From the NCBI RefSeq assembly GCF_000245335.1, contig NZ_JH600279.1, forward strand, positions 62,001 to 126,000: a stretch of 64,000 nucleotides of DNA, written 5' to 3'. Positions 1-64,000 of this stretch are shown here, one piece after another; position 1 is the first letter of the stretch; each line of letters starts with the position of its first letter. The position numbers and the translations under genes are program-made. A model generated the notes under the pieces. That model made no database searches and was not told the DNA's origin. It saw only the letters and a program-made list of their open reading frames with translations. The stretch comes from Bacillus mojavensis RO-H-1 = KCTC 3706. Lineage in GTDB: Bacteria > Bacillota > Bacilli > Bacillales > Bacillaceae.

Positions 1-510
1 GATATTGCCATTCAGCAAAAATCAGAAACAAGTGAAATCATAAATGATGTCAAAAGCTCCGTACTGGCCGGTTTTCTGTTGGGAAAACAGAGTTACATAC
101 GAGAGCAGGGCGCAAATCTCGATATTGAATGCAGCGGGGTTATTCCAAATGCAGCAGATCCTTCAGTCATTCATGAACTGATTACGATTATCGGAAATCT
201 GATCAACAATGCCTTAGATGCTGTTGCCAATATGCCGAAAAAACAAATCACGATGTCCATGCGTTTTCATGACAAAATATTGGACATCGAAATTACCGAT
301 ACAGGAGCCGGCATGTCTGAAGAAGACCAAGTCAAGGTATTCGAACAAGGCTATTCAACAAAGGGCAAAAACCGGGGATTCGGCCTTTATTTCACCCAGC
401 AAAGCATGGAGAATTTGAAGGGTCAAATGATTATCACCAGCGAAAAAAATGAAGGAACCACATTCAGTCTTCGAATCCCGTACGAACCGAAGGAGGAAAA
501 CCATGATTAA
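1..510 (+). CDS. malK: Malate sensor histidine kinase MalK (YufL), C-terminal part only
   Basis: The reading frame is open from base 1, so the gene starts before the window; only about the last 169 codons are present. The ATPase core of a CitA/DctS-like sensor kinase is visible: an N-box ([10 protein letters not shown]), a G1 box (DTGAGM) and a G2 box (GFGLYF). The phosphorylated histidine and the sensor domain lie upstream and cannot be seen. It overlaps the response regulator gene by 8 bp, so the two are translationally coupled. In B. subtilis this pair (YufL/YufM) senses external malate and activates maeN, which lies about 6 kb downstream here. The assignment rests on sequence recall and on the malR/maeN context. 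Confidence 0.9.
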
Positions 511-1210
511 TGTACTAATAGTTGAAGATGACCCCATGGTGGGTGAATTAAATAAACGATATTTGAGCCAAATAGAAGGCTTTCAGCTGAAAGGAATCGC
601 CTCTTCCTTTCAAAGCGCTCTGCATATTTTAGGCGAGCATCACATCGACCTCATTTTGCTTGATATTTACATGCCGGGTAAAAACGGGCTTGAGCTGCTG
701 ACGGAATTAAGAGCTCAAAATGAAGCGGTTGACGTGATTGTCATCTCTGCGGCAAGCGAGCTGGACGTCATCAAAAAAACACTTCGTTACGGAGCTGTGG
801 ATTACTTAATCAAACCGTTTGAATTTGAACGTTTTCAGACTGCCCTTTCTGATTACAGACGAAAACAAAAAGTCTATTCCACCCACCGAAACATGAGCCA
901 AAAAGAATTGGACGCGGAACTGTTTCATAAGAAGGAAGCGACAGAAAAAGTGCATCTGCCAAAAGGGCTGACAAAAAGCACGCTGAAGCTGATTTGGTCC
1001 AGCATACAATCCTTTGAAAACGAATCCTTTACGACAGAAGACCTGGCGAATCATACTGAAATATCTCAAGTATCCATCCGAAAATACTTGAAATTTCTTG
1101 AGGATATACAGGTTCTGAATGTCGAAATGGCGTACGGAACGATCGGGAGACCGGTGTTTCAGTACAATGTCAATACAGCCAACCTTAACGGAATTAAGCA
1201 ATATTTATAA
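503..1210 (+). CDS. malR: Malate response regulator MalR (YufM)
   Basis: This 235-residue CitB/DcuR-type response regulator has an N-terminal receiver domain with acidic pocket residues (VEDD, residues 8-10), the phospho-acceptor Asp54 in [10 protein letters not shown] and the conserved Lys in YLIKPF. A C-terminal helix-turn-helix follows (about residues 165-215). The start at 503 is preferred to an in-frame start at 449 because AAGGAGG lies 7-8 bases upstream and the domain begins at [10 protein letters not shown]. It overlaps the end of malK and ends in a strong terminator. MalR-P is known in B. subtilis to activate the malate transporter maeN and other malate genes. Confidence 0.95.
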
Positions 1211-1246
1211 AAAAACGCACTGTTCATATCGAGCAGTGCGTTTTTC
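1211..1246 (+). terminator. Rho-independent terminator after malR
   Basis: The stem AACGCACTG / CAGTGCGTT has an 11-base loop and is followed by a T-run. It starts directly after the malR stop codon. Confidence 0.9.
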
Positions 1247-1679
1247 TCTGTCACATCTTTTGCCAAGCTGCTTGAACCTTTCGCCAATAAGCTATACAAA
1301 AATAATAAAGGACTTTTCGGCATATTTGAAATACAATTCTAAAAATACATATTTTTTAAAAAATTATGCGTAATTCTATTTATTTCTTGTATGTAAAATG
1401 ATAAATTATGATTGGTTAGTTGATCCCTAGACTAAGTCATAAGTCACACTTCAGAAAGAGATGTCACGGTTTTCCGCCCGGAACACCTTCCGCATCCTTC
1501 TCTTCCCCGCCTTTCGAAGGAAACACCCACATCACACTTACTAAGGGAAGATCAGAACTGTCTCAGCTCATTCTAATTGTTATTATCTGAAAATTTTATC
1601 GATTCTAAGAATTGAGTGAGGCATCCATCCCATGACTGACCGGATCAGCTCAGGCCAAATTTTTCTGGGGGGTTATATC
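1247..1679. other. Long intergenic region upstream of nupN
   Basis: About 430 bp lie between the malR terminator and the nupN start. I see no convincing coding sequence; the short open frames lack a ribosome binding site and family features. The region is AT-rich in its middle part and carries a good CodY-like box near its 3' end. It should hold the nup operon promoter, but I could not assign -35/-10 elements with confidence. No purine riboswitch core was recognised. Confidence 0.6.
1581..1595 (+). promoter_or_regulatory. CodY-box-like site upstream of nupN
   Basis: TATTATCTGAAAATT matches the CodY consensus AATTTTCWGAAAATT at 13 of 15 positions. It lies about 85 bp upstream of the nupN start codon. 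CodY represses many nutrient uptake operons when GTP and branched-chain amino acids are plentiful, which fits a nucleoside importer. Binding itself is inferred. Confidence 0.6.
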
Positions 1680-2759
1680 TTGAAGAAACGCAAAATCGGA
1701 TTGGCGATGTCACTTGTCATCGCAGCGGGCACCATTTTAGGAGCATGCGGAAACAGCGAAAAAAGCAGCGGTAACAGTGAAGGCAAAAACAAATTCAGTG
1801 TGGCGATGGTTACCGACATTGGCGGGGTGGATGACAAATCTTTTAACCAATCAGCATGGGAAGGAATCCAAGCCTTCGGTAAAGATAATGGTCTGGAAAA
1901 AGGAAAAAACGGATACGACTACCTGCAATCTAAATCAGATGCAGATTATACAACAAACTTAAATAAATTAGCGCGTGAGCATTTCGACTTGATCTATGGC
2001 GTCGGCTACTTGATGGAAGATTCAATCAGTGAAATCGCCGATCAGCGCAAAAATACAAACTTTGCGATTATTGACGCAGTCGTCGATAAAGACAACGTCG
2101 CAAGCATTACGTTTAAAGAGCAGGAAGGCTCATTTCTTGTCGGAGTGGCCGCAGCCTTAACAAGCAAATCAGGAAAAATCGGATTTGTGGGCGGCATGGA
2201 ATCCGAGTTAATCAAAAAATTCGAAGTCGGCTTCCGTGCAGGGGTTCAGGCCGTAAAACCTGACGCAACTGTCCAGGTGAAGTATGCGGGCGGATTCGAT
2301 AAAGCGGACGTTGGAAAAGCAACCGCCGAGAGCATGTATAAGTCAGGCATTGATGTGATTTACCACTCCGCAGGCGCCACCGGCACAGGTGTCTTTACAG
2401 AAGCCAAGAACCTGAAAAAAGAAGACCCGAAGCGTGATGTTTGGGTGATCGGAGTCGATAAAGATCAATACGCAGAAGGCCAAGTAGAAGGAACAGACGA
2501 TAACGTCACCCTTACTTCCATGGTCAAAAAGGTTGATACAGCAGTTGAAGATTTAACGAAGAAAGCAAGCGAAGGCAAATTCCCCGGCGGAGAAACGCTT
2601 ACATACGGGCTTGATCAAGACAGCGTCGGCATTTCTTCCTCTAAACAAAACCTATCGGATGATGTAATCAAAGCGGTTGATGATTGGAAGAAAAAAATTA
2701 TCGACGGACTAGAAGTGCCGGGAACAGAGAAAGAGCTGAAAAATTTCAAAGCTGAATAA
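1680..2759 (+). CDS. nupN: Nucleoside ABC transporter, substrate-binding lipoprotein NupN (YufN)
   Basis: This 359-residue BMP-family (PnrA-like) binding lipoprotein is the extracellular part of a nucleoside importer. The signal peptide is KKRK followed by a hydrophobic stretch and the lipobox LGAC, with lipid attachment expected at Cys23. BMP-type motifs follow (DDKSFNQS near residue 52, and DKDQYAEGQ). The start is a TTG at 1680 preceded by GGGGGG eight bases upstream; the longer in-frame ATG at 1632 would place extra residues before the signal peptide and lacks such a site. It is first in an operon with an ATPase and two permeases, and is separated from them by a hairpin. Confidence 0.93.
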
Positions 2760-2765
2760 GAATCG

Positions 2766-2804
2766 CGGGGATAAGGAGAAGAGCCCTTATCCCTTGTTTT
2801 TCTT
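2766..2804 (+). terminator. Hairpin between nupN and nupO, probably an attenuator
   Basis: GGGATAAGG pairs with CCTTATCCC across a short loop and is followed by TTGTTTTTC. Its place between the binding-protein gene and the ATPase gene suggests partial termination, leaving more binding protein than channel. That effect is inferred. Confidence 0.65.
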
Positions 2805-2889
2805 TCAGAGCAAAGCTGCACATTTCCTTGCGGCTTTTCTATTGCCAGTCTCTAATTTAATAGCATGAAAAAAAGGAGCGGTCAATTCT

Positions 2890-4422
2890 GTGGAATATGT
2901 CATTGAAATGCTCAATATACGCAAGGAGTTTCCCGGTATCGTCGCAAATGACAACATTAATCTTCAGGTCAAAAAAGGCGAAATCCACGCGCTGCTCGGT
3001 GAAAACGGAGCGGGCAAATCAACTTTGATGAACGTCCTGTTCGGGCTGTATCAGCCAGAAAAGGGAGAAATTCGGGTCCGCGGTGAGAAGGTGCACATCA
3101 ACAGCCCGAACAAAGCGAATGATCTCGGAATCGGCATGGTGCATCAGCATTTTATGCTTGTCGATACATTTACAGTTGCTGAAAACATTATTCTCGGGAA
3201 GGAGCCGAAAAAGCTCGGGCAGATTGACCGAAAACGGGCTGTCCGAGAGGTTCAGGACATTTCCGACCGATACGGACTTCAAATTAATCCCGAGGCAAAG
3301 GTAGCAGACATATCCGTCGGCATGCAGCAGCGTGCAGAAATATTAAAAACCCTCTACCGCGGGGCTGACATCCTGATTTTTGATGAACCGACAGCTGTGT
3401 TGACGCCTCATGAAATCAAAGAGCTCATTCAAATTATGAAGAACCTCGTCAATGAGGGAAAATCAATTATCTTAATCACCCATAAACTGAAAGAAATCAT
3501 GGAGGTTTGTGACCGCGTTACCATTATCCGCAAAGGAAAAGGCATCAAAACACTGGATGTCCGGGATACACATCAAGACGAGCTCGCCAGTCTGATGGTC
3601 GGCCGCGAGGTATTGTTCAAAACAGAAAAAAAAGCGGCTCAGCCGGGATCTGCAGTGCTGGCGATTGATAGAATTACCGTAAAAGATACTCGCGGAGTAG
3701 AAGCTGTAAAGGATTTGTCGCTCTCTGTCAATGCCGGAGAAATTGTCGGCATAGCCGGCGTTGACGGAAACGGACAGTCAGAGCTGATTGAAGCGATTAC
3801 AGGACTCCGAAAAACGGAGTCTGGAACCATTTCCCTAAACGGAAAACAGATACAAAACCTGACGCCGAGAAACGTAACGGAGTCAGGAATCGGGCATATT
3901 CCGCAGGACCGCCACAAACACGGTCTCGTCCTGGATTTTCCAATCGGTGAAAATATCGTGCTCCAAAGCTATTACAAAAAGCCTTATTCAGCATTCGGTG
4001 TTTTACATAAAGGCGAAATGTATAAGAAAGCCCGCAGCGTGATCAGCGAGTACGATGTCAGAACCCCCGATGAATATACTCACGCGCGGGCGTTGTCAGG
4101 CGGAAACCAGCAAAAAGCAATTATCGGAAGGGAAATTGACCGAAATCCTGACTTGTTAATCGCAGCCCAGCCGACTCGCGGCCTTGATGTTGGAGCGATT
4201 GAATTTGTCCATAAAAAACTCATTGAACAGCGTGATGCCGGAAAAGCCGTTCTTCTTTTATCGTTTGAGCTTGATGAAATCATGAATCTCAGTGACAGAA
4301 TCGCCGTCATTTTTGAAGGCAGCATTATATCCAGCGTTAATCCGCTGGATACCACTGAACAAGAGCTCGGCCTCTTGATGGCGGGAAGCACGCAAAGGGA
4401 AGCGGGGAAAGCAAATGGTTAA
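2890..4422 (+). CDS. nupO: Nucleoside ABC transporter, tandem ATPase NupO (YufO)
   Basis: This 510-residue protein has two fused ABC ATPase domains, as in sugar and nucleoside importers. Domain 1 has Walker A GENGAGKST (residues 37-45), signature SVGMQQR and Walker B LIFDEPTA. Domain 2 has the degenerate P-loop GVDGNGQSE, signature LSGGNQQK and AAQPTRGLD. The P-loop of domain 2 lacks the usual lysine and the acidic residue after its Walker B is Gln, so only one site is likely to be catalytic; this asymmetry is normal for the family. The start is GTG with GGAGCGG upstream. It overlaps nupP by 8 bp. Confidence 0.95.
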   Translation: MEYVIEMLNIRKEFPGIVANDNINLQVKKGEIHALLGENGAGKSTLMNVLFGLYQPEKGEIRVRGEKVHINSPNKANDLGIGMVHQHFMLVDTFTVAENIILGKEPKKLGQIDRKRAVREVQDISDRYGLQINPEAKVADISVGMQQRAEILKTLYRGADILIFDEPTAVLTPHEIKELIQIMKNLVNEGKSIILITHKLKEIMEVCDRVTIIRKGKGIKTLDVRDTHQDELASLMVGREVLFKTEKKAAQPGSAVLAIDRITVKDTRGVEAVKDLSLSVNAGEIVGIAGVDGNGQSELIEAITGLRKTESGTISLNGKQIQNLTPRNVTESGIGHIPQDRHKHGLVLDFPIGENIVLQSYYKKPYSAFGVLHKGEMYKKARSVISEYDVRTPDEYTHARALSGGNQQKAIIGREIDRNPDLLIAAQPTRGLDVGAIEFVHKKLIEQRDAGKAVLLLSFELDEIMNLSDRIAVIFEGSIISSVNPLDTTEQELGLLMAGSTQREAGKANG

Positions 4423-5461
4423 ACGACTCTCTCATTTACTCGTGCCGCTCATTGCGATCATGCTCGGCTTGCTGGCCGGCGCACTTATTATGCTTGCGAG
4501 CGGATACAGTGTGACCAGCGGCTATTCTGCTTTATGGAATGGGATATTTGGAGAAACCTATTACATCGGGGAAACCGTCCGGCAGATTACACCTTATATT
4601 TTATCCGGATTAGCTGTTGCTTTCGCATTCCGAACCGGACTTTTCAATATCGGGGTAGAGGGACAGCTGCTAGTGGGCTGGACAGCGGCCGTTTGGGTCG
4701 GAACGGCGTTTGACGGACCGGCTTATATTCACATGCCGCTTGCACTGCTCACAGCGGCTGCAGCAGGCGGTTTATGGGGATTTATTCCCGGCTTTTTAAA
4801 AGCACGGTTCTATGTTCACGAGGTCATTGTCACCATTATGATGAATTATATCGCACTGCATATGACCAATTATTTGATTTCAAAAGTCATGACAGACAAT
4901 CAGGATAAGACGGAAAAAATTCACGAATCCGCCTCACTTCGGTCGCCGTTTCTTGAGCAGATTACGGACTATTCAAGGCTTCACTGGGGGATCGTCATCG
5001 CCCTTCTCGCAGCTGTTGTTATGTGGTTTATGATTACCAAAACAACGAAAGGCTTTGAGCTTCGGGCAGTCGGATTCAATCAGCACGCGTCTCAGTACGC
5101 CGGTATGAGCGTGCGGAAGAATATTATGAACTCCATGCTCATTTCAGGAGCTTTTGCAGGCCTTGCAGGTGCCATGGAAGGTCTGGGAACGTTTGAATAC
5201 GCTGCTGTCAAAGGCGCATTTACCGGCGTCGGCTTTGACGGTATTGCCGTCGCTCTCCTGGGTGGGAACACTGCGGCCGGTGTTGTGCTTGCGGCAGCTT
5301 TGCTTGGCGGCCTCAAAATCGGAGCGTTAAATATGCCAATTGAATCAGGCGTACCTTCAGAGGTTGTCGATATTGTGATTGCCATTATCATTCTGTTTGT
5401 TGCTTCAAGCTATGCCATTCGTTTTGTCGCGGATAAGTTGAAGAAAAAGGGGGCGAACTAA
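4415..5461 (+). CDS. nupP: Nucleoside ABC transporter permease NupP (YufP)
   Basis: This 348-residue membrane protein belongs to the BPD_transp_2 (RbsC/BmpD-associated) permease family, with roughly eight to ten hydrophobic segments. It carries the family loops FNIGVEGQ (about residue 77) and GFNQHASQYAGM (about residue 221). It begins inside the 3' end of nupO and its stop codon directly abuts the GTG start of nupQ, which indicates translational coupling. It should pair with NupQ to form the membrane channel energised by NupO. Confidence 0.93.
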   Translation: MVKRLSHLLVPLIAIMLGLLAGALIMLASGYSVTSGYSALWNGIFGETYYIGETVRQITPYILSGLAVAFAFRTGLFNIGVEGQLLVGWTAAVWVGTAFDGPAYIHMPLALLTAAAAGGLWGFIPGFLKARFYVHEVIVTIMMNYIALHMTNYLISKVMTDNQDKTEKIHESASLRSPFLEQITDYSRLHWGIVIALLAAVVMWFMITKTTKGFELRAVGFNQHASQYAGMSVRKNIMNSMLISGAFAGLAGAMEGLGTFEYAAVKGAFTGVGFDGIAVALLGGNTAAGVVLAAALLGGLKIGALNMPIESGVPSEVVDIVIAIIILFVASSYAIRFVADKLKKKGAN

Positions 5462-6421
5462 GTGGACGTTCTGCAGATTTTATCAATCATTGTCCCGGCC
5501 ACACTCGTATACGCAGCCCCGCTTATTTTAACTGCTCTCGGCGGCGTATTTTCCGAGAGATCAGGCGTTGTAAATATCGGTCTCGAAGGCCTCATGATTA
5601 TCGGAGCATTCACCAGTGTTTTATTCAATTTATTTTTAGGCCCTGAATTGGGAGCCGCGGCGCCATGGCTCTCACTCGTTGCCGCCATGGCAGCCGGCGC
5701 GCTGTTTTCACTGATTCACGCGGCAGCGGCGATATCGTTTCGCGCAGATCAGACAGTCAGCGGCGTCGCCATTAATATGCTGGCGCTTGGGGCTACTTTA
5801 TTTATCGTAAAGCTGATTTACGGAAAAGCGCAAACAGACAAAATTCCCGAGCCTTTTTATAAAACGAGTATTCCCGGCTTGAGCGACATCCCTGTATTGG
5901 GAAAAATCTTCTTTTCAGATGTCTATTATACGTCTATTCTCGCAATTGTCCTGGCCTTTATTTCGTGGTTTATCTTGTTTAAAACGCCGTTCGGCCTCCG
6001 TATTCGTTCCGTCGGAGAACATCCGATGGCGGCCGATACTATGGGGATCAATGTCTACAAAATGCGCTATATCGGCGTGATGATCAGCGGATTGTTCGGC
6101 GGCCTCGGGGGCGGCGTATATGCGTCAACCATTGCGCTCGACTTTACGCATTCTACCATTTCCGGGCAAGGGTTTATCGCACTCGCGGCACTTGTATTCG
6201 GAAAATGGCATCCGATCGGCGCACTCGGCGCCGCCCTGTTTTTCGGATTCGCCCAAAGCTTAAGCATCATCGGCTCTCTGCTCCCTCTTTTTAAGGACAT
6301 ACCGAATGTATATATGCTGATTGCCCCTTACGTATTAACCATTCTGGCCTTAACCGGCTTTATCGGACGCGCAGATGCGCCAAAAGCAAACGGTGTGCCT
6401 TATATCAAAGGAAAACGGTAA
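5462..6421 (+). CDS. nupQ: Nucleoside ABC transporter permease NupQ (YufQ)
   Basis: This 319-residue second permease of the importer is in the same family as NupP, with matching signatures (VNIGLEGLMIIG near residue 38 and VGEHPMAADTMGIN near residue 185). The start is a GTG immediately after the nupP stop; GGGGGCG just upstream serves as its ribosome binding site. The gene is last in the operon and is followed within a few bases by a terminator. Two non-identical permeases plus one tandem ATPase and one lipoprotein is the usual architecture for Gram-positive nucleoside importers. Confidence 0.93.
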   Translation: MDVLQILSIIVPATLVYAAPLILTALGGVFSERSGVVNIGLEGLMIIGAFTSVLFNLFLGPELGAAAPWLSLVAAMAAGALFSLIHAAAAISFRADQTVSGVAINMLALGATLFIVKLIYGKAQTDKIPEPFYKTSIPGLSDIPVLGKIFFSDVYYTSILAIVLAFISWFILFKTPFGLRIRSVGEHPMAADTMGINVYKMRYIGVMISGLFGGLGGGVYASTIALDFTHSTISGQGFIALAALVFGKWHPIGALGAALFFGFAQSLSIIGSLLPLFKDIPNVYMLIAPYVLTILALTGFIGRADAPKANGVPYIKGKR

Positions 6422-6428
6422 GCATATC

Positions 6429-6460
6429 TCCCTGGGAAGCGGCTTCTCAGGGATTTTTTC
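6429..6460 (+). terminator. Terminator of the nupNOPQ operon
   Basis: TCCCTGGGAAG pairs with CTTCTCAGGGA across a CGG loop and is followed by a T-run. It begins a few bases after the nupQ stop. Confidence 0.85.
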
Positions 6461-6480
6461 TGATCCAAAATACCCTCTTA

Positions 6481-6510
6481 ATTTAATTGTTTATTAATTA
6501 TTTAACTTAA
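6481..6510 (+). promoter_or_regulatory. AT-rich repeats upstream of maeN, candidate MalR sites
   Basis: Overlapping TTTAATT, TTATTAATT and ATTTAAC elements lie 65-95 bp before the maeN start. In B. subtilis MalR binds AT-rich sites in this region to activate maeN. No good sigma-A -35 box is visible, which is consistent with activator dependence. Exact boundaries are inferred. Confidence 0.35.
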
Positions 6511-6522
6511 AAAAATATCCTT

Positions 6523-6536
6523 TGTTAGCGCTTTCT
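6523..6536 (+). promoter_or_regulatory. cre-like site (CcpA) upstream of maeN
   Basis: TGTTAGCGCTTTCT has the AGCGCT core and matches the cre consensus TGWAANCGNTNWCA except at two positions. It lies about 40 bp before the maeN start, where CcpA binding would repress uptake of malate when preferred sugars are present. The function is inferred. Confidence 0.5.
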
Positions 6537-6574
6537 TGTAGACTGTAACAAACAATACATGGGGGTGTACGACA

Positions 6575-7921
6575 ATGGGAGCAATTCACAAAACAGAGGA
6601 AGTTTTACCTGAGCACAAAGACACACAGGAGAAAAGCCTGTTTAAAAAAATATGGACCTGGGAAATCGGCGTGATTCCTCTCCCATTATATACAGCATTA
6701 GCTGTCATTATTATTCTTTCGGCTTATTACAACGAGCTGCCCGCAAACATGCTGGGCGGGTTTGCCATCATTATGATTTTAGGTGTCTTTCTTGGCGATA
6801 TCGGCCAGCGGATCCCGATTTTGAAGGATATTGGCGGTCCTGCTATTCTATCTTTGTTTGTGCCATCTTTTTTAGTTTTTTATAATGTGTTGAATCCATC
6901 ATCAATAGATGCTGTTACCAATTTAATGAAAACATCTAACTTTCTTTATTTCTATATCGCTTGTCTTGTTGTAGGAAGCATTCTTGGAATGAACAGAACT
7001 GTTTTAATACAGGGATTCATCAGAATGTTCGTTCCTTTAGTAGCGGGCACAATTGCGGCGGTTGCGGCTGGTGTGCTCGTCGGATTCATCTTCGGCTACA
7101 GTGCCTATGATTCCTTTTTCTTTGTTGTTGTGCCGATTATTGCCGGGGGAATAGGTGAAGGAATTTTGCCTCTCTCCATTGCTTATTCGCAAATATTGGG
7201 GTCTTCCGCTGATGTGTATGTGTCGCAGCTGGTTCCTGCCGCTATCATTGGAAACGTTTTCGCTATTATCTGTGCTGCTTTAATGAAAAAACTGGGCGAA
7301 AAACGTCCTGATCTAAACGGCAATGGGCGTCTCGTTAAATCTAAGAAAGCAAACGATATTTTCAATCAAAAAGAGGCTGAAGCTAAAATTGACTTTAAAC
7401 TGATGGGAGCCGGAGTACTGCTCGCCTGTACGTTCTTTATTTTCGGCGGTTTACTGGAGAAATTTATCTTCATCCCAGGTGCTATTTTAATGATTATTTC
7501 AGCAGCCGCAATCAAATATGCAAATATCCTTCCGAAAAAAATGGAGGAAGGCGCGTATCAGCTTTATAAGTTTATTTCATCAAGCTTTACATGGCCGCTT
7601 ATGGTAGGCCTCGGGATTCTCTTTATCCCTTTAGATGACGTGGCATCTGTGATTTCTATACCGTTTGTCATCATTTGTATTTCAGTTGTCGTTGCCATGA
7701 TTTCTTCCGGATATTTTGTAGGCAAACTGATGAACATGTACCCTGTTGAATCCGCAATCGTGACCTGCTGTCACAGCGGTCTCGGCGGAACGGGAGATGT
7801 CGCCATTTTGTCCGCTTCAGGAAGAATGGGTCTTATGCCATTCGCCCAAATTTCTACCCGCCTCGGCGGAGCAGGAACTGTCATTTGCGCGACAATTTTA
7901 CTTCGCTTTTTCACTTCATAA
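6575..7921 (+). CDS. maeN: Na+/malate symporter MaeN (YufR)
   Basis: This 448-residue membrane protein belongs to the 2-hydroxycarboxylate transporter family (CitS/MaeN). It has about eleven hydrophobic segments and the two family Gly-rich loops, GGIGEGILPLS (about residue 190) and CHSGLGGTGDVA (about residue 400), which act as re-entrant loops at the substrate site. It imports malate with sodium ions. The ATG at 6575 has GGGGGTG upstream. It is monocistronic, ending in a strong bidirectional terminator shared with convergent yufS. Regulation by MalK/MalR is known in B. subtilis. Confidence 0.95.
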   Translation: MGAIHKTEEVLPEHKDTQEKSLFKKIWTWEIGVIPLPLYTALAVIIILSAYYNELPANMLGGFAIIMILGVFLGDIGQRIPILKDIGGPAILSLFVPSFLVFYNVLNPSSIDAVTNLMKTSNFLYFYIACLVVGSILGMNRTVLIQGFIRMFVPLVAGTIAAVAAGVLVGFIFGYSAYDSFFFVVVPIIAGGIGEGILPLSIAYSQILGSSADVYVSQLVPAAIIGNVFAIICAALMKKLGEKRPDLNGNGRLVKSKKANDIFNQKEAEAKIDFKLMGAGVLLACTFFIFGGLLEKFIFIPGAILMIISAAAIKYANILPKKMEEGAYQLYKFISSSFTWPLMVGLGILFIPLDDVASVISIPFVIICISVVVAMISSGYFVGKLMNMYPVESAIVTCCHSGLGGTGDVAILSASGRMGLMPFAQISTRLGGAGTVICATILLRFFTS

Positions 7922-7925
7922 TCAG

Positions 7926-7958
7926 AAAAAGAGTTCCGTTTTAGACGGAACTCTTTTT
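7926..7958. terminator. Bidirectional terminator between maeN and yufS
   Basis: AAAAAGAGTTCCGT pairs with ACGGAACTCTTTTT around a five-base loop. The A-run on the left and T-run on the right let it serve both convergent genes; it touches the yufS stop codon. Confidence 0.9.
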
Positions 7959-8173
7959 TATTTGTTCACAATCCGCATATACTCCCTGGACCCAAACGGC
8001 CTATCCTTAGATTCCGCCTCACTCATGTTAGTTGACAGGTGGTGCTCCAATAAATACAGTTCCCAATCATCATTGTCTGCCACACGGGCACGGCCGTCAT
8101 ACTGATTCAGCATGAATGCCCCTGCAAATATCGAGCAGAATAAACCTGAGCACATAAGGACCTTTCTCTTCAC
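7958..8173 (-). CDS. yufS: Small membrane-anchored protein YufS, unknown function
   Basis: This 71-residue protein has an N-terminal basic and hydrophobic stretch (about residues 2-22), likely a signal anchor or signal peptide, followed by a charged soluble tail. There is no lipobox. It is convergent with maeN, with which it shares a terminator, and divergent from the mrp operon. I recognise it by position and length as yufS of B. subtilis; no biochemical role can be assigned from the sequence. Confidence 0.75.
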   Translation of the reverse strand: MKRKVLMCSGLFCSIFAGAFMLNQYDGRARVADNDDWELYLLEHHLSTNMSEAESKDRPFGSREYMRIVNK

Positions 8174-8340
8174 ATGATCAGCTCCTTACATACAGCTTGA
8201 TCAGGAGCGATTTTAAATATACAAATGATCTGATTTTTGTTAAACTTATTTTGAGGTCAAAAGAACTCGTAAAATTCAATCGCGGAAGGTTGAAGCATGG
8301 CGGCTTCCAAAAAAGTGCGATATAATTTGGACTGGGTCGT

Positions 8341-8368
8341 TTGACCGTATATTCTAAATATTTATACA
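8341..8368 (+). promoter_or_regulatory. Candidate sigma-A promoter of the mrp operon
   Basis: TTGACC (8341-8346) and TATACA (8363-8368) are separated by 16 bp and lie about 40 bp before the mrpA start. A second TATAAT at 8321-8326 has no good -35 partner. This assignment is a prediction from the motif only. Confidence 0.4.
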
Positions 8369-8406
8369 TAGAACAGGTTTCAACTAGAGAAAAGGAGGTC
8401 TTGTCA

Positions 8407-10812
8407 TTGCAGCTCTTACATTTTGCTATTTTATCGCCTTTTGTATTTGCTTTTATCATTCCCTTTCTGGCAAAATACGCAAAAAGAGTGCATACGGGCT
8501 GGTTTGTTCTAATCCTGCCCGTCTTGCTGTTTATATACTTTCTTCCAATGATCAGAATGACTCAATCGGGAGAAACATTACGATCGGTATTGGAGTGGAT
8601 TCCTTCATTAGGCATTAACTTTACCGTTTATGTAGACGGTCTCGGACTGCTATTCGCCTTATTGATAACAGGGATCGGCTCGTTGGTCACTCTTTACAGT
8701 ATCTTTTATTTATCGAAAGAAAAAGAACAGCTTGGGCCTTTTTATGTCTATTTATTAATGTTCATGGGCGCCATGCTCGGTGTTGTTCTTGTTGACAACG
8801 TCATGGTTCTCTACATGTTTTGGGAGCTTACCAGCCTTTCGTCCTTTTTGCTGATTGGATATTGGTACAAGCGTGAAAAATCTCGCTACGGCGCCGCAAA
8901 ATCGCTCTTGATTACGGTAAGCGGCGGACTGTGTATGCTGGGAGGATTCATTCTCCTTTATCTGATCACAGATTCATTCAGTATCAGAGAAATGATCAAT
9001 CAGGTTCAGTTGATTGCCGGCCATGATTTATTTATTCCGGCGATGATTTTGATTTTACTAGGCGCATTTACAAAGTCCGCCCAGTTTCCTTTTTACATTT
9101 GGCTGCCTGATGCCATGGAAGCGCCGACGCCTGTCAGCGCGTATCTCCATTCAGCCACGATGGTCAAAGCGGGAATTTATGTGATTGCACGATTCAGTCC
9201 GATTTTCGCCTTTTCAGCTCAGTGGTTTTGGATTGTTTCTCTCGTCGGGATTTTTACCATGGTTTGGGGTTCATTCCATGCCGTCAAACAAACCGACTTA
9301 AAATCCATTTTGGCGTTTTCAACGGTCAGCCAGCTCGGCATGATCATCTCGATGCTTGGTGTCAGCGCTGCAGCCCTGCATTACGGCCATACAGAGTATT
9401 ACACAGTTGCCGCCATGGCTGCCATTTTCCATCTCATCAATCATGCTACCTTTAAAGGAAGCTTGTTTATGGCAGTCGGCATCATTGATCATGAAACAGG
9501 CACGCGGGATGTCAGAAAGCTCGGCGGACTGATGGCGATTATGCCGATTACGTTTACGATTTCCTTGATCGGCACATTTTCAATGGCTGGTCTCCCGCCG
9601 TTTAACGGATTTTTGAGTAAAGAAATGTTTTTCACCAGCATGCTTCGTGTGACACATGTCGATTTGTTCAACGTCCAGACGTGGGGAGCGCTGTTCCCTG
9701 TCCTCGCTTGGGCAGGAAGTGTGTTTACATTTATCTACAGCATGAAACTGCTGTTTAAAACATTTAAAGGCAATTACCAGCCTGAAAAACTCGAAAAACA
9801 GGCTCATGAAGCGCCGATTGGAATGCTCGTATCACCTGTCATTCTTGTTGCGCTCGCTGTCAGTCTCTTCTTTTTCCCGAATATATTGTCCTACAGCTTG
9901 ATAGAGCCTGCGATGAATTCGATCTATCCGACACTGCTGGACAGCCATGAGAAGTTTCATGTTCATATTTCGCAGTGGCATGGGTTTACAGCCGAAGTCC
10001 TGATGACACTGGGCATTATCGTTGTCGGTACGATCGGATACTTGACGATGAATAGGTGGAAAGCGATCTATAAGCTGTTTCCATCGAAACTCACGCTCAA
10101 TCGGTTATATGAGAAGCTCCTGACCATCATGGAAAAAGGCTCTTATCGAGTGACAAAACAATATATGACCGGATTTTTACGGGATTATCTTCTGTATATC
10201 TTCGCTGGATTTATCATTCTGATGAGCGGGGCTCTCGTTTTGAAAGGCGGTTTTTCATTTACAACTGAGGGGATGGCGAAAATCGGCATATTCGAAATGA
10301 TTCTGACACTTGTGATGATCAGCGCAACAGCGGCGACTGTATTTGCCAGATCCAGACTGACGGCGATTATTTCACTTGGTGTTGTCGGTTATACGCTTGC
10401 ATTGTTTTTTGTTATTTTCAGAGCGCCCGATTTGGCTTTGACCCAGCTGGTCATTGAGACGATTTCCGTCGCCCTGTTTCTGCTTTGTTTCTATCATTTG
10501 CCGAAACTGCGGCTGAAAAAGAAAACGAGAACGTTCCGAATGACAAACTTTATCATCGCTTTAGGAGTCGGCATGATTGTCACCCTGCTCGGTATCGCAT
10601 CCTCAAGCCAGCGGACAAAAGACAGTATCGCCTCCTACTTTACAAAGCACAGCCATGATCTAGGCGGAGGAGATAATGTCGTCAATGTCATTCTCGTTGA
10701 TTTCAGGGGTTTTGATACAATGTTTGAAATTACGGTATTAACGATTGCCGCTCTCGGCATCTTCAGCATGATTAAAACAAAAGTAAAAGAGGAGGGGAAA
10801 AGCGGTGAATGA
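8407..10812 (+). CDS. mrpA: Na+/H+ antiporter subunit A, MrpA
   Basis: This 801-residue polytopic protein is homologous to the NuoL/ND5 proton-pumping subunit of complex I, with a C-terminal extension that carries the MbhD/MbhE-like membrane domain. Typical antiporter motifs are present, including WELTSLSSFLLIG with the key Glu (about residue 140) and TKSAQFPFYIWLPDAMEAPTPVSA with a key Lys. The start is TTG at 8407, eight bases after AGGAGG; the longer reading frame from 8341 lacks this placement. It is the first gene of a seven-gene operon whose products form one large complex that exports Na+ in exchange for H+ at alkaline pH. Confidence 0.95.
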   Translation: MQLLHFAILSPFVFAFIIPFLAKYAKRVHTGWFVLILPVLLFIYFLPMIRMTQSGETLRSVLEWIPSLGINFTVYVDGLGLLFALLITGIGSLVTLYSIFYLSKEKEQLGPFYVYLLMFMGAMLGVVLVDNVMVLYMFWELTSLSSFLLIGYWYKREKSRYGAAKSLLITVSGGLCMLGGFILLYLITDSFSIREMINQVQLIAGHDLFIPAMILILLGAFTKSAQFPFYIWLPDAMEAPTPVSAYLHSATMVKAGIYVIARFSPIFAFSAQWFWIVSLVGIFTMVWGSFHAVKQTDLKSILAFSTVSQLGMIISMLGVSAAALHYGHTEYYTVAAMAAIFHLINHATFKGSLFMAVGIIDHETGTRDVRKLGGLMAIMPITFTISLIGTFSMAGLPPFNGFLSKEMFFTSMLRVTHVDLFNVQTWGALFPVLAWAGSVFTFIYSMKLLFKTFKGNYQPEKLEKQAHEAPIGMLVSPVILVALAVSLFFFPNILSYSLIEPAMNSIYPTLLDSHEKFHVHISQWHGFTAEVLMTLGIIVVGTIGYLTMNRWKAIYKLFPSKLTLNRLYEKLLTIMEKGSYRVTKQYMTGFLRDYLLYIFAGFIILMSGALVLKGGFSFTTEGMAKIGIFEMILTLVMISATAATVFARSRLTAIISLGVVGYTLALFFVIFRAPDLALTQLVIETISVALFLLCFYHLPKLRLKKKTRTFRMTNFIIALGVGMIVTLLGIASSSQRTKDSIASYFTKHSHDLGGGDNVVNVILVDFRGFDTMFEITVLTIAALGIFSMIKTKVKEEGKSGE

Positions 10813-11236
10813 ACAAAAAACAAATGACCTTATTTTGCAGACCGTTACAAAGCTTGTATCCTTTATCATTTTGCTTTTCTCTTTCTATTTATTTTTATCA
10901 GGCCATAACGCGCCTGGAGGAGGATTTGTCGGCGGGCTGATCACATCCTCTTCCATCGTTTTGCTGCTGCTGGCTTATGATTTAAAAACCGTGCGTTGCA
11001 TTTTGCCGGTTAATTTCATTTACGTCGCGGGAGCCGGTCTTCTGCTCGCTGTCTTAACAGGAGTTGGCTCCTTTGTCTTCGGTGCACCCTTCTTAACCCA
11101 CACATTCGGTTACTTTCATCTGCCGATTTTAGGGAAAACGGAGCTTGCCACGGCGACGCTTTTTGATTTAGGCGTTTATCTAGTAGTCGTAGGCATTACG
11201 ATGACCATTATTCAAACGATTGGAGAGGAAGAATAA
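10805..11236 (+). CDS. mrpB: Na+/H+ antiporter subunit B, MrpB
   Basis: This 143-residue membrane protein belongs to the MnhB family (four hydrophobic segments), with the conserved GHNAPGGGFVGGL loop near residue 38. It starts at a GTG that overlaps the end of mrpA by 8 bp, with GAGGGGAAAAGC as ribosome binding site, and its stop codon overlaps the mrpC ATG. It is a required structural subunit of the Mrp complex. Confidence 0.95.
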   Translation: MNEQKTNDLILQTVTKLVSFIILLFSFYLFLSGHNAPGGGFVGGLITSSSIVLLLLAYDLKTVRCILPVNFIYVAGAGLLLAVLTGVGSFVFGAPFLTHTFGYFHLPILGKTELATATLFDLGVYLVVVGITMTIIQTIGEEE

Positions 11237-11577
11237 TGGAAATCTTAATGGCTGTTACGGCCGGTATTATATTTATGGCCGCTACCTATTTGCTGCTGTC
11301 TAAAAGCCTGCTTCGGGTCATTATCGGAACAGCGCTTTTAAGCCACGGCGTTCATTTAATGCTTTTAACTATGGGAGGATTAAAAAAAGGCGCCGCTCCG
11401 ATTTTGAGCGAGCATGCCAAGTCATTTGTCGATCCGCTTCCGCAAGCCCTGATTTTGACCGCTATTGTCATTTCTTTTGGGGTTACATCCTTCATCCTCG
11501 TCATGGCGTTTCGGGCCTATCAGGAATTGAAATCGGACAATATGGATCAAATGAGGGGAAATGATCAACATGAATAA
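11236..11577 (+). CDS. mrpC: Na+/H+ antiporter subunit C, MrpC
   Basis: This 113-residue homologue of complex I subunit NuoK/ND4L has three transmembrane helices and the family segment GTALLSHGVHLMLL near residue 32. The ATG overlaps the mrpB stop by one base, which indicates translational coupling. Its C-terminus overlaps the start of mrpD. Confidence 0.95.
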   Translation: MEILMAVTAGIIFMAATYLLLSKSLLRVIIGTALLSHGVHLMLLTMGGLKKGAAPILSEHAKSFVDPLPQALILTAIVISFGVTSFILVMAFRAYQELKSDNMDQMRGNDQHE

Positions 11578-13051
11578 TTTTGTTATATTGCCAATCCTGA
11601 TCCCGCTCTTGTCGGCCATTCTGCTGATTTTCATGAACAAACACATCATGCTCATGCGGATCTTCAGCACTGCTGCATCCGCACTCGGGATTGTGATCAG
11701 CGCTTTACTCGTACAGACCGTTTTTACAAACGGCATTCAGACACTGAATTTGGGCGGCTGGAAAGCCCCCTACGGAATTGTGCTTGTTGCAGATCAATTT
11801 GCCAGCCTGCTCGTTCTCACAACGGCAGTTATCGGCTTATTGGTTGTGCTTTATTCCTTCCGTTCTATCGGTGAGAAACGGGAAAAAGCCTTTTATTACT
11901 CCGGCGTGCAGTTTTTGCTGGCCGGGGTAAGCGGAGCGTTTTTAACAGGCGATTTATTTAATATGTACGTATTTTTCGAGCTTCTGCTGATCGCTTCTTA
12001 TATGCTGATTGTATTAGGCGGCACAAAAATTCAGCTGCGGGAATCGATTAAATACATTGTGTTTAATATCGTGTCATCAGCATTGTTTGTCATCGGCGTA
12101 GGCTTTTTATACGCTGTGACCGGCACCTTAAACATGGCGGATTTAAGTGTGAGAATCAGCGAATCCGGCCAAACTGGGCTGATTACTGTAATCGGTGTCC
12201 TGTTACTCATCGTGTTTGGTATGAAGGGCGGAATTTTCCCTCTCTACTTTTGGCTTCCCGGCTCTTATTACGCTCCTCCGGCTGCCATCTCCGCATTGTT
12301 CGGCGCATTGCTGACAAAGGTCGGATTATATGCGATCACAAGAGTGTTCACACTGATTTTCATTCACGATACAGCGTTTACCCACCAGCTGATGATATGG
12401 CTCGCGGCTCTCACTGTCATCTTCGGTGTCATCGGTTCACTTGCCTATCAGAATGTCATGAAAATCGTGATCTATAACATTATTACCGCTGTCGGCGTTA
12501 TTTTGTTCGGTGTTGCAGTTCATACGCCAGCATCCATTCAAGGTGCGATTTACTATCTGATTCACGACATGCTGATTAAAGGCGCATTATTTATGCTGGC
12601 AGGCACGCTGATTGCTTTGACTGGAACAGCAAGCCTTCAACGAATGGGCGGGCTGATCAAGCGATACCCCATTCTTGGATGGATGTTCTTCATTTCGGCT
12701 ATATCTCTTGCCGGCATCCCGCCTCTCAGCGGATTTGTAGGCAAATTTAAAATTGCGGAAGGCGGCTTCGCTGAGGGTGAATTTACGATTTCCATGCTGA
12801 TCCTGCTTTCAAGCCTGCTCGTCCTGTATTCCGTGTTGAGGATCTTTATTCATGCGTTTTGGGGCGAAGAAAAAGAAACACCAAAGCAAAATTTTAGAAC
12901 AGCTAAAGGACTTCTATATCCGGCAGCTATTTTTCTCTTCCTGTCTCTTCTCTTCGGATTGGGTACAGAATGGGTGTCACCGTACGTTGATCAAGCGGCC
13001 GAGACATTGCTGAATCCGGAAAAATATATTGAAGCTGTTTTGAAGGAGTAG
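11570..13051 (+). CDS. mrpD: Na+/H+ antiporter subunit D, MrpD
   Basis: This 493-residue antiporter-like subunit is homologous to NuoM/NuoN (ND4/ND2), with about 14 hydrophobic segments. The conserved Glu lies in YVFFELLLIASYML (about residue 137) and a key Lys in FGMKGGIFPLYFWLPG (about residue 220). I place the start at MNNFVILP (11570) as in B. subtilis; an ATG three codons earlier (11561) is also in frame and the GAGGGG upstream could serve either. Confidence 0.93.
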   Translation: MNNFVILPILIPLLSAILLIFMNKHIMLMRIFSTAASALGIVISALLVQTVFTNGIQTLNLGGWKAPYGIVLVADQFASLLVLTTAVIGLLVVLYSFRSIGEKREKAFYYSGVQFLLAGVSGAFLTGDLFNMYVFFELLLIASYMLIVLGGTKIQLRESIKYIVFNIVSSALFVIGVGFLYAVTGTLNMADLSVRISESGQTGLITVIGVLLLIVFGMKGGIFPLYFWLPGSYYAPPAAISALFGALLTKVGLYAITRVFTLIFIHDTAFTHQLMIWLAALTVIFGVIGSLAYQNVMKIVIYNIITAVGVILFGVAVHTPASIQGAIYYLIHDMLIKGALFMLAGTLIALTGTASLQRMGGLIKRYPILGWMFFISAISLAGIPPLSGFVGKFKIAEGGFAEGEFTISMLILLSSLLVLYSVLRIFIHAFWGEEKETPKQNFRTAKGLLYPAAIFLFLSLLFGLGTEWVSPYVDQAAETLLNPEKYIEAVLKE

Positions 13052-13056
13052 ATCGC

Positions 13057-13533
13057 ATGGCATTTCAAATTTTATTAAATGTGTTTCTTGCTTTTTGCTG
13101 GATGTTCCTGAGCAATGATGGAAGCGCCGCCGGATTCATTACAGGCTTTATCCTGGGAATGATCTCCCTCTTTTTCTTCCGGCGCTTCCTTGCTCATCCG
13201 TTTTATCTCTGGAAAATGTTTTCGATTATCAAACTTTTTTTGATCTTTATAAGGGAATTATACCTTGCCAACGTCAGTGTGCTGAAAACAGTCCTATCGC
13301 CAAAACTGGATATCAAACCAGGCATATTCGCATTTAAAACGGAACTGACAACGGATTGGGAAATTACCCTGCTTTCACTGCTTATTACATTAACACCGGG
13401 AACATTGGTAATGGATATTTCCGATGACCGGACCATTCTCTATATTCACGCGATGGATATTGAGGATGCGGAAAAAGCGATTTTTGATATTCGTGAGTCA
13501 TTTGAAAAAGCCATACAGGAGGTGAGCCGCTGA
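13057..13533 (+). CDS. mrpE: Na+/H+ antiporter subunit E, MrpE
   Basis: This 158-residue MnhE-family membrane protein has two or three hydrophobic N-terminal helices and a soluble C-terminal domain containing the family motif LLSLLITLTPGTLVMDIS near residues 105-122. AAGGAG precedes the ATG by 10 bases, and the stop overlaps the mrpF ATG region. It is a structural and assembly subunit of the complex. Confidence 0.95.
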   Translation: MAFQILLNVFLAFCWMFLSNDGSAAGFITGFILGMISLFFFRRFLAHPFYLWKMFSIIKLFLIFIRELYLANVSVLKTVLSPKLDIKPGIFAFKTELTTDWEITLLSLLITLTPGTLVMDISDDRTILYIHAMDIEDAEKAIFDIRESFEKAIQEVSR

Positions 13534-13817
13534 TGTTTACGTTAATCCTTCAAATCGCGCTCGGCATTATGGCGGTGTCCACCCTGTTGTATGTCATTCG
13601 CGTCATCAAAGGGCCGACTGTTCCTGACCGGGTTGTGGCTCTGGATGCAATCGGCATTAATCTGATAGCGATGACAGCGCTTGTCTCCATCCTGCTGAAT
13701 ACGAGTATTTTTCTTGATATCATATTATTGCTGGGTATTTTGTCTTTTATCGGAACCATTGCGTTTTCTAAATTCTTAGAGAAAGGGGAGATTATCGAAA
13801 ATGATCGTGATCGCTAA
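13533..13817 (+). CDS. mrpF: Na+/H+ antiporter subunit F, MrpF
   Basis: This 94-residue protein has three transmembrane helices and belongs to the MnhF/PhaF family, with the conserved [15 protein letters not shown] loop (about residue 23). Its start overlaps the mrpE stop by one base and its end overlaps mrpG by 17 bp. In B. subtilis MrpF has additionally been linked to cholate efflux. Confidence 0.95.
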
Positions 13818-14175
13818 AATAGCAGTGGCAATATTGATCCTAATGGGGGCGCTAATTTGTCTTGTGGCTTCCTTCGGGACGCTTCGCCTTCCCGATATGT
13901 ACACACGCTCTCACGCTGCTTCTAAAGGCTCAACGTTAGGCGTCAATATGATTCTGCTCGGTGTCTTCTTCTTTTTGTGGTTTATAACAGGAGAGATATC
14001 GGCAAAAATTCTGCTCGGAATTTTCTTTATCTTTATTACGTCGCCGGTCGGGGGACACTTGATCTGCCGAGCTGCGTACAACTCTGGCGTCAAGCTGGAT
14101 GAAAGAAGTGTACAGGATGACTATAACGGAATCAGAAACTTTGTGATTAAACGAAAAGAGGATTCTTACCTATAA
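13801..14175 (+). CDS. mrpG: Na+/H+ antiporter subunit G, MrpG
   Basis: This 124-residue MnhG/PhaG-family protein has three hydrophobic helices and the family motif [20 protein letters not shown] near residue 29. It is the last gene of the operon and is followed within 10 bases by a terminator. All seven genes overlap or nearly abut, as expected for a complex needing matched subunit amounts. Confidence 0.95.
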
Positions 14176-14182
14176 AAATGAG

Positions 14183-14217
14183 CAGCCGGACAGGCAGAGT
14201 TCCGGCTGTTTTTTTAT
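14183..14217. terminator. Terminator at the end of the mrp operon
   Basis: CAGCCGGA pairs with TCCGGCTG around a short loop and is followed by seven Ts. It overlaps the stop region of convergent yuxO and may work less efficiently in that direction. Confidence 0.85.
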
Positions 14218-14594
14218 TTTGTGATGACAGCCAGCGTGCATCTGGATATACAGATCAGCCTTTCTTGCTCGTCATAAATGTGAATCTGATACACAATGGT
14301 TGTTCTGCCTTTATGAACGGGCTCGGCTACGGCCTTTACCGTCCCTTCCTTGACAGATTTCAGATGATTGGCGTTGATCTCCAAACCGAAACATACTTGT
14401 GTACTAGAATCGATTAGATGCTGCGCACCCACGCTCGCCGCAGTTTCCGCAAGAGCCACTGAAGCGCCTCCATGCAAATAACCAAAGGGCTGGACTGTCC
14501 GGTGATCCACCGGCATCACTGCCACGCAGCGTTCCGCTGTGCTTTCTACAATTTCAATTCCCAGCGCGCCAAGCAATGTATGTTTTATATCCAT
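14214..14594 (-). CDS. yuxO: Hotdog-fold thioesterase YuxO
   Basis: This 126-residue PaaI/MenI-like thioesterase has the hotdog helix signature HGGASVALAETAASVGAQHL near residue 40, with the catalytic acidic residue in that helix (LAE). It probably hydrolyses acyl-CoA or aryl-CoA thioesters; the substrate cannot be read from the sequence. It lies 17 bp downstream of comA with GGGAGTG as ribosome binding site, so it is cotranscribed with the competence regulator and expression follows quorum sensing. Confidence 0.9.
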   Translation of the reverse strand: MDIKHTLLGALGIEIVESTAERCVAVMPVDHRTVQPFGYLHGGASVALAETAASVGAQHLIDSSTQVCFGLEINANHLKSVKEGTVKAVAEPVHKGRTTIVYQIHIYDEQERLICISRCTLAVITK

Positions 14595-14611
14595 AGTTTA
14601 CACTCCCTTAT

Positions 14612-15256
14612 TTAAAGCACACCGTCTGATTTTGCAATCAACACCGCTTCCGTCCGGGAACCGACATTAAGCTTGTTGAAAATCGACGTCAGGCTGTATT
14701 CAATGGACCGCTTGCTTAAATGAAGCGCATCTGCAATTTCTTGGTTGGTAAAACCTTTTTCAACTTCTTGAAGAATCAGGCATTCTCTTGGTGTGAGCAC
14801 ATCTTGTTCTTTTTGAGAGGAAGGGGCCGGCTTTGTTTTTTGCTGAGTCATCAGCTGTTTAAAGTAAGCGAAATCGACTAAAATTTCTCCGTTGAGCACG
14901 TGATATATGTATTGGGTGATCTTTTCCTTTGATTCAGTTTTGCTGATGGCGCCGTGCAGACCCGCACGAATCGCTTCCTCAAAATAATCCTCGACCTCAT
15001 AACCGGTATATACGATAATTTTACAATGAGGATTCTCTTGTAAAATCTGTTTAGAAAGCTCCATCCCATTGACATCGCCGCCTAAGTTCAAATCCATTAA
15101 AATGAGATCATATGATGAGAAATCATGCTGGCGTATGAACTGTTCGCTGGGTTCAGGACTGAGACAATCAACAGACAAATTCGAATCCGTTTCCAAAATT
15201 GTCTTGGTGCCTTCCATGACAGCCGGATGGTCATCAATCACTAGTATCTTTTTCAT
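14612..15256 (-). CDS. comA: Quorum-sensing response regulator ComA
   Basis: This 214-residue NarL/LuxR-type response regulator has a receiver domain with IDDHP near the start and Asp55 as phospho-acceptor (LILMDLNLGG), then a C-terminal LuxR HTH (LTPRECLILQEVEKGFTNQE onward, about residues 150-205). ComA-P binds TTGCGG-N4-CCGCAA boxes and activates srf, degQ and rap genes. The start at 15256 has GGGAGG five bases upstream and matches the usual N-terminus MKKILVIDDHPAV; an ORF extension to 15277 is unlikely. The sequence differs very little from the 168 protein, in contrast to ComP. Confidence 0.97.
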   Translation of the reverse strand: MKKILVIDDHPAVMEGTKTILETDSNLSVDCLSPEPSEQFIRQHDFSSYDLILMDLNLGGDVNGMELSKQILQENPHCKIIVYTGYEVEDYFEEAIRAGLHGAISKTESKEKITQYIYHVLNGEILVDFAYFKQLMTQQKTKPAPSSQKEQDVLTPRECLILQEVEKGFTNQEIADALHLSKRSIEYSLTSIFNKLNVGSRTEAVLIAKSDGVL

Positions 15257-15291
15257 GTTTTCCTCCCTTTTACTCACTCATTTCCATTTTA

Positions 15292-15318
15292 TAAAAAAGA
15301 CTTGGCTTATGCCAAGTC
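15292..15318 (-). terminator. Terminator-like hairpin between comP and comA
   Basis: On the minus strand GACTTGGC pairs with GCCAAGTC around an ATAA loop and is followed by six Ts. It lies between the comP stop and the comA start, so transcription into comA must read through it or arise from a nearby promoter. This suggests ComA and ComP levels are set separately. Confidence 0.75.
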
Positions 15319-15336
15319 GTTTCCGTTATAAAACCA

Positions 15337-17634
15337 TTACAATTCCATTTCAATATCGGCCTTAAAGCCCTTTCCTTCACTTGTTTCGATTCGGAGGCGT
15401 CCATCTAAAGCCCTGACTCGCTCCTTAATGCCAGAAAGACCCATACTCATGGAATGTTCGTTGGTTTTCTCTTGATCAAATCCCACACCATCGTCCTCAT
15501 AATGGAGAACAATTTTGTTTTGAATACTGATCAGCATAATAAGCACTTCCGTCGCCTGAGAGTGTTTCACTGCATTCGATAAAAACTCTTGAATGATCCG
15601 GTACAAATTCAGCTGCGAATCCAAATCAAGCGACGCCGTAAATCTGCCGGTATTTAAGCGAATATGAAACGGAACCCGCTCCTGCTGCTGCGCCACCAGC
15701 TTGGACAGTGCCTTCACCAGTCCCAAATCATACAAAAGCTGCGGCCGCAATTCATGACACGTCTCCCTCGTCATCGAAATCACATCAGACATCTGCTCAT
15801 TCATCTGCACGAGCTTGTCCTGCACCTCTTCACGGCATGGATCATCATCCTTCTTAAAATCAGCCAAAAACAGCTCACACTGCCGTTTTAATGATATCAA
15901 ATCCTGAAGAACTGAATCGTGGAGATCGCGGGCGAGATCAGAGCGTTGTTTTTCCTCGATGGTGTACATGAGTTTTTTGAGCCATACCGGGTTGGATTCC
16001 TGTTGTTTTATTTCTTCTAAATGACTCATCAACTCTTCGATTTTCATGACGTTCTCAATCGATACGTTTGTATAAAACGCCAAGGTTTTCAGCCAAGAAA
16101 GTTCTTCAAGTGTGAGACGGGGCGTATTCATTTTAGATAAACAAAGGATCACAAATGATTTACCACCGCGTTCACCTATCTTCATGACAAAGCCTTTATT
16201 AAATTCAACGATCTTTCCTATTTCGGATGTGACTTTTCTAAACTGTTTTTGGTAAATATCGTGGTATGGATTTGAGTTTATTTCTTCGTAAGGTTTTATA
16301 TTCCCATCCAAAGAAACTTCATAAATATAGGCTCTGCTAACAAGCAAAACCTCAAGAACAGTAGTTTTCAGTTCCCCAAAAACCTGAGATACAGAAGATG
16401 AATCTCTAATCAGTTGCGTGAACTTATATATACTGTCTTGATAATTAAACCTTTCAGAAACCCTTTTTAATCTAAATCTGAAATCAAGTACTTCTTTATA
16501 ATAAAAGACCGCCAACATTATAATATAAATTAAAAAGGTTAGTTTAACACTATAAAACTCACTCTCAGGGCTCCTAATCAACTCAATTGTTGTTATTAAA
16601 ATAATTGTTGGCGTTAAAGCTAAAAAGCCATAATATCTTAATCTGCTTAAAATAAAATCTACATTATAGATTTTATTTGTCATGAATTGATATACCAATG
16701 AGAATGGTATTAGCAGCATAAATGAAGCCGCTAAAAAAGAAGAAACATAATGTGCATTTAAAAACACGTAAGGTATCAAATATAAACACAGAAAAGGTGA
16801 AAAAGAAAAGATATTAATGATAGTGAGGACCTTAATAATATGCGCTTGTTCAGTATCTTTATTTTTAATTAAAATGATACTAAAATAAATCCCTACTATG
16901 ATAAATAAAAAGAAAAAAGCAAGTAAATTTAATTTAGGAACATAATCACGAAAGAAAAGATGTGAACGAAACATTTCACATACTACATTTATGACCGGAA
17001 TCAAATATAAAATAAAAACTTTTTTATCAAATAATTTGGTGCCTAATTCTTTAAAATATTGATAAAGAAAGAGAAGATAGTTTAGCGGCACAGATATTAA
17101 TGTTACCACCATTATAAGCCTGCTCAGCATATCTCCCTTAGCAGACCCTCCAGCGCTTATATATGCAATAGAGGCAGATAACAGAAAGATAATTAAAACT
17201 ACAGCTGAGAGGAGGTTTTTTGATTCATTTATTTTCAATATAAATAAGCAACAAAATAAACAAACGATATAAAATATTAATGGTATTAAGTAAGTAGTAA
17301 AATTTTTATCATTAAATAAGGTCATTTTCAGCTCTAGATTCTGTCCATTTCTTTCCACAATCATTGAACTTACATTTTTTAGTTTGTTCATCTTTATTTC
17401 GTTTGTGTTTATCTTTTTATTATTAATACTCTTTACGATATCTCCTTTTTCTATACCGCTGTATGATGCCATTGAAAATTCATCTACATTGGTAATTACA
17501 ATGTCACCATTTTTTGCTTTAGAAACAGTTGCCCCGACTAATAAATTATTATTGCTTATATAGGTCAAATAAATAACATATATCAAACTTAATAAAACTA
17601 ACACTACAGAAATTTTGTTATTTCTAGACTTCAT
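15337..17634 (-). CDS. comP: Pheromone-sensing histidine kinase ComP
   Basis: This 765-residue membrane kinase has an N-terminal TM helix, a PDZ-like extracellular segment (about residues 30-75, with SGIEKGDIVKSINN) and then about eight more hydrophobic helices to about residue 370. A soluble linker leads to a HisKA_3 domain with the phospho-acceptor His in RDLHDSVLQDL (about residue 571) and an HATPase domain (NAVKHSQA, DDGVGFD, GLSGIKERV). It detects ComX outside the cell and phosphorylates ComA. The start is seven bases after the comX stop. The N-terminal two thirds are strongly AT-rich and unlike 168, whereas the kinase end is conserved, the known mosaic pattern of pherotype polymorphism. 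Confidence 0.95.
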   Translation of the reverse strand: MKSRNNKISVVLVLLSLIYVIYLTYISNNNLLVGATVSKAKNGDIVITNVDEFSMASYSGIEKGDIVKSINNKKINTNEIKMNKLKNVSSMIVERNGQNLELKMTLFNDKNFTTYLIPLIFYIVCLFCCLFILKINESKNLLSAVVLIIFLLSASIAYISAGGSAKGDMLSRLIMVVTLISVPLNYLLFLYQYFKELGTKLFDKKVFILYLIPVINVVCEMFRSHLFFRDYVPKLNLLAFFFLFIIVGIYFSIILIKNKDTEQAHIIKVLTIINIFSFSPFLCLYLIPYVFLNAHYVSSFLAASFMLLIPFSLVYQFMTNKIYNVDFILSRLRYYGFLALTPTIILITTIELIRSPESEFYSVKLTFLIYIIMLAVFYYKEVLDFRFRLKRVSERFNYQDSIYKFTQLIRDSSSVSQVFGELKTTVLEVLLVSRAYIYEVSLDGNIKPYEEINSNPYHDIYQKQFRKVTSEIGKIVEFNKGFVMKIGERGGKSFVILCLSKMNTPRLTLEELSWLKTLAFYTNVSIENVMKIEELMSHLEEIKQQESNPVWLKKLMYTIEEKQRSDLARDLHDSVLQDLISLKRQCELFLADFKKDDDPCREEVQDKLVQMNEQMSDVISMTRETCHELRPQLLYDLGLVKALSKLVAQQQERVPFHIRLNTGRFTASLDLDSQLNLYRIIQEFLSNAVKHSQATEVLIMLISIQNKIVLHYEDDGVGFDQEKTNEHSMSMGLSGIKERVRALDGRLRIETSEGKGFKADIEMEL

Positions 17635-17641
17635 TTAAACC

Positions 17642-17803
17642 TCAGTACTTCCAATCAAGCATTGAATAAATTTCTAAACCTTTAAAACCATTTATTATAC
17701 ATTCAGATTGATCTTTATCAACACCCAATAAACAAGCATTACCTTCCATTACTTCCCTTAAAACATTTGGGTATTTAATTAAGTATCCTACCATTTCTTG
17801 CAT
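17642..17803 (-). CDS. comX: Competence pheromone precursor ComX, MLDWKY-type
   Basis: This 53-residue precursor starts MQEMVGYLIKYPNVL, has a middle section with two Cys, and ends YSMLDWKY. AAGGAGG lies upstream of the ATG at 17803, 13 bp after the comQ stop. ComX precursors share an MQ(D/E) start, about 55 residues and a C-terminal mature peptide with one Trp that ComQ isoprenylates; here the only Trp is third from the end. I recall MLDWKY as the mature pheromone of strain RO-H-1, clearly different from the 168 peptide ending in RQWGD. The gene is too short for standard ORF cut-offs but its position between comQ and comP is decisive. Confidence 0.95.
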   Translation of the reverse strand: MQEMVGYLIKYPNVLREVMEGNACLLGVDKDQSECIINGFKGLEIYSMLDWKY

Positions 17804-17816
17804 AATAAATCCCTCC

Positions 17817-18677
17817 TTATTTAATCATAACAGACAATAATTTTTCAGTTTTATCATCTTCTAATTTTAATTGTGACATTTCTTTTTTTATTTTCTGGAG
17901 AGATAAATGTTTCATCACCAGCAAATATTGTATAACGCCTGCTTCTGTTAACTTTTGTTTCAAAGTCTTAGTATTAATAGAAACAAATTCCTCTGGTTTT
18001 TGATATAAACTTAGTAGCTCAACTGAAGCATCATTAAATTGTTTTTTTAAGTATAAGTATGCCAATGTATTTTTTTTCTGAACAAAATCGTTATTTAAGT
18101 AAAACAAACCTTTATAATCATTATCGATCTGCGACATAATGCCAAGTTCATAAGAATAAGAAGCCACTATGGGATGGTATTTGCCGGTTGCCAGCATTAC
18201 TCCCATAACACAGGGCAATGCCGTTAGCGCTCCTGATTTATTTTTGATCATTTCAAGACAGGTTTCTTCAGTTTGCGGCGCATTCACAATATCATCATGC
18301 TGGCCTTGAATTGATTGTAACGCAAAATTCAATATCTTTTGTGAAAATTCTGGTTCATGACTAGCTTGACACATCACCTGTATACTTAGGGTGTAAAGAG
18401 CTGTAACGGCATTTAAAGCGATAGACGAGTCAATCTTCATCCATACAGCATTTCTATTATCTTTATCCTCTAAGTCATCATAAATATCGAATGAGAGTAT
18501 AAGCAATTCAATTCCGGTAGCTAGCAATTCGATTGCTTTTTTGTCCTGACCGTTAAAAGCTAAATAATGATGAAGAGCCAAATCAGCAAACTCAAAAGTA
18601 TCCTTAGACTCAATAAAATTCTGAAGATATCGTTCCAAGTCCCGATTCATTATTTTTCGGCTTACAATCTCCTTCAT
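17817..18677 (-). CDS. comQ: ComX isoprenyl transferase ComQ
   Basis: This is a polyprenyl-synthetase-fold enzyme that cleaves and attaches a geranyl or farnesyl group to the ComX tryptophan. The prenyl diphosphate-binding Asp-rich motif DDLED lies at about residue 60 of the form chosen here, and QGQHDD further on. I start at MKEIVSRKIMNRDLE (18677, 286 residues), because this aligns with the 168 start MKEIV and AAGGAG precedes it, though by only three bases. The frame stays open to an ATG at 18761 (314 residues), and a strong GGAGGGGGG lies in between, so the true start is uncertain. The gene is AT-rich and divergent from 168. Confidence 0.9.
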   Translation of the reverse strand: MKEIVSRKIMNRDLERYLQNFIESKDTFEFADLALHHYLAFNGQDKKAIELLATGIELLILSFDIYDDLEDKDNRNAVWMKIDSSIALNAVTALYTLSIQVMCQASHEPEFSQKILNFALQSIQGQHDDIVNAPQTEETCLEMIKNKSGALTALPCVMGVMLATGKYHPIVASYSYELGIMSQIDNDYKGLFYLNNDFVQKKNTLAYLYLKKQFNDASVELLSLYQKPEEFVSINTKTLKQKLTEAGVIQYLLVMKHLSLQKIKKEMSQLKLEDDKTEKLLSVMIK

Positions 18678-18833
18678 TCTCTCCTTGATCTGGACAGAAT
18701 CTAAACATATCTGCTCAATAACGACTTCCCCCCTCCCCTTCCATTTTACTAAATGGGACATTTAAAGGACAGCAGGTTTTTCGTTTTTTAACAATCATAT
18801 AATACTTTATCCATTTATTGTATGGGTAGAACG

Positions 18834-18864
18834 AAAAAAAAGACTTGTTTCCAAGTCTTTTTTA
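18834..18864 (-). terminator. Terminator after degQ
   Basis: AAAAAAGACTTG pairs with CAAGTCTTTTTT around a four-base loop and overlaps the degQ stop codon. It separates degQ from comQ, so the two genes are transcribed separately. The stem is nearly symmetric and could act in both directions. Confidence 0.85.
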
Positions 18865-19002
18865 CGAAATTTTCATTGCGTATGTGAATTTATCGAGCTG
18901 ATCAATGCTTTTGTTAATGTTTCGTAATGAATCTGTCGTTTCTTTAATATCAAGTTCGAGTCGGAATAACAATTGTTTTACTTCTTCAAGTTTCTTTTCC
19001 AT
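18862..19002 (-). CDS. degQ: Degradative enzyme regulator DegQ
   Basis: This 46-residue cytoplasmic peptide is MEKKLEEVKQLLFRLELD at its start and ends AMKIS; the whole is predicted helical. It differs from my recollection of the 168 protein by a Phe for Tyr near the end (DKFTYAMKIS). DegQ stimulates phosphotransfer from DegS to DegU, increasing secreted protease and poly-gamma-glutamate production. AAAGGAG lies eight to ten bases before the ATG. A ComA box about 130 bp upstream ties its expression to cell density. Confidence 0.95.
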   Translation of the reverse strand: MEKKLEEVKQLLFRLELDIKETTDSLRNINKSIDQLDKFTYAMKIS

Positions 19003-19081
19003 CGTTTCCACACTCCTTTTTTTGAAAGATCAATGAATTGTGTATGGTGAACGAGTCCTAGGTATTTGATCTGTTACTAAT

Positions 19082-19110
19082 AGTGTATCTGGTTTCGAGT
19101 TATTTTTCAC
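19082..19110 (-). promoter_or_regulatory. Candidate degQ promoter
   Basis: On the minus strand a -10 box TACACT (19082-19087) lies 17 bp downstream of a poor -35, GTGAAA (19105-19110), as expected for an activator-dependent promoter just below the ComA box. From memory, laboratory strain 168 carries a base change in this -10 that weakens degQ; TACACT resembles the undomesticated form. That comparison should be verified. Confidence 0.45.
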
Positions 19111-19131
19111 CGAAAAGTATACAAAAAGATC

Positions 19132-19147
19132 CTGCGTGACACCGCAA
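19132..19147 (-). promoter_or_regulatory. ComA box upstream of degQ
   Basis: The minus strand reads TTGCGG-TGTC-ACGCAG, matching the ComA operator TTGCGG-N4-CCGCAA in one full half-site and most of the second. It sits about 22 bp upstream of the proposed degQ -35 region. ComA-P activation of degQ is established in B. subtilis. Confidence 0.8.
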
Positions 19148-19362
19148 ATATCAATAGGTCTTTGTGCTTAAAGGAATCACAATGAGAACAGGACTATTTT
19201 TCTACGTGTGAAAACGGTGATTTCGGATGGAATTGAGAAAGATTCTTAATTCCTTTGATTTTATTGTATTTAACTGTTTCACCAAGTAAGACTATAGTCC
19301 CCCTTGCTGCTTTTTCAAAGTTTAATACGCGATTCTTGGCGTATCGTGACCGACAAACACCG
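19148..19362. other. Intergenic stretch between degQ control region and yuzC
   Basis: No convincing protein gene is seen. An open frame on the minus strand (19194-19379, 61 codons) has no recognisable features and is treated as chance. A strong plus-strand terminator follows at 19363 although no plus-strand gene precedes it, so a small untranslated RNA could be encoded here. Confidence 0.4.
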
Positions 19363-19397
19363 AAAAGACCGCAACGCAAAGTTGTGGCCTTTTTGCT
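19363..19397 (+). terminator. Orphan terminator upstream of yuzC
   Basis: AGACCGCAAC pairs with GTTGTGGCCT around a GCAAA loop, with one mismatch and one G-T pair, followed by CTTTTTG. It lies upstream of yuzC and downstream of no plus-strand gene. Confidence 0.7.
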
Positions 19398-19462
19398 TTG
19401 TCATATTCGGCACCTGAGTGATCTATACATATAGACATATCCCCTTTTTGCGAGGTGCTTCC

Positions 19463-19831
19463 ATGAGATATCCTTATCCTTGGCTCTACGTCTATCCGTA
19501 CGACATACGCCGTCCGCCCGCTCCTGCCGCCAATACAGCGACCTTTATCCGTTCCGCACAGGATGCCGCCGGGCTGCTTGCTGATGCTCAGCTTGTACTT
19601 AGGCGCATTGCGGGGTCACAGGAGCTTTCGCGCCGCATCATGACCGCAGCGGAGCAGTCAGATAAACAGACAGTAAAACGTCTGATCAAACAGACAGGCG
19701 TCCGGCATGATGTGGATTCGGTCTTTAATCCCGATGGCATATACATCAGCCTAATCAGCACGCAAAGCCGAATCATCGTGGCGTTGCGGTGGTCAGAAGA
19801 CCGCAATTACTTTTCGCCCATGAGCTTATGA
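19463..19831 (+). CDS. yuzC: Conserved small protein YuzC, unknown function
   Basis: This 122-residue protein has an aromatic and Pro-rich N-terminus (MRYPYPWLYVYPYDIRRPP) followed by a helical, Ala-rich and charged middle and a short beta-rich end. The start at 19463 is chosen over an in-frame start at 19418 because GAGGTG lies six bases upstream. I recognise it by position as yuzC; the N-terminus resembles Tyr/Pro-rich proteins of spores, but that is only an impression. Its last 25 bp overlap the 3' end of convergent pdeH. Confidence 0.8.
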   Translation: MRYPYPWLYVYPYDIRRPPAPAANTATFIRSAQDAAGLLADAQLVLRRIAGSQELSRRIMTAAEQSDKQTVKRLIKQTGVRHDVDSVFNPDGIYISLISTQSRIIVALRWSEDRNYFSPMSL

Positions 19832-21036
19832 CACCACTCCAAGGCTTCCAAATAACAGTCGTACGCTTCTTCCTTGTCCAATTCTTTTGCTAATTCTCCG
19901 CAAGTGTCCCAATTGTTGGTTTCGATTAACTTCACAAGTTCAAGCATTTGGTAATAGTCATTTTGATGACCTAATAACGCTTGACCTACTTCATCTATTA
20001 AAGGCAATTCTTGAATAATCTCTTCTATTTCTCTGTGCAAAAGGGTGTCTATGAGAGAAAACATCCCGATCAGCATATACGAGGCCGGCTGCGGGCGCGC
20101 TGTTTTTCTTGCCAACAGTTCACATAGTTTTGCTCTCATTAAAGAAATTTTTATGATTTCGTGTTTGCTGGAATTCCCTTTTCTGCTTAAATCCTTAAAG
20201 GATAGGATGTATATCCACCGTTTGATTTCGTTAAACCCAAGAAGCATGATAGCCTGCTTAATGCTGTCGATCTTTTGGGTTAAGCGGTTATGAGAAGAGT
20301 TTAAGAATTTTAAAATTTGATATGACAGTGATAAATCACGTTCTATGTACTCAGTTACACGCTGGATGTTAGGCTGCTCTTTGCTTAATTCGTTGAGCAA
20401 TTCATAGTAAGAATAAAAATGGGTCGACAGATCATGGCCGCTGATGATACGCGGTTCGCTGAAAAAGTAGCCTTGAAATAACTGAAAGCCATCTTGCACC
20501 GCCTGTTCATATTCTTTGCGTGTTTCTACTTTCTCAGCTAAAAAAATCAGGCCGCAACTGCTGTAGGTTTGCAAAATGTTTCGGCGTTCCATTCGGGTGG
20601 TTTTAAGAAAATCAATTTTCAATATATCAATATAGCTCATGAGCTTTTCCAATAATTTTTCATTTTTCGGGTTTATCGCGTAAAAATCATCGAGTGCCAG
20701 CGTATACCCCATTTTTTTCAGCTCTCTGCACCTTGAGACGAGAGCCGGAGTGATCGGTATATCTTCAAGGATTTCAATCACAAGCTGTTTTGGATTGAAG
20801 GAGGTGGGGAGATCCGAAAACATCAGGCTTTCAGTGAAATTGACAAAACAGCGTTTTCCTTCCGTCAGCTTCTCGATTCCGATGTTTAAAAAGCTGTTAA
20901 TCACCAAATCTGTTGTAGCCTGATCGCCGTCTGCAGCGGAATACACATTCTCTTCGCTCTCTCTATATAAAAGTTCATAAGCGACAACCTGTTCTTTTCG
21001 ATTAAATATAGGCTGTCTTGCAACAAACACCCTCAT
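19807..21036 (-). CDS. pdeH: Cyclic di-GMP phosphodiesterase PdeH (YuxH), EAL-HDOD
   Basis: This 409-residue cytoplasmic protein has an EAL-type domain (about residues 1-200) and a C-terminal HDOD domain (about residues 205-405). In place of EAL it reads YELLYRE; other catalytic signatures are present: NFTESL, VIEILED, LALDDF, the Lys in ILKIDFLK, and FQGYFFSEP. It hydrolyses c-di-GMP to pGpG and, in B. subtilis, keeps the nucleotide low so that swimming motility is maintained. The start at 21036 has AAGGAGG seven to eight bases upstream, which rules out the longer frame from 21072. It overlaps the convergent yuzC end. Confidence 0.92.
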   Translation of the reverse strand: MRVFVARQPIFNRKEQVVAYELLYRESEENVYSAADGDQATTDLVINSFLNIGIEKLTEGKRCFVNFTESLMFSDLPTSFNPKQLVIEILEDIPITPALVSRCRELKKMGYTLALDDFYAINPKNEKLLEKLMSYIDILKIDFLKTTRMERRNILQTYSSCGLIFLAEKVETRKEYEQAVQDGFQLFQGYFFSEPRIISGHDLSTHFYSYYELLNELSKEQPNIQRVTEYIERDLSLSYQILKFLNSSHNRLTQKIDSIKQAIMLLGFNEIKRWIYILSFKDLSRKGNSSKHEIIKISLMRAKLCELLARKTARPQPASYMLIGMFSLIDTLLHREIEEIIQELPLIDEVGQALLGHQNDYYQMLELVKLIETNNWDTCGELAKELDKEEAYDCYLEALEWCHKLMGEK

Positions 21037-21131
21037 TGATTTATCCTCCTTACAAAACACGCGGCTTTCCACCCTAAGTATATCAAATAATTTGACGAAA
21101 TTTGTCTAAACATGAAAAATATTATTCCCAC

Positions 21132-21169
21132 AAAAAAACTGGCCTCTTCGCGAACGAAAGGCCAGTTTG
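21132..21169 (-). terminator. Terminator after pncB
   Basis: On the minus strand AAACTGGCC pairs with GGCCAGTTT around a 15-base loop, followed by a T-run. It begins just after the pncB stop codon. Confidence 0.85.
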
Positions 21170-21171
21170 CT

Positions 21172-22641
21172 TTATTCTTCGAGCTCTTCTTCAAGTCTGC
21201 TTTTCACTTCATGGATCCGCTGCATTTTGTTGCTCCAGCAGTCCTCGCTTAAATCAACCGGGTATTCTTCAGGTTTGCTGATTCTCTTATATTCCTCCCA
21301 CAGAAGGCTGAGGTTGTCTTGTACATATTGCTGAATGTCAGAAATCTCAGGGTTCTGGTAGCATAGGATGCCTTTTTCAAAAATCAGCTCGTGAAGATCC
21401 TTCGCATAGAAATTCGTGACGAATTTGCTGATGAAGGTATGAACCGGGTGGAACATTCTCAGCCGCTTCTGGTCATTCACCTGCTCGTCATAAAGCGCAA
21501 TGTAATCACCTTCAGAATGATGATTTAACTGATTAATAATTCGGTACACTTTCTTTCTGCCAGGTGTCGTCACTTTGTCAGGGTTGGATGAAATTTTGAT
21601 CGTGTCGACCATTTCTCCGTCTTCTTCGATGGCGACGAGCTTATAAACTGCGCCGAGAGCAGGCTGGTCATAGGCTGTAATCAACTTCGTGCCGACACCC
21701 CAGACATCTATGCGCGCTCCCTGAGCCTTTAAATTCATAATGGTATGCTCATCCAAGTCACTCGATGCAATGACTTTCGCGTCTGTAAACCCTGCTTCAT
21801 CAAGCATTTTCCGGGCTTTTTTTGACAGGTACGCCAAATCGCCGCTATCCAGGCGGATGCCAATGAAGTTGATGCGGTCTCCGAATTCCTTGGCCACTTT
21901 AATCGCATTCGGCATGCCTGAACGGAGCGTATCATACGTGTCGACTAAGAAGACGCAATCCTTATGCGTTTCCGCATATTTTTTGAACGCTGTATATTCA
22001 TCGCGGTAGGCCTGCACAAGCGCATGTGCATGTGTGCCTGATACCGGGATATTAAAGCGCTTTCCGGCTCTTACATTGCTTGTCGCGCTGAAGCCGCCGA
22101 TTAAGGCTGCTCTCGCTCCCCACATAGCCGCATCCATTTCATGCGCCCGTCTTGTTCCGAATTCAAGTGCAATTTCGTCGCCAATGACGCCCTTGATGCG
22201 CGCCGCTTTTGTCGCGATTAATGTTTGGTAATTCACAATGTTAAGCAAAGCTGTTTCAATAAGCTGCGCTTCTACAAGGGGAGCTTCCACCCTCATAATC
22301 GGCTCATTGTTAAAAACCAGCTCTCCTTCTTTCATGGAATAAAGAGAACCTGTAAAAGATAAACCGCTCAAATAATCAATAAAATCTTCATGATAACCAA
22401 GCTCATCTCGTAAATAAGTCAGGTCACTATCGGTAAACTTGAAGTTTTCCAGATATTCAATGGCTTTTTCCAAGCCCGCAAAAACCGCATAGCCATTCTC
22501 AAACGGAAGCTTTCTGAAAAATAGCTCAAAAATCGCTTTCTTTTCATGAATGCCGTCTCTCCAGTAAGTTTCCGCCATATTGATTTGATAAAGGTCTGTA
22601 TGTAATGACAGGCTGTCATCTTTAAAACCGTACTCTAACAC
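21172..22641 (-). CDS. pncB: Nicotinate phosphoribosyltransferase PncB (YueK)
   Basis: This 489-residue enzyme converts nicotinate and PRPP (with ATP) to nicotinate mononucleotide in the NAD salvage pathway. NAPRTase features include the N-terminal SLHTDLYQINMAETYW, EFGTRRAHEMDAA (about residue 159), SGTHAHALVQAY with the conserved His, and IRLDSGDLAYLS (about residue 270). The start codon is GTG with GAAGGGG upstream. It lies 15 bp after pncA, so deamidation of nicotinamide and reuse of the nicotinate are encoded together. Confidence 0.95.
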   Translation of the reverse strand: MLEYGFKDDSLSLHTDLYQINMAETYWRDGIHEKKAIFELFFRKLPFENGYAVFAGLEKAIEYLENFKFTDSDLTYLRDELGYHEDFIDYLSGLSFTGSLYSMKEGELVFNNEPIMRVEAPLVEAQLIETALLNIVNYQTLIATKAARIKGVIGDEIALEFGTRRAHEMDAAMWGARAALIGGFSATSNVRAGKRFNIPVSGTHAHALVQAYRDEYTAFKKYAETHKDCVFLVDTYDTLRSGMPNAIKVAKEFGDRINFIGIRLDSGDLAYLSKKARKMLDEAGFTDAKVIASSDLDEHTIMNLKAQGARIDVWGVGTKLITAYDQPALGAVYKLVAIEEDGEMVDTIKISSNPDKVTTPGRKKVYRIINQLNHHSEGDYIALYDEQVNDQKRLRMFHPVHTFISKFVTNFYAKDLHELIFEKGILCYQNPEISDIQQYVQDNLSLLWEEYKRISKPEEYPVDLSEDCWSNKMQRIHEVKSRLEEELEE

Positions 22642-22656
22642 TGTTTTTCCCCTTCC

Positions 22657-23208
22657 TTACTCTGCCACTTGCGCTCCGATGCTGTTTGCAAAATGGGAAA
22701 GAGCCCACGTATGCCCCTCCTGATTAAAGCTGGCAACAGCCTGTTTATGCACAACAATCCGGAAACCTTTGTTGTATGCATCAACCGCTGTATGCAAGAC
22801 ACAGATATCTGTGCAGACGCCGGCTAAATGCAGCTCGTCAATCTGCCGCTCTCTGAGCTTCAGCTCTAAATCAGTACCCGCAAAAGCAGAATATCTCGTT
22901 TTTTCCATGTAATATACATTATGATCATATGCATGTTTCTGATATAGAGGCAAAAGCTTTCCATACAGGTCTTTTCCTTCCGTACCCTTGATATTATGCG
23001 GTGGAAACAGACGGGTTTCAGGGTGATATTGATCCCCTTCATTGTGAGAATCTACTGCAAATACGACGTAATCACCGTTTGTGATAAAGTGTTCTGTCAA
23101 ATTGACGATCGCCTCTTCAATCATTCTGCCGGGCTCCCCGCAGGTCAATTTTCCGTCACTCGCCACAAAATCATTTGTATAATCAATACAAATAAGTGCT
23201 TTTTTCAT
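22657..23208 (-). CDS. pncA: Nicotinamidase PncA (YueJ)
   Basis: This 183-residue isochorismatase-fold amidase hydrolyses nicotinamide to nicotinate and ammonia. The catalytic triad is visible: Asp9 (CIDYTNDF), Lys103 (EKTRYSAF) and Cys136 (GVCTDICVLHT), with metal ligands around Asp53, His55 and His71. The start at 23208 has GGGGAGG about six bases upstream; the longer frame to 23274 would add an unrelated leader. It forms a two-gene operon with pncB. Confidence 0.95.
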   Translation of the reverse strand: MKKALICIDYTNDFVASDGKLTCGEPGRMIEEAIVNLTEHFITNGDYVVFAVDSHNEGDQYHPETRLFPPHNIKGTEGKDLYGKLLPLYQKHAYDHNVYYMEKTRYSAFAGTDLELKLRERQIDELHLAGVCTDICVLHTAVDAYNKGFRIVVHKQAVASFNQEGHTWALSHFANSIGAQVAE

Positions 23209-23278
23209 AGCCGGCCTCCCCGCCATCAGTATGAGAACATTATATCTTATCTCCCGTTGTAAGGGAATTGCCATGAAT

Positions 23279-23303
23279 AAAAAGACAAACGGTCCGTTTG
23301 TCT
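23279..23303 (-). terminator. Terminator after yueI
   Basis: GACAAACGG and CCGTTTGTC form a tight hairpin followed on the minus strand by a T-run. It starts immediately after the yueI stop, and separates yueI from pncA. Confidence 0.8.
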
Positions 23304-23304
23304 C

Positions 23305-23703
23305 TTAAGATTTCAGCACCGACCGCTTAAAAATGTCGTCCTGAATATATATAGATTCATGATTTACCGCACTGTCCGCCGCAATGACAAGGCCTAAAGG
23401 CGTCTGAAACTGAAGATCAGATACGACTTTAAAAGGCACTCCATTTCGGTTCGCCATTTTTACATAAGGGGAATAAGACTGATACTGTAGCTCTCCATTG
23501 ATCAGAAGAGATATATGTTTATTACGTTTAAACGCCTGCTCCGCTTCGTCATATGGTTTGCTTCTGAGCACCTGCCCTTTTGTCAGTGCCAAAAGCACTC
23601 TTTCCCGCAATGAGCCTAAAAACAAGTGGCGCTCGTCAGGTTTTGTTTCCAGCGGCCCGTACATTCCTTGCTGTAAATAGAGATCCAGCGTTTCATCACT
23701 CAA
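23305..23703 (-). CDS. yueI: Conserved protein YueI (DUF1694)
   Basis: This 132-residue soluble protein belongs to the YueI/DUF1694 family, which has an alpha/beta fold related to ribosomal protein L7Ae-type domains but no known activity. The start is TTG with GGGAGG eight bases upstream; no suitable ATG is nearby. It is a single gene with its own terminator. Identification rests on length, family signature and position. Confidence 0.85.
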   Translation of the reverse strand: MSDETLDLYLQQGMYGPLETKPDERHLFLGSLRERVLLALTKGQVLRSKPYDEAEQAFKRNKHISLLINGELQYQSYSPYVKMANRNGVPFKVVSDLQFQTPLGLVIAADSAVNHESIYIQDDIFKRSVLKS

Positions 23704-23773
23704 AAGCTCGTCCTCCCGTCTTGTTTGTCTTCATTATCGCCTGATCCTGCGGGGGCTAAACTTTCAACGGCTG

Positions 23774-24022
23774 TTACATTTCCGTTACCCAGTGAATGAT
23801 TTTTTTTGCCAGCTCACCAGCAGGCTCTTCCTCTGTATGCCGGCGCAAAGAAGCCTCCAGCCGTTCTGGCAGCGATGATTTTTCTTCCTCGTATGAAATT
23901 ATCGTGCTCCACTCCAGCTGCGGAACGGCTACGAGCGTATGCAGCTCTTTTCTGTTTTCATGCAGATATACATCAGTGATCATTCCTGTTTGTGTGCTGA
24001 TATTTGCTTTTCTGATTTTCAT
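23774..24022 (-). CDS. yueH: Conserved protein YueH
   Basis: This 82-residue soluble protein has a beta-rich N-terminus (KIRKANISTQTGMITDVYLHEN) and an acidic, helical C-terminus. It is the founding-type member of the YueH-like family of Bacillaceae, whose function is unknown. It lies between yueG and yueI in the same orientation, but a terminator separates it from yueG. Confidence 0.8.
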   Translation of the reverse strand: MKIRKANISTQTGMITDVYLHENRKELHTLVAVPQLEWSTIISYEEEKSSLPERLEASLRRHTEEEPAGELAKKIIHWVTEM

Positions 24023-24064
24023 AACATGACCTCGCTATTTAAAAGACTATCCATATTATACAAT

Positions 24065-24097
24065 AAAAAAGCAACAGCCTCTCTAGAAAAGGCTGTT
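24065..24097 (-). terminator. Terminator after yueG
   Basis: On the minus strand AACAGCC pairs with GGCTGTT around a loop of about 11 bases, followed by GCTTTTTTATTG. It overlaps the yueG stop codon. Confidence 0.8.
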
Positions 24098-24317
24098 ACC
24101 CGTTAAACGAAACGGTATCATCAATGATATCGGCATCGTTAAAATTTGTTTTACTATATTCGTTATTGATCTTCACAAAATCCCCAAGCTGAAATGTGCC
24201 AGACCCAGCACCTGTGTGATCAACGCTTTTCGGCGCAATCGCAAACACATCTCCAAAGCTGGCTGCAGCATCACCTGATATAGACATAATATATATTGGC
24301 CCTACAATCGCAGGCAT
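24096..24317 (-). CDS. yueG: Spore germination protein GerPF-like, YueG
   Basis: This 73-residue protein belongs to the GerPA/GerPF family: [10 protein letters not shown] start, a central [10 protein letters not shown], and [12 protein letters not shown]. GerP proteins lie in the spore coat and help germinants reach their receptors; the paralogue here is isolated from the gerP operon. The ATG has GGAGGTGGGG just upstream. A mother-cell promoter (sigma K with GerE) is expected for such genes but I could not identify one with confidence. Confidence 0.85.
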
Positions 24318-24376
24318 TTCCCCACCTCCGCACTGATTTACAGCATCATATGCGGAAAGGAGCCGATGGTGCCCGC

Positions 24377-25486
24377 CTATTCAGCGGGACGTTCGTTTTC
24401 TTCAAGGCGTGACCGCTGGCGCAGCTTGATCAGCCGTACGATATTCAAGAAAAACGCCTTGACTACCGCATACACCGGCACAGCTAAAATCATGCCGAGA
24501 ATGCCGCCGAAGCTTCCGGCTCCGATCAACAGCAAAATGATGGTAAGCGGGTGCGTATTCAAACGTTTTCCGATAACGAGCGGAGAAAGCAGATTTCCGT
24601 CGAGCTGCTGAACGATCACAACCACGATGATCGCAAAAAGCGCTTTGGCCGGTGAATCCATAAAGCCGATAATGACAGCCGGCGCAGCGCCGAGAAAAGG
24701 TCCGACATATGGAATGATATTTGTAATGGCCATGACAATTCCAAGAATCAGCGCATATGGCAGCCCTGTTATCAAGTATCCGATAAAGCACGCTGTCCCT
24801 ACAAAAAGACAGATTAACAGCTGTCCCTGAAAATATGCAGCGAGTGTGTCGGATAAATCTTTAAAGATTTTTAGACCTTCTGTCCGGTAAGAAGCCGGAA
24901 GTATTTTGACTGCCAGGTGCGGAAAGCGGTGTCCATCCTTCAGCATATAAAAGAGGATAAACGGAACAGTGATAATGACAAGTGTGATATTAGTCACGAC
25001 ACCAAACACCGCGGATAAACTGGATGTAATATTTTGCGGCAGGTTTTGGAGAAAGCTTGTCAGAGACTGTTCAATTTTTGATATGGATACATAATCCTGT
25101 GTCATCATCCAGGTAAACCATTGAGAGTGAGATAAATCCTTTGTCAATGCCTGAATCTGTTTTATATATTCAGGAAGATTGTTAAACAGCCCAGTCACCT
25201 GCGATGTAATGACAGGCCCGACTGCCGCAGAAACAAAGGCAAGCAAACCGATAAATACTAAATAAATGAGCAGAATCGATAATGTCCGCGGCATTTTTTT
25301 CTCAAGCAGGCGGACGACCGGATTAAAAATAAAATACAGAATTCCTGCGATCAGCATCGGGAAAAACAATGTCGTGATAAACACGATAAACGGCTGAAAC
25401 ACAAATGAAACTTTTGTTGCTACGAAAATAATCAGCAAAACAAATAAAATTTGCAATGTCCAAAAATGGACTTTTGATTTCAACAA
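24377..25486 (-). CDS. yueF: AI-2E family membrane protein YueF
   Basis: This 369-residue protein belongs to the AI-2E transporter family (UPF0118; YdbI/PerM-like), with about seven or eight hydrophobic segments, a hydrophilic middle (about residues 80-150) and the family segment [19 protein letters not shown] near residue 260. Members export autoinducers or act as ion antiporters; the substrate here is unknown. The start is TTG at 25486 with AGGAGG seven bases upstream. It is followed by yueG, 59 bp downstream. Confidence 0.9.
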
Positions 25487-25697
25487 GCTTGTTCCTCCTA
25501 GTTTTTCTTTGTCTTACAGATAAAAGAACTTGCACCCCATTATTGTAACAAAAATGAACTGATATCAGAACTTTTAATCAGTGAATGGACTGTTGATTAT
25601 GCAGACTGTGACATACGGCAGGGACGCCGGACTGACTTATGTACATAAGGTTTCTCTGTTTTCAACGATGACGGGGCGTTTTTACAGCGCTTAACTG
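25487..25697. other. Intergenic region between yuzF and yueF
   Basis: The region contains the yueF ribosome binding site and presumably its promoter. No open frame with coding character is seen. The remaining sequence up to 25745 is the yuzF terminator. Confidence 0.5.
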
Positions 25698-25731
25698 AAA
25701 AATAGGACGTCCCGGTGTACGCCTATTTTTC
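25697..25731 (-). terminator. Terminator after yuzF
   Basis: AAAAATAGG pairs with CCTATTTTT around a 15-base loop, symmetric enough for either strand. It ends about 15 bp after the yuzF stop. Confidence 0.75.
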
Positions 25732-25745
25732 AAACGCAAGCACTG

Positions 25746-25982
25746 TTACACCCGTTCACTGTAATCTGGCGTGACGGAAACCATGTGCTGGATACTGATT
25801 AAAAAAACAGAATTTCGGGCTGCTTCAATGATGATATGGTCTGGTTTTACATCAATCAGTCTGCCTCTGACCGTGTCTCGTACTGTTTGAATAATGAATT
25901 TTGAGCCGATGAGCTTTTTAATGGTCTGATAGACATAAGGATCGACTAATGAGACCAGTTGCGGACTACCTTGGTTGGCCAT
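25746..25982 (-). CDS. yuzF: Conserved small protein YuzF (DUF2642-like)
   Basis: This 78-residue soluble protein has a beta-rich core (GSKFIIQTVRDTVRGRLIDV, then DHIIIEAARNSVFLISIQHM) that resembles an Sm-like or coat-associated DUF2642 fold found in Bacillus sporulation proteins. The function is unknown. It is a monocistronic gene with its own terminator. The name is assigned by position. Confidence 0.7.
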   Translation of the reverse strand: MANQGSPQLVSLVDPYVYQTIKKLIGSKFIIQTVRDTVRGRLIDVKPDHIIIEAARNSVFLISIQHMVSVTPDYSERV

Positions 25983-26158
25983 ACTTCAATCCCCTTTATA
26001 TGTTTTATCTCAGCTTATGCCACGGGTAAGGATAATGACACAGGCTTACCGGATAACACCAGGGGATGCGGAGACGATTGGGGAGTGTGGGTGTAAGGAA
26101 ATGGTGATGAAACGGAGACAGCGAAGAAAACAGACGCTGTTCCGAATACAGGCGGGAT

Positions 26159-26689
26159 CTATACAGGCTTTTTGATAGAAGACTGGGCTTGGTCGATTAA
26201 GCGGTCCAGCTTTTCTATTTTTTTCAGTGCGATTGCTTCGTCAATTTGTCGGTAATGATGATGGCCGCCAGGTTCTTCATCAAGTTCGTCCGCTTTTTTG
26301 ACAATCTGCTGCAGCGTATTTTTATCGAGTTCACCTTCAGGCAGATAGGAATCGGTATGAAGCAAAATGGCAAGGGCAATCTCTTTTGCTGCTTTCGGTT
26401 CTTCACCAAGACGAATCAAGAGCTTATGCGCCCGTTCCGCCCCTTTAATGGCATGGATGTCATTTCTTCTGTATTTTTCATAATCCCATTTTCCGTCTGT
26501 ATACCATTCATAATGGCCGATGTCATGCAGCAATGCCGCTTTTGTGGCTAAATCAGGGCTGATATCAGCCTTTACAGACAGCCTGTATGCATGATAGGCG
26601 CAGGCAATCGCATGAGCCACGCCTGAACGCTGTAAATATTTTTGTGCAATTGGATGGGTGAAGACATCCATTAATGTAACCTTTCTCAT
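26159..26689 (-). CDS. yueE: HD-domain hydrolase YueE
   Basis: This 176-residue HD-superfamily protein has the metal-binding HD dyad in LLHDIGHYEWY (about residue 53) and further conserved residues in the helical core (HAIKGAERAHKLL, AILLHTD). Members hydrolyse phosphate esters or nucleotides; the substrate is unknown. The start at 26689 has AAAGGAGGGG five bases upstream, so the ORF extension to 26746 is rejected. Confidence 0.88.
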   Translation of the reverse strand: MRKVTLMDVFTHPIAQKYLQRSGVAHAIACAYHAYRLSVKADISPDLATKAALLHDIGHYEWYTDGKWDYEKYRRNDIHAIKGAERAHKLLIRLGEEPKAAKEIALAILLHTDSYLPEGELDKNTLQQIVKKADELDEEPGGHHHYRQIDEAIALKKIEKLDRLIDQAQSSIKKPV

Positions 26690-26861
26690 GGAAACCCCTC
26701 CTTTAGATATTTTTAGAATCCTAACATAATTTGAGGAGAAACTCAATTCTTATGTCATATCATTTTCGTTTACTTTTCATGTTTGTTATACCCTAAAAGC
26801 AGAGTTTCAGTCAGTATATGCAGCCGGACTCCAGAACGCTTAAGCTATCGCCTTTTTATAT

Positions 26862-26888
26862 AAAAAAAGAGCAGATTCACTCTGCTCT
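26862..26888 (-). terminator. Terminator after yueD (end of the yuk/ess operon)
   Basis: AGAGCAGA pairs with TCTGCTCT around a five-base loop, followed by a T-run on the minus strand. It overlaps the yueD stop codon and probably ends the type VII secretion transcript. Confidence 0.85.
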
Positions 26889-27618
26889 ATAAAAACTCTT
26901 TTATATCATATATGCGCCCGTTTTCCGCGCCTGTCTCTAATAAAGAAAGCAGCGTGCCGGCAATAAAGGCCGGACTGCGAAGGCTTCCTGTTTCATTCAA
27001 TTTCCGGAACCGCTCGATGTCGTGAAAATCCTTTTTCGATGATGCACGGATGACGGCCTGCATGTCAGTGTCCATGACACCCGGTGAGAAAGAAATCATG
27101 TTCATCGGCCGTTCTTCGTCCTCCTGTTCAAATCCGAACGTTCTCGTAAACATATCAAGTCCGGCTTTTGAGCTGCAATACGCGCTCCACCCCTTGTATG
27201 GGTTTTTGGCCGCGCCAGAGGTAATATTGACGATTGTTTTTCTGCCGCTGTACAGAGCAAACTGTTTTGTAAACAGCTGGCTTAGGAGCACGGGAGCGGT
27301 CAGATTAAGCTGATAATGGTGCTGCAGCTCTTCTAGAGACGCTTCTCCGGCGCGTTTGATCGGCGTTACCATTCCGGCGTTATTGATCAGTGTGATGGCT
27401 GAATAATTAGCTGGATTGATGGATGAAAGCAATGTTTTAAATTGCTGTTCAGCCTCTGTCAGATTAATTAGGTCAATCTGATACTGTGTCAGTTTCTCAT
27501 GTGAAACATCTGTTGTTGTTCTGGACAGGGCATGGACTTCATGGCCTTTTTCTAAAGCCTGTAATGCAATGGCTTTCCCCAGTCCTTTTGACGCCCCGGT
27601 GATGATATAAAGTTCCAT
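26887..27618 (-). CDS. yueD: Benzil reductase, short-chain dehydrogenase YueD
   Basis: This 243-residue NADPH-dependent SDR has the cofactor motif TGASKGLG (residues 8-15), NNAG, and the catalytic YCSSK with an upstream Ser in NITSGAAKNP. B. subtilis YueD reduces benzil to (S)-benzoin; the physiological substrate is unknown. The start at 27618 has GGAGGAGG upstream. The gene trails the secretion operon by 63 bp with no clear terminator in between, so it may be cotranscribed with it, although an SDR is not a known secretion component. Confidence 0.92.
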   Translation of the reverse strand: MELYIITGASKGLGKAIALQALEKGHEVHALSRTTTDVSHEKLTQYQIDLINLTEAEQQFKTLLSSINPANYSAITLINNAGMVTPIKRAGEASLEELQHHYQLNLTAPVLLSQLFTKQFALYSGRKTIVNITSGAAKNPYKGWSAYCSSKAGLDMFTRTFGFEQEDEERPMNMISFSPGVMDTDMQAVIRASSKKDFHDIERFRKLNETGSLRSPAFIAGTLLSLLETGAENGRIYDIKEFL

Positions 27619-27681
27619 TGGAAACCTCCTCCTTCCGTTCTTATTGTACGGACCGCTTTTAAGCAAAACAAGCGCGGGCGC

Positions 27682-28185
27682 TTACGCCTTTTTATTATCC
27701 TGCACGATAACCTTTGGTATGAGAAAAACAATGCCTGCGATCCCGAGCAGAATCAGCACAATATAGATGATCGGGAGCAGGAGTGAAGATGATTCTTTTT
27801 CTTCCATTTCCGTTGATGACGCTTTTGTGATCGGTTTCTCGGAAAATGTAATCCCCAGCTGTTTAGATTGAGCCGCGATGGTGTTGGAGCCCTCGGCATC
27901 TGTTGTTGTAAACAAATCCTTTATCAGCTCGGCATCCCGATCCTTCGGTTTTTCAAAGGTGATGTCCTTTTGTTCCTCAGGCAGTTCTGTTTTCTCCTCA
28001 TAGGAAGAATCTTCATGCAAATAATTCGTATCGATTTCAATGTCTTTCTTCTCATATTGGTTTGGCGCGACATCCGTATTTTTTTCGGTTTCGGCAGCAG
28101 CGGCAGAGGGTATGAAAAGGGAAAAGGAGAGCATACATATCATGATCCCCTTTTCCAAGCTGCGATTACGCTTCATACGTTTCAT
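27682..28185 (-). CDS. essA: Type VII secretion protein EssA (YueC)
   Basis: This 167-residue membrane protein has an N-terminal signal or anchor helix (about residues 14-31), an acidic extracytoplasmic stretch (about 35-135) and a C-terminal TM helix (about 137-158), the layout of EssA. It overlaps the end of esaA, so the two are coupled. An in-frame ATG three codons later (28176) is an alternative start; neither has a strong ribosome binding site. It is needed for YukE secretion in B. subtilis. Confidence 0.88.
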
Positions 28186-31100
28186 CGCTTTCCGCTGTTT
28201 TTTCTGCTATCAAGCGAATGACAAGCGGCAGAGCCGCTGCAATCAACGTAATGATCAGCAGAACCGATATTCCCATTGTAAACAAATGCCCTGTTCCGTA
28301 CTGGATGTCGATATATACCTTCGACACCGGATCTTCAAATGTGAAGTTCGGCATAATCAAGTCAATAAGCGGCGCAACATAGAATAAAATCATTGCCGCT
28401 GAAGCAACCCATCCAGGAATTGATCCGAATCGGAATGCCGCCCGAATAAAGGCAGAGCTCGCGACCAGCAATAAAATCGTAAACACAGACCACTTAATCG
28501 TCTGATCGTCCGGCAGTGAATAAATATTCAAACCGAACAAGCTGATCATCAATCCGACAAGGATATTCAGAATTCCGAAAAGCGCTCCTTTGACGAGCAG
28601 CGGCGCATTCTGGTAATACGAGCTGAAATATCCGATTAACAGACTGCTGATTAAAATAATAACCAGGATGACAACCGGCGGCACCGTCTGAATTTTTTCT
28701 TCCGGAACCTGACCGCTGATTTTAAGCGGGTTTGCCAAGTAATCATATACATAGCCGTTGTTTTGGCCATCTACTAATGTATTGCCCAGAATGCCGTATA
28801 CGTCACTGCGTACAAGCTTCGTGGAGGCAACATTTTTACCCCAGTTGTTATTTAATGTGTCAGCTTTCGTCTGTACATCATTTACGCTTTGCTGCATGTT
28901 GGTTGTGTAATCAATAATGCCTGACTGGCGTTCCGATAATGAGCCCATCATGTCTGACATTTGCAGCACTTCCTGGCCGACCGTATCTTGCACGCTCAAT
29001 GCCATTGTGCCTGACAGACCATCATTATTGAATGTTGCAGATTCCTGCGCTGCACCGGTTACAAGCTGTTCTGAGGCTTTAGACGCACTCTCAGAGATTT
29101 TCGTCAGTTCATCGAGAACACCGGCTTGAGAATCACGGATATAGCTGCCGTAGTTGTCTGCAAACTCGGTCATGCCATTGATGAAATTGTCGATGTCTTC
29201 ATCGGTTTGCATCGTGTTGTTTTTGAGATCTTCCCAGCTTGCTGATTCTTCCGGTTTGATGGCTAGGACTGATTTGACGTTGCCCTGCTGGCCGTCAATG
29301 GCATAGTTTTTTGCAGTGCTGTCTATCGTTCCGGATAATACAGAGTCATACACAGATAAATATTTATAGTATCTCATTAAAGCGGAGATGCTTTCTGTGT
29401 TGATTTCCCCCGGGAATTGAAGCTGATCTTTATTCTCCAGCTCGCGAATCGCTCTGTAAATCCCTTCGAACTCCCTCTTCCGTTTCGCTTCAAGATTTTC
29501 AAGTTTACCTTCTAGCTTTTTTACTTGGTCTTTCAAGTCATCAATTTCATCATTAAGACCATCCATTTGCTCTTTTAGTTCTTCTAATTTCTTTTTCAGC
29601 TCTTCATTATGGGCAGTTTCTTTTTCTTTGAGCTCTTCTTCAATTTGCTTGATTCGCTCAGACGCTTTGCTGAGCTGTTCTTTCGCTTTTGCGATATCAG
29701 AAATGTCGTCATTTCCTGGTTGATCTTCATTTCCGGGCTCTGTTGTGTCTCCGTCGCTTCCGGTTCCGTCTTCATTTGCCAGCTGGATAAATTGAAGGGC
29801 TGAGTCAGATGAAGCAGTCTGTTCGGCAGATGTGCCCGTTTCGGTTTGTCCGCTGTCTGACTTACCATTGGAGGCATCTCCGTTCTGCTCCTGACCGTCT
29901 GTTCCCTGCTGCTGGTCTTGATCCTGAGTATTGCCGTCCGTTTGCCCGTCATTCCGGGTATCACTGCTGTTATCATCGTTTCCGGTGTCTCCCTGTGTAT
30001 CATCGGGATTGGTGCTGCCTCCGTCATCTGGATGATCCGGCTTGTCAGTGGACGGCTCGTCTGTTCCCGGTTTTTCAGTTCCCGGGTCCTCCGGTGTCGG
30101 ATCCTCTTTTTCAGGCTCCTTCAGATTGTCTGAAATATCTTGAATGTCAGCGGCAATGTTTTTCAATTCTTCACGCTGTTTTTCAAGATCGATTTTCAGT
30201 TCTTCAGGATTTTCTTCGTTCGGGTCTTTATCTTCATCATCTGAACCATCATCTCCATCAGGCTGCGGGTCAGCTTTCGCAACAGTGAGCGCCTCGCGCG
30301 CTTCAACAAGCAGTCCGTATACTTGGTTTAAAGCTGCCTGTCTTGATGCGGTCTGGTATTGGTTAATTAAATCGCTTTGTATCTTCGCCATACCAAGTTC
30401 CTGCTGAGGCACTTGGCCTTCCCTGATTTGCTGGGCGGCTGCCAGAACTGTGCTGGTTTGTCCAAGCTGTGTTTTCACTTGGCTGATACCTGTTGACAGG
30501 CCGCTCATCTGCTCGCTGAACTGATTGGCCTTTTGCTGTGCTGAAATGGCATCCAATCCTGTCTGGATTTGCTGCTGAGTTGAATCCTGGGCTGCCAATA
30601 GCAGCTTCTTTTGATTTTCTTGATATTCTTTGTATCGTTCCACAGTATCAACGAAGTCTTTCAGGGTGTTTTTGGCTTCCTCCGCTGTCGAAGCTTTTTC
30701 TTTTGTCGTGCCTTGGGCTTCATTCATTGATTTCTTCAGCTCATCGATTAGGTCTTTCTGGCGTTTGATTTCACCTGCTAAATCGTTAGAGCTTGGTTTG
30801 TAGAAATTGTACATGACATTTTGGAATTCAGATTCTTTATTGACGATTTTGTCAAACTCTCCTCTGATATTGTCCACTTTTTGTGAGACAAAGTTCCAAT
30901 ATAAGGCCGACATTTTTTTGTTCATTGTTTTTTGGGCATCTTCAAGCTCACGCTGCACTTTTTCTTTGTTGACCGCATTCAGGTTATCTTGAATGCTGAA
31001 CTCAAGCGTGGCTTTTTGAGGACGCTCTTTGTCATAGCTCAAAATATTTTTTGAGAAATCTGAGGGAATGTAGACGATCGCATCGTATTTTTTCGATTTT

Positions 31101-31393
31101 AGGCCTGTTTCCGCTGCACTTCGGTTCACGACCGTCCAAGAATAATCAGGACGTTCCCCCAGAACGGCAGCTACTTCCTTACCGAACTGGGCGGATTGAT
31201 CATCTTCATCGTCCGCTTTCACCTCATCACTCAATACGCCTGTGTCTTCATTCACCACTGCAATTTGCCGCGTGGAATTGGCTGCTTTTTTCGTCGGATC
31301 TTCCCCGATAAATCGGAAAAACAAAACCGGCAGCAGCAAAATAATGATGACGGCGGATATTAACTTGATTAAGTTTTTTCGTTGTTCTGTCAT
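28166..31393 (-). CDS. yueB: Type VII secretion protein EsaA / phage SPP1 receptor YueB
   Basis: This 1075-residue membrane protein has one N-terminal TM helix (about residues 9-27), a very long extracellular part of about 850 residues, and five to six C-terminal TM helices. It has YhgE/Pip-like ends, matching EsaA. The extracellular part includes Gln-rich helical segments, an extremely acidic low-complexity linker rich in Asp, Gly, Pro and Asn (about residues 375-560), and a coiled coil of Lys/Glu heptads (about 570-650). In B. subtilis it forms fibres through the cell wall and is the irreversible receptor of phage SPP1. It overlaps essC by four bases (ATGA). Confidence 0.95.
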
Positions 31394-34300
31394 CTAGCAC
31401 TCTCCCTTTCAGCAGAACATAAAGGAATTTGAACTTTTTGCTCCTTCCCGTTTTCCACAACATAACCGAAGCCCGGCTGAATCTCCGGCTCCTGTCTTTG
31501 GTACGGAAGAGGAATGACATTTTGTTCAGATTTTTTCATCAGCAGGATAGCGTGTCTGATTTGCTTCATCTCAGTCGTCAGGGAATCATAGCCTTTGGAG
31601 AACTCACTGTGATTGCCTGCCGGAATAAAGCTGAAGCCAAGATGCGCGTAAGATTTCATAAAGTTCGCCAAGCGGTCTTGAATTCTCGTATCGATCGTCT
31701 GCTGGAATCTCGTAATTCCGTCAATCATCAGAACCACTTGAGAGAATCGCAGGCTTTGTGCGTCTCCCTGGCGAACGGCTTCTACATACATTGCTTCTCT
31801 AGTTTTAAAAATATCTTCTGCTGTTTCAATCCACTGCTCAATATCATCTTTTGTTTCCAGATATGCGACATCTGTTTCTTTTGCATATTTGGATAAACCG
31901 CGGTCGATCGAGTCAAACAAACCGATCATTTCCGTTTCATCATCAAGCAGATGCTCGAGCATCACTTTTAAGACGTTTGTTTTTCCTCGCTGTGTCTGCC
32001 CTAATATCAGGCAATGCTTGTGCTTAGCCAAGTCAAAGTACACCGGGCTGACGGTTTCTTCATGAAGCCCGATCGGCACAGATAAAGGCTTGCGTTCCAG
32101 CTTGAAGCGGAGAGAAAACTCTCTCGTCGACAGGCTTTCCGGCAGCATCGGAATCGGAGCCGGCTGCTGAAGTGAAGTGTAGCGATCCTGAAGAACCTGC
32201 ACTTCTGCTTTCAGCTCGTTGAACATGCCGATATCATCCTCTGCTTCAACAGGCAGGAACATTTGGGCGAAATAAAGCTCTTCTTTTTGAATGATCACGC
32301 GCCCCGGGATCGGCTCAAGGCTGAACTTCGGCCGTCCGTAAATGGAATATCCCTCGGATTGATCCATCAGGTAATGGACAACCTTTGTTTTCAGGTTGTT
32401 CAAGAGCGACTGGCGGACAGCATTTACGCGCGTCGCCGTCAGCATGAAGTAAATCCCCAAGCTTTGTCCGTCTCTGGAAAGCTGGACAAATTCCGATTCA
32501 AGCTCATGCATCTCATCCTTGACGATATCAAAGTTGTCGATTGTGATGAAAATGAATGGAAGCTCTTCTTCGCTCAGCGCATTGTACATTTTGATATGGC
32601 TGATTTCTTTTTCACGGAACAGACGTTTTCGGCGGTCAATTTCCTCTTTGATCCGGATCATGAACTTTTCAATTTTTCTCGACTGATCCATCAGGAAGTA
32701 ATCCGCCGTGTGCGGCAGCTTCGCTAATGGCAGAAGCGTTCCGTTCCCGAAATCAAAGATATAGACATGAAGCTCTTCAGGCGTGTAGACGTCTGCAAAA
32801 CTCATCAGGAATGTTGCCGCTGCAATCGATTTCCCATAGCCTGAGGAGCCGAAAATGCCGATATTTCCGTCTTCCATCATTTTATAAGCAATCGGTGCCT
32901 GTCTTTGCAGATCAGGTTCATCAACATAAGCAAAGTGGAAATGGTCCTTTTCTTCTGATGGGAAAAGGGTGCGCGGGATACGTTCCGCAAGCGGCGGCAG
33001 CCAAGGACTCGGCAGCTTCTCAATTCCCATTTCCTCTTGAATGCGTTCGATTTCGTCAACCACTGCTTCGATTTCTGATAGAACTTCTTTTTTCGCCATT
33101 TCTTCGGTGTCGACCTCAGAAAGCGGGATCAGGCCGGTATCGGTGACAATTGCGATTTCATCCTCTGTTCCGTAAACTTCCTCTAAGTAAGGGGCCCCGC
33201 TCCAGGCGGATTGGAACAGCTCGTACACTTCATTGTTTCCGACCTGCAAATAACCGCGTCCGGTAACAGTGATGTTCGCGGCATCGCTGTTTTTCAAAAT
33301 CTCTTTACTATCGGTGGCATCCTGAACTTTAAGCGCTACTTTAAAGCGCGAGTTACTCCAAATTTGGTCGTCGATGATACCGCCCGGCTTCTGTGTCGCC
33401 AAAATCAAATGTACACCGAGGCTTCGGCCGATACGTGCGGCACTGACAAGCTCTCTGATAAAATCAGGCTCTTCGTTTTTCAGCTCTGCAAACTCATCGG
33501 AAATTAAGAATAAGTGCGGCATTGCTACTTCTGCTTTCCCCTGCTTGTACAGCTTTGTATAATCATTGATGTGATTGACTTGATATTGATCAAACAGACG
33601 CTGCCTTTTTTTCAGCTCGCTTTTAATCGAAGCAAGCGCACGCATACTGAAGTTTTGGCTGCCTTCAATATTGGTGATTGTGCCGAGCAGGTGGGGAATA
33701 TTGCGGAACGGCTGCGCCATTCCTCCGCCTTTATAGTCAATTAATAAGAAAGCCGCCTCATGCGGGTGAAAGTGCACCGCAAGTGACAAGATATAGGTCT
33801 GGAGAAATTCACTTTTCCCCGAACCTGTTGTCCCCGCGAGCAAACCGTGCGGCCCGTGGGCTTTTTCGTGAAGGTTCAGATGTACAATGTCATCCTTCCC
33901 TTTATAGCCGATCGGCACCGACAGCGACTTCGACGATTCACTCGTCAGCCATCTTTGCTGGATTCCGATTTCTTTTACTTCCTTCGCATGGAAAAGCTCT
34001 AGGAACGAGACCATTTCCGGAATAGAGTTCGTAATGCCTACCTGGTGGTTCAGCGTGCGAAGCGTGCGTGAAAACCGTTCGTTGTCCTCGCGCTGATGTT
34101 GATCGAGCCTGAACGGGATTCTTACTGCTTTTTTCTTTTGTATTAAAATGTCGCCTTCATTTTCGTTGATATAGCGGACAAGGGTCGTAATGTTTTCTGA
34201 TAAACTTTCCTTTGTGTCCGCAGCGACAATGGTAGAGATGCCCAGATGCTCATGCTGTCCTTCCAGATATTCAAGAATGACGTGCTCTGAAATCAGCTGC

Positions 34301-35877
34301 TGATTTGTAATGACAAAAACAAAATGCGGTTTAAACTGCACTTTTTCTTTGTCCTCTTCCAAGTCACGCTCTCTTATCAATTCGTAAAGAGAAGACAGGA
34401 GCTGGTCACGGGTCTGTTCATTATAAATAAAGCCTTTTGCATAAATATGGGGCATTTGAAATTGCGGAAGCCACTTCATCCACTCCCAGTCTTTATACTC
34501 TTCTTCATGAAAAATAAAAACGAAACGCAAATCGTGATAGCTGTTAAAGAACGACAGCTGGCCGATCAGCTGGTGAATCTCATTCTTAACAATCTGAGAT
34601 TTCCCGACAAGGCCCATCGGTCCCTCCGCCAAATCCACCGTAACCGGCGCATTGCGGATGTCCTTATAGACACGCTGCATGTGCTGCGATTTCTCCATAA
34701 GGTCATCAATATCACGGTTCGCCAGGTCTCCGCCGCTCATATTGATTTCATAGCTTGCAGGAACTGTTCCGGTCCCGAGCCGAATCTGGAGATAATCCTT
34801 GCTTTCGAGTGATTTTTCCCAAATTCGGTCACTGATTTCACTTGTTAAGTATTTCATTTGTTCAAAAGAAGGAAAATGAAAGTCAAGAACCTGCTTTTGC
34901 TTTTCAGCAAGTGCCTGAAGCTCTTTTCTCTTATTATCTAAGTAAAGCTTATACACGCGCTCCCGCTTTTCCTCGCGTTTTTTCCGCTGGTTTTTATCCC
35001 GGAAATATTGAACGGTCGAGGTAATAAGGGTCATCATAAACATCGCCAAAGAAACGAGTATAAATATGCCGCGCGGCTGGATGATGGCGACAACGCCCAT
35101 CACAATCAGCATCACAAGCGGCGGCAGGATGACGAGCCACAGCCCTCTATTGGTTTGATCGCTCTCCTGAGAGGGAAAACTGAAGGACACACGGTCATCT
35201 GGCAGGTCGTACACCATCCGCGGCGTTCTTCTGTACTGCGGATATTTTTTCTGCATTTCTGTGCTTGGTTTGACCGTTTTGGTTAACACTGTTTCAAGCG
35301 GTGTGTAATGAACGATTTCTAAGAGGTCTTGTTCAGTTACTCTCATTAGCGTAAAATTCCAGAATATTTCATCTCCCGGTTTGAGCGGTGCAGCACTTAT
35401 TACCTTCTCTCCGTTCAAGAACACATTCCCGCTTTCTGGGAGAATCGACCATTTCTTGCCGATATGCAGTAATGAAAATGTGCTTTGCTCCGCAAAAGCA
35501 AAATCATTCGCGTTCAAGTAGATATCTGCTTCTGTCTTTTCTGAGGAACATGTCATCTCGTCCCTGTTTCCTGTAAAATAAACGGATTTTTCAGGCTTGC
35601 CGGCAATTAAAAACAGACGGATATCCTGCTGGTCCGTTTGAAGAGAAAATGATGCATCAGTTTCAAGACTGCCCAGGCAATCATTTCCCAGGAAAACATC
35701 GTACTGGCTGCCGGAATCCTTCCTCTGAAGAGAAATTACTCCGCTCTCAAACGGAATGGTACCGATAGTAATGGAATCCTTCACATCTGGCCCTATGGTC
35801 ACCGGCTGGGACGCAGGGAGGTCAGACAGTTTTAGTTTTTGGACGTTTTGCTGGTAGAAAACCCATAATAGACTCAA
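31390..35877 (-). CDS. essC: Type VII secretion ATPase EssC (YukBA)
   Basis: This 1495-residue motor of the Yuk/Ess system has tandem FHA-like domains at the N-terminus (about residues 1-190), two TM helices (about 230-285) and three FtsK/SpoIIIE ATPase domains. The P-loops are GTTGSGKS (about residue 680), GSSGYGKS (about 1010) and GQTQRGKT (about 1294). Domain 1 has an intact Walker B (LFLISDEF). The gene is a single continuous frame, unlike species with split genes. The start is TTG with GGGGG upstream, and it is 60 bp after essB. It drives export of WXG100 substrates such as YukE. Confidence 0.95.
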   Translation of the reverse strand: MSLLWVFYQQNVQKLKLSDLPASQPVTIGPDVKDSITIGTIPFESGVISLQRKDSGSQYDVFLGNDCLGSLETDASFSLQTDQQDIRLFLIAGKPEKSVYFTGNRDEMTCSSEKTEADIYLNANDFAFAEQSTFSLLHIGKKWSILPESGNVFLNGEKVISAAPLKPGDEIFWNFTLMRVTEQDLLEIVHYTPLETVLTKTVKPSTEMQKKYPQYRRTPRMVYDLPDDRVSFSFPSQESDQTNRGLWLVILPPLVMLIVMGVVAIIQPRGIFILVSLAMFMMTLITSTVQYFRDKNQRKKREEKRERVYKLYLDNKRKELQALAEKQKQVLDFHFPSFEQMKYLTSEISDRIWEKSLESKDYLQIRLGTGTVPASYEINMSGGDLANRDIDDLMEKSQHMQRVYKDIRNAPVTVDLAEGPMGLVGKSQIVKNEIHQLIGQLSFFNSYHDLRFVFIFHEEEYKDWEWMKWLPQFQMPHIYAKGFIYNEQTRDQLLSSLYELIRERDLEEDKEKVQFKPHFVFVITNQQLISEHVILEYLEGQHEHLGISTIVAADTKESLSENITTLVRYINENEGDILIQKKKAVRIPFRLDQHQREDNERFSRTLRTLNHQVGITNSIPEMVSFLELFHAKEVKEIGIQQRWLTSESSKSLSVPIGYKGKDDIVHLNLHEKAHGPHGLLAGTTGSGKSEFLQTYILSLAVHFHPHEAAFLLIDYKGGGMAQPFRNIPHLLGTITNIEGSQNFSMRALASIKSELKKRQRLFDQYQVNHINDYTKLYKQGKAEVAMPHLFLISDEFAELKNEEPDFIRELVSAARIGRSLGVHLILATQKPGGIIDDQIWSNSRFKVALKVQDATDSKEILKNSDAANITVTGRGYLQVGNNEVYELFQSAWSGAPYLEEVYGTEDEIAIVTDTGLIPLSEVDTEEMAKKEVLSEIEAVVDEIERIQEEMGIEKLPSPWLPPLAERIPRTLFPSEEKDHFHFAYVDEPDLQRQAPIAYKMMEDGNIGIFGSSGYGKSIAAATFLMSFADVYTPEELHVYIFDFGNGTLLPLAKLPHTADYFLMDQSRKIEKFMIRIKEEIDRRKRLFREKEISHIKMYNALSEEELPFIFITIDNFDIVKDEMHELESEFVQLSRDGQSLGIYFMLTATRVNAVRQSLLNNLKTKVVHYLMDQSEGYSIYGRPKFSLEPIPGRVIIQKEELYFAQMFLPVEAEDDIGMFNELKAEVQVLQDRYTSLQQPAPIPMLPESLSTREFSLRFKLERKPLSVPIGLHEETVSPVYFDLAKHKHCLILGQTQRGKTNVLKVMLEHLLDDETEMIGLFDSIDRGLSKYAKETDVAYLETKDDIEQWIETAEDIFKTREAMYVEAVRQGDAQSLRFSQVVLMIDGITRFQQTIDTRIQDRLANFMKSYAHLGFSFIPAGNHSEFSKGYDSLTTEMKQIRHAILLMKKSEQNVIPLPYQRQEPEIQPGFGYVVENGKEQKVQIPLCSAERESAR

Positions 35878-35937
35878 ATGGCGAACCCCCTAACGGCCGA
35901 AATGCGGCGTGCGATGACCTGAACTTCATGTTTCACT

Positions 35938-37293
35938 TTATTTGTCATCTTTTTTCTCATCTTTCTTTTCTTTCTCTTTTTTCTCTTGTTCTTCTTTTTT
36001 CGCTTTTTCCTCGGCTGCAGCCTTTTCTTCTGCCGCTTTCTCTTCAGCTTGCTGCTTTTCTTTGTCTGATTGTTCTTCAGTGGCTTGGCTGGCTGTATCA
36101 GTTTCTGCCGTGTCTGTTATCGCTTCTTCTTTTTGTTCTTTCATTTGTTTGGTAATTTGATCGATCTCGCTTTGTACCGTATCCAGTTCTTTTTGCTTTT
36201 CATCATCTTTCATACTGTCATCTGCTAATATTTCAGCCTTATATCGAATCAGCCCCAGCCCTATGTACGGGTTATACTCCAGCTTTCTTCCGATACTAAC
36301 GGCTTCTTTATTCTCGCCTCTCCCTATATCTATCCAATAAAGAAAGTGCTGTGGGTCTGATTGGAGCGTGACCAAATTATTTTCAATTTGTTTCTTTTGA
36401 GTGTCGCCTAATTTTTCAACCTCAACATAAGACATTGCAAGCTGATACTGCACTGAATCAGGCAGGCTTTCCGCATCATATTTAGCCAGTGTGCTGATAA
36501 CCTCACTGTACTGCTTGTTTAAGAAAGCACGGTTGCTTTCCACAATCGCCTGATGCTTTGGCTGCGCGAAAAATAAAGCATACATCGAATAAATCAGAGC
36601 CGGCACAAGCAACACAATGAGTCCCAGGCCGATATATCTTTGGATGTTCCATTTCTTTTTCGGGATATGTATGTATGTTTTGGCTTTGGCTTCGAGCTCA
36701 TCGATATGTGTCTGAATCAGCTCGAGCAGTTCATCATAGGACTTCGCATCCAATATCGCTTTTGTCTCCGGAGAGAATGTCAGCGTTTCATTGAATTTCA
36801 AGTAGTCCTCAAATGCAAAAGCGCCGTCAACTGCCAAAGCCGCTGCAGCTTTTAGCTCCTGCCAGACTCTCTCCTCATCATGCTCGTAAGGAGGAATGCT
36901 TTCTTTTACGCCGTAATGAAGAAAATATGGGGTCAGCCCTTTATCGAATACAATGTTTTCCGGGGCCACAATCAAATGCAGCCTTGATAACTTGTGCTGC
37001 TGTACAGCCTGAACAAGCTGATAGGCAAACTGCCATTTGCTTTTTTTATCTTTAGCTTTTATCAAGCGAAATTCTTTATAGGTGGGAGGAGGTTGGATTG
37101 TGATGATCACTTCGTCTTCCGTCACATCGATCTCTTTATGAAAGAATGGATTTACATCCTTGATCACGTTCGCTTCGAGACCGTCCAGAAGCTTTATTTT
37201 TTCCCGTTGAAAGGTAAATGTAAAGCCGTCTTCCGTTTTCTTAGCAGCAGCTTCTAATTGGTTTTCTAAATATGATGTTTGTTCACCTGACAT
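35938..37293 (-). CDS. essB: Type VII secretion pseudokinase EssB (YukC)
   Basis: This 451-residue membrane protein has a cytoplasmic pseudokinase-fold domain (about residues 1-215), one TM helix (about 219-240) and an extracytoplasmic helical domain. The C-terminal tail (about residues 395-451) is almost entirely Lys, Glu, Ala and Asp, a charged coiled coil. EssB bridges the ATPase and the EsaA stalk in the secretion complex. The ATG has AAAGGATC upstream and follows yukD by 14 bp. Confidence 0.94.
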   Translation of the reverse strand: MSGEQTSYLENQLEAAAKKTEDGFTFTFQREKIKLLDGLEANVIKDVNPFFHKEIDVTEDEVIITIQPPPTYKEFRLIKAKDKKSKWQFAYQLVQAVQQHKLSRLHLIVAPENIVFDKGLTPYFLHYGVKESIPPYEHDEERVWQELKAAAALAVDGAFAFEDYLKFNETLTFSPETKAILDAKSYDELLELIQTHIDELEAKAKTYIHIPKKKWNIQRYIGLGLIVLLVPALIYSMYALFFAQPKHQAIVESNRAFLNKQYSEVISTLAKYDAESLPDSVQYQLAMSYVEVEKLGDTQKKQIENNLVTLQSDPQHFLYWIDIGRGENKEAVSIGRKLEYNPYIGLGLIRYKAEILADDSMKDDEKQKELDTVQSEIDQITKQMKEQKEEAITDTAETDTASQATEEQSDKEKQQAEEKAAEEKAAAEEKAKKEEQEKKEKEKKDEKKDDK

Positions 37294-37307
37294 TCAACCA
37301 GATCCTT

Positions 37308-37547
37308 TCATAATATTTCAAGCCGGTCTCCGCTTGTAATGCCGCAATCAGATAGCTTGCATTCTCCGGAAAACACCGTATCCTTATTGACCACTCTGAT
37401 CCAGTGCCCTTCGCGCGGAGGTATGGAAACGCTTTGGGCCTGCCAAGCGATGTCAATGACTTTTTTCACCGGGTGGTAATCTGACAATCTGAGATCGAAG
37501 ACACTTCCGTTATAATGTTTCAAATCTATCGTAATATCAATATACAT
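37308..37547 (-). CDS. yukD: Ubiquitin-like type VII secretion protein YukD (EsaB)
   Basis: This 79-residue protein has the YukD ubiquitin-like beta-grasp fold: MYIDITIDLKHYNG strand pattern, a helix around PVKKVIDIAWQ, and C-terminal LSDCGITSGDRLEIL. It lacks the C-terminal Gly-Gly of ubiquitin, so it is not conjugated; it acts as an accessory or regulatory component. It sits between yukE and essB, with a hairpin separating it from yukE. Confidence 0.93.
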   Translation of the reverse strand: MYIDITIDLKHYNGSVFDLRLSDYHPVKKVIDIAWQAQSVSIPPREGHWIRVVNKDTVFSGECKLSDCGITSGDRLEIL

Positions 37548-37564
37548 GTTTATTCACCCTTACA

Positions 37565-37600
37565 TAGAAAGAGCGCCGTCTTCTGGTGAATCAGGCGCTC
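37565..37600 (-). terminator. Hairpin between yukE and yukD, probable attenuator
   Basis: GAGCGCC (37594-37600 read on the minus strand) pairs with GGCGCTC (37571-37577) around a 16-base loop, followed by TTTCTAT. It lies directly after yukE, so partial termination would give more secreted substrate than machinery. This role is inferred. Confidence 0.6.
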
Positions 37601-37616
37601 CTTCCCTTTCATACTG

Positions 37617-37910
37617 TTATCCGCGGATTTGATTTGCGATGTCTTGGTCAGTAGACTCAAGAGTATTTGCTGTTTGATCAAGCTGCTGGTTAACATCTTG
37701 AAGCAAATCTGACATTTTGATAAATGAAGGTTTGAGCTGCTCGTATTGATCTGCGAACGCTTCGCTAGAAGCACCTTCCCACATGCTTTTCAAATCAGAG
37801 ATCATTCGGTTTAAACGATCAACCTGATTTAATACTTCTTGGCTTTCAACGCCATATTGCTTCGCCATCGCTCTTAGCTCTTCGGGTGTGACACGAATTA
37901 ATCCTGCCAT
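37617..37910 (-). CDS. yukE: WXG100 secretion substrate YukE (EsxA)
   Basis: This 97-residue WXG100-family protein is two helices joined by the turn motif WEG (SMWEGASSEAF, about residue 43-45), with the export signal region near its C-terminus. It matches the 168 protein as I recall it, without differences. It is secreted as a dimer through EssC. The start at 37910 has AGGAGG about nine bases upstream; the ORF start at 37934 would put the start within the ribosome binding region. It is the first gene of the operon, preceded by a good sigma-A promoter. Confidence 0.97.
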   Translation of the reverse strand: MAGLIRVTPEELRAMAKQYGVESQEVLNQVDRLNRMISDLKSMWEGASSEAFADQYEQLKPSFIKMSDLLQDVNQQLDQTANTLESTDQDIANQIRG

Positions 37911-38399
37911 ATTCCTCATTACCTCCTGTGCCATCAGCCTAAATATGGGCTAATTCACTTATTTTTAGAACGTAATTATTATAAAAACAGTTTTTCGGTA
38001 CAGTCAAACAAATATGTTTTAATTTTACAAAATGAGTCCAATGGTTTACCTCTCACCTCTTAAAAATTACATATTTTGTTAAACAAATAGGTTTATTTTC
38101 TCAATCCATGTTGCCTTCTTGGGATAATCCAAAAGACCCAAATGATTCTCTAACTCCCAAAAAAAACCTTTCAGAAAATTTGATGCTACAGCACCATCTC
38201 TGAAAAGGTTCAGTTTTTCTGAAACACTCATCACAGAACATGTATCTCATTATATTTAAAAAGTGTTTTTTGGCTTTGTACACTTCTATTAAACTGTATT
38301 CTTTGTTGTTGATTTTCACAAACAAGAACAATCATAATAAAAGCAAGACGATTTGATGTCAAAGAGAACAAAGAATACAAGGATGGAAAAGTAGGGATA
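37911..38399. other. Intergenic region between yukE and adeR
   Basis: This 489-bp region holds the yukE promoter near its left end and must hold the adeR promoter on the other side. A minus-strand open frame at 38101-38331 (76 codons) encodes a Cys- and aromatic-rich peptide without recognisable family or ribosome binding site, and is not annotated as a gene. An imperfect inverted repeat, AACCTTTCAGA (38165-38175) with TCTGAAAAGGTT (38199-38210), lies within it. Confidence 0.5.
37978..38007 (-). promoter_or_regulatory. Sigma-A promoter of the yuk/ess operon
   Basis: On the minus strand TTGACT (38002-38007) and a perfect TATAAT (37978-37983) are 18 bp apart, about 70 bp before the yukE start. 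In B. subtilis the operon also depends on DegU-P; a DegU site was not identified by eye. Confidence 0.7.
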
Positions 38400-39632
38400 A
38401 TGATGACCATGCCAAAGGATCCGTTTAAATACAGTTTTGACAGACTGGAAGATGTGGCTGATCATATCAGTGAAGTGCTGCAATGTCCGATCACCATTGA
38501 AGATGTGAACCACAAACTGCTAGCCTACAGCACCCACAGCGATTGCACTGACCCTGCCCGGACGTCTACGATCATTGGCAGAAGAGTGCCGGAGAAGGTT
38601 ATTAATAAATTGTGGAAAGACGGGACGATTCCCGCGCTGCTAAAAACAGACCAGCCGATCAGAGTGAAGGAAATTGACGAAGTCGGACTAAGCAACCGCG
38701 TCGCGATTTCGATTTGGAAGAACAACCAAGTGCTGGGGTTTATTTGGGCGCTTGAAATTCAAAAAACATTGTCGGATGATGATCTGCTGACATTAAAAAT
38801 GGCGGCTAATGCAGTAAGAAATAAGCTGCTTAAGCTCCAAATCAGAAAAACGAAAAATGAGGAACGCAGCCAAGAGTTTTTCTGGAAAATGCTGACTGGA
38901 CACATCTATCAAGAACAGGACATGACGGATGGGTTTAACAAGCTTGGAATGGTCGTTCCCTCTGAATTTTCCGTGATGATCATCCGGGTAAACGGCGAGC
39001 TGACCGAAAAAACAGAACAGCAGCTTCATTATCTGCAGGAAACGACCCAGCAGGTTCATGCTCTGCTGACGACCGTTGATTCCAATGAACTTATCATTTT
39101 AACCGCGCCAAAAACGGATCGTCCTTTTCAAGATTTAAAACAGTTCGCTTTCAGCACGCAAAGACAGCTGAGGGAACGTTATAAAATAGAAGATGCTTCT
39201 ATTGCATTTGGCGGAATATACAACTCGATTTCGTTTGTCTGCCGCTCATATCAGGAAGCACTGTCCGTATTGAAAGCAAAGGAACGGTTTGCTGAAGAAA
39301 CCAAGCATCTCTTCAGTTTTTCAGAATTAGGCATTTATCAATACTTGGACGTGTTAGATGAGAAACGGAAGCAAACGGGATATTTCAACTACTCCCTTTC
39401 AAAACTCGAGCAGTACGACCGGGATCACCAGTCCAATATGGTCGAAACGCTCGAACGTTTTATTGAAGCCGACAGCAATGTGAATACCGCCTCTAAGGTC
39501 TTGAATATTCACGTTAATACATTGAATTACCGGCTGAAGCGAATCAGCCAGATCGCTGAGATCGATTTAAAAAATGTGAATCAAAAGTTTACTATATATT
39601 TGGATATCAAACTTCGAAACATGGGTTTGTGA
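38400..39632 (+). CDS. adeR: Transcriptional activator AdeR (YukF), PucR family
   Basis: This 410-residue regulator of the PucR/CdaR type has an N-terminal sensory region, a GGDEF-like middle (about residues 150-290) and a C-terminal HTH in [18 protein letters not shown] (about residue 365-382). B. subtilis AdeR activates the adjacent ald gene in response to alanine. Two adjacent ATG codons (38400, 38403) are possible starts, with only GTAGGGA upstream. Its stop codon lies inside a perfect hairpin that separates it from ald. Confidence 0.92.
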
Positions 39633-39656
39633 AATTTCACAAACCCATGTTTTTTT
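39617..39656 (+). terminator. Terminator between adeR and ald
   Basis: The 18-base arm AAACATGGGTTTGTGAAA is followed directly by its exact complement and then a T-run. The adeR stop codon lies within the left arm. It is the longest perfect hairpin found in this window, and lies just upstream of the ald promoter region. Confidence 0.85.
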
Positions 39657-39733
39657 ATTTTCTGTTTCAAACAAAGAATTTTCCAAAAAATCAAGCTACA
39701 CTAAACATATCACATATACGGGAGGAAATAGAT

Positions 39734-40870
39734 ATGATCATTGGGGTTCCTAAAGAGATAAAAAACAATGAAAACCGTGTCGCTTTGACGCCTGGGGGCG
39801 TTTCTCAGCTCGTTTCAAACGGTCACCGCGTGCTGGTTGAATCAGGCGCAGGCCTTGGAAGCGGCTTTGAAAATGAAGCCTATGAATCAGCAGGAGCGGA
39901 AATCATTGCTGATCCGAAACAGGTCTGGGACGCTGAAATGGTCATGAAGGTCAAAGAACCGCTTCCGGAAGAATATGCATACTTCCGAAAAGGGCTTGTA
40001 CTGTTTACTTACCTCCACTTAGCGGCTGAACCGGAGCTTGCACAGGCACTGAAGGATAAAGGCGTCACAGCGATCGCGTATGAAACGGTAAGTGAGGGAC
40101 GGGCATTGCCTCTGCTTACACCGATGTCCGAGGTGGCAGGCAGAATGGCAGCGCAGATCGGAGCCCAGTTCCTAGAGAAACCTAAAGGCGGAAAAGGAAT
40201 CCTCCTTGCCGGAGTGCCTGGCGTTGCCCGAGGAAAAGTAACCATTATCGGTGGGGGCGTAGTCGGAACCAATGCGGCAAAAATGGCTGTCGGCCTAGGT
40301 GCAGATGTGACGATCATCGACTTAAACGCGGATCGCCTGCGTCAGCTTGATGATATATTCGGCCATCAAATTAAAACGTTAATTTCTAACCCTGTCAATA
40401 TCGCCGATTCGGTAGCCGAAGCGGACCTTCTCATTTGCGCCGTGTTAATTCCTGGTGCTAAAGCGCCGACGCTTGTCACAGAGGAAATGGTGAAACAAAT
40501 GAAGCCTGGTTCAGTGATTGTGGATGTTGCAATTGACCAAGGCGGCATCGTTGAAACTGTAGACCACATTACGACACACGATCAGCCGACATATGAAAAA
40601 CACGGCGTCGTTCACTATGCTGTTGCGAACATGCCGGGCGCTGTGCCTCGCACTTCAACAATTGCGTTAACGAACGTTACGGTTCCATATGCACTGCAAA
40701 TCGCAAACAAAGGGGCCGCAAAAGCACTCGAAGACAATGCGGCACTAAGAGCGGGATTAAACACAGCAAACGGCCACGTGACTTATGAGGCTGTTGCCAA
40801 AGATTTAGGATACGAATATGTCCCTGCCGAGAAAGCCTTACAGGATGAATCATCTGTGGCCGGCGCTTAA
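39734..40870 (+). CDS. ald: Alanine dehydrogenase Ald
   Basis: This 378-residue NAD+-dependent enzyme interconverts L-alanine and pyruvate plus ammonia; in Bacillus it allows alanine use and is required for normal sporulation. The N-terminal motif [20 protein letters not shown], the nucleotide-binding [15 protein letters not shown] (about residue 170), and the active-site region [13 protein letters not shown] (about residue 298) are all present. The start at 39734 has GGGAGGAAA upstream; the ORF extension to 39629 overlaps adeR and is rejected. Expression depends on AdeR. Confidence 0.97.
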
Positions 40871-40879
40871 TTCATATTG

Positions 40880-40912
40880 AGCTTGCAGAAAAATTTCTGC
40901 AGGCTTTTTTTA
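40880..40912 (+). terminator. Terminator after ald
   Basis: GCTTGCAGAAA pairs with TTTCTGCAGGC and is followed by seven Ts, about 10 bp after the ald stop. Confidence 0.85.
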
Positions 40913-40983
40913 TCTTTTAAAAAGGAAAAAGGAAATGACGTCTCGAATTAAAACGAAGAACTTGATCATAAAGGAGGATTCAT

Positions 40984-41661
40984 ATGGCTGTTCAGCAATA
41001 TGGCGTGTTAAAAGGCGTTGTCTTAGATATGAAGCGGGAAACAGATGATGACAGTCCTCATTTCCAAGTCAAGATGCTAGGTGAAGAGAATACGTATTAC
41101 AGGTGCGCCATCAATGTCATGTCCAGTTCCGAGGAATCTGAAGTATTGTATTTGGCAGACGATCAGTTTGATTCGAGCTCCATTACCATCCTTCCGAACA
41201 TGCCGTATGGATATACGAAGATCAATGACGAAAACCGTGAAGTAGCACTGGATTATGTGCGGGGCAATCTTTTTGATTCACGGGAAATGAAGCCTTTGCC
41301 TCATGAAATCACGGGGCCTGATAATGATTTAAATGACTTTATTGAAACGTATATGAAGAAAGCGAAAGAAGAGAAAGCGCCGGTTTATATATTCGGGTCA
41401 AAATTTGGACCGGAACAGGCGGCAGATAAAATATTCGGCTTTACCCCGACAAACGGTATGCACAACATCCACATGAATCAAGGCAATGCACTGGATACCC
41501 GCTGGAAAAAAGACAACGGCTCTTGGCATGACGGAGGCATTCTGATTCAATTTGCCGATCAGTGGGCCGCTGTGTTTTTGGCGTTTTTATCCCAGTCATG
41601 GTGTACGGATGAAAACGGGAACCCCGTCAGAGATTGCGATCATACCCAAACGTCTGCGTAA
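40984..41661 (+). CDS. yukJ: Conserved protein YukJ (DUF2278)
   Basis: This 225-residue soluble protein belongs to the YukJ-like DUF2278 family. Visible features are an N-terminal beta-rich part (QYGVLKGVVLDMKRE), a region FIETYMKKAKEEKAPVYIFG (about residue 119), and GIHNIHMNQGN-like HNIHMNQGN (about residue 160) with DGGILIQFADQWAAVFLAF, which resembles a putative hydrolase fold. Function is unknown. AAAGGAGG precedes the ATG. It has its own terminator, shared with the convergent siderophore operon. Confidence 0.85.
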   Translation: MAVQQYGVLKGVVLDMKRETDDDSPHFQVKMLGEENTYYRCAINVMSSSEESEVLYLADDQFDSSSITILPNMPYGYTKINDENREVALDYVRGNLFDSREMKPLPHEITGPDNDLNDFIETYMKKAKEEKAPVYIFGSKFGPEQAADKIFGFTPTNGMHNIHMNQGNALDTRWKKDNGSWHDGGILIQFADQWAAVFLAFLSQSWCTDENGNPVRDCDHTQTSA

Positions 41662-41667
41662 GATAGA

Positions 41668-41701
41668 AAAAGAGACTGCCTGCTGCAGTCTCTTTTTTTT
41701 A
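41668..41701. terminator. Terminator between yukJ and the dhb operon
   Basis: AGAGACTGC pairs with GCAGTCTCT around a short loop, with an A-run on the left and eight Ts on the right. It can end both yukJ and the opposing bacillibactin transcript. Confidence 0.85.
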
Positions 41702-41713
41702 CCGTCAATGCAT

Positions 41714-41923
41714 TTAGACATTTTCGACAGGCTTTAAGCTGTTCGGCCTCATATCGCTCCAATGCGATTGGATGTAGTCCAGACAAGCCTCACGCCCTTT
41801 TTGTTCATGAACGACTGTCCAGCCGCTCGGCACATCGATAAAGCCGGGCCACAAGGAATATTGGCCCTCTTCATTGATGAGAACAAGGTATACGCCATCC
41901 GCATTTTCAAAAGGATTTGCCAT
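41714..41923 (-). CDS. mbtH: MbtH-like protein of bacillibactin synthesis (YbdZ)
   Basis: This 69-residue protein has the MbtH signature [12 protein letters not shown] and the conserved Trp-containing [18 protein letters not shown]. MbtH-like proteins bind NRPS adenylation domains and raise their activity or solubility; here the partner is DhbF, whose stop is 13 bp upstream. AAGGAGGAAAAGCA precedes the ATG. The start of the gene was usually missed in early annotations because of its size. Confidence 0.93.
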
Positions 41924-41936
41924 TGCTTTTCCTCCT

Positions 41937-44900
41937 TCATTGATTCATTTCTTCAAATTTAGCTGCCAAAACCCGGCCAATGACTGCGAGCGGTTCCGGC
42001 TGACAGAGATCTTTATGGCGGCAGTCAATGTCGATTTGTTCAATTTGTCCATCAATATAAGGCTTCCACGAATCAGGTTCAATCGGGTCAAACCATTCAG
42101 GAATGATAGTTGATCTGAAAAACAGAACATTTCCGCGGAAGGTTTTCGGCTTATATGAGCCTAAAATGCCGACAGAATTGACATACATATTCTTCAGATT
42201 TAAAATGACCGATTCGTCCAGACTGGCTAGTGCGCTGCCATCTCGCCGCAGAATCTCAATAGCTGTTTCAAAATCAAGCGGTTTGTCCCCTAAGCTGTCT
42301 GGGTCGTACCCGCCTAACGCGAGAAGGGCAATAAGCGCTTCTTCATCATCCGGTGCCTCTTTTATAGGAAGGAAGTGGTTTGGATAGGCGTCCAGCATAA
42401 CCAATAGGGATACTTCTTCTCCTTGATTTTGCAGCTGGGTGGCCATCGCTTGAACGACATTCCCGCCTAGGGACCAGCCTAGCAAATGGTACGGCCCTTT
42501 CGGCTGGATCGTCCGAATCTGTTCTATATAGTCGGCAGCCATGTCATCGAGCGTTTTCGGAAGCGCCTCCTGCTGTCCAATTCCCCGCGCTTGCAGTCCA
42601 TAGATGGGGTAATCCGTTCCTAATGATGTCATCAATCCTGCATAACACCAGCTAAGTCCGCCCGCCGGATGTACGCAAAACAACGGAAGCCGGTCTCCGC
42701 TTGTTCGGAGCGGCAGCAAAACATCAAGAGCGCTTTGGCTTGAACCCATCTCCAGTCTTTCGGCAAGCCCTGCCACAGTCGGTGCTTCAAATAGATTGCC
42801 AATGCTGAGTTCAACCCCGAGTGCTTCACGTATGCGGCTCATCAGCTGAACTGCGAGCAGGGAATGTCCGCCCAAATCGAAGAAACGGTCATCAATACCG
42901 ACACGCGGCAAATGAAGCACTTCCATAAACAAGTCACAAAGGATTTCTTCCTGCGGGGTTCTCGGCCCGCGACCTGTCACCGCAGCAGCAAAATCTGGAG
43001 CAGGCAGCGCTTTACGGTCAAGCTTTCCATTCGGCGTCAGCGGCAATTCTTTCATCGTCACAAAGGCTGAAGGCACCATGTAATCCGGCAGTCTCTCGGC
43101 AGCATACCTCCGCAGTTCCGCCGTATCAAACGTTTCCTCCGAGGAAGGTATGACATAAGCTGCCAAACGTTTATCTCCCGGCTGATCCTCACGAACGATC
43201 ACTGCCGCATCTTCCAGCTGTGAATGCTGAACAAGCGCGGCTTCAATTTCTCCCAGTTCAATTCGGAAGCCCCGAATTTTCACTTGATGATCGGCACGGC
43301 CGACATAATCGAGAGAACCGTCAGCACGCCTGCGGGCTACATCTCCCGTGCGGTACATCCGTGTGCCCGGTGGTCCGAATGGGTCAGCGATGAAGCGTTC
43401 CGCCGTTAAACCGGGCCGTCCTAAATAGCCTCGGGCCAATCCGGCTCCTGACACATACAGTTCTCCAGCCACACCCGGCGGAACGGGCTGTAAACGCTCA
43501 TCCAGCACATACACGCCTAGATCGGGAATTCCGCAGCCGATCAGGCTGTTTGCTCTTATAGCTGCAATATTCCGGTCTAATTCGATATAGCTGACATGCA
43601 CTGTTGTTTCGGTAATACCATACATATTGATCAGTTTTGGCGCCTGTTCAGGATGGCGATGGTACCAATCCTCTAATCGGCTGAGTTCAAGCGCTTCTCC
43701 GCCAAAAACAACATATCTAAGGCTGAGCGCCTGTCCGAGATCAGGCTGCTCCCTTTCCGCCTGCATAAACTGATAGAACGCTGATGGTGTCTGGTTCAAA
43801 ATGGTCACACCCTCTTTTACCAGCAGACGCAGAAACGCTTCCGGAGATCTGCTGATATCATGAGGCACGATAACAAGCCGCCCGCCGTGCAGCAAAGGTC
43901 CCCAAATCTCCCAAACAGAAAAGTCAAACGCGTAGGTATGGAACATTGTCCACACATCGTCTGAACCGAAACGGAACCAGTGATCGGTCGCTCCAAACAA
44001 CCTCGTCACATTTTGGTGAGGAATCATGACGCCTTTTGGAACGCCTGTTGAACCGGATGTATAAATAACATAAGCCGTGTTGAAAGGTGACAGCGGGCGA
44101 ATCCTGTCCGTATGATCAGGATTCAAAGGACTATATGTTTTTAGTTTCTCGCATAATTCCGGATCATCCAGCACAATTTTCGGCACATTTTCTGCAGGCG
44201 GGATTTGATTTTCCACCTGTGAGCTCGTGATGATAATCGCAGGCCGGGCATCGTTCAGCATAAAAGCGATTCGGTCGGCCGGATAGTCCGGATCAAGCGG
44301 CAGGTATGCAGCTCCCGCTTTCAGTACCGCTAACAGTCCAATAGTCATATCCAAAGAGCGAGGCAATGCTAATGCCACAAATTGCTCCGTTCCGACGCCT
44401 TTGCTAATCAGCAGCCGGGCAAGCCGGTTCGCCCTTTCATTCAGCTCGGTATAGCTCATCGCCTTATCTTTATACACGACAGCAATGGAATCAGGGCTCG
44501 ACACAGCTTGTTTCTCAAACAGCTCCGGGAGACACGCTTGCGGAATCTTTTCAGAAACACTTTGCCAATCCGTCGCCGTGATGCTGCGCTCCTCTGATGC
44601 TAGAATATCCAGGCTTCCGATTTTCTGGTCAGGAGCAGCCTCGGCAGCCTCAAGCAGCAGCAGAAGGCGATCAGCGAGAGCTTGAACAGTCTCACGTTTA
44701 AAAAGATCGGTGCTGTACTCAAGCAATCCTTCCAGTCCATTTGGTGTCCCGTCATCAAGACGGCTTTCACTGATTTCTAACGTTACATCAAATTTGGCAG
44801 ATCCTACGCTATGAATGCGCAGGCTGCTTTCTGTACCAGGCAGGTTCAGCTCTGCGTCAGGCGTATTCTGGAACGCGAGCATGACTTGGAATAATGGATG

Positions 44901-47900
44901 CGTCGCCCGGGAGCGAACAGGATTGAGCACCTCTACAAGTCTCTCAAACGGCAGATCCTGATTTTCATAGGCTGCCAGATTCACTTCCCGCACTCTGTCC
45001 AGAAGCTCACGGAAACTCGGATCACCAGAGGTGTCTGTTCTGAGCACCAATGTATTGATAAACAGTCCCACAAGATCACCAAGCGCATCGTCATTCCGCC
45101 CCGCGATCGGGCTTCCAATCGGAATATCCGTTCCAGCTCCGAGCCTCGTCAGCAAGGCGGCAAGCCCTGATTGAAGCACCATAAACAGACTTACTTTATT
45201 GGCACGCGCCAGCTCCAGCAAGCGGCGGTGAAGCTCTGAGTCTATACGGAAATGGATTGTATCTCCCTGATGACTCGGCTCAGCCGGACGTGAATAATCA
45301 GTTGGCAGTTCGAGCTGATCGGGCAGGTCTTCCAGTCTCTCTTTCCAGAAAGCTAGCTGACCGGCAATCAAACTGTCTGGATCATGCTCGCTTCCGAGCA
45401 GACTTTGCTGCCAGAGCGCATAATCCGCATACTGCACAGCAAGCGGTGTCCATTCGGGGGCTCTCCCGTGACAACGGGCGGTATAAGCAGCAGCCAGATC
45501 ACGAGTCAGAGGGGTCAATGACCATCCGTCTCCGACAATATGGTGCACGAGCAGCAGGAGCACGTACTCATCGGGACCGATAACAAAGAGCTCGGCACGG
45601 AAAGCAGGCTCAGCTGCAAGGTCAAAGCTGTAGCGAGCAGCAGCGGCAAGCCTCTTAGAAAGCTCCTCCTTCTTTATTTCTGTAACATATAAATCAGGAC
45701 GGGCTTGATCGGCGTCTAAAATATGCTGATAAGATGTCCCCTGTGATTCAGGGAAGATGGTCCGAAGGCTTTCATGGCGGCTGATGAGATCATACAGTGC
45801 CGCTTGCAGCGCTTCTTGGTTCAGTTCACCTGAAAGACGGACGGCAACCGGGATATTATAAGTAGGACTTGGCCCTTCCAGACAATGGAGGAACCATAGC
45901 CGGCGCTGTGCAAAAGAAAGCGGAATGTTCTCGGGACGTTCAGCTCTTTGCAAAGCGGGACGGACACTCTGCGCCTGGTCAAGATGTGCAGCAAGTCCGG
46001 CAACTGTCGGTTCGTCAAAGAGCTTGGCGATGCCCAGCTCGGCTCCCATCGTCTCACGAATTCGGCTCATCAAACGGGCGGCAAGGAGAGAATGGCCGCC
46101 CAGCTCGAAGAAACTGTCATCAATACCTACGCGTGCAAGACCCAGAACCTCTGCAAACAGATCACACAGTATCTCTTCTTGAGGCGTTCGAGGTCCCCGG
46201 TCAGTGACAGATGCGCTAAAATCGGGTGCCGGCAATGCTTTCCGGTCTAGCTTGCCATTAGGTGTTAATGGCAGTTCATCGATCTCCACAAATGCCGCAG
46301 GCACCATATAATCAGGCAGACTGGCACCAACATAACGGCGAAGCTCAGCAATATCTAGAGCTGAAGAAACAACCAGATACGCCACTAATCGTCTATCTCC
46401 CGGCTGATCCTCTCGAACGACAACCGCAGCCTGTTCAATTTGCGGATGTTTAGCAAGCACGGCATCAATTTCTCCAAGCTCAATGCGGAAACCGCGAATC
46501 TTGATTTGATGATCGGCCCGCCCAATGTAATCCAGAGACCCATCCGCACGCCAGCGGGCCTGATCTCCGGTCCGGTACATCCGTGTGCCCGGCGGTCCGT
46601 ACGGATCAGCAACAAAGCGCTCCGCCGTTAAATCAGGGCGTCCTAAATATCCGCGGGCCAAGCCGGTTCCGGCAATATAGAGCTCCCCAACAATGCCTGG
46701 CGGAACGGGCTGCAAACTATTATCGAGCACATATACCTGCGTATTCCAAATCGGCTTTCCGATCGGAGGCACACCCTGTACACCTTTTTCGAGAGAAGCT
46801 GCCGCAGACCAAATGGTTGTTTCAGTAGGGCCGTATAAATTAGTTACTGGACAATCAAGTGCCTGCAGGGCCTGCAAAAGTCCGCTCGGAAGTGCCTCTC
46901 CCCCGACAAGCACCCTGAGCTCCCGAAGTTTCTCAGGTTCGTTTGTGACCAACGCATGCCACAGGGTCGGCGTGGCCTGCATAATCGTTATATCAAAATA
47001 TTCAATCATTTTAGCTAATGCCTGCGGCTCGCGGATTGTTTCTTTTTGAGCAACAACAATACTCGCTCCGCTGATAAGCGGGAGGAACAATTCCAAAGCA
47101 GAAATATCAAAAGCGACGGTCGTCACAGCCAGCAACCTGTCTTGTTCATTGAGAGAAAATGTCTCCTGCATAGACAGCAGAAAATTACTTAAACTTTTCA
47201 GCGTGACAACAACACCCTTTGGTCTTCCTGTTGATCCTGATGTATAGATGATATACGCCGGATGAACAAGAGATACATGTACATTTGGATTGTCGGCAGA
47301 ATAACGCTTCACAATTTCTTTTGTCACAGGCTGATCCAGCACAAGCTGCGGTGCCGTTATATCATCAGGCAAAGTGGCTGCAATTTCCTCAGTCGTTATC
47401 ATGCATGATGGCTTCGCATCCTTCAGCATGTATGAAATTCTGTCGGCTGGAAACTCCGGATCAAGCGGAAGATAAGCAGCGCCAGTCTTTAGTACGGCAA
47501 GCATTGCAGCTACCATCTCGGAAGACCGCGGCAGAGCCAAGGCGACAAACTGCTCCGGGCCAAGACCTTTTTCTATCAAAAGATGCGCAAGGCGGTTTGC
47601 TTGTTCATTCAGCTCTTGATAGCTTAATTGAATGTGATCGCAAATCAGGGCGATACGTTCAGGCGAACGTTTTGCCTGCTCCTCAAACATATCCGGAAGG
47701 CTGAGCAGCTGCTCGGGTTTTGCTGTCTCATTCCATTCGCTTATGACCCGTGCTTTTTCTGCCGGCAAAAGAAATTCCATTTGCCCAATCAGCATGTCCT
47801 CACCGGCTGATGCCGTTTGTAAAAGCTGTAAGATCCGCTGCTGATGCACCTTTATTTCTGACTCGCTGTACACTTCAGGATTGGCATCCACATCAATTCG

Positions 47901-49076
47901 CAGCCCGCTTCCGTCTGTTCTGTCATAGACATTTATCGACAAATCATCAACAGGACCGGCTGAAAGATTGTGCGTGGTCCCACGGGCTCCGGCAAAGTCG
48001 AGACCGTAATCAAAAGGCATCACATTAATTTGCGGGCCAAATAATCTATGATTTTCTCCTATTAGTTTTAGATCCCGCCGCAGTTCCTCATGGCGGTATT
48101 TATGATGCTGCCGGATACTGCGGATTTCCCGGGAAATTTGCAGCACAAGCTCAGAAAAGCTCATCGAAGGACTCACAGACAGCCTCAGCGGGAGAAGATT
48201 CATCACCATAGCCGGAACATTCAAGGATGCCGATCCCATCCGTCCCATCATTGGCAGTCCGAGCACAACATCCTCAGAGCCGGTCATGCGGTGTACATAA
48301 GCAGCTGATACCGCAATCACGACTTCATGCCAGCTTCCGGCATAATAGCGCGCCGCTTCTTTCAATGCGTTTACATCTGATGGCGGCAAATAAGCAGTCT
48401 GGCGCAGAAAGCTTTTTGAGGTTCTCGGCGCCCGTTCTGCCAAACTGACAACTTCAGGCCTGTCCGCAAAACGATTCAGCCAGAATTGACGATCCTCTTC
48501 ATATGTATCAGACGAGCGGTACTCTGCGTCCTCCGCCAAAATATCCTGCAAAGAGCCGAAGGAACGATCATCAGCGGACCGCCCTCCTGCAAGTGCCGTA
48601 TAGGCATGTGCAACCCGCTGGGCGATCAGAGAAAATCCAAAGCCGTCGATCGCAATATGGTGAATGCGCTGATACCAAAAGAAACGCTGAGGCCCGGCTT
48701 TAAACAAAGCTTCGCGGAACAACGTGTCATGCTGTAAATCGACCGGCTTTGCCAAGTCAGCTTTCATCCAGTTTAAAGCGGTCTTTTCCGGATTAGGTTC
48801 AGAGCTGACGTCAATGACTTGGAGCTGTACATCCGGTGATGGATTCATCATCTGCCAAGGCCCGTCCATATCTTCACCAAAGCGGACATGAAGTGATTCC
48901 GCTTCTTTTATGACGTGACGTAAAGCTTCTTCAAAAAGAGAAATATCGATTGGGCCGTTGATTTCTATATATTCGGCTGTATTGTAGATTGGATTATCCG
49001 GATCAAGCTGCTGAGCAAACCAAATACCGCTTTGCGCTCCGGTTAAAGAATATTGAAGATCTTTTGTATCAGGCAT
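41937..49076 (-). CDS. dhbF: Bacillibactin nonribosomal peptide synthetase DhbF
   Basis: This 2379-residue dimodular NRPS has domains in order C1 (HHIAIDG, about residue 138), A1 ([11 protein letters not shown], about 612), carrier 1 (GGHSLL, about 995), C2 (HHIVGDG, about 1177), A2 ([11 protein letters not shown], about 1675), carrier 2 (GGHSLL, about 2069) and a thioesterase (GWSLGG, about 2202). My reading of the specificity pockets gives DILQLGLIWK for A1 (glycine) and DFWNVGMVHK for A2 (threonine), the known DhbF substrates. It adds Gly and Thr to DHB loaded on DhbB and the TE trimerises and cyclises the chain into bacillibactin. The two modules share long near-repeats, which is natural for NRPS. 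Confidence 0.97.
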
Positions 49077-49094
49077 CCGTCTTTTTACCTCCTT

Positions 49095-50030
49095 TTATAA
49101 ATAGTCCGCGTTTGGCAACACTCTCTCAATGCGGATTGAAAGCAATTTCTGCCATTCTTCTATCGTCGGCCGTTCAGCCAGTTCGACGAATGTCACCTCG
49201 GCTCCTTCACGGCGCCATTGTTCCACTAATGTCATGATCCTTACAGAATCAAGTCCCCTATTCAGTAAGTCCTCATTATCTGCAATGTCATCAGGAGATT
49301 CTTGTAGAAGCTCAGCAATTTGTGTGCGAATACTCTCGCAGGTAAATCTATCTTTTTCAGCTTTTTCTGATGGCTTCTGAGCCGCAGAAGGCGTATGTTT
49401 CAGCTGATCAAGCAAGCTGTCGGTCATCACCGTAAACGCACAGCGCCCAGCCGCATAATTAAGCGCCATTTTATGCTTGTCCTCAGAAAAATCCGCAACT
49501 GCATCAGCAACAAAAAACGCTTCGATGTCCTCCATAAACGCTTCACATGCTGTAACGAGACAGCCAATATGAGCATAAATCCCAGAGATGATCAGCTGAT
49601 CACGCCCCTGTTCACGCATGATCTCAAGCAGATTCGTTCTCTTAAATGCGCTGTATCTCCATTTTGTCAATACAAGATCATTGTCTTCCGGCGCAAGCTC
49701 GGCCACAATTTTTTCCTCATAAGGGCCGCTGCTTAATCCAGGTCCCCAAAAATCAGTCAGCAATGCCCGGTCCTCCGGGTTTTGACTGCCGGGCTGCGCT
49801 GTGTAGACAACAGGTATCCCGAGTTGAACACATTGGTCCTTCAGTTTGCGTATATTTGCTGAAAGCTCTATTACTGGAGACGCTCCAGCTGTAAACGCGT
49901 CGACAAAATAGTTCTGCATATCGTGTATTAAGAAGACTGCCCGATTTGGATCAGGCACCCATGATACTTTGTTTGTTGGCATATCAGACGCTGTCGGCAT
50001 TTGATACGGCTGAATGGCAGGAATAGCCAT
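49095..50030 (-). CDS. dhbB: Isochorismatase / aryl carrier protein DhbB
   Basis: This 311-residue bifunctional protein has an N-terminal isochorismatase domain (about residues 1-210; HDMQNYFVDAF and GIYAHIGCLVTA) that splits isochorismate to 2,3-dihydro-DHB and pyruvate, and a C-terminal aryl carrier domain (about 230-300) with the phosphopantetheine site NRGLDSVRIM. The start at 50030 has GGGAGTG upstream and begins MAIPAIQPYQMPT as in the family; the ORF extension to 50075 overlaps dhbE and is rejected. The linker between domains differs in length from what I recall for 168. Confidence 0.96.
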   Translation of the reverse strand: MAIPAIQPYQMPTASDMPTNKVSWVPDPNRAVFLIHDMQNYFVDAFTAGASPVIELSANIRKLKDQCVQLGIPVVYTAQPGSQNPEDRALLTDFWGPGLSSGPYEEKIVAELAPEDNDLVLTKWRYSAFKRTNLLEIMREQGRDQLIISGIYAHIGCLVTACEAFMEDIEAFFVADAVADFSEDKHKMALNYAAGRCAFTVMTDSLLDQLKHTPSAAQKPSEKAEKDRFTCESIRTQIAELLQESPDDIADNEDLLNRGLDSVRIMTLVEQWRREGAEVTFVELAERPTIEEWQKLLSIRIERVLPNADYL

Positions 50031-50055
50031 TTGAACACTCCCTTTCAAATCGTTT

Positions 50056-51675
50056 CTATTTTTTTGAACCTGCAAGAAGTTTTTCGGCGATCGTTTCGCG
50101 AAGCGCCTTTTTGCTTACCTTTCCTACCCCTGTCTGCGGGAAGGTCTCAACAAATTCAATCCGGTCTGGAATTTTATACGCTGCAAGCCCGCGTTCTCTT
50201 AGAAAAGCTTTGAGCTCTGCGGCTTTCGGCGCTTGATCCCGGGGAATAATGAACACACAAGATCTTTCACCAAGAAATTGGTCAGGCATTGATACCATCG
50301 CCGCATCATGCACAGCCGGATGCGCCAGAAGATGATTTTCAACCTCTTCCGCCGCCACTTTTTCTCCGCCGCGGTTGATTTGATCCTTTGCCCGTCCTTC
50401 CACGACAATATAGCCATCGGGTGTCAATCTCACTAGATCGCCAGTGCGGTAAAAACCGTCGTCGGTAAACGAAGCCGCATTGTGCTCATCAGCCTTATAG
50501 TAACCCCTGATCGTATACGGTCCCCGTGTCAGCAGGTGACCCGTTTCACCAGGTTTCACGTCACGATCTTGATCATCCCACACACGTATTTCATCGTAAG
50601 AAGACATCGGCTTACCCTGAGTATTTACAATAACTTCCTCTGGGTCATCAAGCCTTGTATAATTAACGAGCCCTTCTGCCATTCCGAAAACCTGCTGCAA
50701 GGTGCAGCCGAACACAGATTTCACTTTGCGCGCGGCTTCAGCGCTGAATTTCGCGCCGCCGACCTGCAGCACTTGAAGGCTTGATAAATCGTCATCTCGT
50801 GAGGCAGCAGCGTCCATCCATACCATTGCAAGCGGCGGGACAAGAGCTGTCATTGTCACCTGTTCCCGTTCAATCAAAGGGAACGAGTCGTCCGGACTCG
50901 GAGAAGGAGATAAAACCACTTTTCCTCCAGCGTATAATACGCCTAGCACCCCTGGTGAGCTCAGCGGGTAATTGTGCGCCATCGGCAATGCGGCCAAGTA
51001 CACAGTGCTGTGATCAAGCCAGCAAACCTCCGCGCTCATCCGCAGGCTGTATATGTAATCATCATGGGTTCGCGGTATCAGTTTCGATAAGCCGGTGCTT
51101 CCTCCAGAAAGCTGTAGGAACGCCACATCCGAAGATTTTACTTCAGGCAGCTCGCCAGGTTCTGTATGCAATGCCTCAAGCGGCTGGAATTCCTCCGCCT
51201 CACCTGCGACAATGACGTGTTTCAAGGACGGCAGCTTGCTTCGAACCTGTCTGGCAAGTGTACGGTAGTCAAATCCCGAATGGGAATCGGGGATAATATA
51301 AGCCTCCGCTTCAGCAAACTCGCAAAAATATGTAATCTCACTGCTTCGATGAGAAGGCAGTGCAAAGACCGGGAGCGCTCCCAGCCGAAAAAGTGCAAAG
51401 ATGACTTCAAAAAACTCCGCGATATTCGGCAGCTGCACGACTACACGATCCATTGGTTTAATACCGAGCTTTTGCAATCCGGCTGCCAGACGGTCAGCCC
51501 TTGTGTCAAGCTCTTGATAGCTCCAATGGGTGTCCCCGCATGTAATCGCGATTCGATCGCCATGTTTGGCAGCCCGGTCTCTTAACATGTCTCCAAAAGT
51601 CTCACCGGCCCAGCAACCGTTCTCCCGGTACTTTTCCGCAAACTCCTTGGGCCACGGCGTAAATCCATTCAGCAT
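50056..51675 (-). CDS. dhbE: 2,3-dihydroxybenzoate-AMP ligase DhbE
   Basis: This 539-residue stand-alone adenylation enzyme activates 2,3-dihydroxybenzoate with ATP and loads it onto the DhbB carrier domain. Motifs are [15 protein letters not shown] (about residue 191), the aryl-acid pocket region [11 protein letters not shown] (about 235), YRTGD and the catalytic Lys in [12 protein letters not shown] near the C-terminus. The start at 51675 has AGGAGGG seven bases upstream and begins MLNGFTPWP. It follows dhbC by 36 bp. Confidence 0.97.
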
Positions 51676-51711
51676 GCTGTTTCCCTCCTGCAATTATTTC
51701 TGATCATCTGA

Positions 51712-52908
51712 TCATATGTGATTGACACCCATTGCCCGGAGCATCGTCCGAAACTTTGCGGATGTCTCCTGAAGCTCGTCCTCTGCTTTTGATCCGGCTA
51801 CAACACCGGCCCCTGCAAAAAGACGAAGTGAGCGTTCTTCAGCCTCTGCACACCGAATCGTAACGATCCATTCGCCATCGCCTGCATCGTCACACCAGCC
51901 TACCATGCCGGTGAAGAAACCGCGGTCAAAAGGTTCAATTTCACGGATGGCTTCTCTTGCAAGGTCAGTCGGTGTTCCGCAGACTGCCGGCGTAGGATGA
52001 AGCGCGGCGGCTAGTTCCAGCGAGGTTACAGTCGGATCAGAAAGCTCTCCTTTAATGACACTGGACAAATGCCACATCGTCTCCGTTTGGATCAGCGAAG
52101 GCTTTTCCGGAACGTCCAGCGACCGGCAAAAAGGCCGCAGCCCGGCGGCAACCGCATCAGCCACAACAGCATGTTCATGAAGATCCTTTGCGGAAGAAAG
52201 CAATTCATCGGCCCGGCGCTGGTCCTCAACAGGATCATCACTGCGAGGTCTAGAGCCCGCTAACGGATTAGATACCACCTGAGTTCCCATTCTCGAAACG
52301 AGAAGCTCGGGACTTGCACCGAGTAATGTCCGATGGGAAGATGAATCATCTTGGCCGGATACATCGGCTGCAAAAGTATAACCGTGTGTATTATGCCGCG
52401 CCAGATGGTGAAGCAGTTCACCCGTTTGTATCGCTTCAGGTGATGTCAGATGCAGCGATCTGGACAGGACGATTTTGTTGAGTGTGCCGTCAGCAATGCT
52501 TGCCAATCCTTGTTCTACACCTTTTTTATAGTCCTCCGGTGCAGGAACAGGCTGTATGTGATATGTATGTTCCGGCTGCTGTTCAATCTGGGCATCACCG
52601 AATTGAAGCGGTCCCGACCACCGTACCTCCTCCGGAACGACGAGCCGGGGCGGTTTTAAATAATCAAATGGAACAGCTCCCACAACAACCGGACGGCTTT
52701 GCCCCGATTGCTTTGCTTTGTTTAGCGCCTCAGCAATGCGGCCGGGTAAGGTTTCTAATTGGTTTTGTCCGTCTGCATCCGGCACGGCTTCACTTATTCC
52801 TTTTCCAAGCAGCACACGATGAGGGGAAGCCAAGAAAAAAGTGCCCGGCTGATAATCACGAAGCAAATGCTCCGCCTTTGTTTCAGATATAACATTTTGT
52901 TCCAACAT
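51712..52908 (-). CDS. dhbC: Isochorismate synthase DhbC
   Basis: This 398-residue chorismate-binding enzyme converts chorismate to isochorismate, the first step to 2,3-DHB. Signature segments are [12 protein letters not shown] (about residue 143), [26 protein letters not shown], and [11 protein letters not shown] plus FYTGMVG-like [10 protein letters not shown] near residue 345. The start at 52908 is set by AGGAGG nine bases upstream; an ATG two codons earlier (52914) would be only three bases from it. It duplicates the function of menF for siderophore production. Confidence 0.97.
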
Positions 52909-52933
52909 CTTCATAAACCTCCTTTGAGTTAAC

Positions 52934-53719
52934 TTATATGCCTAGAGTCGCGCCGCCATCTACACATAAATTATGCATCGTAATATGGCCTGCCTGCTCA
53001 GAAACCAAAAAGAGCACGGCATCCGCAATATCCGAAGGCTGGGCCAGTTTTTTGAGCGGAATTCCCGTTTTAAATGTATCAAGCGATCCTTTGATGACTT
53101 GTTCTGCACCATTTTCATCAGCCCATAAAGACCACTGCATGTCTGTTTCCGTTGATCCGGGAGAAACAATATTGCAGCGAATGTTGTATTCTGCAAGCTC
53201 AAGGCCAAGGCACTTTGTAAACATCACGGCCGCTGCCTTTGATGAGGCGTATGCCGCCATAGATGTCCTTGGCACACCGGCTGCATTTGATCCTACCGTA
53301 ACAATTGAACCGGATCTGCGGTTCATCATATATTTGCTGACTGAGCGTGACGCGTTAAAAACACCAGTCGAATTCACTGAGAAAGTGGCCTCCCATTCCT
53401 CATCACTGAGAGAATGAATCAGCCCGGGCCGAAGCACGCCCGCTACGTTCACCAATATGTCAATCGGGCCCATGTCACGTTCGATTCGAGCCGTGATATC
53501 GTCAATCGCCGCACTGTCTCTCACATCCGCCGGAAAGGCTTCGGCACGGCATCCCTCCGCTTTGAGGCTGTTCACGACTTTTTCAAGCTTTTCTGGATTG
53601 TAATCAACCGCAGCAATGTGTGCCCCTTGACCGGCAAGCGTCCGCGCTACAGCTTCACCTATTCCTTGGGCGGCCCCTGTAATCAATGCGATCTTGCCTT
53701 CTATACCTCTTACCTTCAT
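52934..53719 (-). CDS. dhbA: 2,3-dihydro-2,3-dihydroxybenzoate dehydrogenase DhbA
   Basis: This 261-residue NAD+-dependent SDR oxidises 2,3-dihydro-DHB to 2,3-dihydroxybenzoate. It has TGAAQGIG (residues 14-21), NVAG, the catalytic Ser in TVGSNAAG and YASSK. The start at 53719 has AAAGGAAA upstream; the longer frame to 53761 has no support. It is the first gene of dhbACEBF and lies about 90 bp after a consensus Fur box. Confidence 0.97.
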   Translation of the reverse strand: MKVRGIEGKIALITGAAQGIGEAVARTLAGQGAHIAAVDYNPEKLEKVVNSLKAEGCRAEAFPADVRDSAAIDDITARIERDMGPIDILVNVAGVLRPGLIHSLSDEEWEATFSVNSTGVFNASRSVSKYMMNRRSGSIVTVGSNAAGVPRTSMAAYASSKAAAVMFTKCLGLELAEYNIRCNIVSPGSTETDMQWSLWADENGAEQVIKGSLDTFKTGIPLKKLAQPSDIADAVLFLVSEQAGHITMHNLCVDGGATLGI

Positions 53720-53804
53720 TTCATCATTTCCTTTCTTCGCTTTTAACGCCAAAAAGGGCATGTCGCGAAAAAGACTGCTTCACCTTACTATTAACCGCAA
53801 TCTA

Positions 53805-53827
53805 TTGATAATGATTATCATTATCAA
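53805..53827. promoter_or_regulatory. Fur box upstream of dhbA
   Basis: GATAATGATTATCATTATC (53807-53825) matches the 19-base Fur consensus at every position but the last few bases of flank, and extends as an inverted repeat by TT/AA on each side. It lies about 90 bp before dhbA, covering the expected promoter. Fur with iron represses dhb in B. subtilis. Confidence 0.92.
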
Positions 53828-53889
53828 TTATAAAAATAATCATATCCAAATGTCATCCGACAGTCAAATATAATTTTTGTGACAAATAT

Positions 53890-53914
53890 GGGAGCTGAGG
53901 CAATTCTCAGCTCA
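53890..53914 (-). terminator. Hairpin at the end of besA
   Basis: GAGCTGAG pairs with CTCAGCTC around AATTGC and contains the besA stop codon. Only a poor T-run follows on the minus strand, so it is probably a partial terminator that allows read-through into dhb. Confidence 0.55.
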
Positions 53915-54776
53915 ATGAAATGTGCGGGCCGTCAGGGTGAAGCGCGAAACGCAAAGCCCTGCTGACCAAAACAGGAAGAACCGAAATATGTCCTTCTCCT
54001 GAAAACTCGCAAAATTCTGTCCGTACACCTTTTTCAGCCAAAGCGGACAGCCGCTCGTAAAGCTCCTTCGCGTTATCGTTCATTCGGCATTTATGATGCT
54101 TTTCCAATTCTCCTGCCGCTAGCAGAAGATTGACAGGCTGCTCGTTTTTCTTTAAACAGGAAGCGAAACGCTCAGCTTCCTTTTCAATAAATGGTTTGTT
54201 CCAATGAATGGACGGACTGCCTGCGATATACGTTTGGAATGCATCCGGTTTCGTTAAGAGCACCTGCAAAACGAAGAGCCCGCCAAGAGAGTGGCCAAAG
54301 ATTGTTTGTCTGTTTCTGTCAATCTCATAATCTTGTTCAATCTCTGGTTTGAGGTCCTCTTCAATAAATCTTAAAAAGTCCCCCGCTCCTCCATGCTCCG
54401 GCCATTCTTTGCCGTCAGGCCTTACCGGCAGCTCCGTGTAAGACGTAGGCATTGTAAAATCCCGGTGGCGCGCAGAAGAAAACGGTTCTGTTGTGTCATA
54501 GCCAATACCGACAATCACAGCGGGAATTACCCCTGTTTTCTCAGGACGGCGCCCCTGTACCCGAACAGCTTCCGACATTGTACCGAAGATAGAATTGGCG
54601 TCGAGCAGATAAATAACCGGATAACCGGAAGGCGGCGGCTCCGTGCTCGGTTTTGAGATAAAGATTTGATAGCCGCGGCTGCCATTGCGTGAAGACATTT
54701 TACGCACTTCCGTTCCCGGAATGGTAAATGCGTTGTAGGTCCCGCCTTTAGCCCCATCTGTATTTTTCTCAATCAT
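53907..54776 (-). CDS. besA: Bacillibactin trilactone esterase BesA (YuiI)
   Basis: This 289-residue alpha/beta-hydrolase of the Fes/IroE type hydrolyses ferri-bacillibactin in the cytoplasm to release iron. Nucleophile motif GHSLGG lies near residue 162, an oxyanion region VIYLLDANS near residue 55, and the catalytic His is in SGEGHISVLP near the C-terminus. I choose the start at 54776 (MIEKNTDGAKGGTY) by comparison with 168; ATGs at 54788 and 54812 are in frame and the GAGAGGA present between them is not well spaced for any. Controlled by its own Fur box. Confidence 0.93.
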   Translation of the reverse strand: MIEKNTDGAKGGTYNAFTIPGTEVRKMSSRNGSRGYQIFISKPSTEPPPSGYPVIYLLDANSIFGTMSEAVRVQGRRPEKTGVIPAVIVGIGYDTTEPFSSARHRDFTMPTSYTELPVRPDGKEWPEHGGAGDFLRFIEEDLKPEIEQDYEIDRNRQTIFGHSLGGLFVLQVLLTKPDAFQTYIAGSPSIHWNKPFIEKEAERFASCLKKNEQPVNLLLAAGELEKHHKCRMNDNAKELYERLSALAEKGVRTEFCEFSGEGHISVLPVLVSRALRFALHPDGPHISLS

Positions 54777-54816
54777 GCAGTACGACATTCCTCTCTTTAA
54801 AACTGGCTGCATTTAT

Positions 54817-54835
54817 GATAATGATTTTCACTATC
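54817..54835. promoter_or_regulatory. Fur box upstream of besA
   Basis: GATAATGATTTTCACTATC resembles the Fur consensus GATAATGATTATCATTATC with three mismatches. It lies about 40 bp before the chosen besA start, where bound Fur would block the promoter. Confidence 0.85.
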
Positions 54836-54892
54836 AACTAGACAACTCAAATAATAGGTTTTCTGGCAAACAAAGTCAACTTTTTCCTTAAT

Positions 54893-54924
54893 AAAAAAGG
54901 CACCTTCTCTAAATAAGGTACCTG
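54893..54924 (-). terminator. Terminator after yuiH
   Basis: On the minus strand AGGTACCTT pairs with AAGGTGCCT around a short AT-rich loop, followed by six Ts. It lies between yuiH and the besA Fur box, about 65 bp after the yuiH stop. Confidence 0.8.
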
Positions 54925-54988
54925 ATGACTAGCAATATGGAAATAAAAACCTAAAAAAGGTGCTGATTATCCTACACTCACTAGAACC

Positions 54989-55585
54989 TTAATCCCATGT
55001 AAATCTCTGATTCTGCCAAGGGTCGCCTCTCATATGATAGCCGTTCTGCTCCCAAAAACCGGGATGATTTTCTTTCGTAAATTGGATGCCCCGCAGCCAC
55101 TTAGCGCTTTTCCAGAAATACAAATGAGGAAACACTCCCCGCAGCGGGAAGCCGTGTTCAGGCGTTAAAGGTTCGCCGTTATGCGCATAAGCGAGCAGTG
55201 ATGTTTCAGCCAAAAAGTCAACGAGCGGCAGATTTGTCGTCCAGCCCTCTTCCGCGTGTAAAATGACATAGCCCGCCTCTTCTTTTACTCCGGCTTTCTC
55301 CGCGATATCCCGTGTCCGCACACCCTGCCAAACGTTATCAAGCCGTGACCAGCCTGTTACGCAATGGATGTCATTTTCCGATTCGCACTGAGGAAAGGCT
55401 TTTATATCTTCAAAGCTTAAAAGCATCGGATGATCAACCAATCCGTATACTTGCAGATTCCACTTCGTCATATCCTCATAATACGGAACGTTTCCCGTAT
55501 GAAGCACAGGAAACGAAGTCGTCACATTTTGATTGGGCGGCACTCTTCCTGACTGATCGGCCTGTTTTATTCTTCCGAAATACAC
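54989..55585 (-). CDS. yuiH: YedY-like molybdopterin oxidoreductase YuiH
   Basis: This 198-residue protein is a sulfite oxidase-superfamily (Moco domain) protein without signal peptide or heme domain. The molybdenum-ligating Cys is in NDIHCVTGWS (about residue 80). The loop SLLAYAHNGEPLTPEHGFPLR near 130 and the ending WQNQRFTWD fit the family. A reductase role (YedY/MsrP-like) is plausible but its substrate and location are unknown. The start is GTG with AGGAGG upstream. It is divergent from bioYB and shares its regulatory region. Confidence 0.88.
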   Translation of the reverse strand: MYFGRIKQADQSGRVPPNQNVTTSFPVLHTGNVPYYEDMTKWNLQVYGLVDHPMLLSFEDIKAFPQCESENDIHCVTGWSRLDNVWQGVRTRDIAEKAGVKEEAGYVILHAEEGWTTNLPLVDFLAETSLLAYAHNGEPLTPEHGFPLRGVFPHLYFWKSAKWLRGIQFTKENHPGFWEQNGYHMRGDPWQNQRFTWD

Positions 55586-55598
55586 GTAAACCCTCCTT

Positions 55599-55629
55599 TT
55601 GTTAACCTAAATGATATTCATGTTGACAA
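55599..55629. promoter_or_regulatory. BirA-operator-like repeat between yuiH and bioYB
   Basis: TTGTTAACC and TGTTGACAA form an inverted repeat separated by 13 bp, close to the BirA operator pattern TTGTTAACC-N-GGTTAACAA. The right arm contains the TTGACA -35 (55623-55628) of a bioYB promoter with TACTCT (55646-55651) as -10, 17 bp apart. Biotin-bound BirA would block this promoter. The left arm is a few bases from the yuiH ribosome binding site. Confidence 0.6.
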
Positions 55630-55685
55630 TCGTTCGGATCTTTATTACTCTATGATTGTGTATGTAAACCTAAGGGGGAACAACG

Positions 55686-56288
55686 ATGAAACAACATAAA
55701 CTTCGTGCGGGTGATATGGCACTGATCGGCATGTTCGCCGCACTTATGGCTGTCGGCGCCAACATTACATCAGTCGCGCCCTTTTTGCAAGTTGCCGGCA
55801 TTCCGCTGTCGATGCAGCCGTTTTTCTGCCTCTTGGCGGCTCTGCTTCTCGGCAGCAAACGCGCTGCTATCGCAATGCTTGTATATGCGCTTGTCGGATT
55901 GGCCGGGGCACCAGTATTCGCTCAGTTTTCCGCGGGCTTCGCACCATTTGCAGGTAAAAGCGGCGGCTTCATTATCTCATACATTCCGGCAGCATTTGCA
56001 GCTGGATGGTTAGTAGAACGCAAAATCCAGCCAAGTAAGATCCGTTTTCTGCTTGCTTCTCTTACCGGAACGGCCATTATGTATATCATCGGCACCACCT
56101 ATATGTATCTTGCGCTGAAGCTGTGGATTCATACACCGATGAGCTACAGCACGGTTTGGGGCTTTATGACTTGGTTTATGGTAAAAGACACGGTACTGGC
56201 TGTGCTGCTGACGTTTATCGCACCTGCGATCTACCGCTCTATACATAAAGCAACCGGCTTTAACAGACATCAAATATCGTCCACTTAA
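55686..56288 (+). CDS. bioYB: Biotin transporter BioY-type, BioYB (YuiG)
   Basis: This 200-residue membrane protein belongs to the BioY family (substrate-binding S component of ECF-type biotin uptake), with six hydrophobic helices and the motifs MALIGMFAALMAVGANI and the central YALVGLAGAPVFAQFSAGFA. AAGGGGG precedes the ATG. The next gene is in the opposite direction and no ECF ATPase gene is close, so it would use shared EcfA/T modules or work alone. The BirA-like operator supports a biotin role. Confidence 0.92.
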   Translation: MKQHKLRAGDMALIGMFAALMAVGANITSVAPFLQVAGIPLSMQPFFCLLAALLLGSKRAAIAMLVYALVGLAGAPVFAQFSAGFAPFAGKSGGFIISYIPAAFAAGWLVERKIQPSKIRFLLASLTGTAIMYIIGTTYMYLALKLWIHTPMSYSTVWGFMTWFMVKDTVLAVLLTFIAPAIYRSIHKATGFNRHQISST

Positions 56289-56313
56289 AAACCGTTCCAA
56301 TGAGCGGTTTTTT
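56287..56313 (+). terminator. Terminator after bioYB
   Basis: AAAACCG pairs with CGGTTTT around a 10-base loop and is followed by TTT, right at the bioYB stop. Confidence 0.7.
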
Positions 56314-56325
56314 AAAATGATAAAC

Positions 56326-56358
56326 GAAAAAGGCTCTCCCGTTAAGGAGAGCCTTTTT
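56326..56358. terminator. Terminator after yuiF, bidirectional
   Basis: AAAAAGGCTCTCC pairs with GGAGAGCCTTTTT around a CGTTAA loop. It is adjacent to the yuiF stop and could also back up bioYB termination. Confidence 0.88.
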
Positions 56359-56359
56359 T

Positions 56360-57688
56360 CTATAAGACAAGCGCCGCAATCCAGCCAAAAATAACAAGCG
56401 GAATGTTATAAAAGATAAATGTCGGCACACAAGTGTCCCAAATGTGGTGATGCTGTCCGTCCGCACTCAGACCTGAAGTCGGCCCAAGTGTACTGTCGCT
56501 GGCAGGTGAACCGGCATCACCAAGCGCGGCAGCCGCTCCGATAATCGCAATCGTTGCCATCGGGCTGAATCCGAGCTGCATACATAGAGGCACAAAGATC
56601 GTTGTGATCACCGGAATCGTTGCAAAAGATGAGCCGATTCCCATAGTAATCAGCAATCCGACAATCAGCATCAGCAATGCGCCCATTGACTGGCTGTGCC
56701 CAATAATACCAGCTGATGTTTTGACCAATGACTCGACATCTCCGGTTTTTGTCAAGACATTTGAGAATCCGGCTGCAACAAGCATAACAAATCCGATAAA
56801 GGCCATTAATACCATACCGTCAGTAATCAATGAATCCGCCTCGTCACGTTTCATTACACCGCTGACAAACAGGATAATCAGGCCGGCCAGCGCCCCCATA
56901 ATCATCCCTTCTACTCCCAAGGTCTGCGATAAATAAAGCTGGACGCCGAGTGACACTACAATGGCGAGAACCGCGATTCCCAGACTTTTTTTCGTATATG
57001 GAGATGGTTTCACACCTGAGATTTCTTTTGTTTCATACACTTTTGGTTTGCGATAAACGATTACTGATAAAATCAAACCGACAACCATGCCTGCAACCGG
57101 TATGATCAGCGCGTACGGAATATCGCCAAGCGGAACGTTTAAACCCGCATCAGCCATGTTGTCCTTCAGCATGCCTTGGAAAATCTGGCCGAAGCCGACA
57201 GGCAGCAAAATATAAGGAGCCGTTAAGCCGAACGTAATCACACATGCAATCAGCCTGCGGTCCATTTCAAGCTCATTAAAGATTTTCAAAAGCGGCGGTA
57301 TCAGCACAGGAATAAATGCGATGTGAACCGGTACCACGTTTTGCGAAAAACAAGCTACGATTAAAATAATCAGTACAATGAGCACTTTAGACAGTGCCTT
57401 TTTTCGTGTATCTTCTTTATTTCCAATTAACTTCACAGAAGCTTCCACCATAGCATCCGGAAGACCTGTTTTCGTTAAAGCCGCAGCAAACGCACCTAGC
57501 ATAGCGTAGCTGACTGCAACGGTGGCATTTCCGCCGAGCCCCTCTGTAAAGGCTTTAACCGTTTCACCAAGGCCGAGTCCTCCTGTTAAGCCGCCGGCCA
57601 AGGCACCTATGATTAAAGCAATAACTATATTGACACGCAGAAGGCTTAAGACAAGCATAAGCAGTACTGCGATGACGACTGCATTCAT
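56360..57688 (-). CDS. yuiF: Na+/H+-antiporter-type permease YuiF
   Basis: This 442-residue membrane protein has about eleven to twelve hydrophobic segments and belongs to the Na+/H+ antiporter (NhaC-related, ArsB/NhaD-like) family that also contains amino-acid permeases. Family features include ACFSQNVVPVHIAFIPVLIP (about residue 112) and the C-terminal GAAAALGDAGSPASDSTLGP (about residue 385). The substrate is not readable from the sequence. The start at 57688 has GGAGGGG five bases upstream; the extension to 57757 is rejected. Its promoter overlaps a palindrome. Confidence 0.85.
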   Translation of the reverse strand: MNAVVIAVLLMLVLSLLRVNIVIALIIGALAGGLTGGLGLGETVKAFTEGLGGNATVAVSYAMLGAFAAALTKTGLPDAMVEASVKLIGNKEDTRKKALSKVLIVLIILIVACFSQNVVPVHIAFIPVLIPPLLKIFNELEMDRRLIACVITFGLTAPYILLPVGFGQIFQGMLKDNMADAGLNVPLGDIPYALIIPVAGMVVGLILSVIVYRKPKVYETKEISGVKPSPYTKKSLGIAVLAIVVSLGVQLYLSQTLGVEGMIMGALAGLIILFVSGVMKRDEADSLITDGMVLMAFIGFVMLVAAGFSNVLTKTGDVESLVKTSAGIIGHSQSMGALLMLIVGLLITMGIGSSFATIPVITTIFVPLCMQLGFSPMATIAIIGAAAALGDAGSPASDSTLGPTSGLSADGQHHHIWDTCVPTFIFYNIPLVIFGWIAALVL

Positions 57689-57747
57689 GATACCCCTCCA
57701 AAAATCCTTTAGTTTGCTAATGTAGTAGATAAATAAAGTACGAACGT

Positions 57748-57782
57748 ATCGTATCATATCATAACACTTTAGTCAACTAAAG
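57748..57782 (-). promoter_or_regulatory. yuiF promoter with overlapping palindromic operator
   Basis: On the minus strand TTGACT (57771-57776) and TACGAT (57748-57753) are 17 bp apart. A 16-bp near-perfect palindrome, CTTTAGTTGACTAAAG (57767-57782), contains the -35 box. A regulator binding there would block RNA polymerase. The regulator is unknown to me. Confidence 0.6.
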
Positions 57783-57794
57783 ATTTTGGAGGAG

Positions 57795-57824
57795 AAAAAC
57801 CCTGCCGCGAAATCGCAGCAGGGC
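57795..57824 (-). terminator. Terminator after pepA
   Basis: On the minus strand CCCTGCTGCG pairs with CGCGGCAGGG around ATTT, followed by a T-run. It lies about 10 bp after the pepA stop. Confidence 0.88.
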
Positions 57825-57832
57825 TGTATTTG

Positions 57833-59336
57833 TTATGCTTTTGTGTGTTCTTCCGCTGTAAATCTTTCTGCCAGCGTAGCCAGTGTCCTTGCCATGACGC
57901 CGGTTGCACCGGACGGACCAAAGCAGCTTGTTTTACTTGAAGTTGCTGTGCCTGCAATATCAAGATGAACCCAAGGTGTCGTTTCAGCAAACTCACCAAG
58001 AAACGTTCCTGCCATAATTGCATGGCCTTCTCGTCCCGGTGAATTGTTTAAATCCGCCATTTGGCTGTTTTTCACACGTTTTTTATCCTTTTCTGTAATC
58101 GGCAGCTTCCAGATGGCCTCACCACACTCTTCCGCAGCTTCAGCCACCTGCTGATAAAAGCTCTCGTTATTTGTCATGGCGCCGGTTGTTTCTGTGCCCA
58201 ATGCCACAACAACGCCGCCAGTGAGTGTTGCCACATCAACAAGAACAGACGCGCCATGCTGTTTCGCATATGTAAGGCCGTCTGCAAGCACAAGCCTTCC
58301 TTCTGCATCCGTATTAAGGATTTCAATCGTTTTTCCGCTTAATGACACGATGACATCGTCAGGCTTCATCGCCCCGCCTGAAATCATGTTGTCGGTTGAC
58401 GGAATGACAGCCAGCACATTTTGCTCTGGACGAAGTTCGCCGATCGTTTCCATAGCACCAAGGACCGCTGCCGCTCCTCCCATATCGGATTTCATGCCGA
58501 CAATTCCTGTTTTGGTTTTAATAGAGTAACCGCCTGTGTCAAAGGTAATTCCTTTTCCGACAAGTCCAATAACATTTTTCCATTCCTTTTTGCCCTGATA
58601 CTTCAAGACAATCATTTTGGGCGGTTCGGCAGAGCCTTGGTTTACCGCAAGGATTCCGCCCATACCGAGCTCTTCCATATCCGATTTCTCCAATATTTCA
58701 CACTCAAAATCATATTTCGCCGCAAGCTCGGACGCATATGAAGCCAGGTCAGTTGCTGTCAGCATATTTCCCGGCATATTCACAAGCGTTCTTGCCGAAT
58801 TTGTGCCCTGCCCGTATGCCTGGCCGACAAGAAGCCCGGCCTGCACTTCTTGTGTATCTTCATCTGTGACGGCATAGATGGATTCAAGCTGTTTATCCGG
58901 CTCATTTGATTTGTGCTTATAATCCTGCACCTCATAAGAAGCAAGCAGGCAGCTCTCAGCTAATGCGTGAGCGGCATCCGCTGCGGGCACTTCTTCACAA
59001 ATAAATGTGTCAAGCAGTACGGCAGCCTCTTGTTTCCTGTCTTTATGAATGGCTTGAAAAACATGGGCAAAGCTTTCCTTCGCCTCTTCAAATGAATAAT
59101 TCGCCTCCCTTCCCAAACCGACAAAATAAATACGTTTCATACCAGCGGAGGACGGAGGGAATACTTTTGATACTTGATTCCGTTTGGCAGAGACATCACC
59201 GTCTTTCAGAAGCTGAGTCAGATGGCCTTCCAGTTTTTCATCAATTTCCTTTGCTTTGCCTGTCAGCTGGTCTTTTTTGAAAAAGTCCGACCACTAGGGT
59301 TTCAGTATGCTCTAATTGTTGAACCGCATAAAACAT
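57833..59336 (-). pseudogene. pepA: Leucyl aminopeptidase PepA (YuiE), frameshifted near its start
   Basis: This M17 leucine aminopeptidase should be 500 residues. Translation from the ATG at 59336 (AGGAGTG upstream) gives [20 protein letters not shown] and then shifts; the correct frame resumes after the T6 run (plus strand) at 59273-59278, and the rest reads without interruption to 57833. The total length of 1504 bp is one base too many for 500 codons plus stop. The C-terminal 435 codons, from [10 protein letters not shown] (59140), carry the full catalytic domain, including NTDAEGRL and the metal-binding K/D residues. Either a genuine frameshift or a sequencing error. No ribosome binding site precedes the internal ATG at 59140. 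Confidence 0.85.
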
Positions 59337-59491
59337 AAGGCTTACACTCCTAACGTAATGGGTATTTGTAATGAACAATGGTATAATAGGAAATACATTC
59401 TTTCCTTACATTTATTTTATCAAACAACAGACGAAGACCTGCTTTTTTCTTTTGTAACACGAAAGATTTTCATATAGAAAGGATGTCGCCT

Positions 59492-59968
59492 ATGGAACTT
59501 TTTATGAATTTTCCTTTATTATCAAGCCTTGCTGCCATCATCTTTGCACAAGTCATTAAAGTGCCGATACAATTTATCGTATCCAGAAAACTGGACTGGT
59601 CGCTGGTGACAAGTACAGGCGGCATGCCGAGTTCCCATTCCGCGGCTGTGACGGCGCTCTCTACCGGCGTAGCCTTAGAGCATGGGATAGGTTCCTCTCT
59701 CTTTGCGGTTTCAGCTATTTTTGCAGTCATTACCATGTTTGACGCAACCGGCGTCAGACGTCATGCCGGCGAGCAGGCAACAGTCATTAATAAGCTTGTG
59801 ATTGATTTTAACCGTTTTGTGAATGAAGCAAAAGATTTCCCGAAAGCTGAAGAGAAAGAAAAACAAAAAAAGCTGAAAGAGCTTCTCGGCCATCAGCCAA
59901 TCGAGGTCTTTTTTGGCGGATTGACAGGAATTTTATTAACACTGGCACTGGCATATTTTTTTCTGTAA
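59492..59968 (+). CDS. yuiD: Membrane protein YuiD (DUF212, acid phosphatase/haloperoxidase-related)
   Basis: This 158-residue protein belongs to the divergent PAP2 family (DUF212), with four hydrophobic helices. It has GGMPSSHSAAVTALSTGVAL (about residue 43) and DATGVRRHAGEQA (about residue 87), which resemble the phosphatase SGH and R-H motifs. The activity has not been shown. The start at 59492 has AAAGGATG six bases upstream; the ORF begins nine bases earlier without a site. Its terminator is shared with yuiC. Confidence 0.88.
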   Translation: MELFMNFPLLSSLAAIIFAQVIKVPIQFIVSRKLDWSLVTSTGGMPSSHSAAVTALSTGVALEHGIGSSLFAVSAIFAVITMFDATGVRRHAGEQATVINKLVIDFNRFVNEAKDFPKAEEKEKQKKLKELLGHQPIEVFFGGLTGILLTLALAYFFL

Positions 59969-59971
59969 AAA

Positions 59972-60661
<690 letters not shown>

Positions 60662-60733
60662 TCACCTCTCCTCCGAATCATTGTTCCCACATAGCGGGAA
60701 CAATATTCAAAATGGTGAATGTGCTGAAGGCAC

Positions 60734-60760
60734 AAAAAAGCTTTCTTTAGAAAGAAAGCG
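60734..60760 (-). terminator. Terminator after yuiB
   Basis: On the minus strand GCTTTCTTT pairs with AAAGAAAGC, followed by six Ts. It begins about five bases after the yuiB stop. Confidence 0.8.
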
Positions 60761-60763
60761 GCA

Positions 60764-61084
60764 TTAAAACATCTGATATCCTCTTTTTCTGAGCATGTTG
60801 ATCGCTATGCCTGATACAATGGCGCCGGCCAGACCGCTGGCTAAAATCAATACATCTGCAGCAGCTAACGATACGACTCTCTGAAACAGGCCGGCAAAAG
60901 ATTCGCCTGGTGATTGAATATAGCTGATCAGCTTTTCCTTACTGATAATGAAAAGGCATACAATCGGATAAATCACAGCCATAATCCAGGACATTCTCAG
61001 CAGCATGTTTAATAAGAAACCGATTCCAAAAAACAAAACAAAAAATAAAACAATTGAGATGATAACGACTGGCAGACTAATCAA
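60764..61084 (-). CDS. yuiB: Small membrane protein YuiB
   Basis: This 106-residue protein has three hydrophobic segments (about residues 3-25, 32-48 and 74-95) and few charged loops; its function is unknown. The start is TTG with GGGGGTGGGG upstream. It follows yuiA by about 50 bp on the same strand and is likely cotranscribed with it. Confidence 0.82.
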   Translation of the reverse strand: MISLPVVIISIVLFFVLFFGIGFLLNMLLRMSWIMAVIYPIVCLFIISKEKLISYIQSPGESFAGLFQRVVSLAAADVLILASGLAGAIVSGIAINMLRKRGYQMF

Positions 61085-61134
61085 AACCCCACCCCCTGCG
61101 TTACTTTTAGTGTACCGCGGGGGCTTTTAAAAAG

Positions 61135-61278
61135 TCAACGGCTGGAAAATGACTGACTGTCTTTACCTGTCCCTTGACATGACGGACAAGTTTCTGAACC
61201 GCCGAGGATTAATTGAAAATACCCTTTCCCTGAGCAAAACGGGCATGCCTGTGAAGCGGTTGTCGTTGCGGTTTTCAT
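61135..61278 (-). CDS. yuiA: Zinc-ribbon-like small protein YuiA
   Basis: This 47-residue protein is shorter than usual ORF cut-offs. It starts MKTATTTASQACPFCSGKGY and contains two CxxCxGxG motifs (CPFCSGKG and CPSCQGTG), the DnaJ-type zinc-binding pattern; a single four-Cys site is likely. AAAGGTG lies upstream of the ATG at 61278. A probable promoter TTGACA-17-TATCTG lies about 40-70 bp upstream. I recognise it as yuiA. Its role is unknown, but a zinc-bound protein chaperone cofactor is possible. Confidence 0.88.
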   Translation of the reverse strand: MKTATTTASQACPFCSGKGYFQLILGGSETCPSCQGTGKDSQSFSSR

Positions 61279-61428
61279 CTTAGCATCACCTTTTTCTTAA
61301 TTTTCAGATAATAATACCATATCAAGCTGTCAATGATAAAGTCAGATCATGTGACAAATCTTTTGATGTAAGCGGAAACATTTTTATTTTGCTCTTGTTC
61401 TCTTTTTATTTTGGCGTTTTTTAATAAA

Positions 61429-61452
61429 ACAAAACCCGCGGAGCGCGGGTTT

Positions 61453-61455
<3 letters not shown>
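61429..61455 (-). terminator. Terminator after yumB
   Basis: AAAACCCGCG pairs with CGCGGGTTTT around a GAG loop, and on the minus strand a GTTTTATT tail follows. It overlaps the yumB stop codon. Confidence 0.85.
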
Positions 61456-62700
<1,245 letters not shown>

Positions 62701-62756
62701 TTAGACGCATATAAAAATCATCATTTGTGTTATCTTCAGCTTATTGGCAGGATTTT

Positions 62757-62852
62757 ATGAAATATATTGAAAAGTTTTTTGTGAAGTCCACACCCATAGC
62801 ACTACTATCATGTTTATCCGGCTGGTTCATGAATCATTCAGAAAAAAGATGA
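62757..62852 (+). CDS. Possible small membrane peptide upstream of yumC
   Basis: The 31-codon frame reads MKYIEKFFVKSTPIALL and then a hydrophobic stretch with CLSGWF, ending EKR. AGGA lies six bases before the ATG and an imperfect hairpin with seven Ts follows. A basic-hydrophobic-basic plan suggests a single-pass peptide. It may equally be chance; no homologue is recalled. Confidence 0.2.
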   Translation: MKYIEKFFVKSTPIALLSCLSGWFMNHSEKR

Positions 62853-62960
62853 ATTCATTTTTTTCTTATCGTATCGGCCTGCGGGCATATGATCAAGAAT
62901 GAATGCGCATACAAACGTACCGCGAATTTTTCTGCTGACTCGTCAATTTTAAGAGCAATA

Positions 62961-62969
62961 TGGTATAAT
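62961..62969 (+). promoter_or_regulatory. Extended -10 promoter of yumC
   Basis: TGGTATAAT combines a TGn extension with a perfect TATAAT (62964-62969), 34 bp before the yumC start. The -35 region (CGTCAA, 17 bp upstream) is poor, which is common for extended -10 promoters. Confidence 0.6.
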
Positions 62970-63003
62970 TAATAACAATTTTCATTTAGGAGGCAATTTT
63001 CGT

Positions 63004-64000
63004 ATGCGAGAGGATACAAAGGTTTATGATATTACCATTATAGGCGGGGGACCGGTCGGCTTATTCACCGCTTTTTACGGAGGCATGAGACAGGCAAGCG
63101 TCAAAATTATCGAAAGCCTGCCTCAGCTTGGCGGACAGCTTAGCGCCCTGTACCCTGAGAAATATATATATGACGTAGCAGGATTCCCGAAAATCCGCGC
63201 CCAAGAGCTAGTGAACAACTTAAAAGAGCAAATGGCGAAATTCGACCAAACCATTTGTTTAGAGCAGGCGGTTGAATCTGTTGAAAAACAAGCAGACGGC
63301 GTGTTTAAGCTTGTGACAAACGAAGAAACCCATTACTCTAAAACGGTCATCATCACTGCAGGAAACGGCGCATTCAAACCAAGAAAGCTCGAGCTTGAAA
63401 CAGCTGAACAATACGAAGGCAAAAACCTTCACTACTTCGTTGATGATTTACAAAAATTCGCCGGCCGACGCGTTGCGATTCTGGGCGGAGGAGATTCAGC
63501 GGTTGACTGGGCACTTATGCTTGAGCCAATTGCAAAAGAAGTTTCCATCGTTCACCGCCGCGATAAATTCCGCGCGCATGAGCACAGTGTGGAAAACCTT
63601 CACGCATCTAAGGTGAATGTCCTGACTCCATTTGTTCCGGCGGAGCTCATCGGAGAAGACAAAATCGAGCAGCTTGTGCTTGAGGAAGTGAAAGGCGAGC
63701 GCAAAGAGATTTTAGAAATCGACGACTTAATCGTCAACTACGGCTTCGTATCATCTCTTGGACCGATCAAAAACTGGGGACTTGAAATTGAGAAAAATTC
63801 TATTGTTGTTAAATCTACAATGGAAACAAACATCGAAGGCTTCTTCGCCGCAGGTGACATTTGCACATACGAAGGAAAAGTCAATCTGATCGCAAGCGGC
63901 TTCGGCGAAGCACCGACAGCTGTTAACAACGCGAAAGCATATATGGATCCGAAAGCTCGCGTACAGCCGCTGCACTCTACAAGTCTTTTTGAAAATAAGT
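63004..64000 (+). CDS. yumC: Ferredoxin/flavodoxin-NADP+ reductase YumC, stop codon cut by the window end
   Basis: This thioredoxin-reductase-like FNR (type 2) has all 332 codons present, ending STSLFENK; only the first base of the stop codon is inside the window. FAD-binding GGGPVGL (residues 15-21), NADPH-binding [12 protein letters not shown] (about residue 160) and [20 protein letters not shown] near 285 are visible. No redox CxxC is present, which separates it from thioredoxin reductases. It transfers electrons between NADPH and ferredoxin or flavodoxin. AGGAGG precedes the ATG at 63004. It is an essential-type enzyme in B. subtilis. Confidence 0.95.

Follow-up and report, generated by a model that had tools for sequence, protein, structure and literature searches.

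An RO-H-1-type ComX pheromone gene in an intact comQXPA locus, most likely of Bacillus mojavensis RO-H-1 itself, with signs of a mosaic history

We analyzed a 64,000-nucleotide stretch of Bacillus DNA (the window) that carries the pheromone gene comX on the reverse strand at 17642..17803, between comQ and comP. The gene starts with ATG behind a strong ribosome-binding site (AAGGAGGGATTTATT-ATG), encodes a 53-aa precursor (MQEMVGYLIKYPNVLREVMEGNACLLGVDKDQSECIINGFKGLEIYSMLDWKY) and ends 7 bases before the start of comP. As stated in a preliminary description of this DNA, the precursor ends in SMLDWKY and its only Trp is third from the C-terminus; this Trp is residue 51 of 53. The last six codons with the stop codon (17642..17662, reverse strand) encode the presumed mature peptide with a putative cleavage site; we take the mature RO-H-1 pheromone to be the six residues MLDWKY, the ends of which are reportedly given by Ansaldi et al. 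2002. The string MLDWKY did not turn up in our literature search, neither at word starts nor anywhere in the text.

The degQ-comQXPA locus around the gene is intact, with comP and comA adjacent, on the same strand and uninterrupted. comQ (17817..18677, reverse strand) encodes a 286-aa isoprenyl transferase that matches the Pfam polyprenyl synthetase family; its likely start is 18677, behind AAGGAGAG, and the longest open reading frame begins at 18761. ComQ carries DDLED at residue 67 and NDYKG at residue 186. A published account states that ComQ needs an aspartate-rich DDxxD plus NDxxx (or GDxxx) as the second motif, and, for six strains, puts the modified Trp of ComX at the third or fourth position counted back from the C-terminus (PMC5331326); the ComQ and the ComX of the window agree with the respective statements. 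comP (15337..17634, reverse strand) encodes a 765-aa receptor histidine kinase with HisKA_3 and HATPase_c domains (Pfam), while PDZ matches near its N-terminus stayed under the Pfam cut-offs, and comA (14612..15256, reverse strand) encodes a 214-aa response regulator with Response_reg and GerE domains (Pfam). Upstream of comQ lies degQ (18862..19002, reverse strand, 46 aa). ComK is present in the genome, and tRNA and Rfam scans of the whole window gave no match.

Going by the family and by published work on RO-H-1, ComQ would isoprenylate Trp51 of the ComX precursor, and we assume that the modification in the RO-H-1 pherotype is a geranyl group. A short peptide from the C-terminus (presumably MLDWKY) would be cut free and exported, and would then bind, with the specificity of its pherotype, the membrane sensor at the N-terminus of the ComP encoded in the locus. 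The activated receptor would phosphorylate ComA, which would in turn drive the surfactin and competence genes.

A search of the 44 genomes of the genus matched ComX at E <= 0.001 in 36 (the window's own genome, G000, counted, in which there was one match) and at more than 80% identity in three others, namely B. inaquosorum KCTC 13429 (G011, 96%), G005 (94%) and B. atrophaeus NRS 213 (G003, 85%). The B. inaquosorum locus has a comQ 96.2% identical to that of the window at the DNA level, but it differs in two of the last six ComX residues (MMDWHY), and its ComP residues 1-429 are 88.5% identical at the DNA level. The G005 ComX ends in the same six residues as that of the window and its ComP residues 144-286 are 97.4% identical at the DNA level, whereas its comX has a GTG start and two leader changes and the surrounding 300-base windows are 81-96% identical. 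A more distant, 168-type locus was that of G035, which we take to be B. subtilis strain 168. It has the gene order and families of the window and a ComA 99% identical, but its ComX (35% over 40 aa), ComQ (43%) and ComP (57%) are those of another pherotype, and its ComX ends in ADPITRQWGD, bearing out the earlier remark that the window precursor differs from the 168 type ending RQWGD. The ComP of G003 can be aligned over its full length in a single reading frame; its longest open frame is 398 aa, so the receptor is apparently interrupted by a stop codon. A protein search with ComX returned 3 proteins from 3 candidates and no further named strain of the type. One 36-aa database protein starts like the window ComX and then diverges, and it seems to come from a strain whose comX carries a frameshift.

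We compared the 19-kb com region with that of 16 other genomes. Identity to the sister genome G009 was 93-100% outside a polymorphic block (16000..18650) and 54-64% inside it, in nine 300-base windows with starts from 16000 to 18400. In seven windows with starts from 16600 to 18400, G005 was 93-99% and G011 88-98% identical to the window, against 81-96% elsewhere. The comQXP alignment was unbroken in four of the 16 loci (G005, G011, G003 and G025) and broken in the other 12. Among the 13 loci with ComX ends compared, MLDWKY was found in G000 and in G005, a species more distant than the sister genome, MMDWHY in G011, NVDWKY in G003, GGDWKY in G025, the ADPITRQWGD end in G035 and WEKG in G014. 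Longer precursors with a WPPIE stretch, presumably natto/NAF4-like, were found in G032, G033, G036 and G038, and GIFWEQ ended the ComX of the sister G009 and of the more distant G039. The RO-E-2 peptide is quoted as LSKKCKGIFWEQ (PMC5331326), and exactly these residues are contained in the G009 ComX, which is of the RO-E-2 type. Four classes (RO-H-1-like, RO-E-2, 168-like and WPPIE) take in 12 of the 13 ComX loci.

The trees of the locus conflict with that of the backbone. The backbone tree (12 loci) joined G000 with G009 (SH-aLRT 100) and rejected a G000+G005+G011 group (p-AU 3e-51), while G000+G009 was rejected by both the ComQ tree (12 rows, p-AU 1e-4) and the ComP tree (11 rows, p-AU 9e-62). 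The exact trio G000+G005+G011 reached a support of only 88 in the ComQ tree, and long branches were flagged. These trees were built without G014, G031, G015, G002 and G040, and G003 was omitted from the ComP tree because of its 398-aa longest open frame. ComX, ComQ and ComP of the window form a group separate from those of the 168, RO-E-2 and natto/NAF4-like types, and the receptor is of the type that matches the signal; the label RO-H-1 comes from the probable identity of the strain. The window locus shows the known trans-species polymorphism of comQXP. Sharing between species is already known, since B. subtilis 168 and B. mojavensis RO-C-2 are described as having a common pherotype (PMC5573675).

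The genome of the window fits the published draft of B. mojavensis RO-H-1. It comprises 3,957,021 bases in 29 contigs, and B. mojavensis AFSI00000000 is listed at 3.96 Mb (PMC10237388). The flank at 18652-25642 was 97.0% identical to G009, and the stretch 8016-16710 was 94.4% identical, the lower value arising because this stretch runs into the divergent block; the same flanks were 86.5% and 87.2% identical to the 168-like G035. For B. mojavensis RO-H-1 = KCTC 3706, the published ANI is about 96.0% with B. halotolerans and about 87.1% with 168 (PMC10237388), and the comparison is rough because our identities come from 19 kb and the published values from whole genomes. A lantibiotic cluster was found in contig C18 (stretch 44000-62000, at about 7188-15186 within that stretch). 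It has two precursor frames, listed at 65 and 73 aa, with the last 64 residues identical, followed by LanM (1029 aa), a LanT-like frame (711 aa), a LanF-like ABC-type ATPase (319 aa) and a LanE-like frame (246 aa); the roles of the last three were assigned from sequence starts and position, without a profile search. In the lantibiotic cluster described for the RO-H-1 draft, two identical precursors accompany a single LanM together with LanT, LanF and LanE (PMC3951391), and the gene order in our genome is the published one. The relative position of LanM in the assembly is 0.756, against about 0.77 of the genes for the published locus tag, a rough agreement. The LanM domain (PF13575) was found in two of the 10 genomes searched, G000 and G009; no duplicated precursor was found in the G009 stretch analyzed (14,490 bases, up to the contig end).

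We therefore consider it very probable that the window comX is the comX of the B. mojavensis RO-H-1 comQXPA locus, the assembly most likely being that of RO-H-1, and we weighed this against three other readings. That the 53-aa frame is a chance small ORF is virtually inconceivable. The Pfam ComX family (PF05952) passed only marginally on residues 1-42, scoring 26.2 bits and so exceeding the curated cut-off of 25 bits by 1.2, and NCBIfam profiles did not match the 53-aa precursor, but the frame is flanked by comQ and comP, has a strong ribosome-binding site and has relatives at 85-96% identity in three other species. Gene context had already ruled out a chance small ORF at 17642-17803. The length of 53 aa and Trp51 near the C-terminus also fit the short precursors of the family, for which a range of 52-73 aa is given (PMC4008528). 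The earlier statement that the family call is not in doubt stands: despite the marginal Pfam score and the silence of NCBIfam, locus context and near-identical relatives settle it.

It is quite unlikely that the window represents an RO-H-1-like allele in another strain or a sister species (B. halotolerans, for example), a reading under which the pherotype call would still be right. Alleles do cross species (MLDWKY in G005, MMDWHY in B. inaquosorum), and neither the ComQ tree nor the ComP tree agrees with the backbone; however, the genome of 3,957,021 bases and the two-precursor lantibiotic cluster fit the RO-H-1 draft, and G009 is without the duplicated precursor in the stretch analyzed, although LanM alone does not separate these two genomes. 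Slightly less improbable, but still unlikely, is a distinct sub-pherotype akin to the MMDWHY alleles, with receptor changes that would limit communication with them to a partial one. In its favour, G000 and G005 are set off from B. inaquosorum in the comX core and over residues 1-319 of ComP. Against it, RO-H-1 itself defines the pherotype if the genome is that of RO-H-1, and RO-H-1 and RO-B-2 are treated in print as one pherotype (PMC4408185, PMC8857193) although their precursors are listed at 53 aa (AAF82177.1, B. mojavensis RO-H-1) and 54 aa (PMC5385187). In the features compared (the 53-aa precursor length, species-level identity and the genome features), we found no difference between the window and the B. 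mojavensis RO-H-1 ComQXPA system, apparently that of the same strain. The RO-H-1 pherotype assigned in the preliminary description is supported, apparently because the DNA comes from RO-H-1. ComX is the ordinary signal by which wild Bacillus cells sense their density, and an RO-H-1-type ComX in an RO-H-1 genome is expected and already known, the pherotype being named for the same strain and studied for more than 20 years.

The preliminary description had further proposed that the strain would not signal with 168-type cells and that its cross-talk partners were in doubt. The first proposal agrees with the report that comQXP of B. mojavensis RO-H-1, when put into B. subtilis, gave no cross-activation with the resident system (PMC4771773), but it is too weak, because the same source reports that the RO-H-1 ComX cross-inhibits ComP168. 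Toward 168-type cells the RO-H-1 signal is therefore reported to be an inhibitor rather than silent. For RO-H-1, activation of an RO-H-1 tester but not of a 168 tester has been published (PMC4408185, PMC4771773). The cross-talk partners are partly in print: RO-H-1 and RO-B-2 serve as one class. A 168 tester strain, BD2962, is described as carrying comQXP of RO-H-1 (PMC5799266), and the pair RO-H-1 and NAF-4 has been modelled (PMC6461992).

We analyzed the relation of G000, G005 and G011 along the locus by counting the positions at which one of the three stands apart. In ComP residues 1-319, 90 sites joined G000 with G005, 19 joined G000 with G011 and 12 joined G005 with G011. The corresponding counts were 15, 36 and 19 in the comX leader and comQ, and 17, 20 and 72 in comA and the ComP kinase part, the last of which fits the backbone expectation. 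The strongest change of pattern, a candidate recombination breakpoint, lay inside comX at 17720..17726. It is the best split of the G000+G005 and G000+G011 patterns over 16678-18674 (166 sites), and none of 2000 permutations was as strong; a Fisher test on the two halves gave p 1.4e-11, with the halves picked after the data had been viewed.

Shared-derived sites were also counted. In ComP 1-319 there were 28 for G000+G005, 6 for G000+G011 and 3 for G005+G011 with G003 as outgroup, and 30, 2 and 6 with G025. We rejected the view that the mosaic arose solely from a higher rate of change in a single lineage, because the 28 and 30 sites of G000+G005 take the ComP pattern beyond rate alone. Faster change in G011 does contribute to the ComP signal, as the changes of G011 alone in ComP 1-319 (45 with outgroup G003, 38 with G025) exceed the shared-derived sites of G000+G005. 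In the comX leader and comQ the counts for the same three pairs were low (6, 11 and 4 with G003; 6, 6 and 5 with G025), leaving the comQ side weakly resolved, and the five shared-derived-type sites of the comX core were too few for a test of their own. These site patterns, from three sequences, suggest that the ComX core and the ComP sensor half have a common history, different from the one seen in the comX leader and comQ, and that the breakpoint is within comX.

We put forward only tentatively, and as somewhat less probable than its opposite, the idea that the ComX core and ComP residues of about 1-319 form a specificity cassette that crosses Bacillus species independently of the comX leader and of comQ, the exchange point falling inside the 53-codon comX. 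If this were true, the comX leader would be a neutral junction, and lineages would swap dialect and retain their own modifying enzyme. ComP residues common to G000 and G005 and different in G011 number 40, of which 34 lie within 1-319; these positions, which part both MLDWKY receptors from the MMDWHY receptor, offer a short list for specificity. Pherotypes are an established model of how bacterial signalling dialects persist, and the window adds a reference point, with MLDWKY in two species, a near-identical end in B. inaquosorum and another dialect in the sister G009. At 16200-16500 (comP, about residues 380-480), G000 resembles neither G005 nor G011, and in the 150 bases from 16200 it is 76% identical to G005 and 73% to G011; this is the edge of the polymorphic block and perhaps another exchange point.
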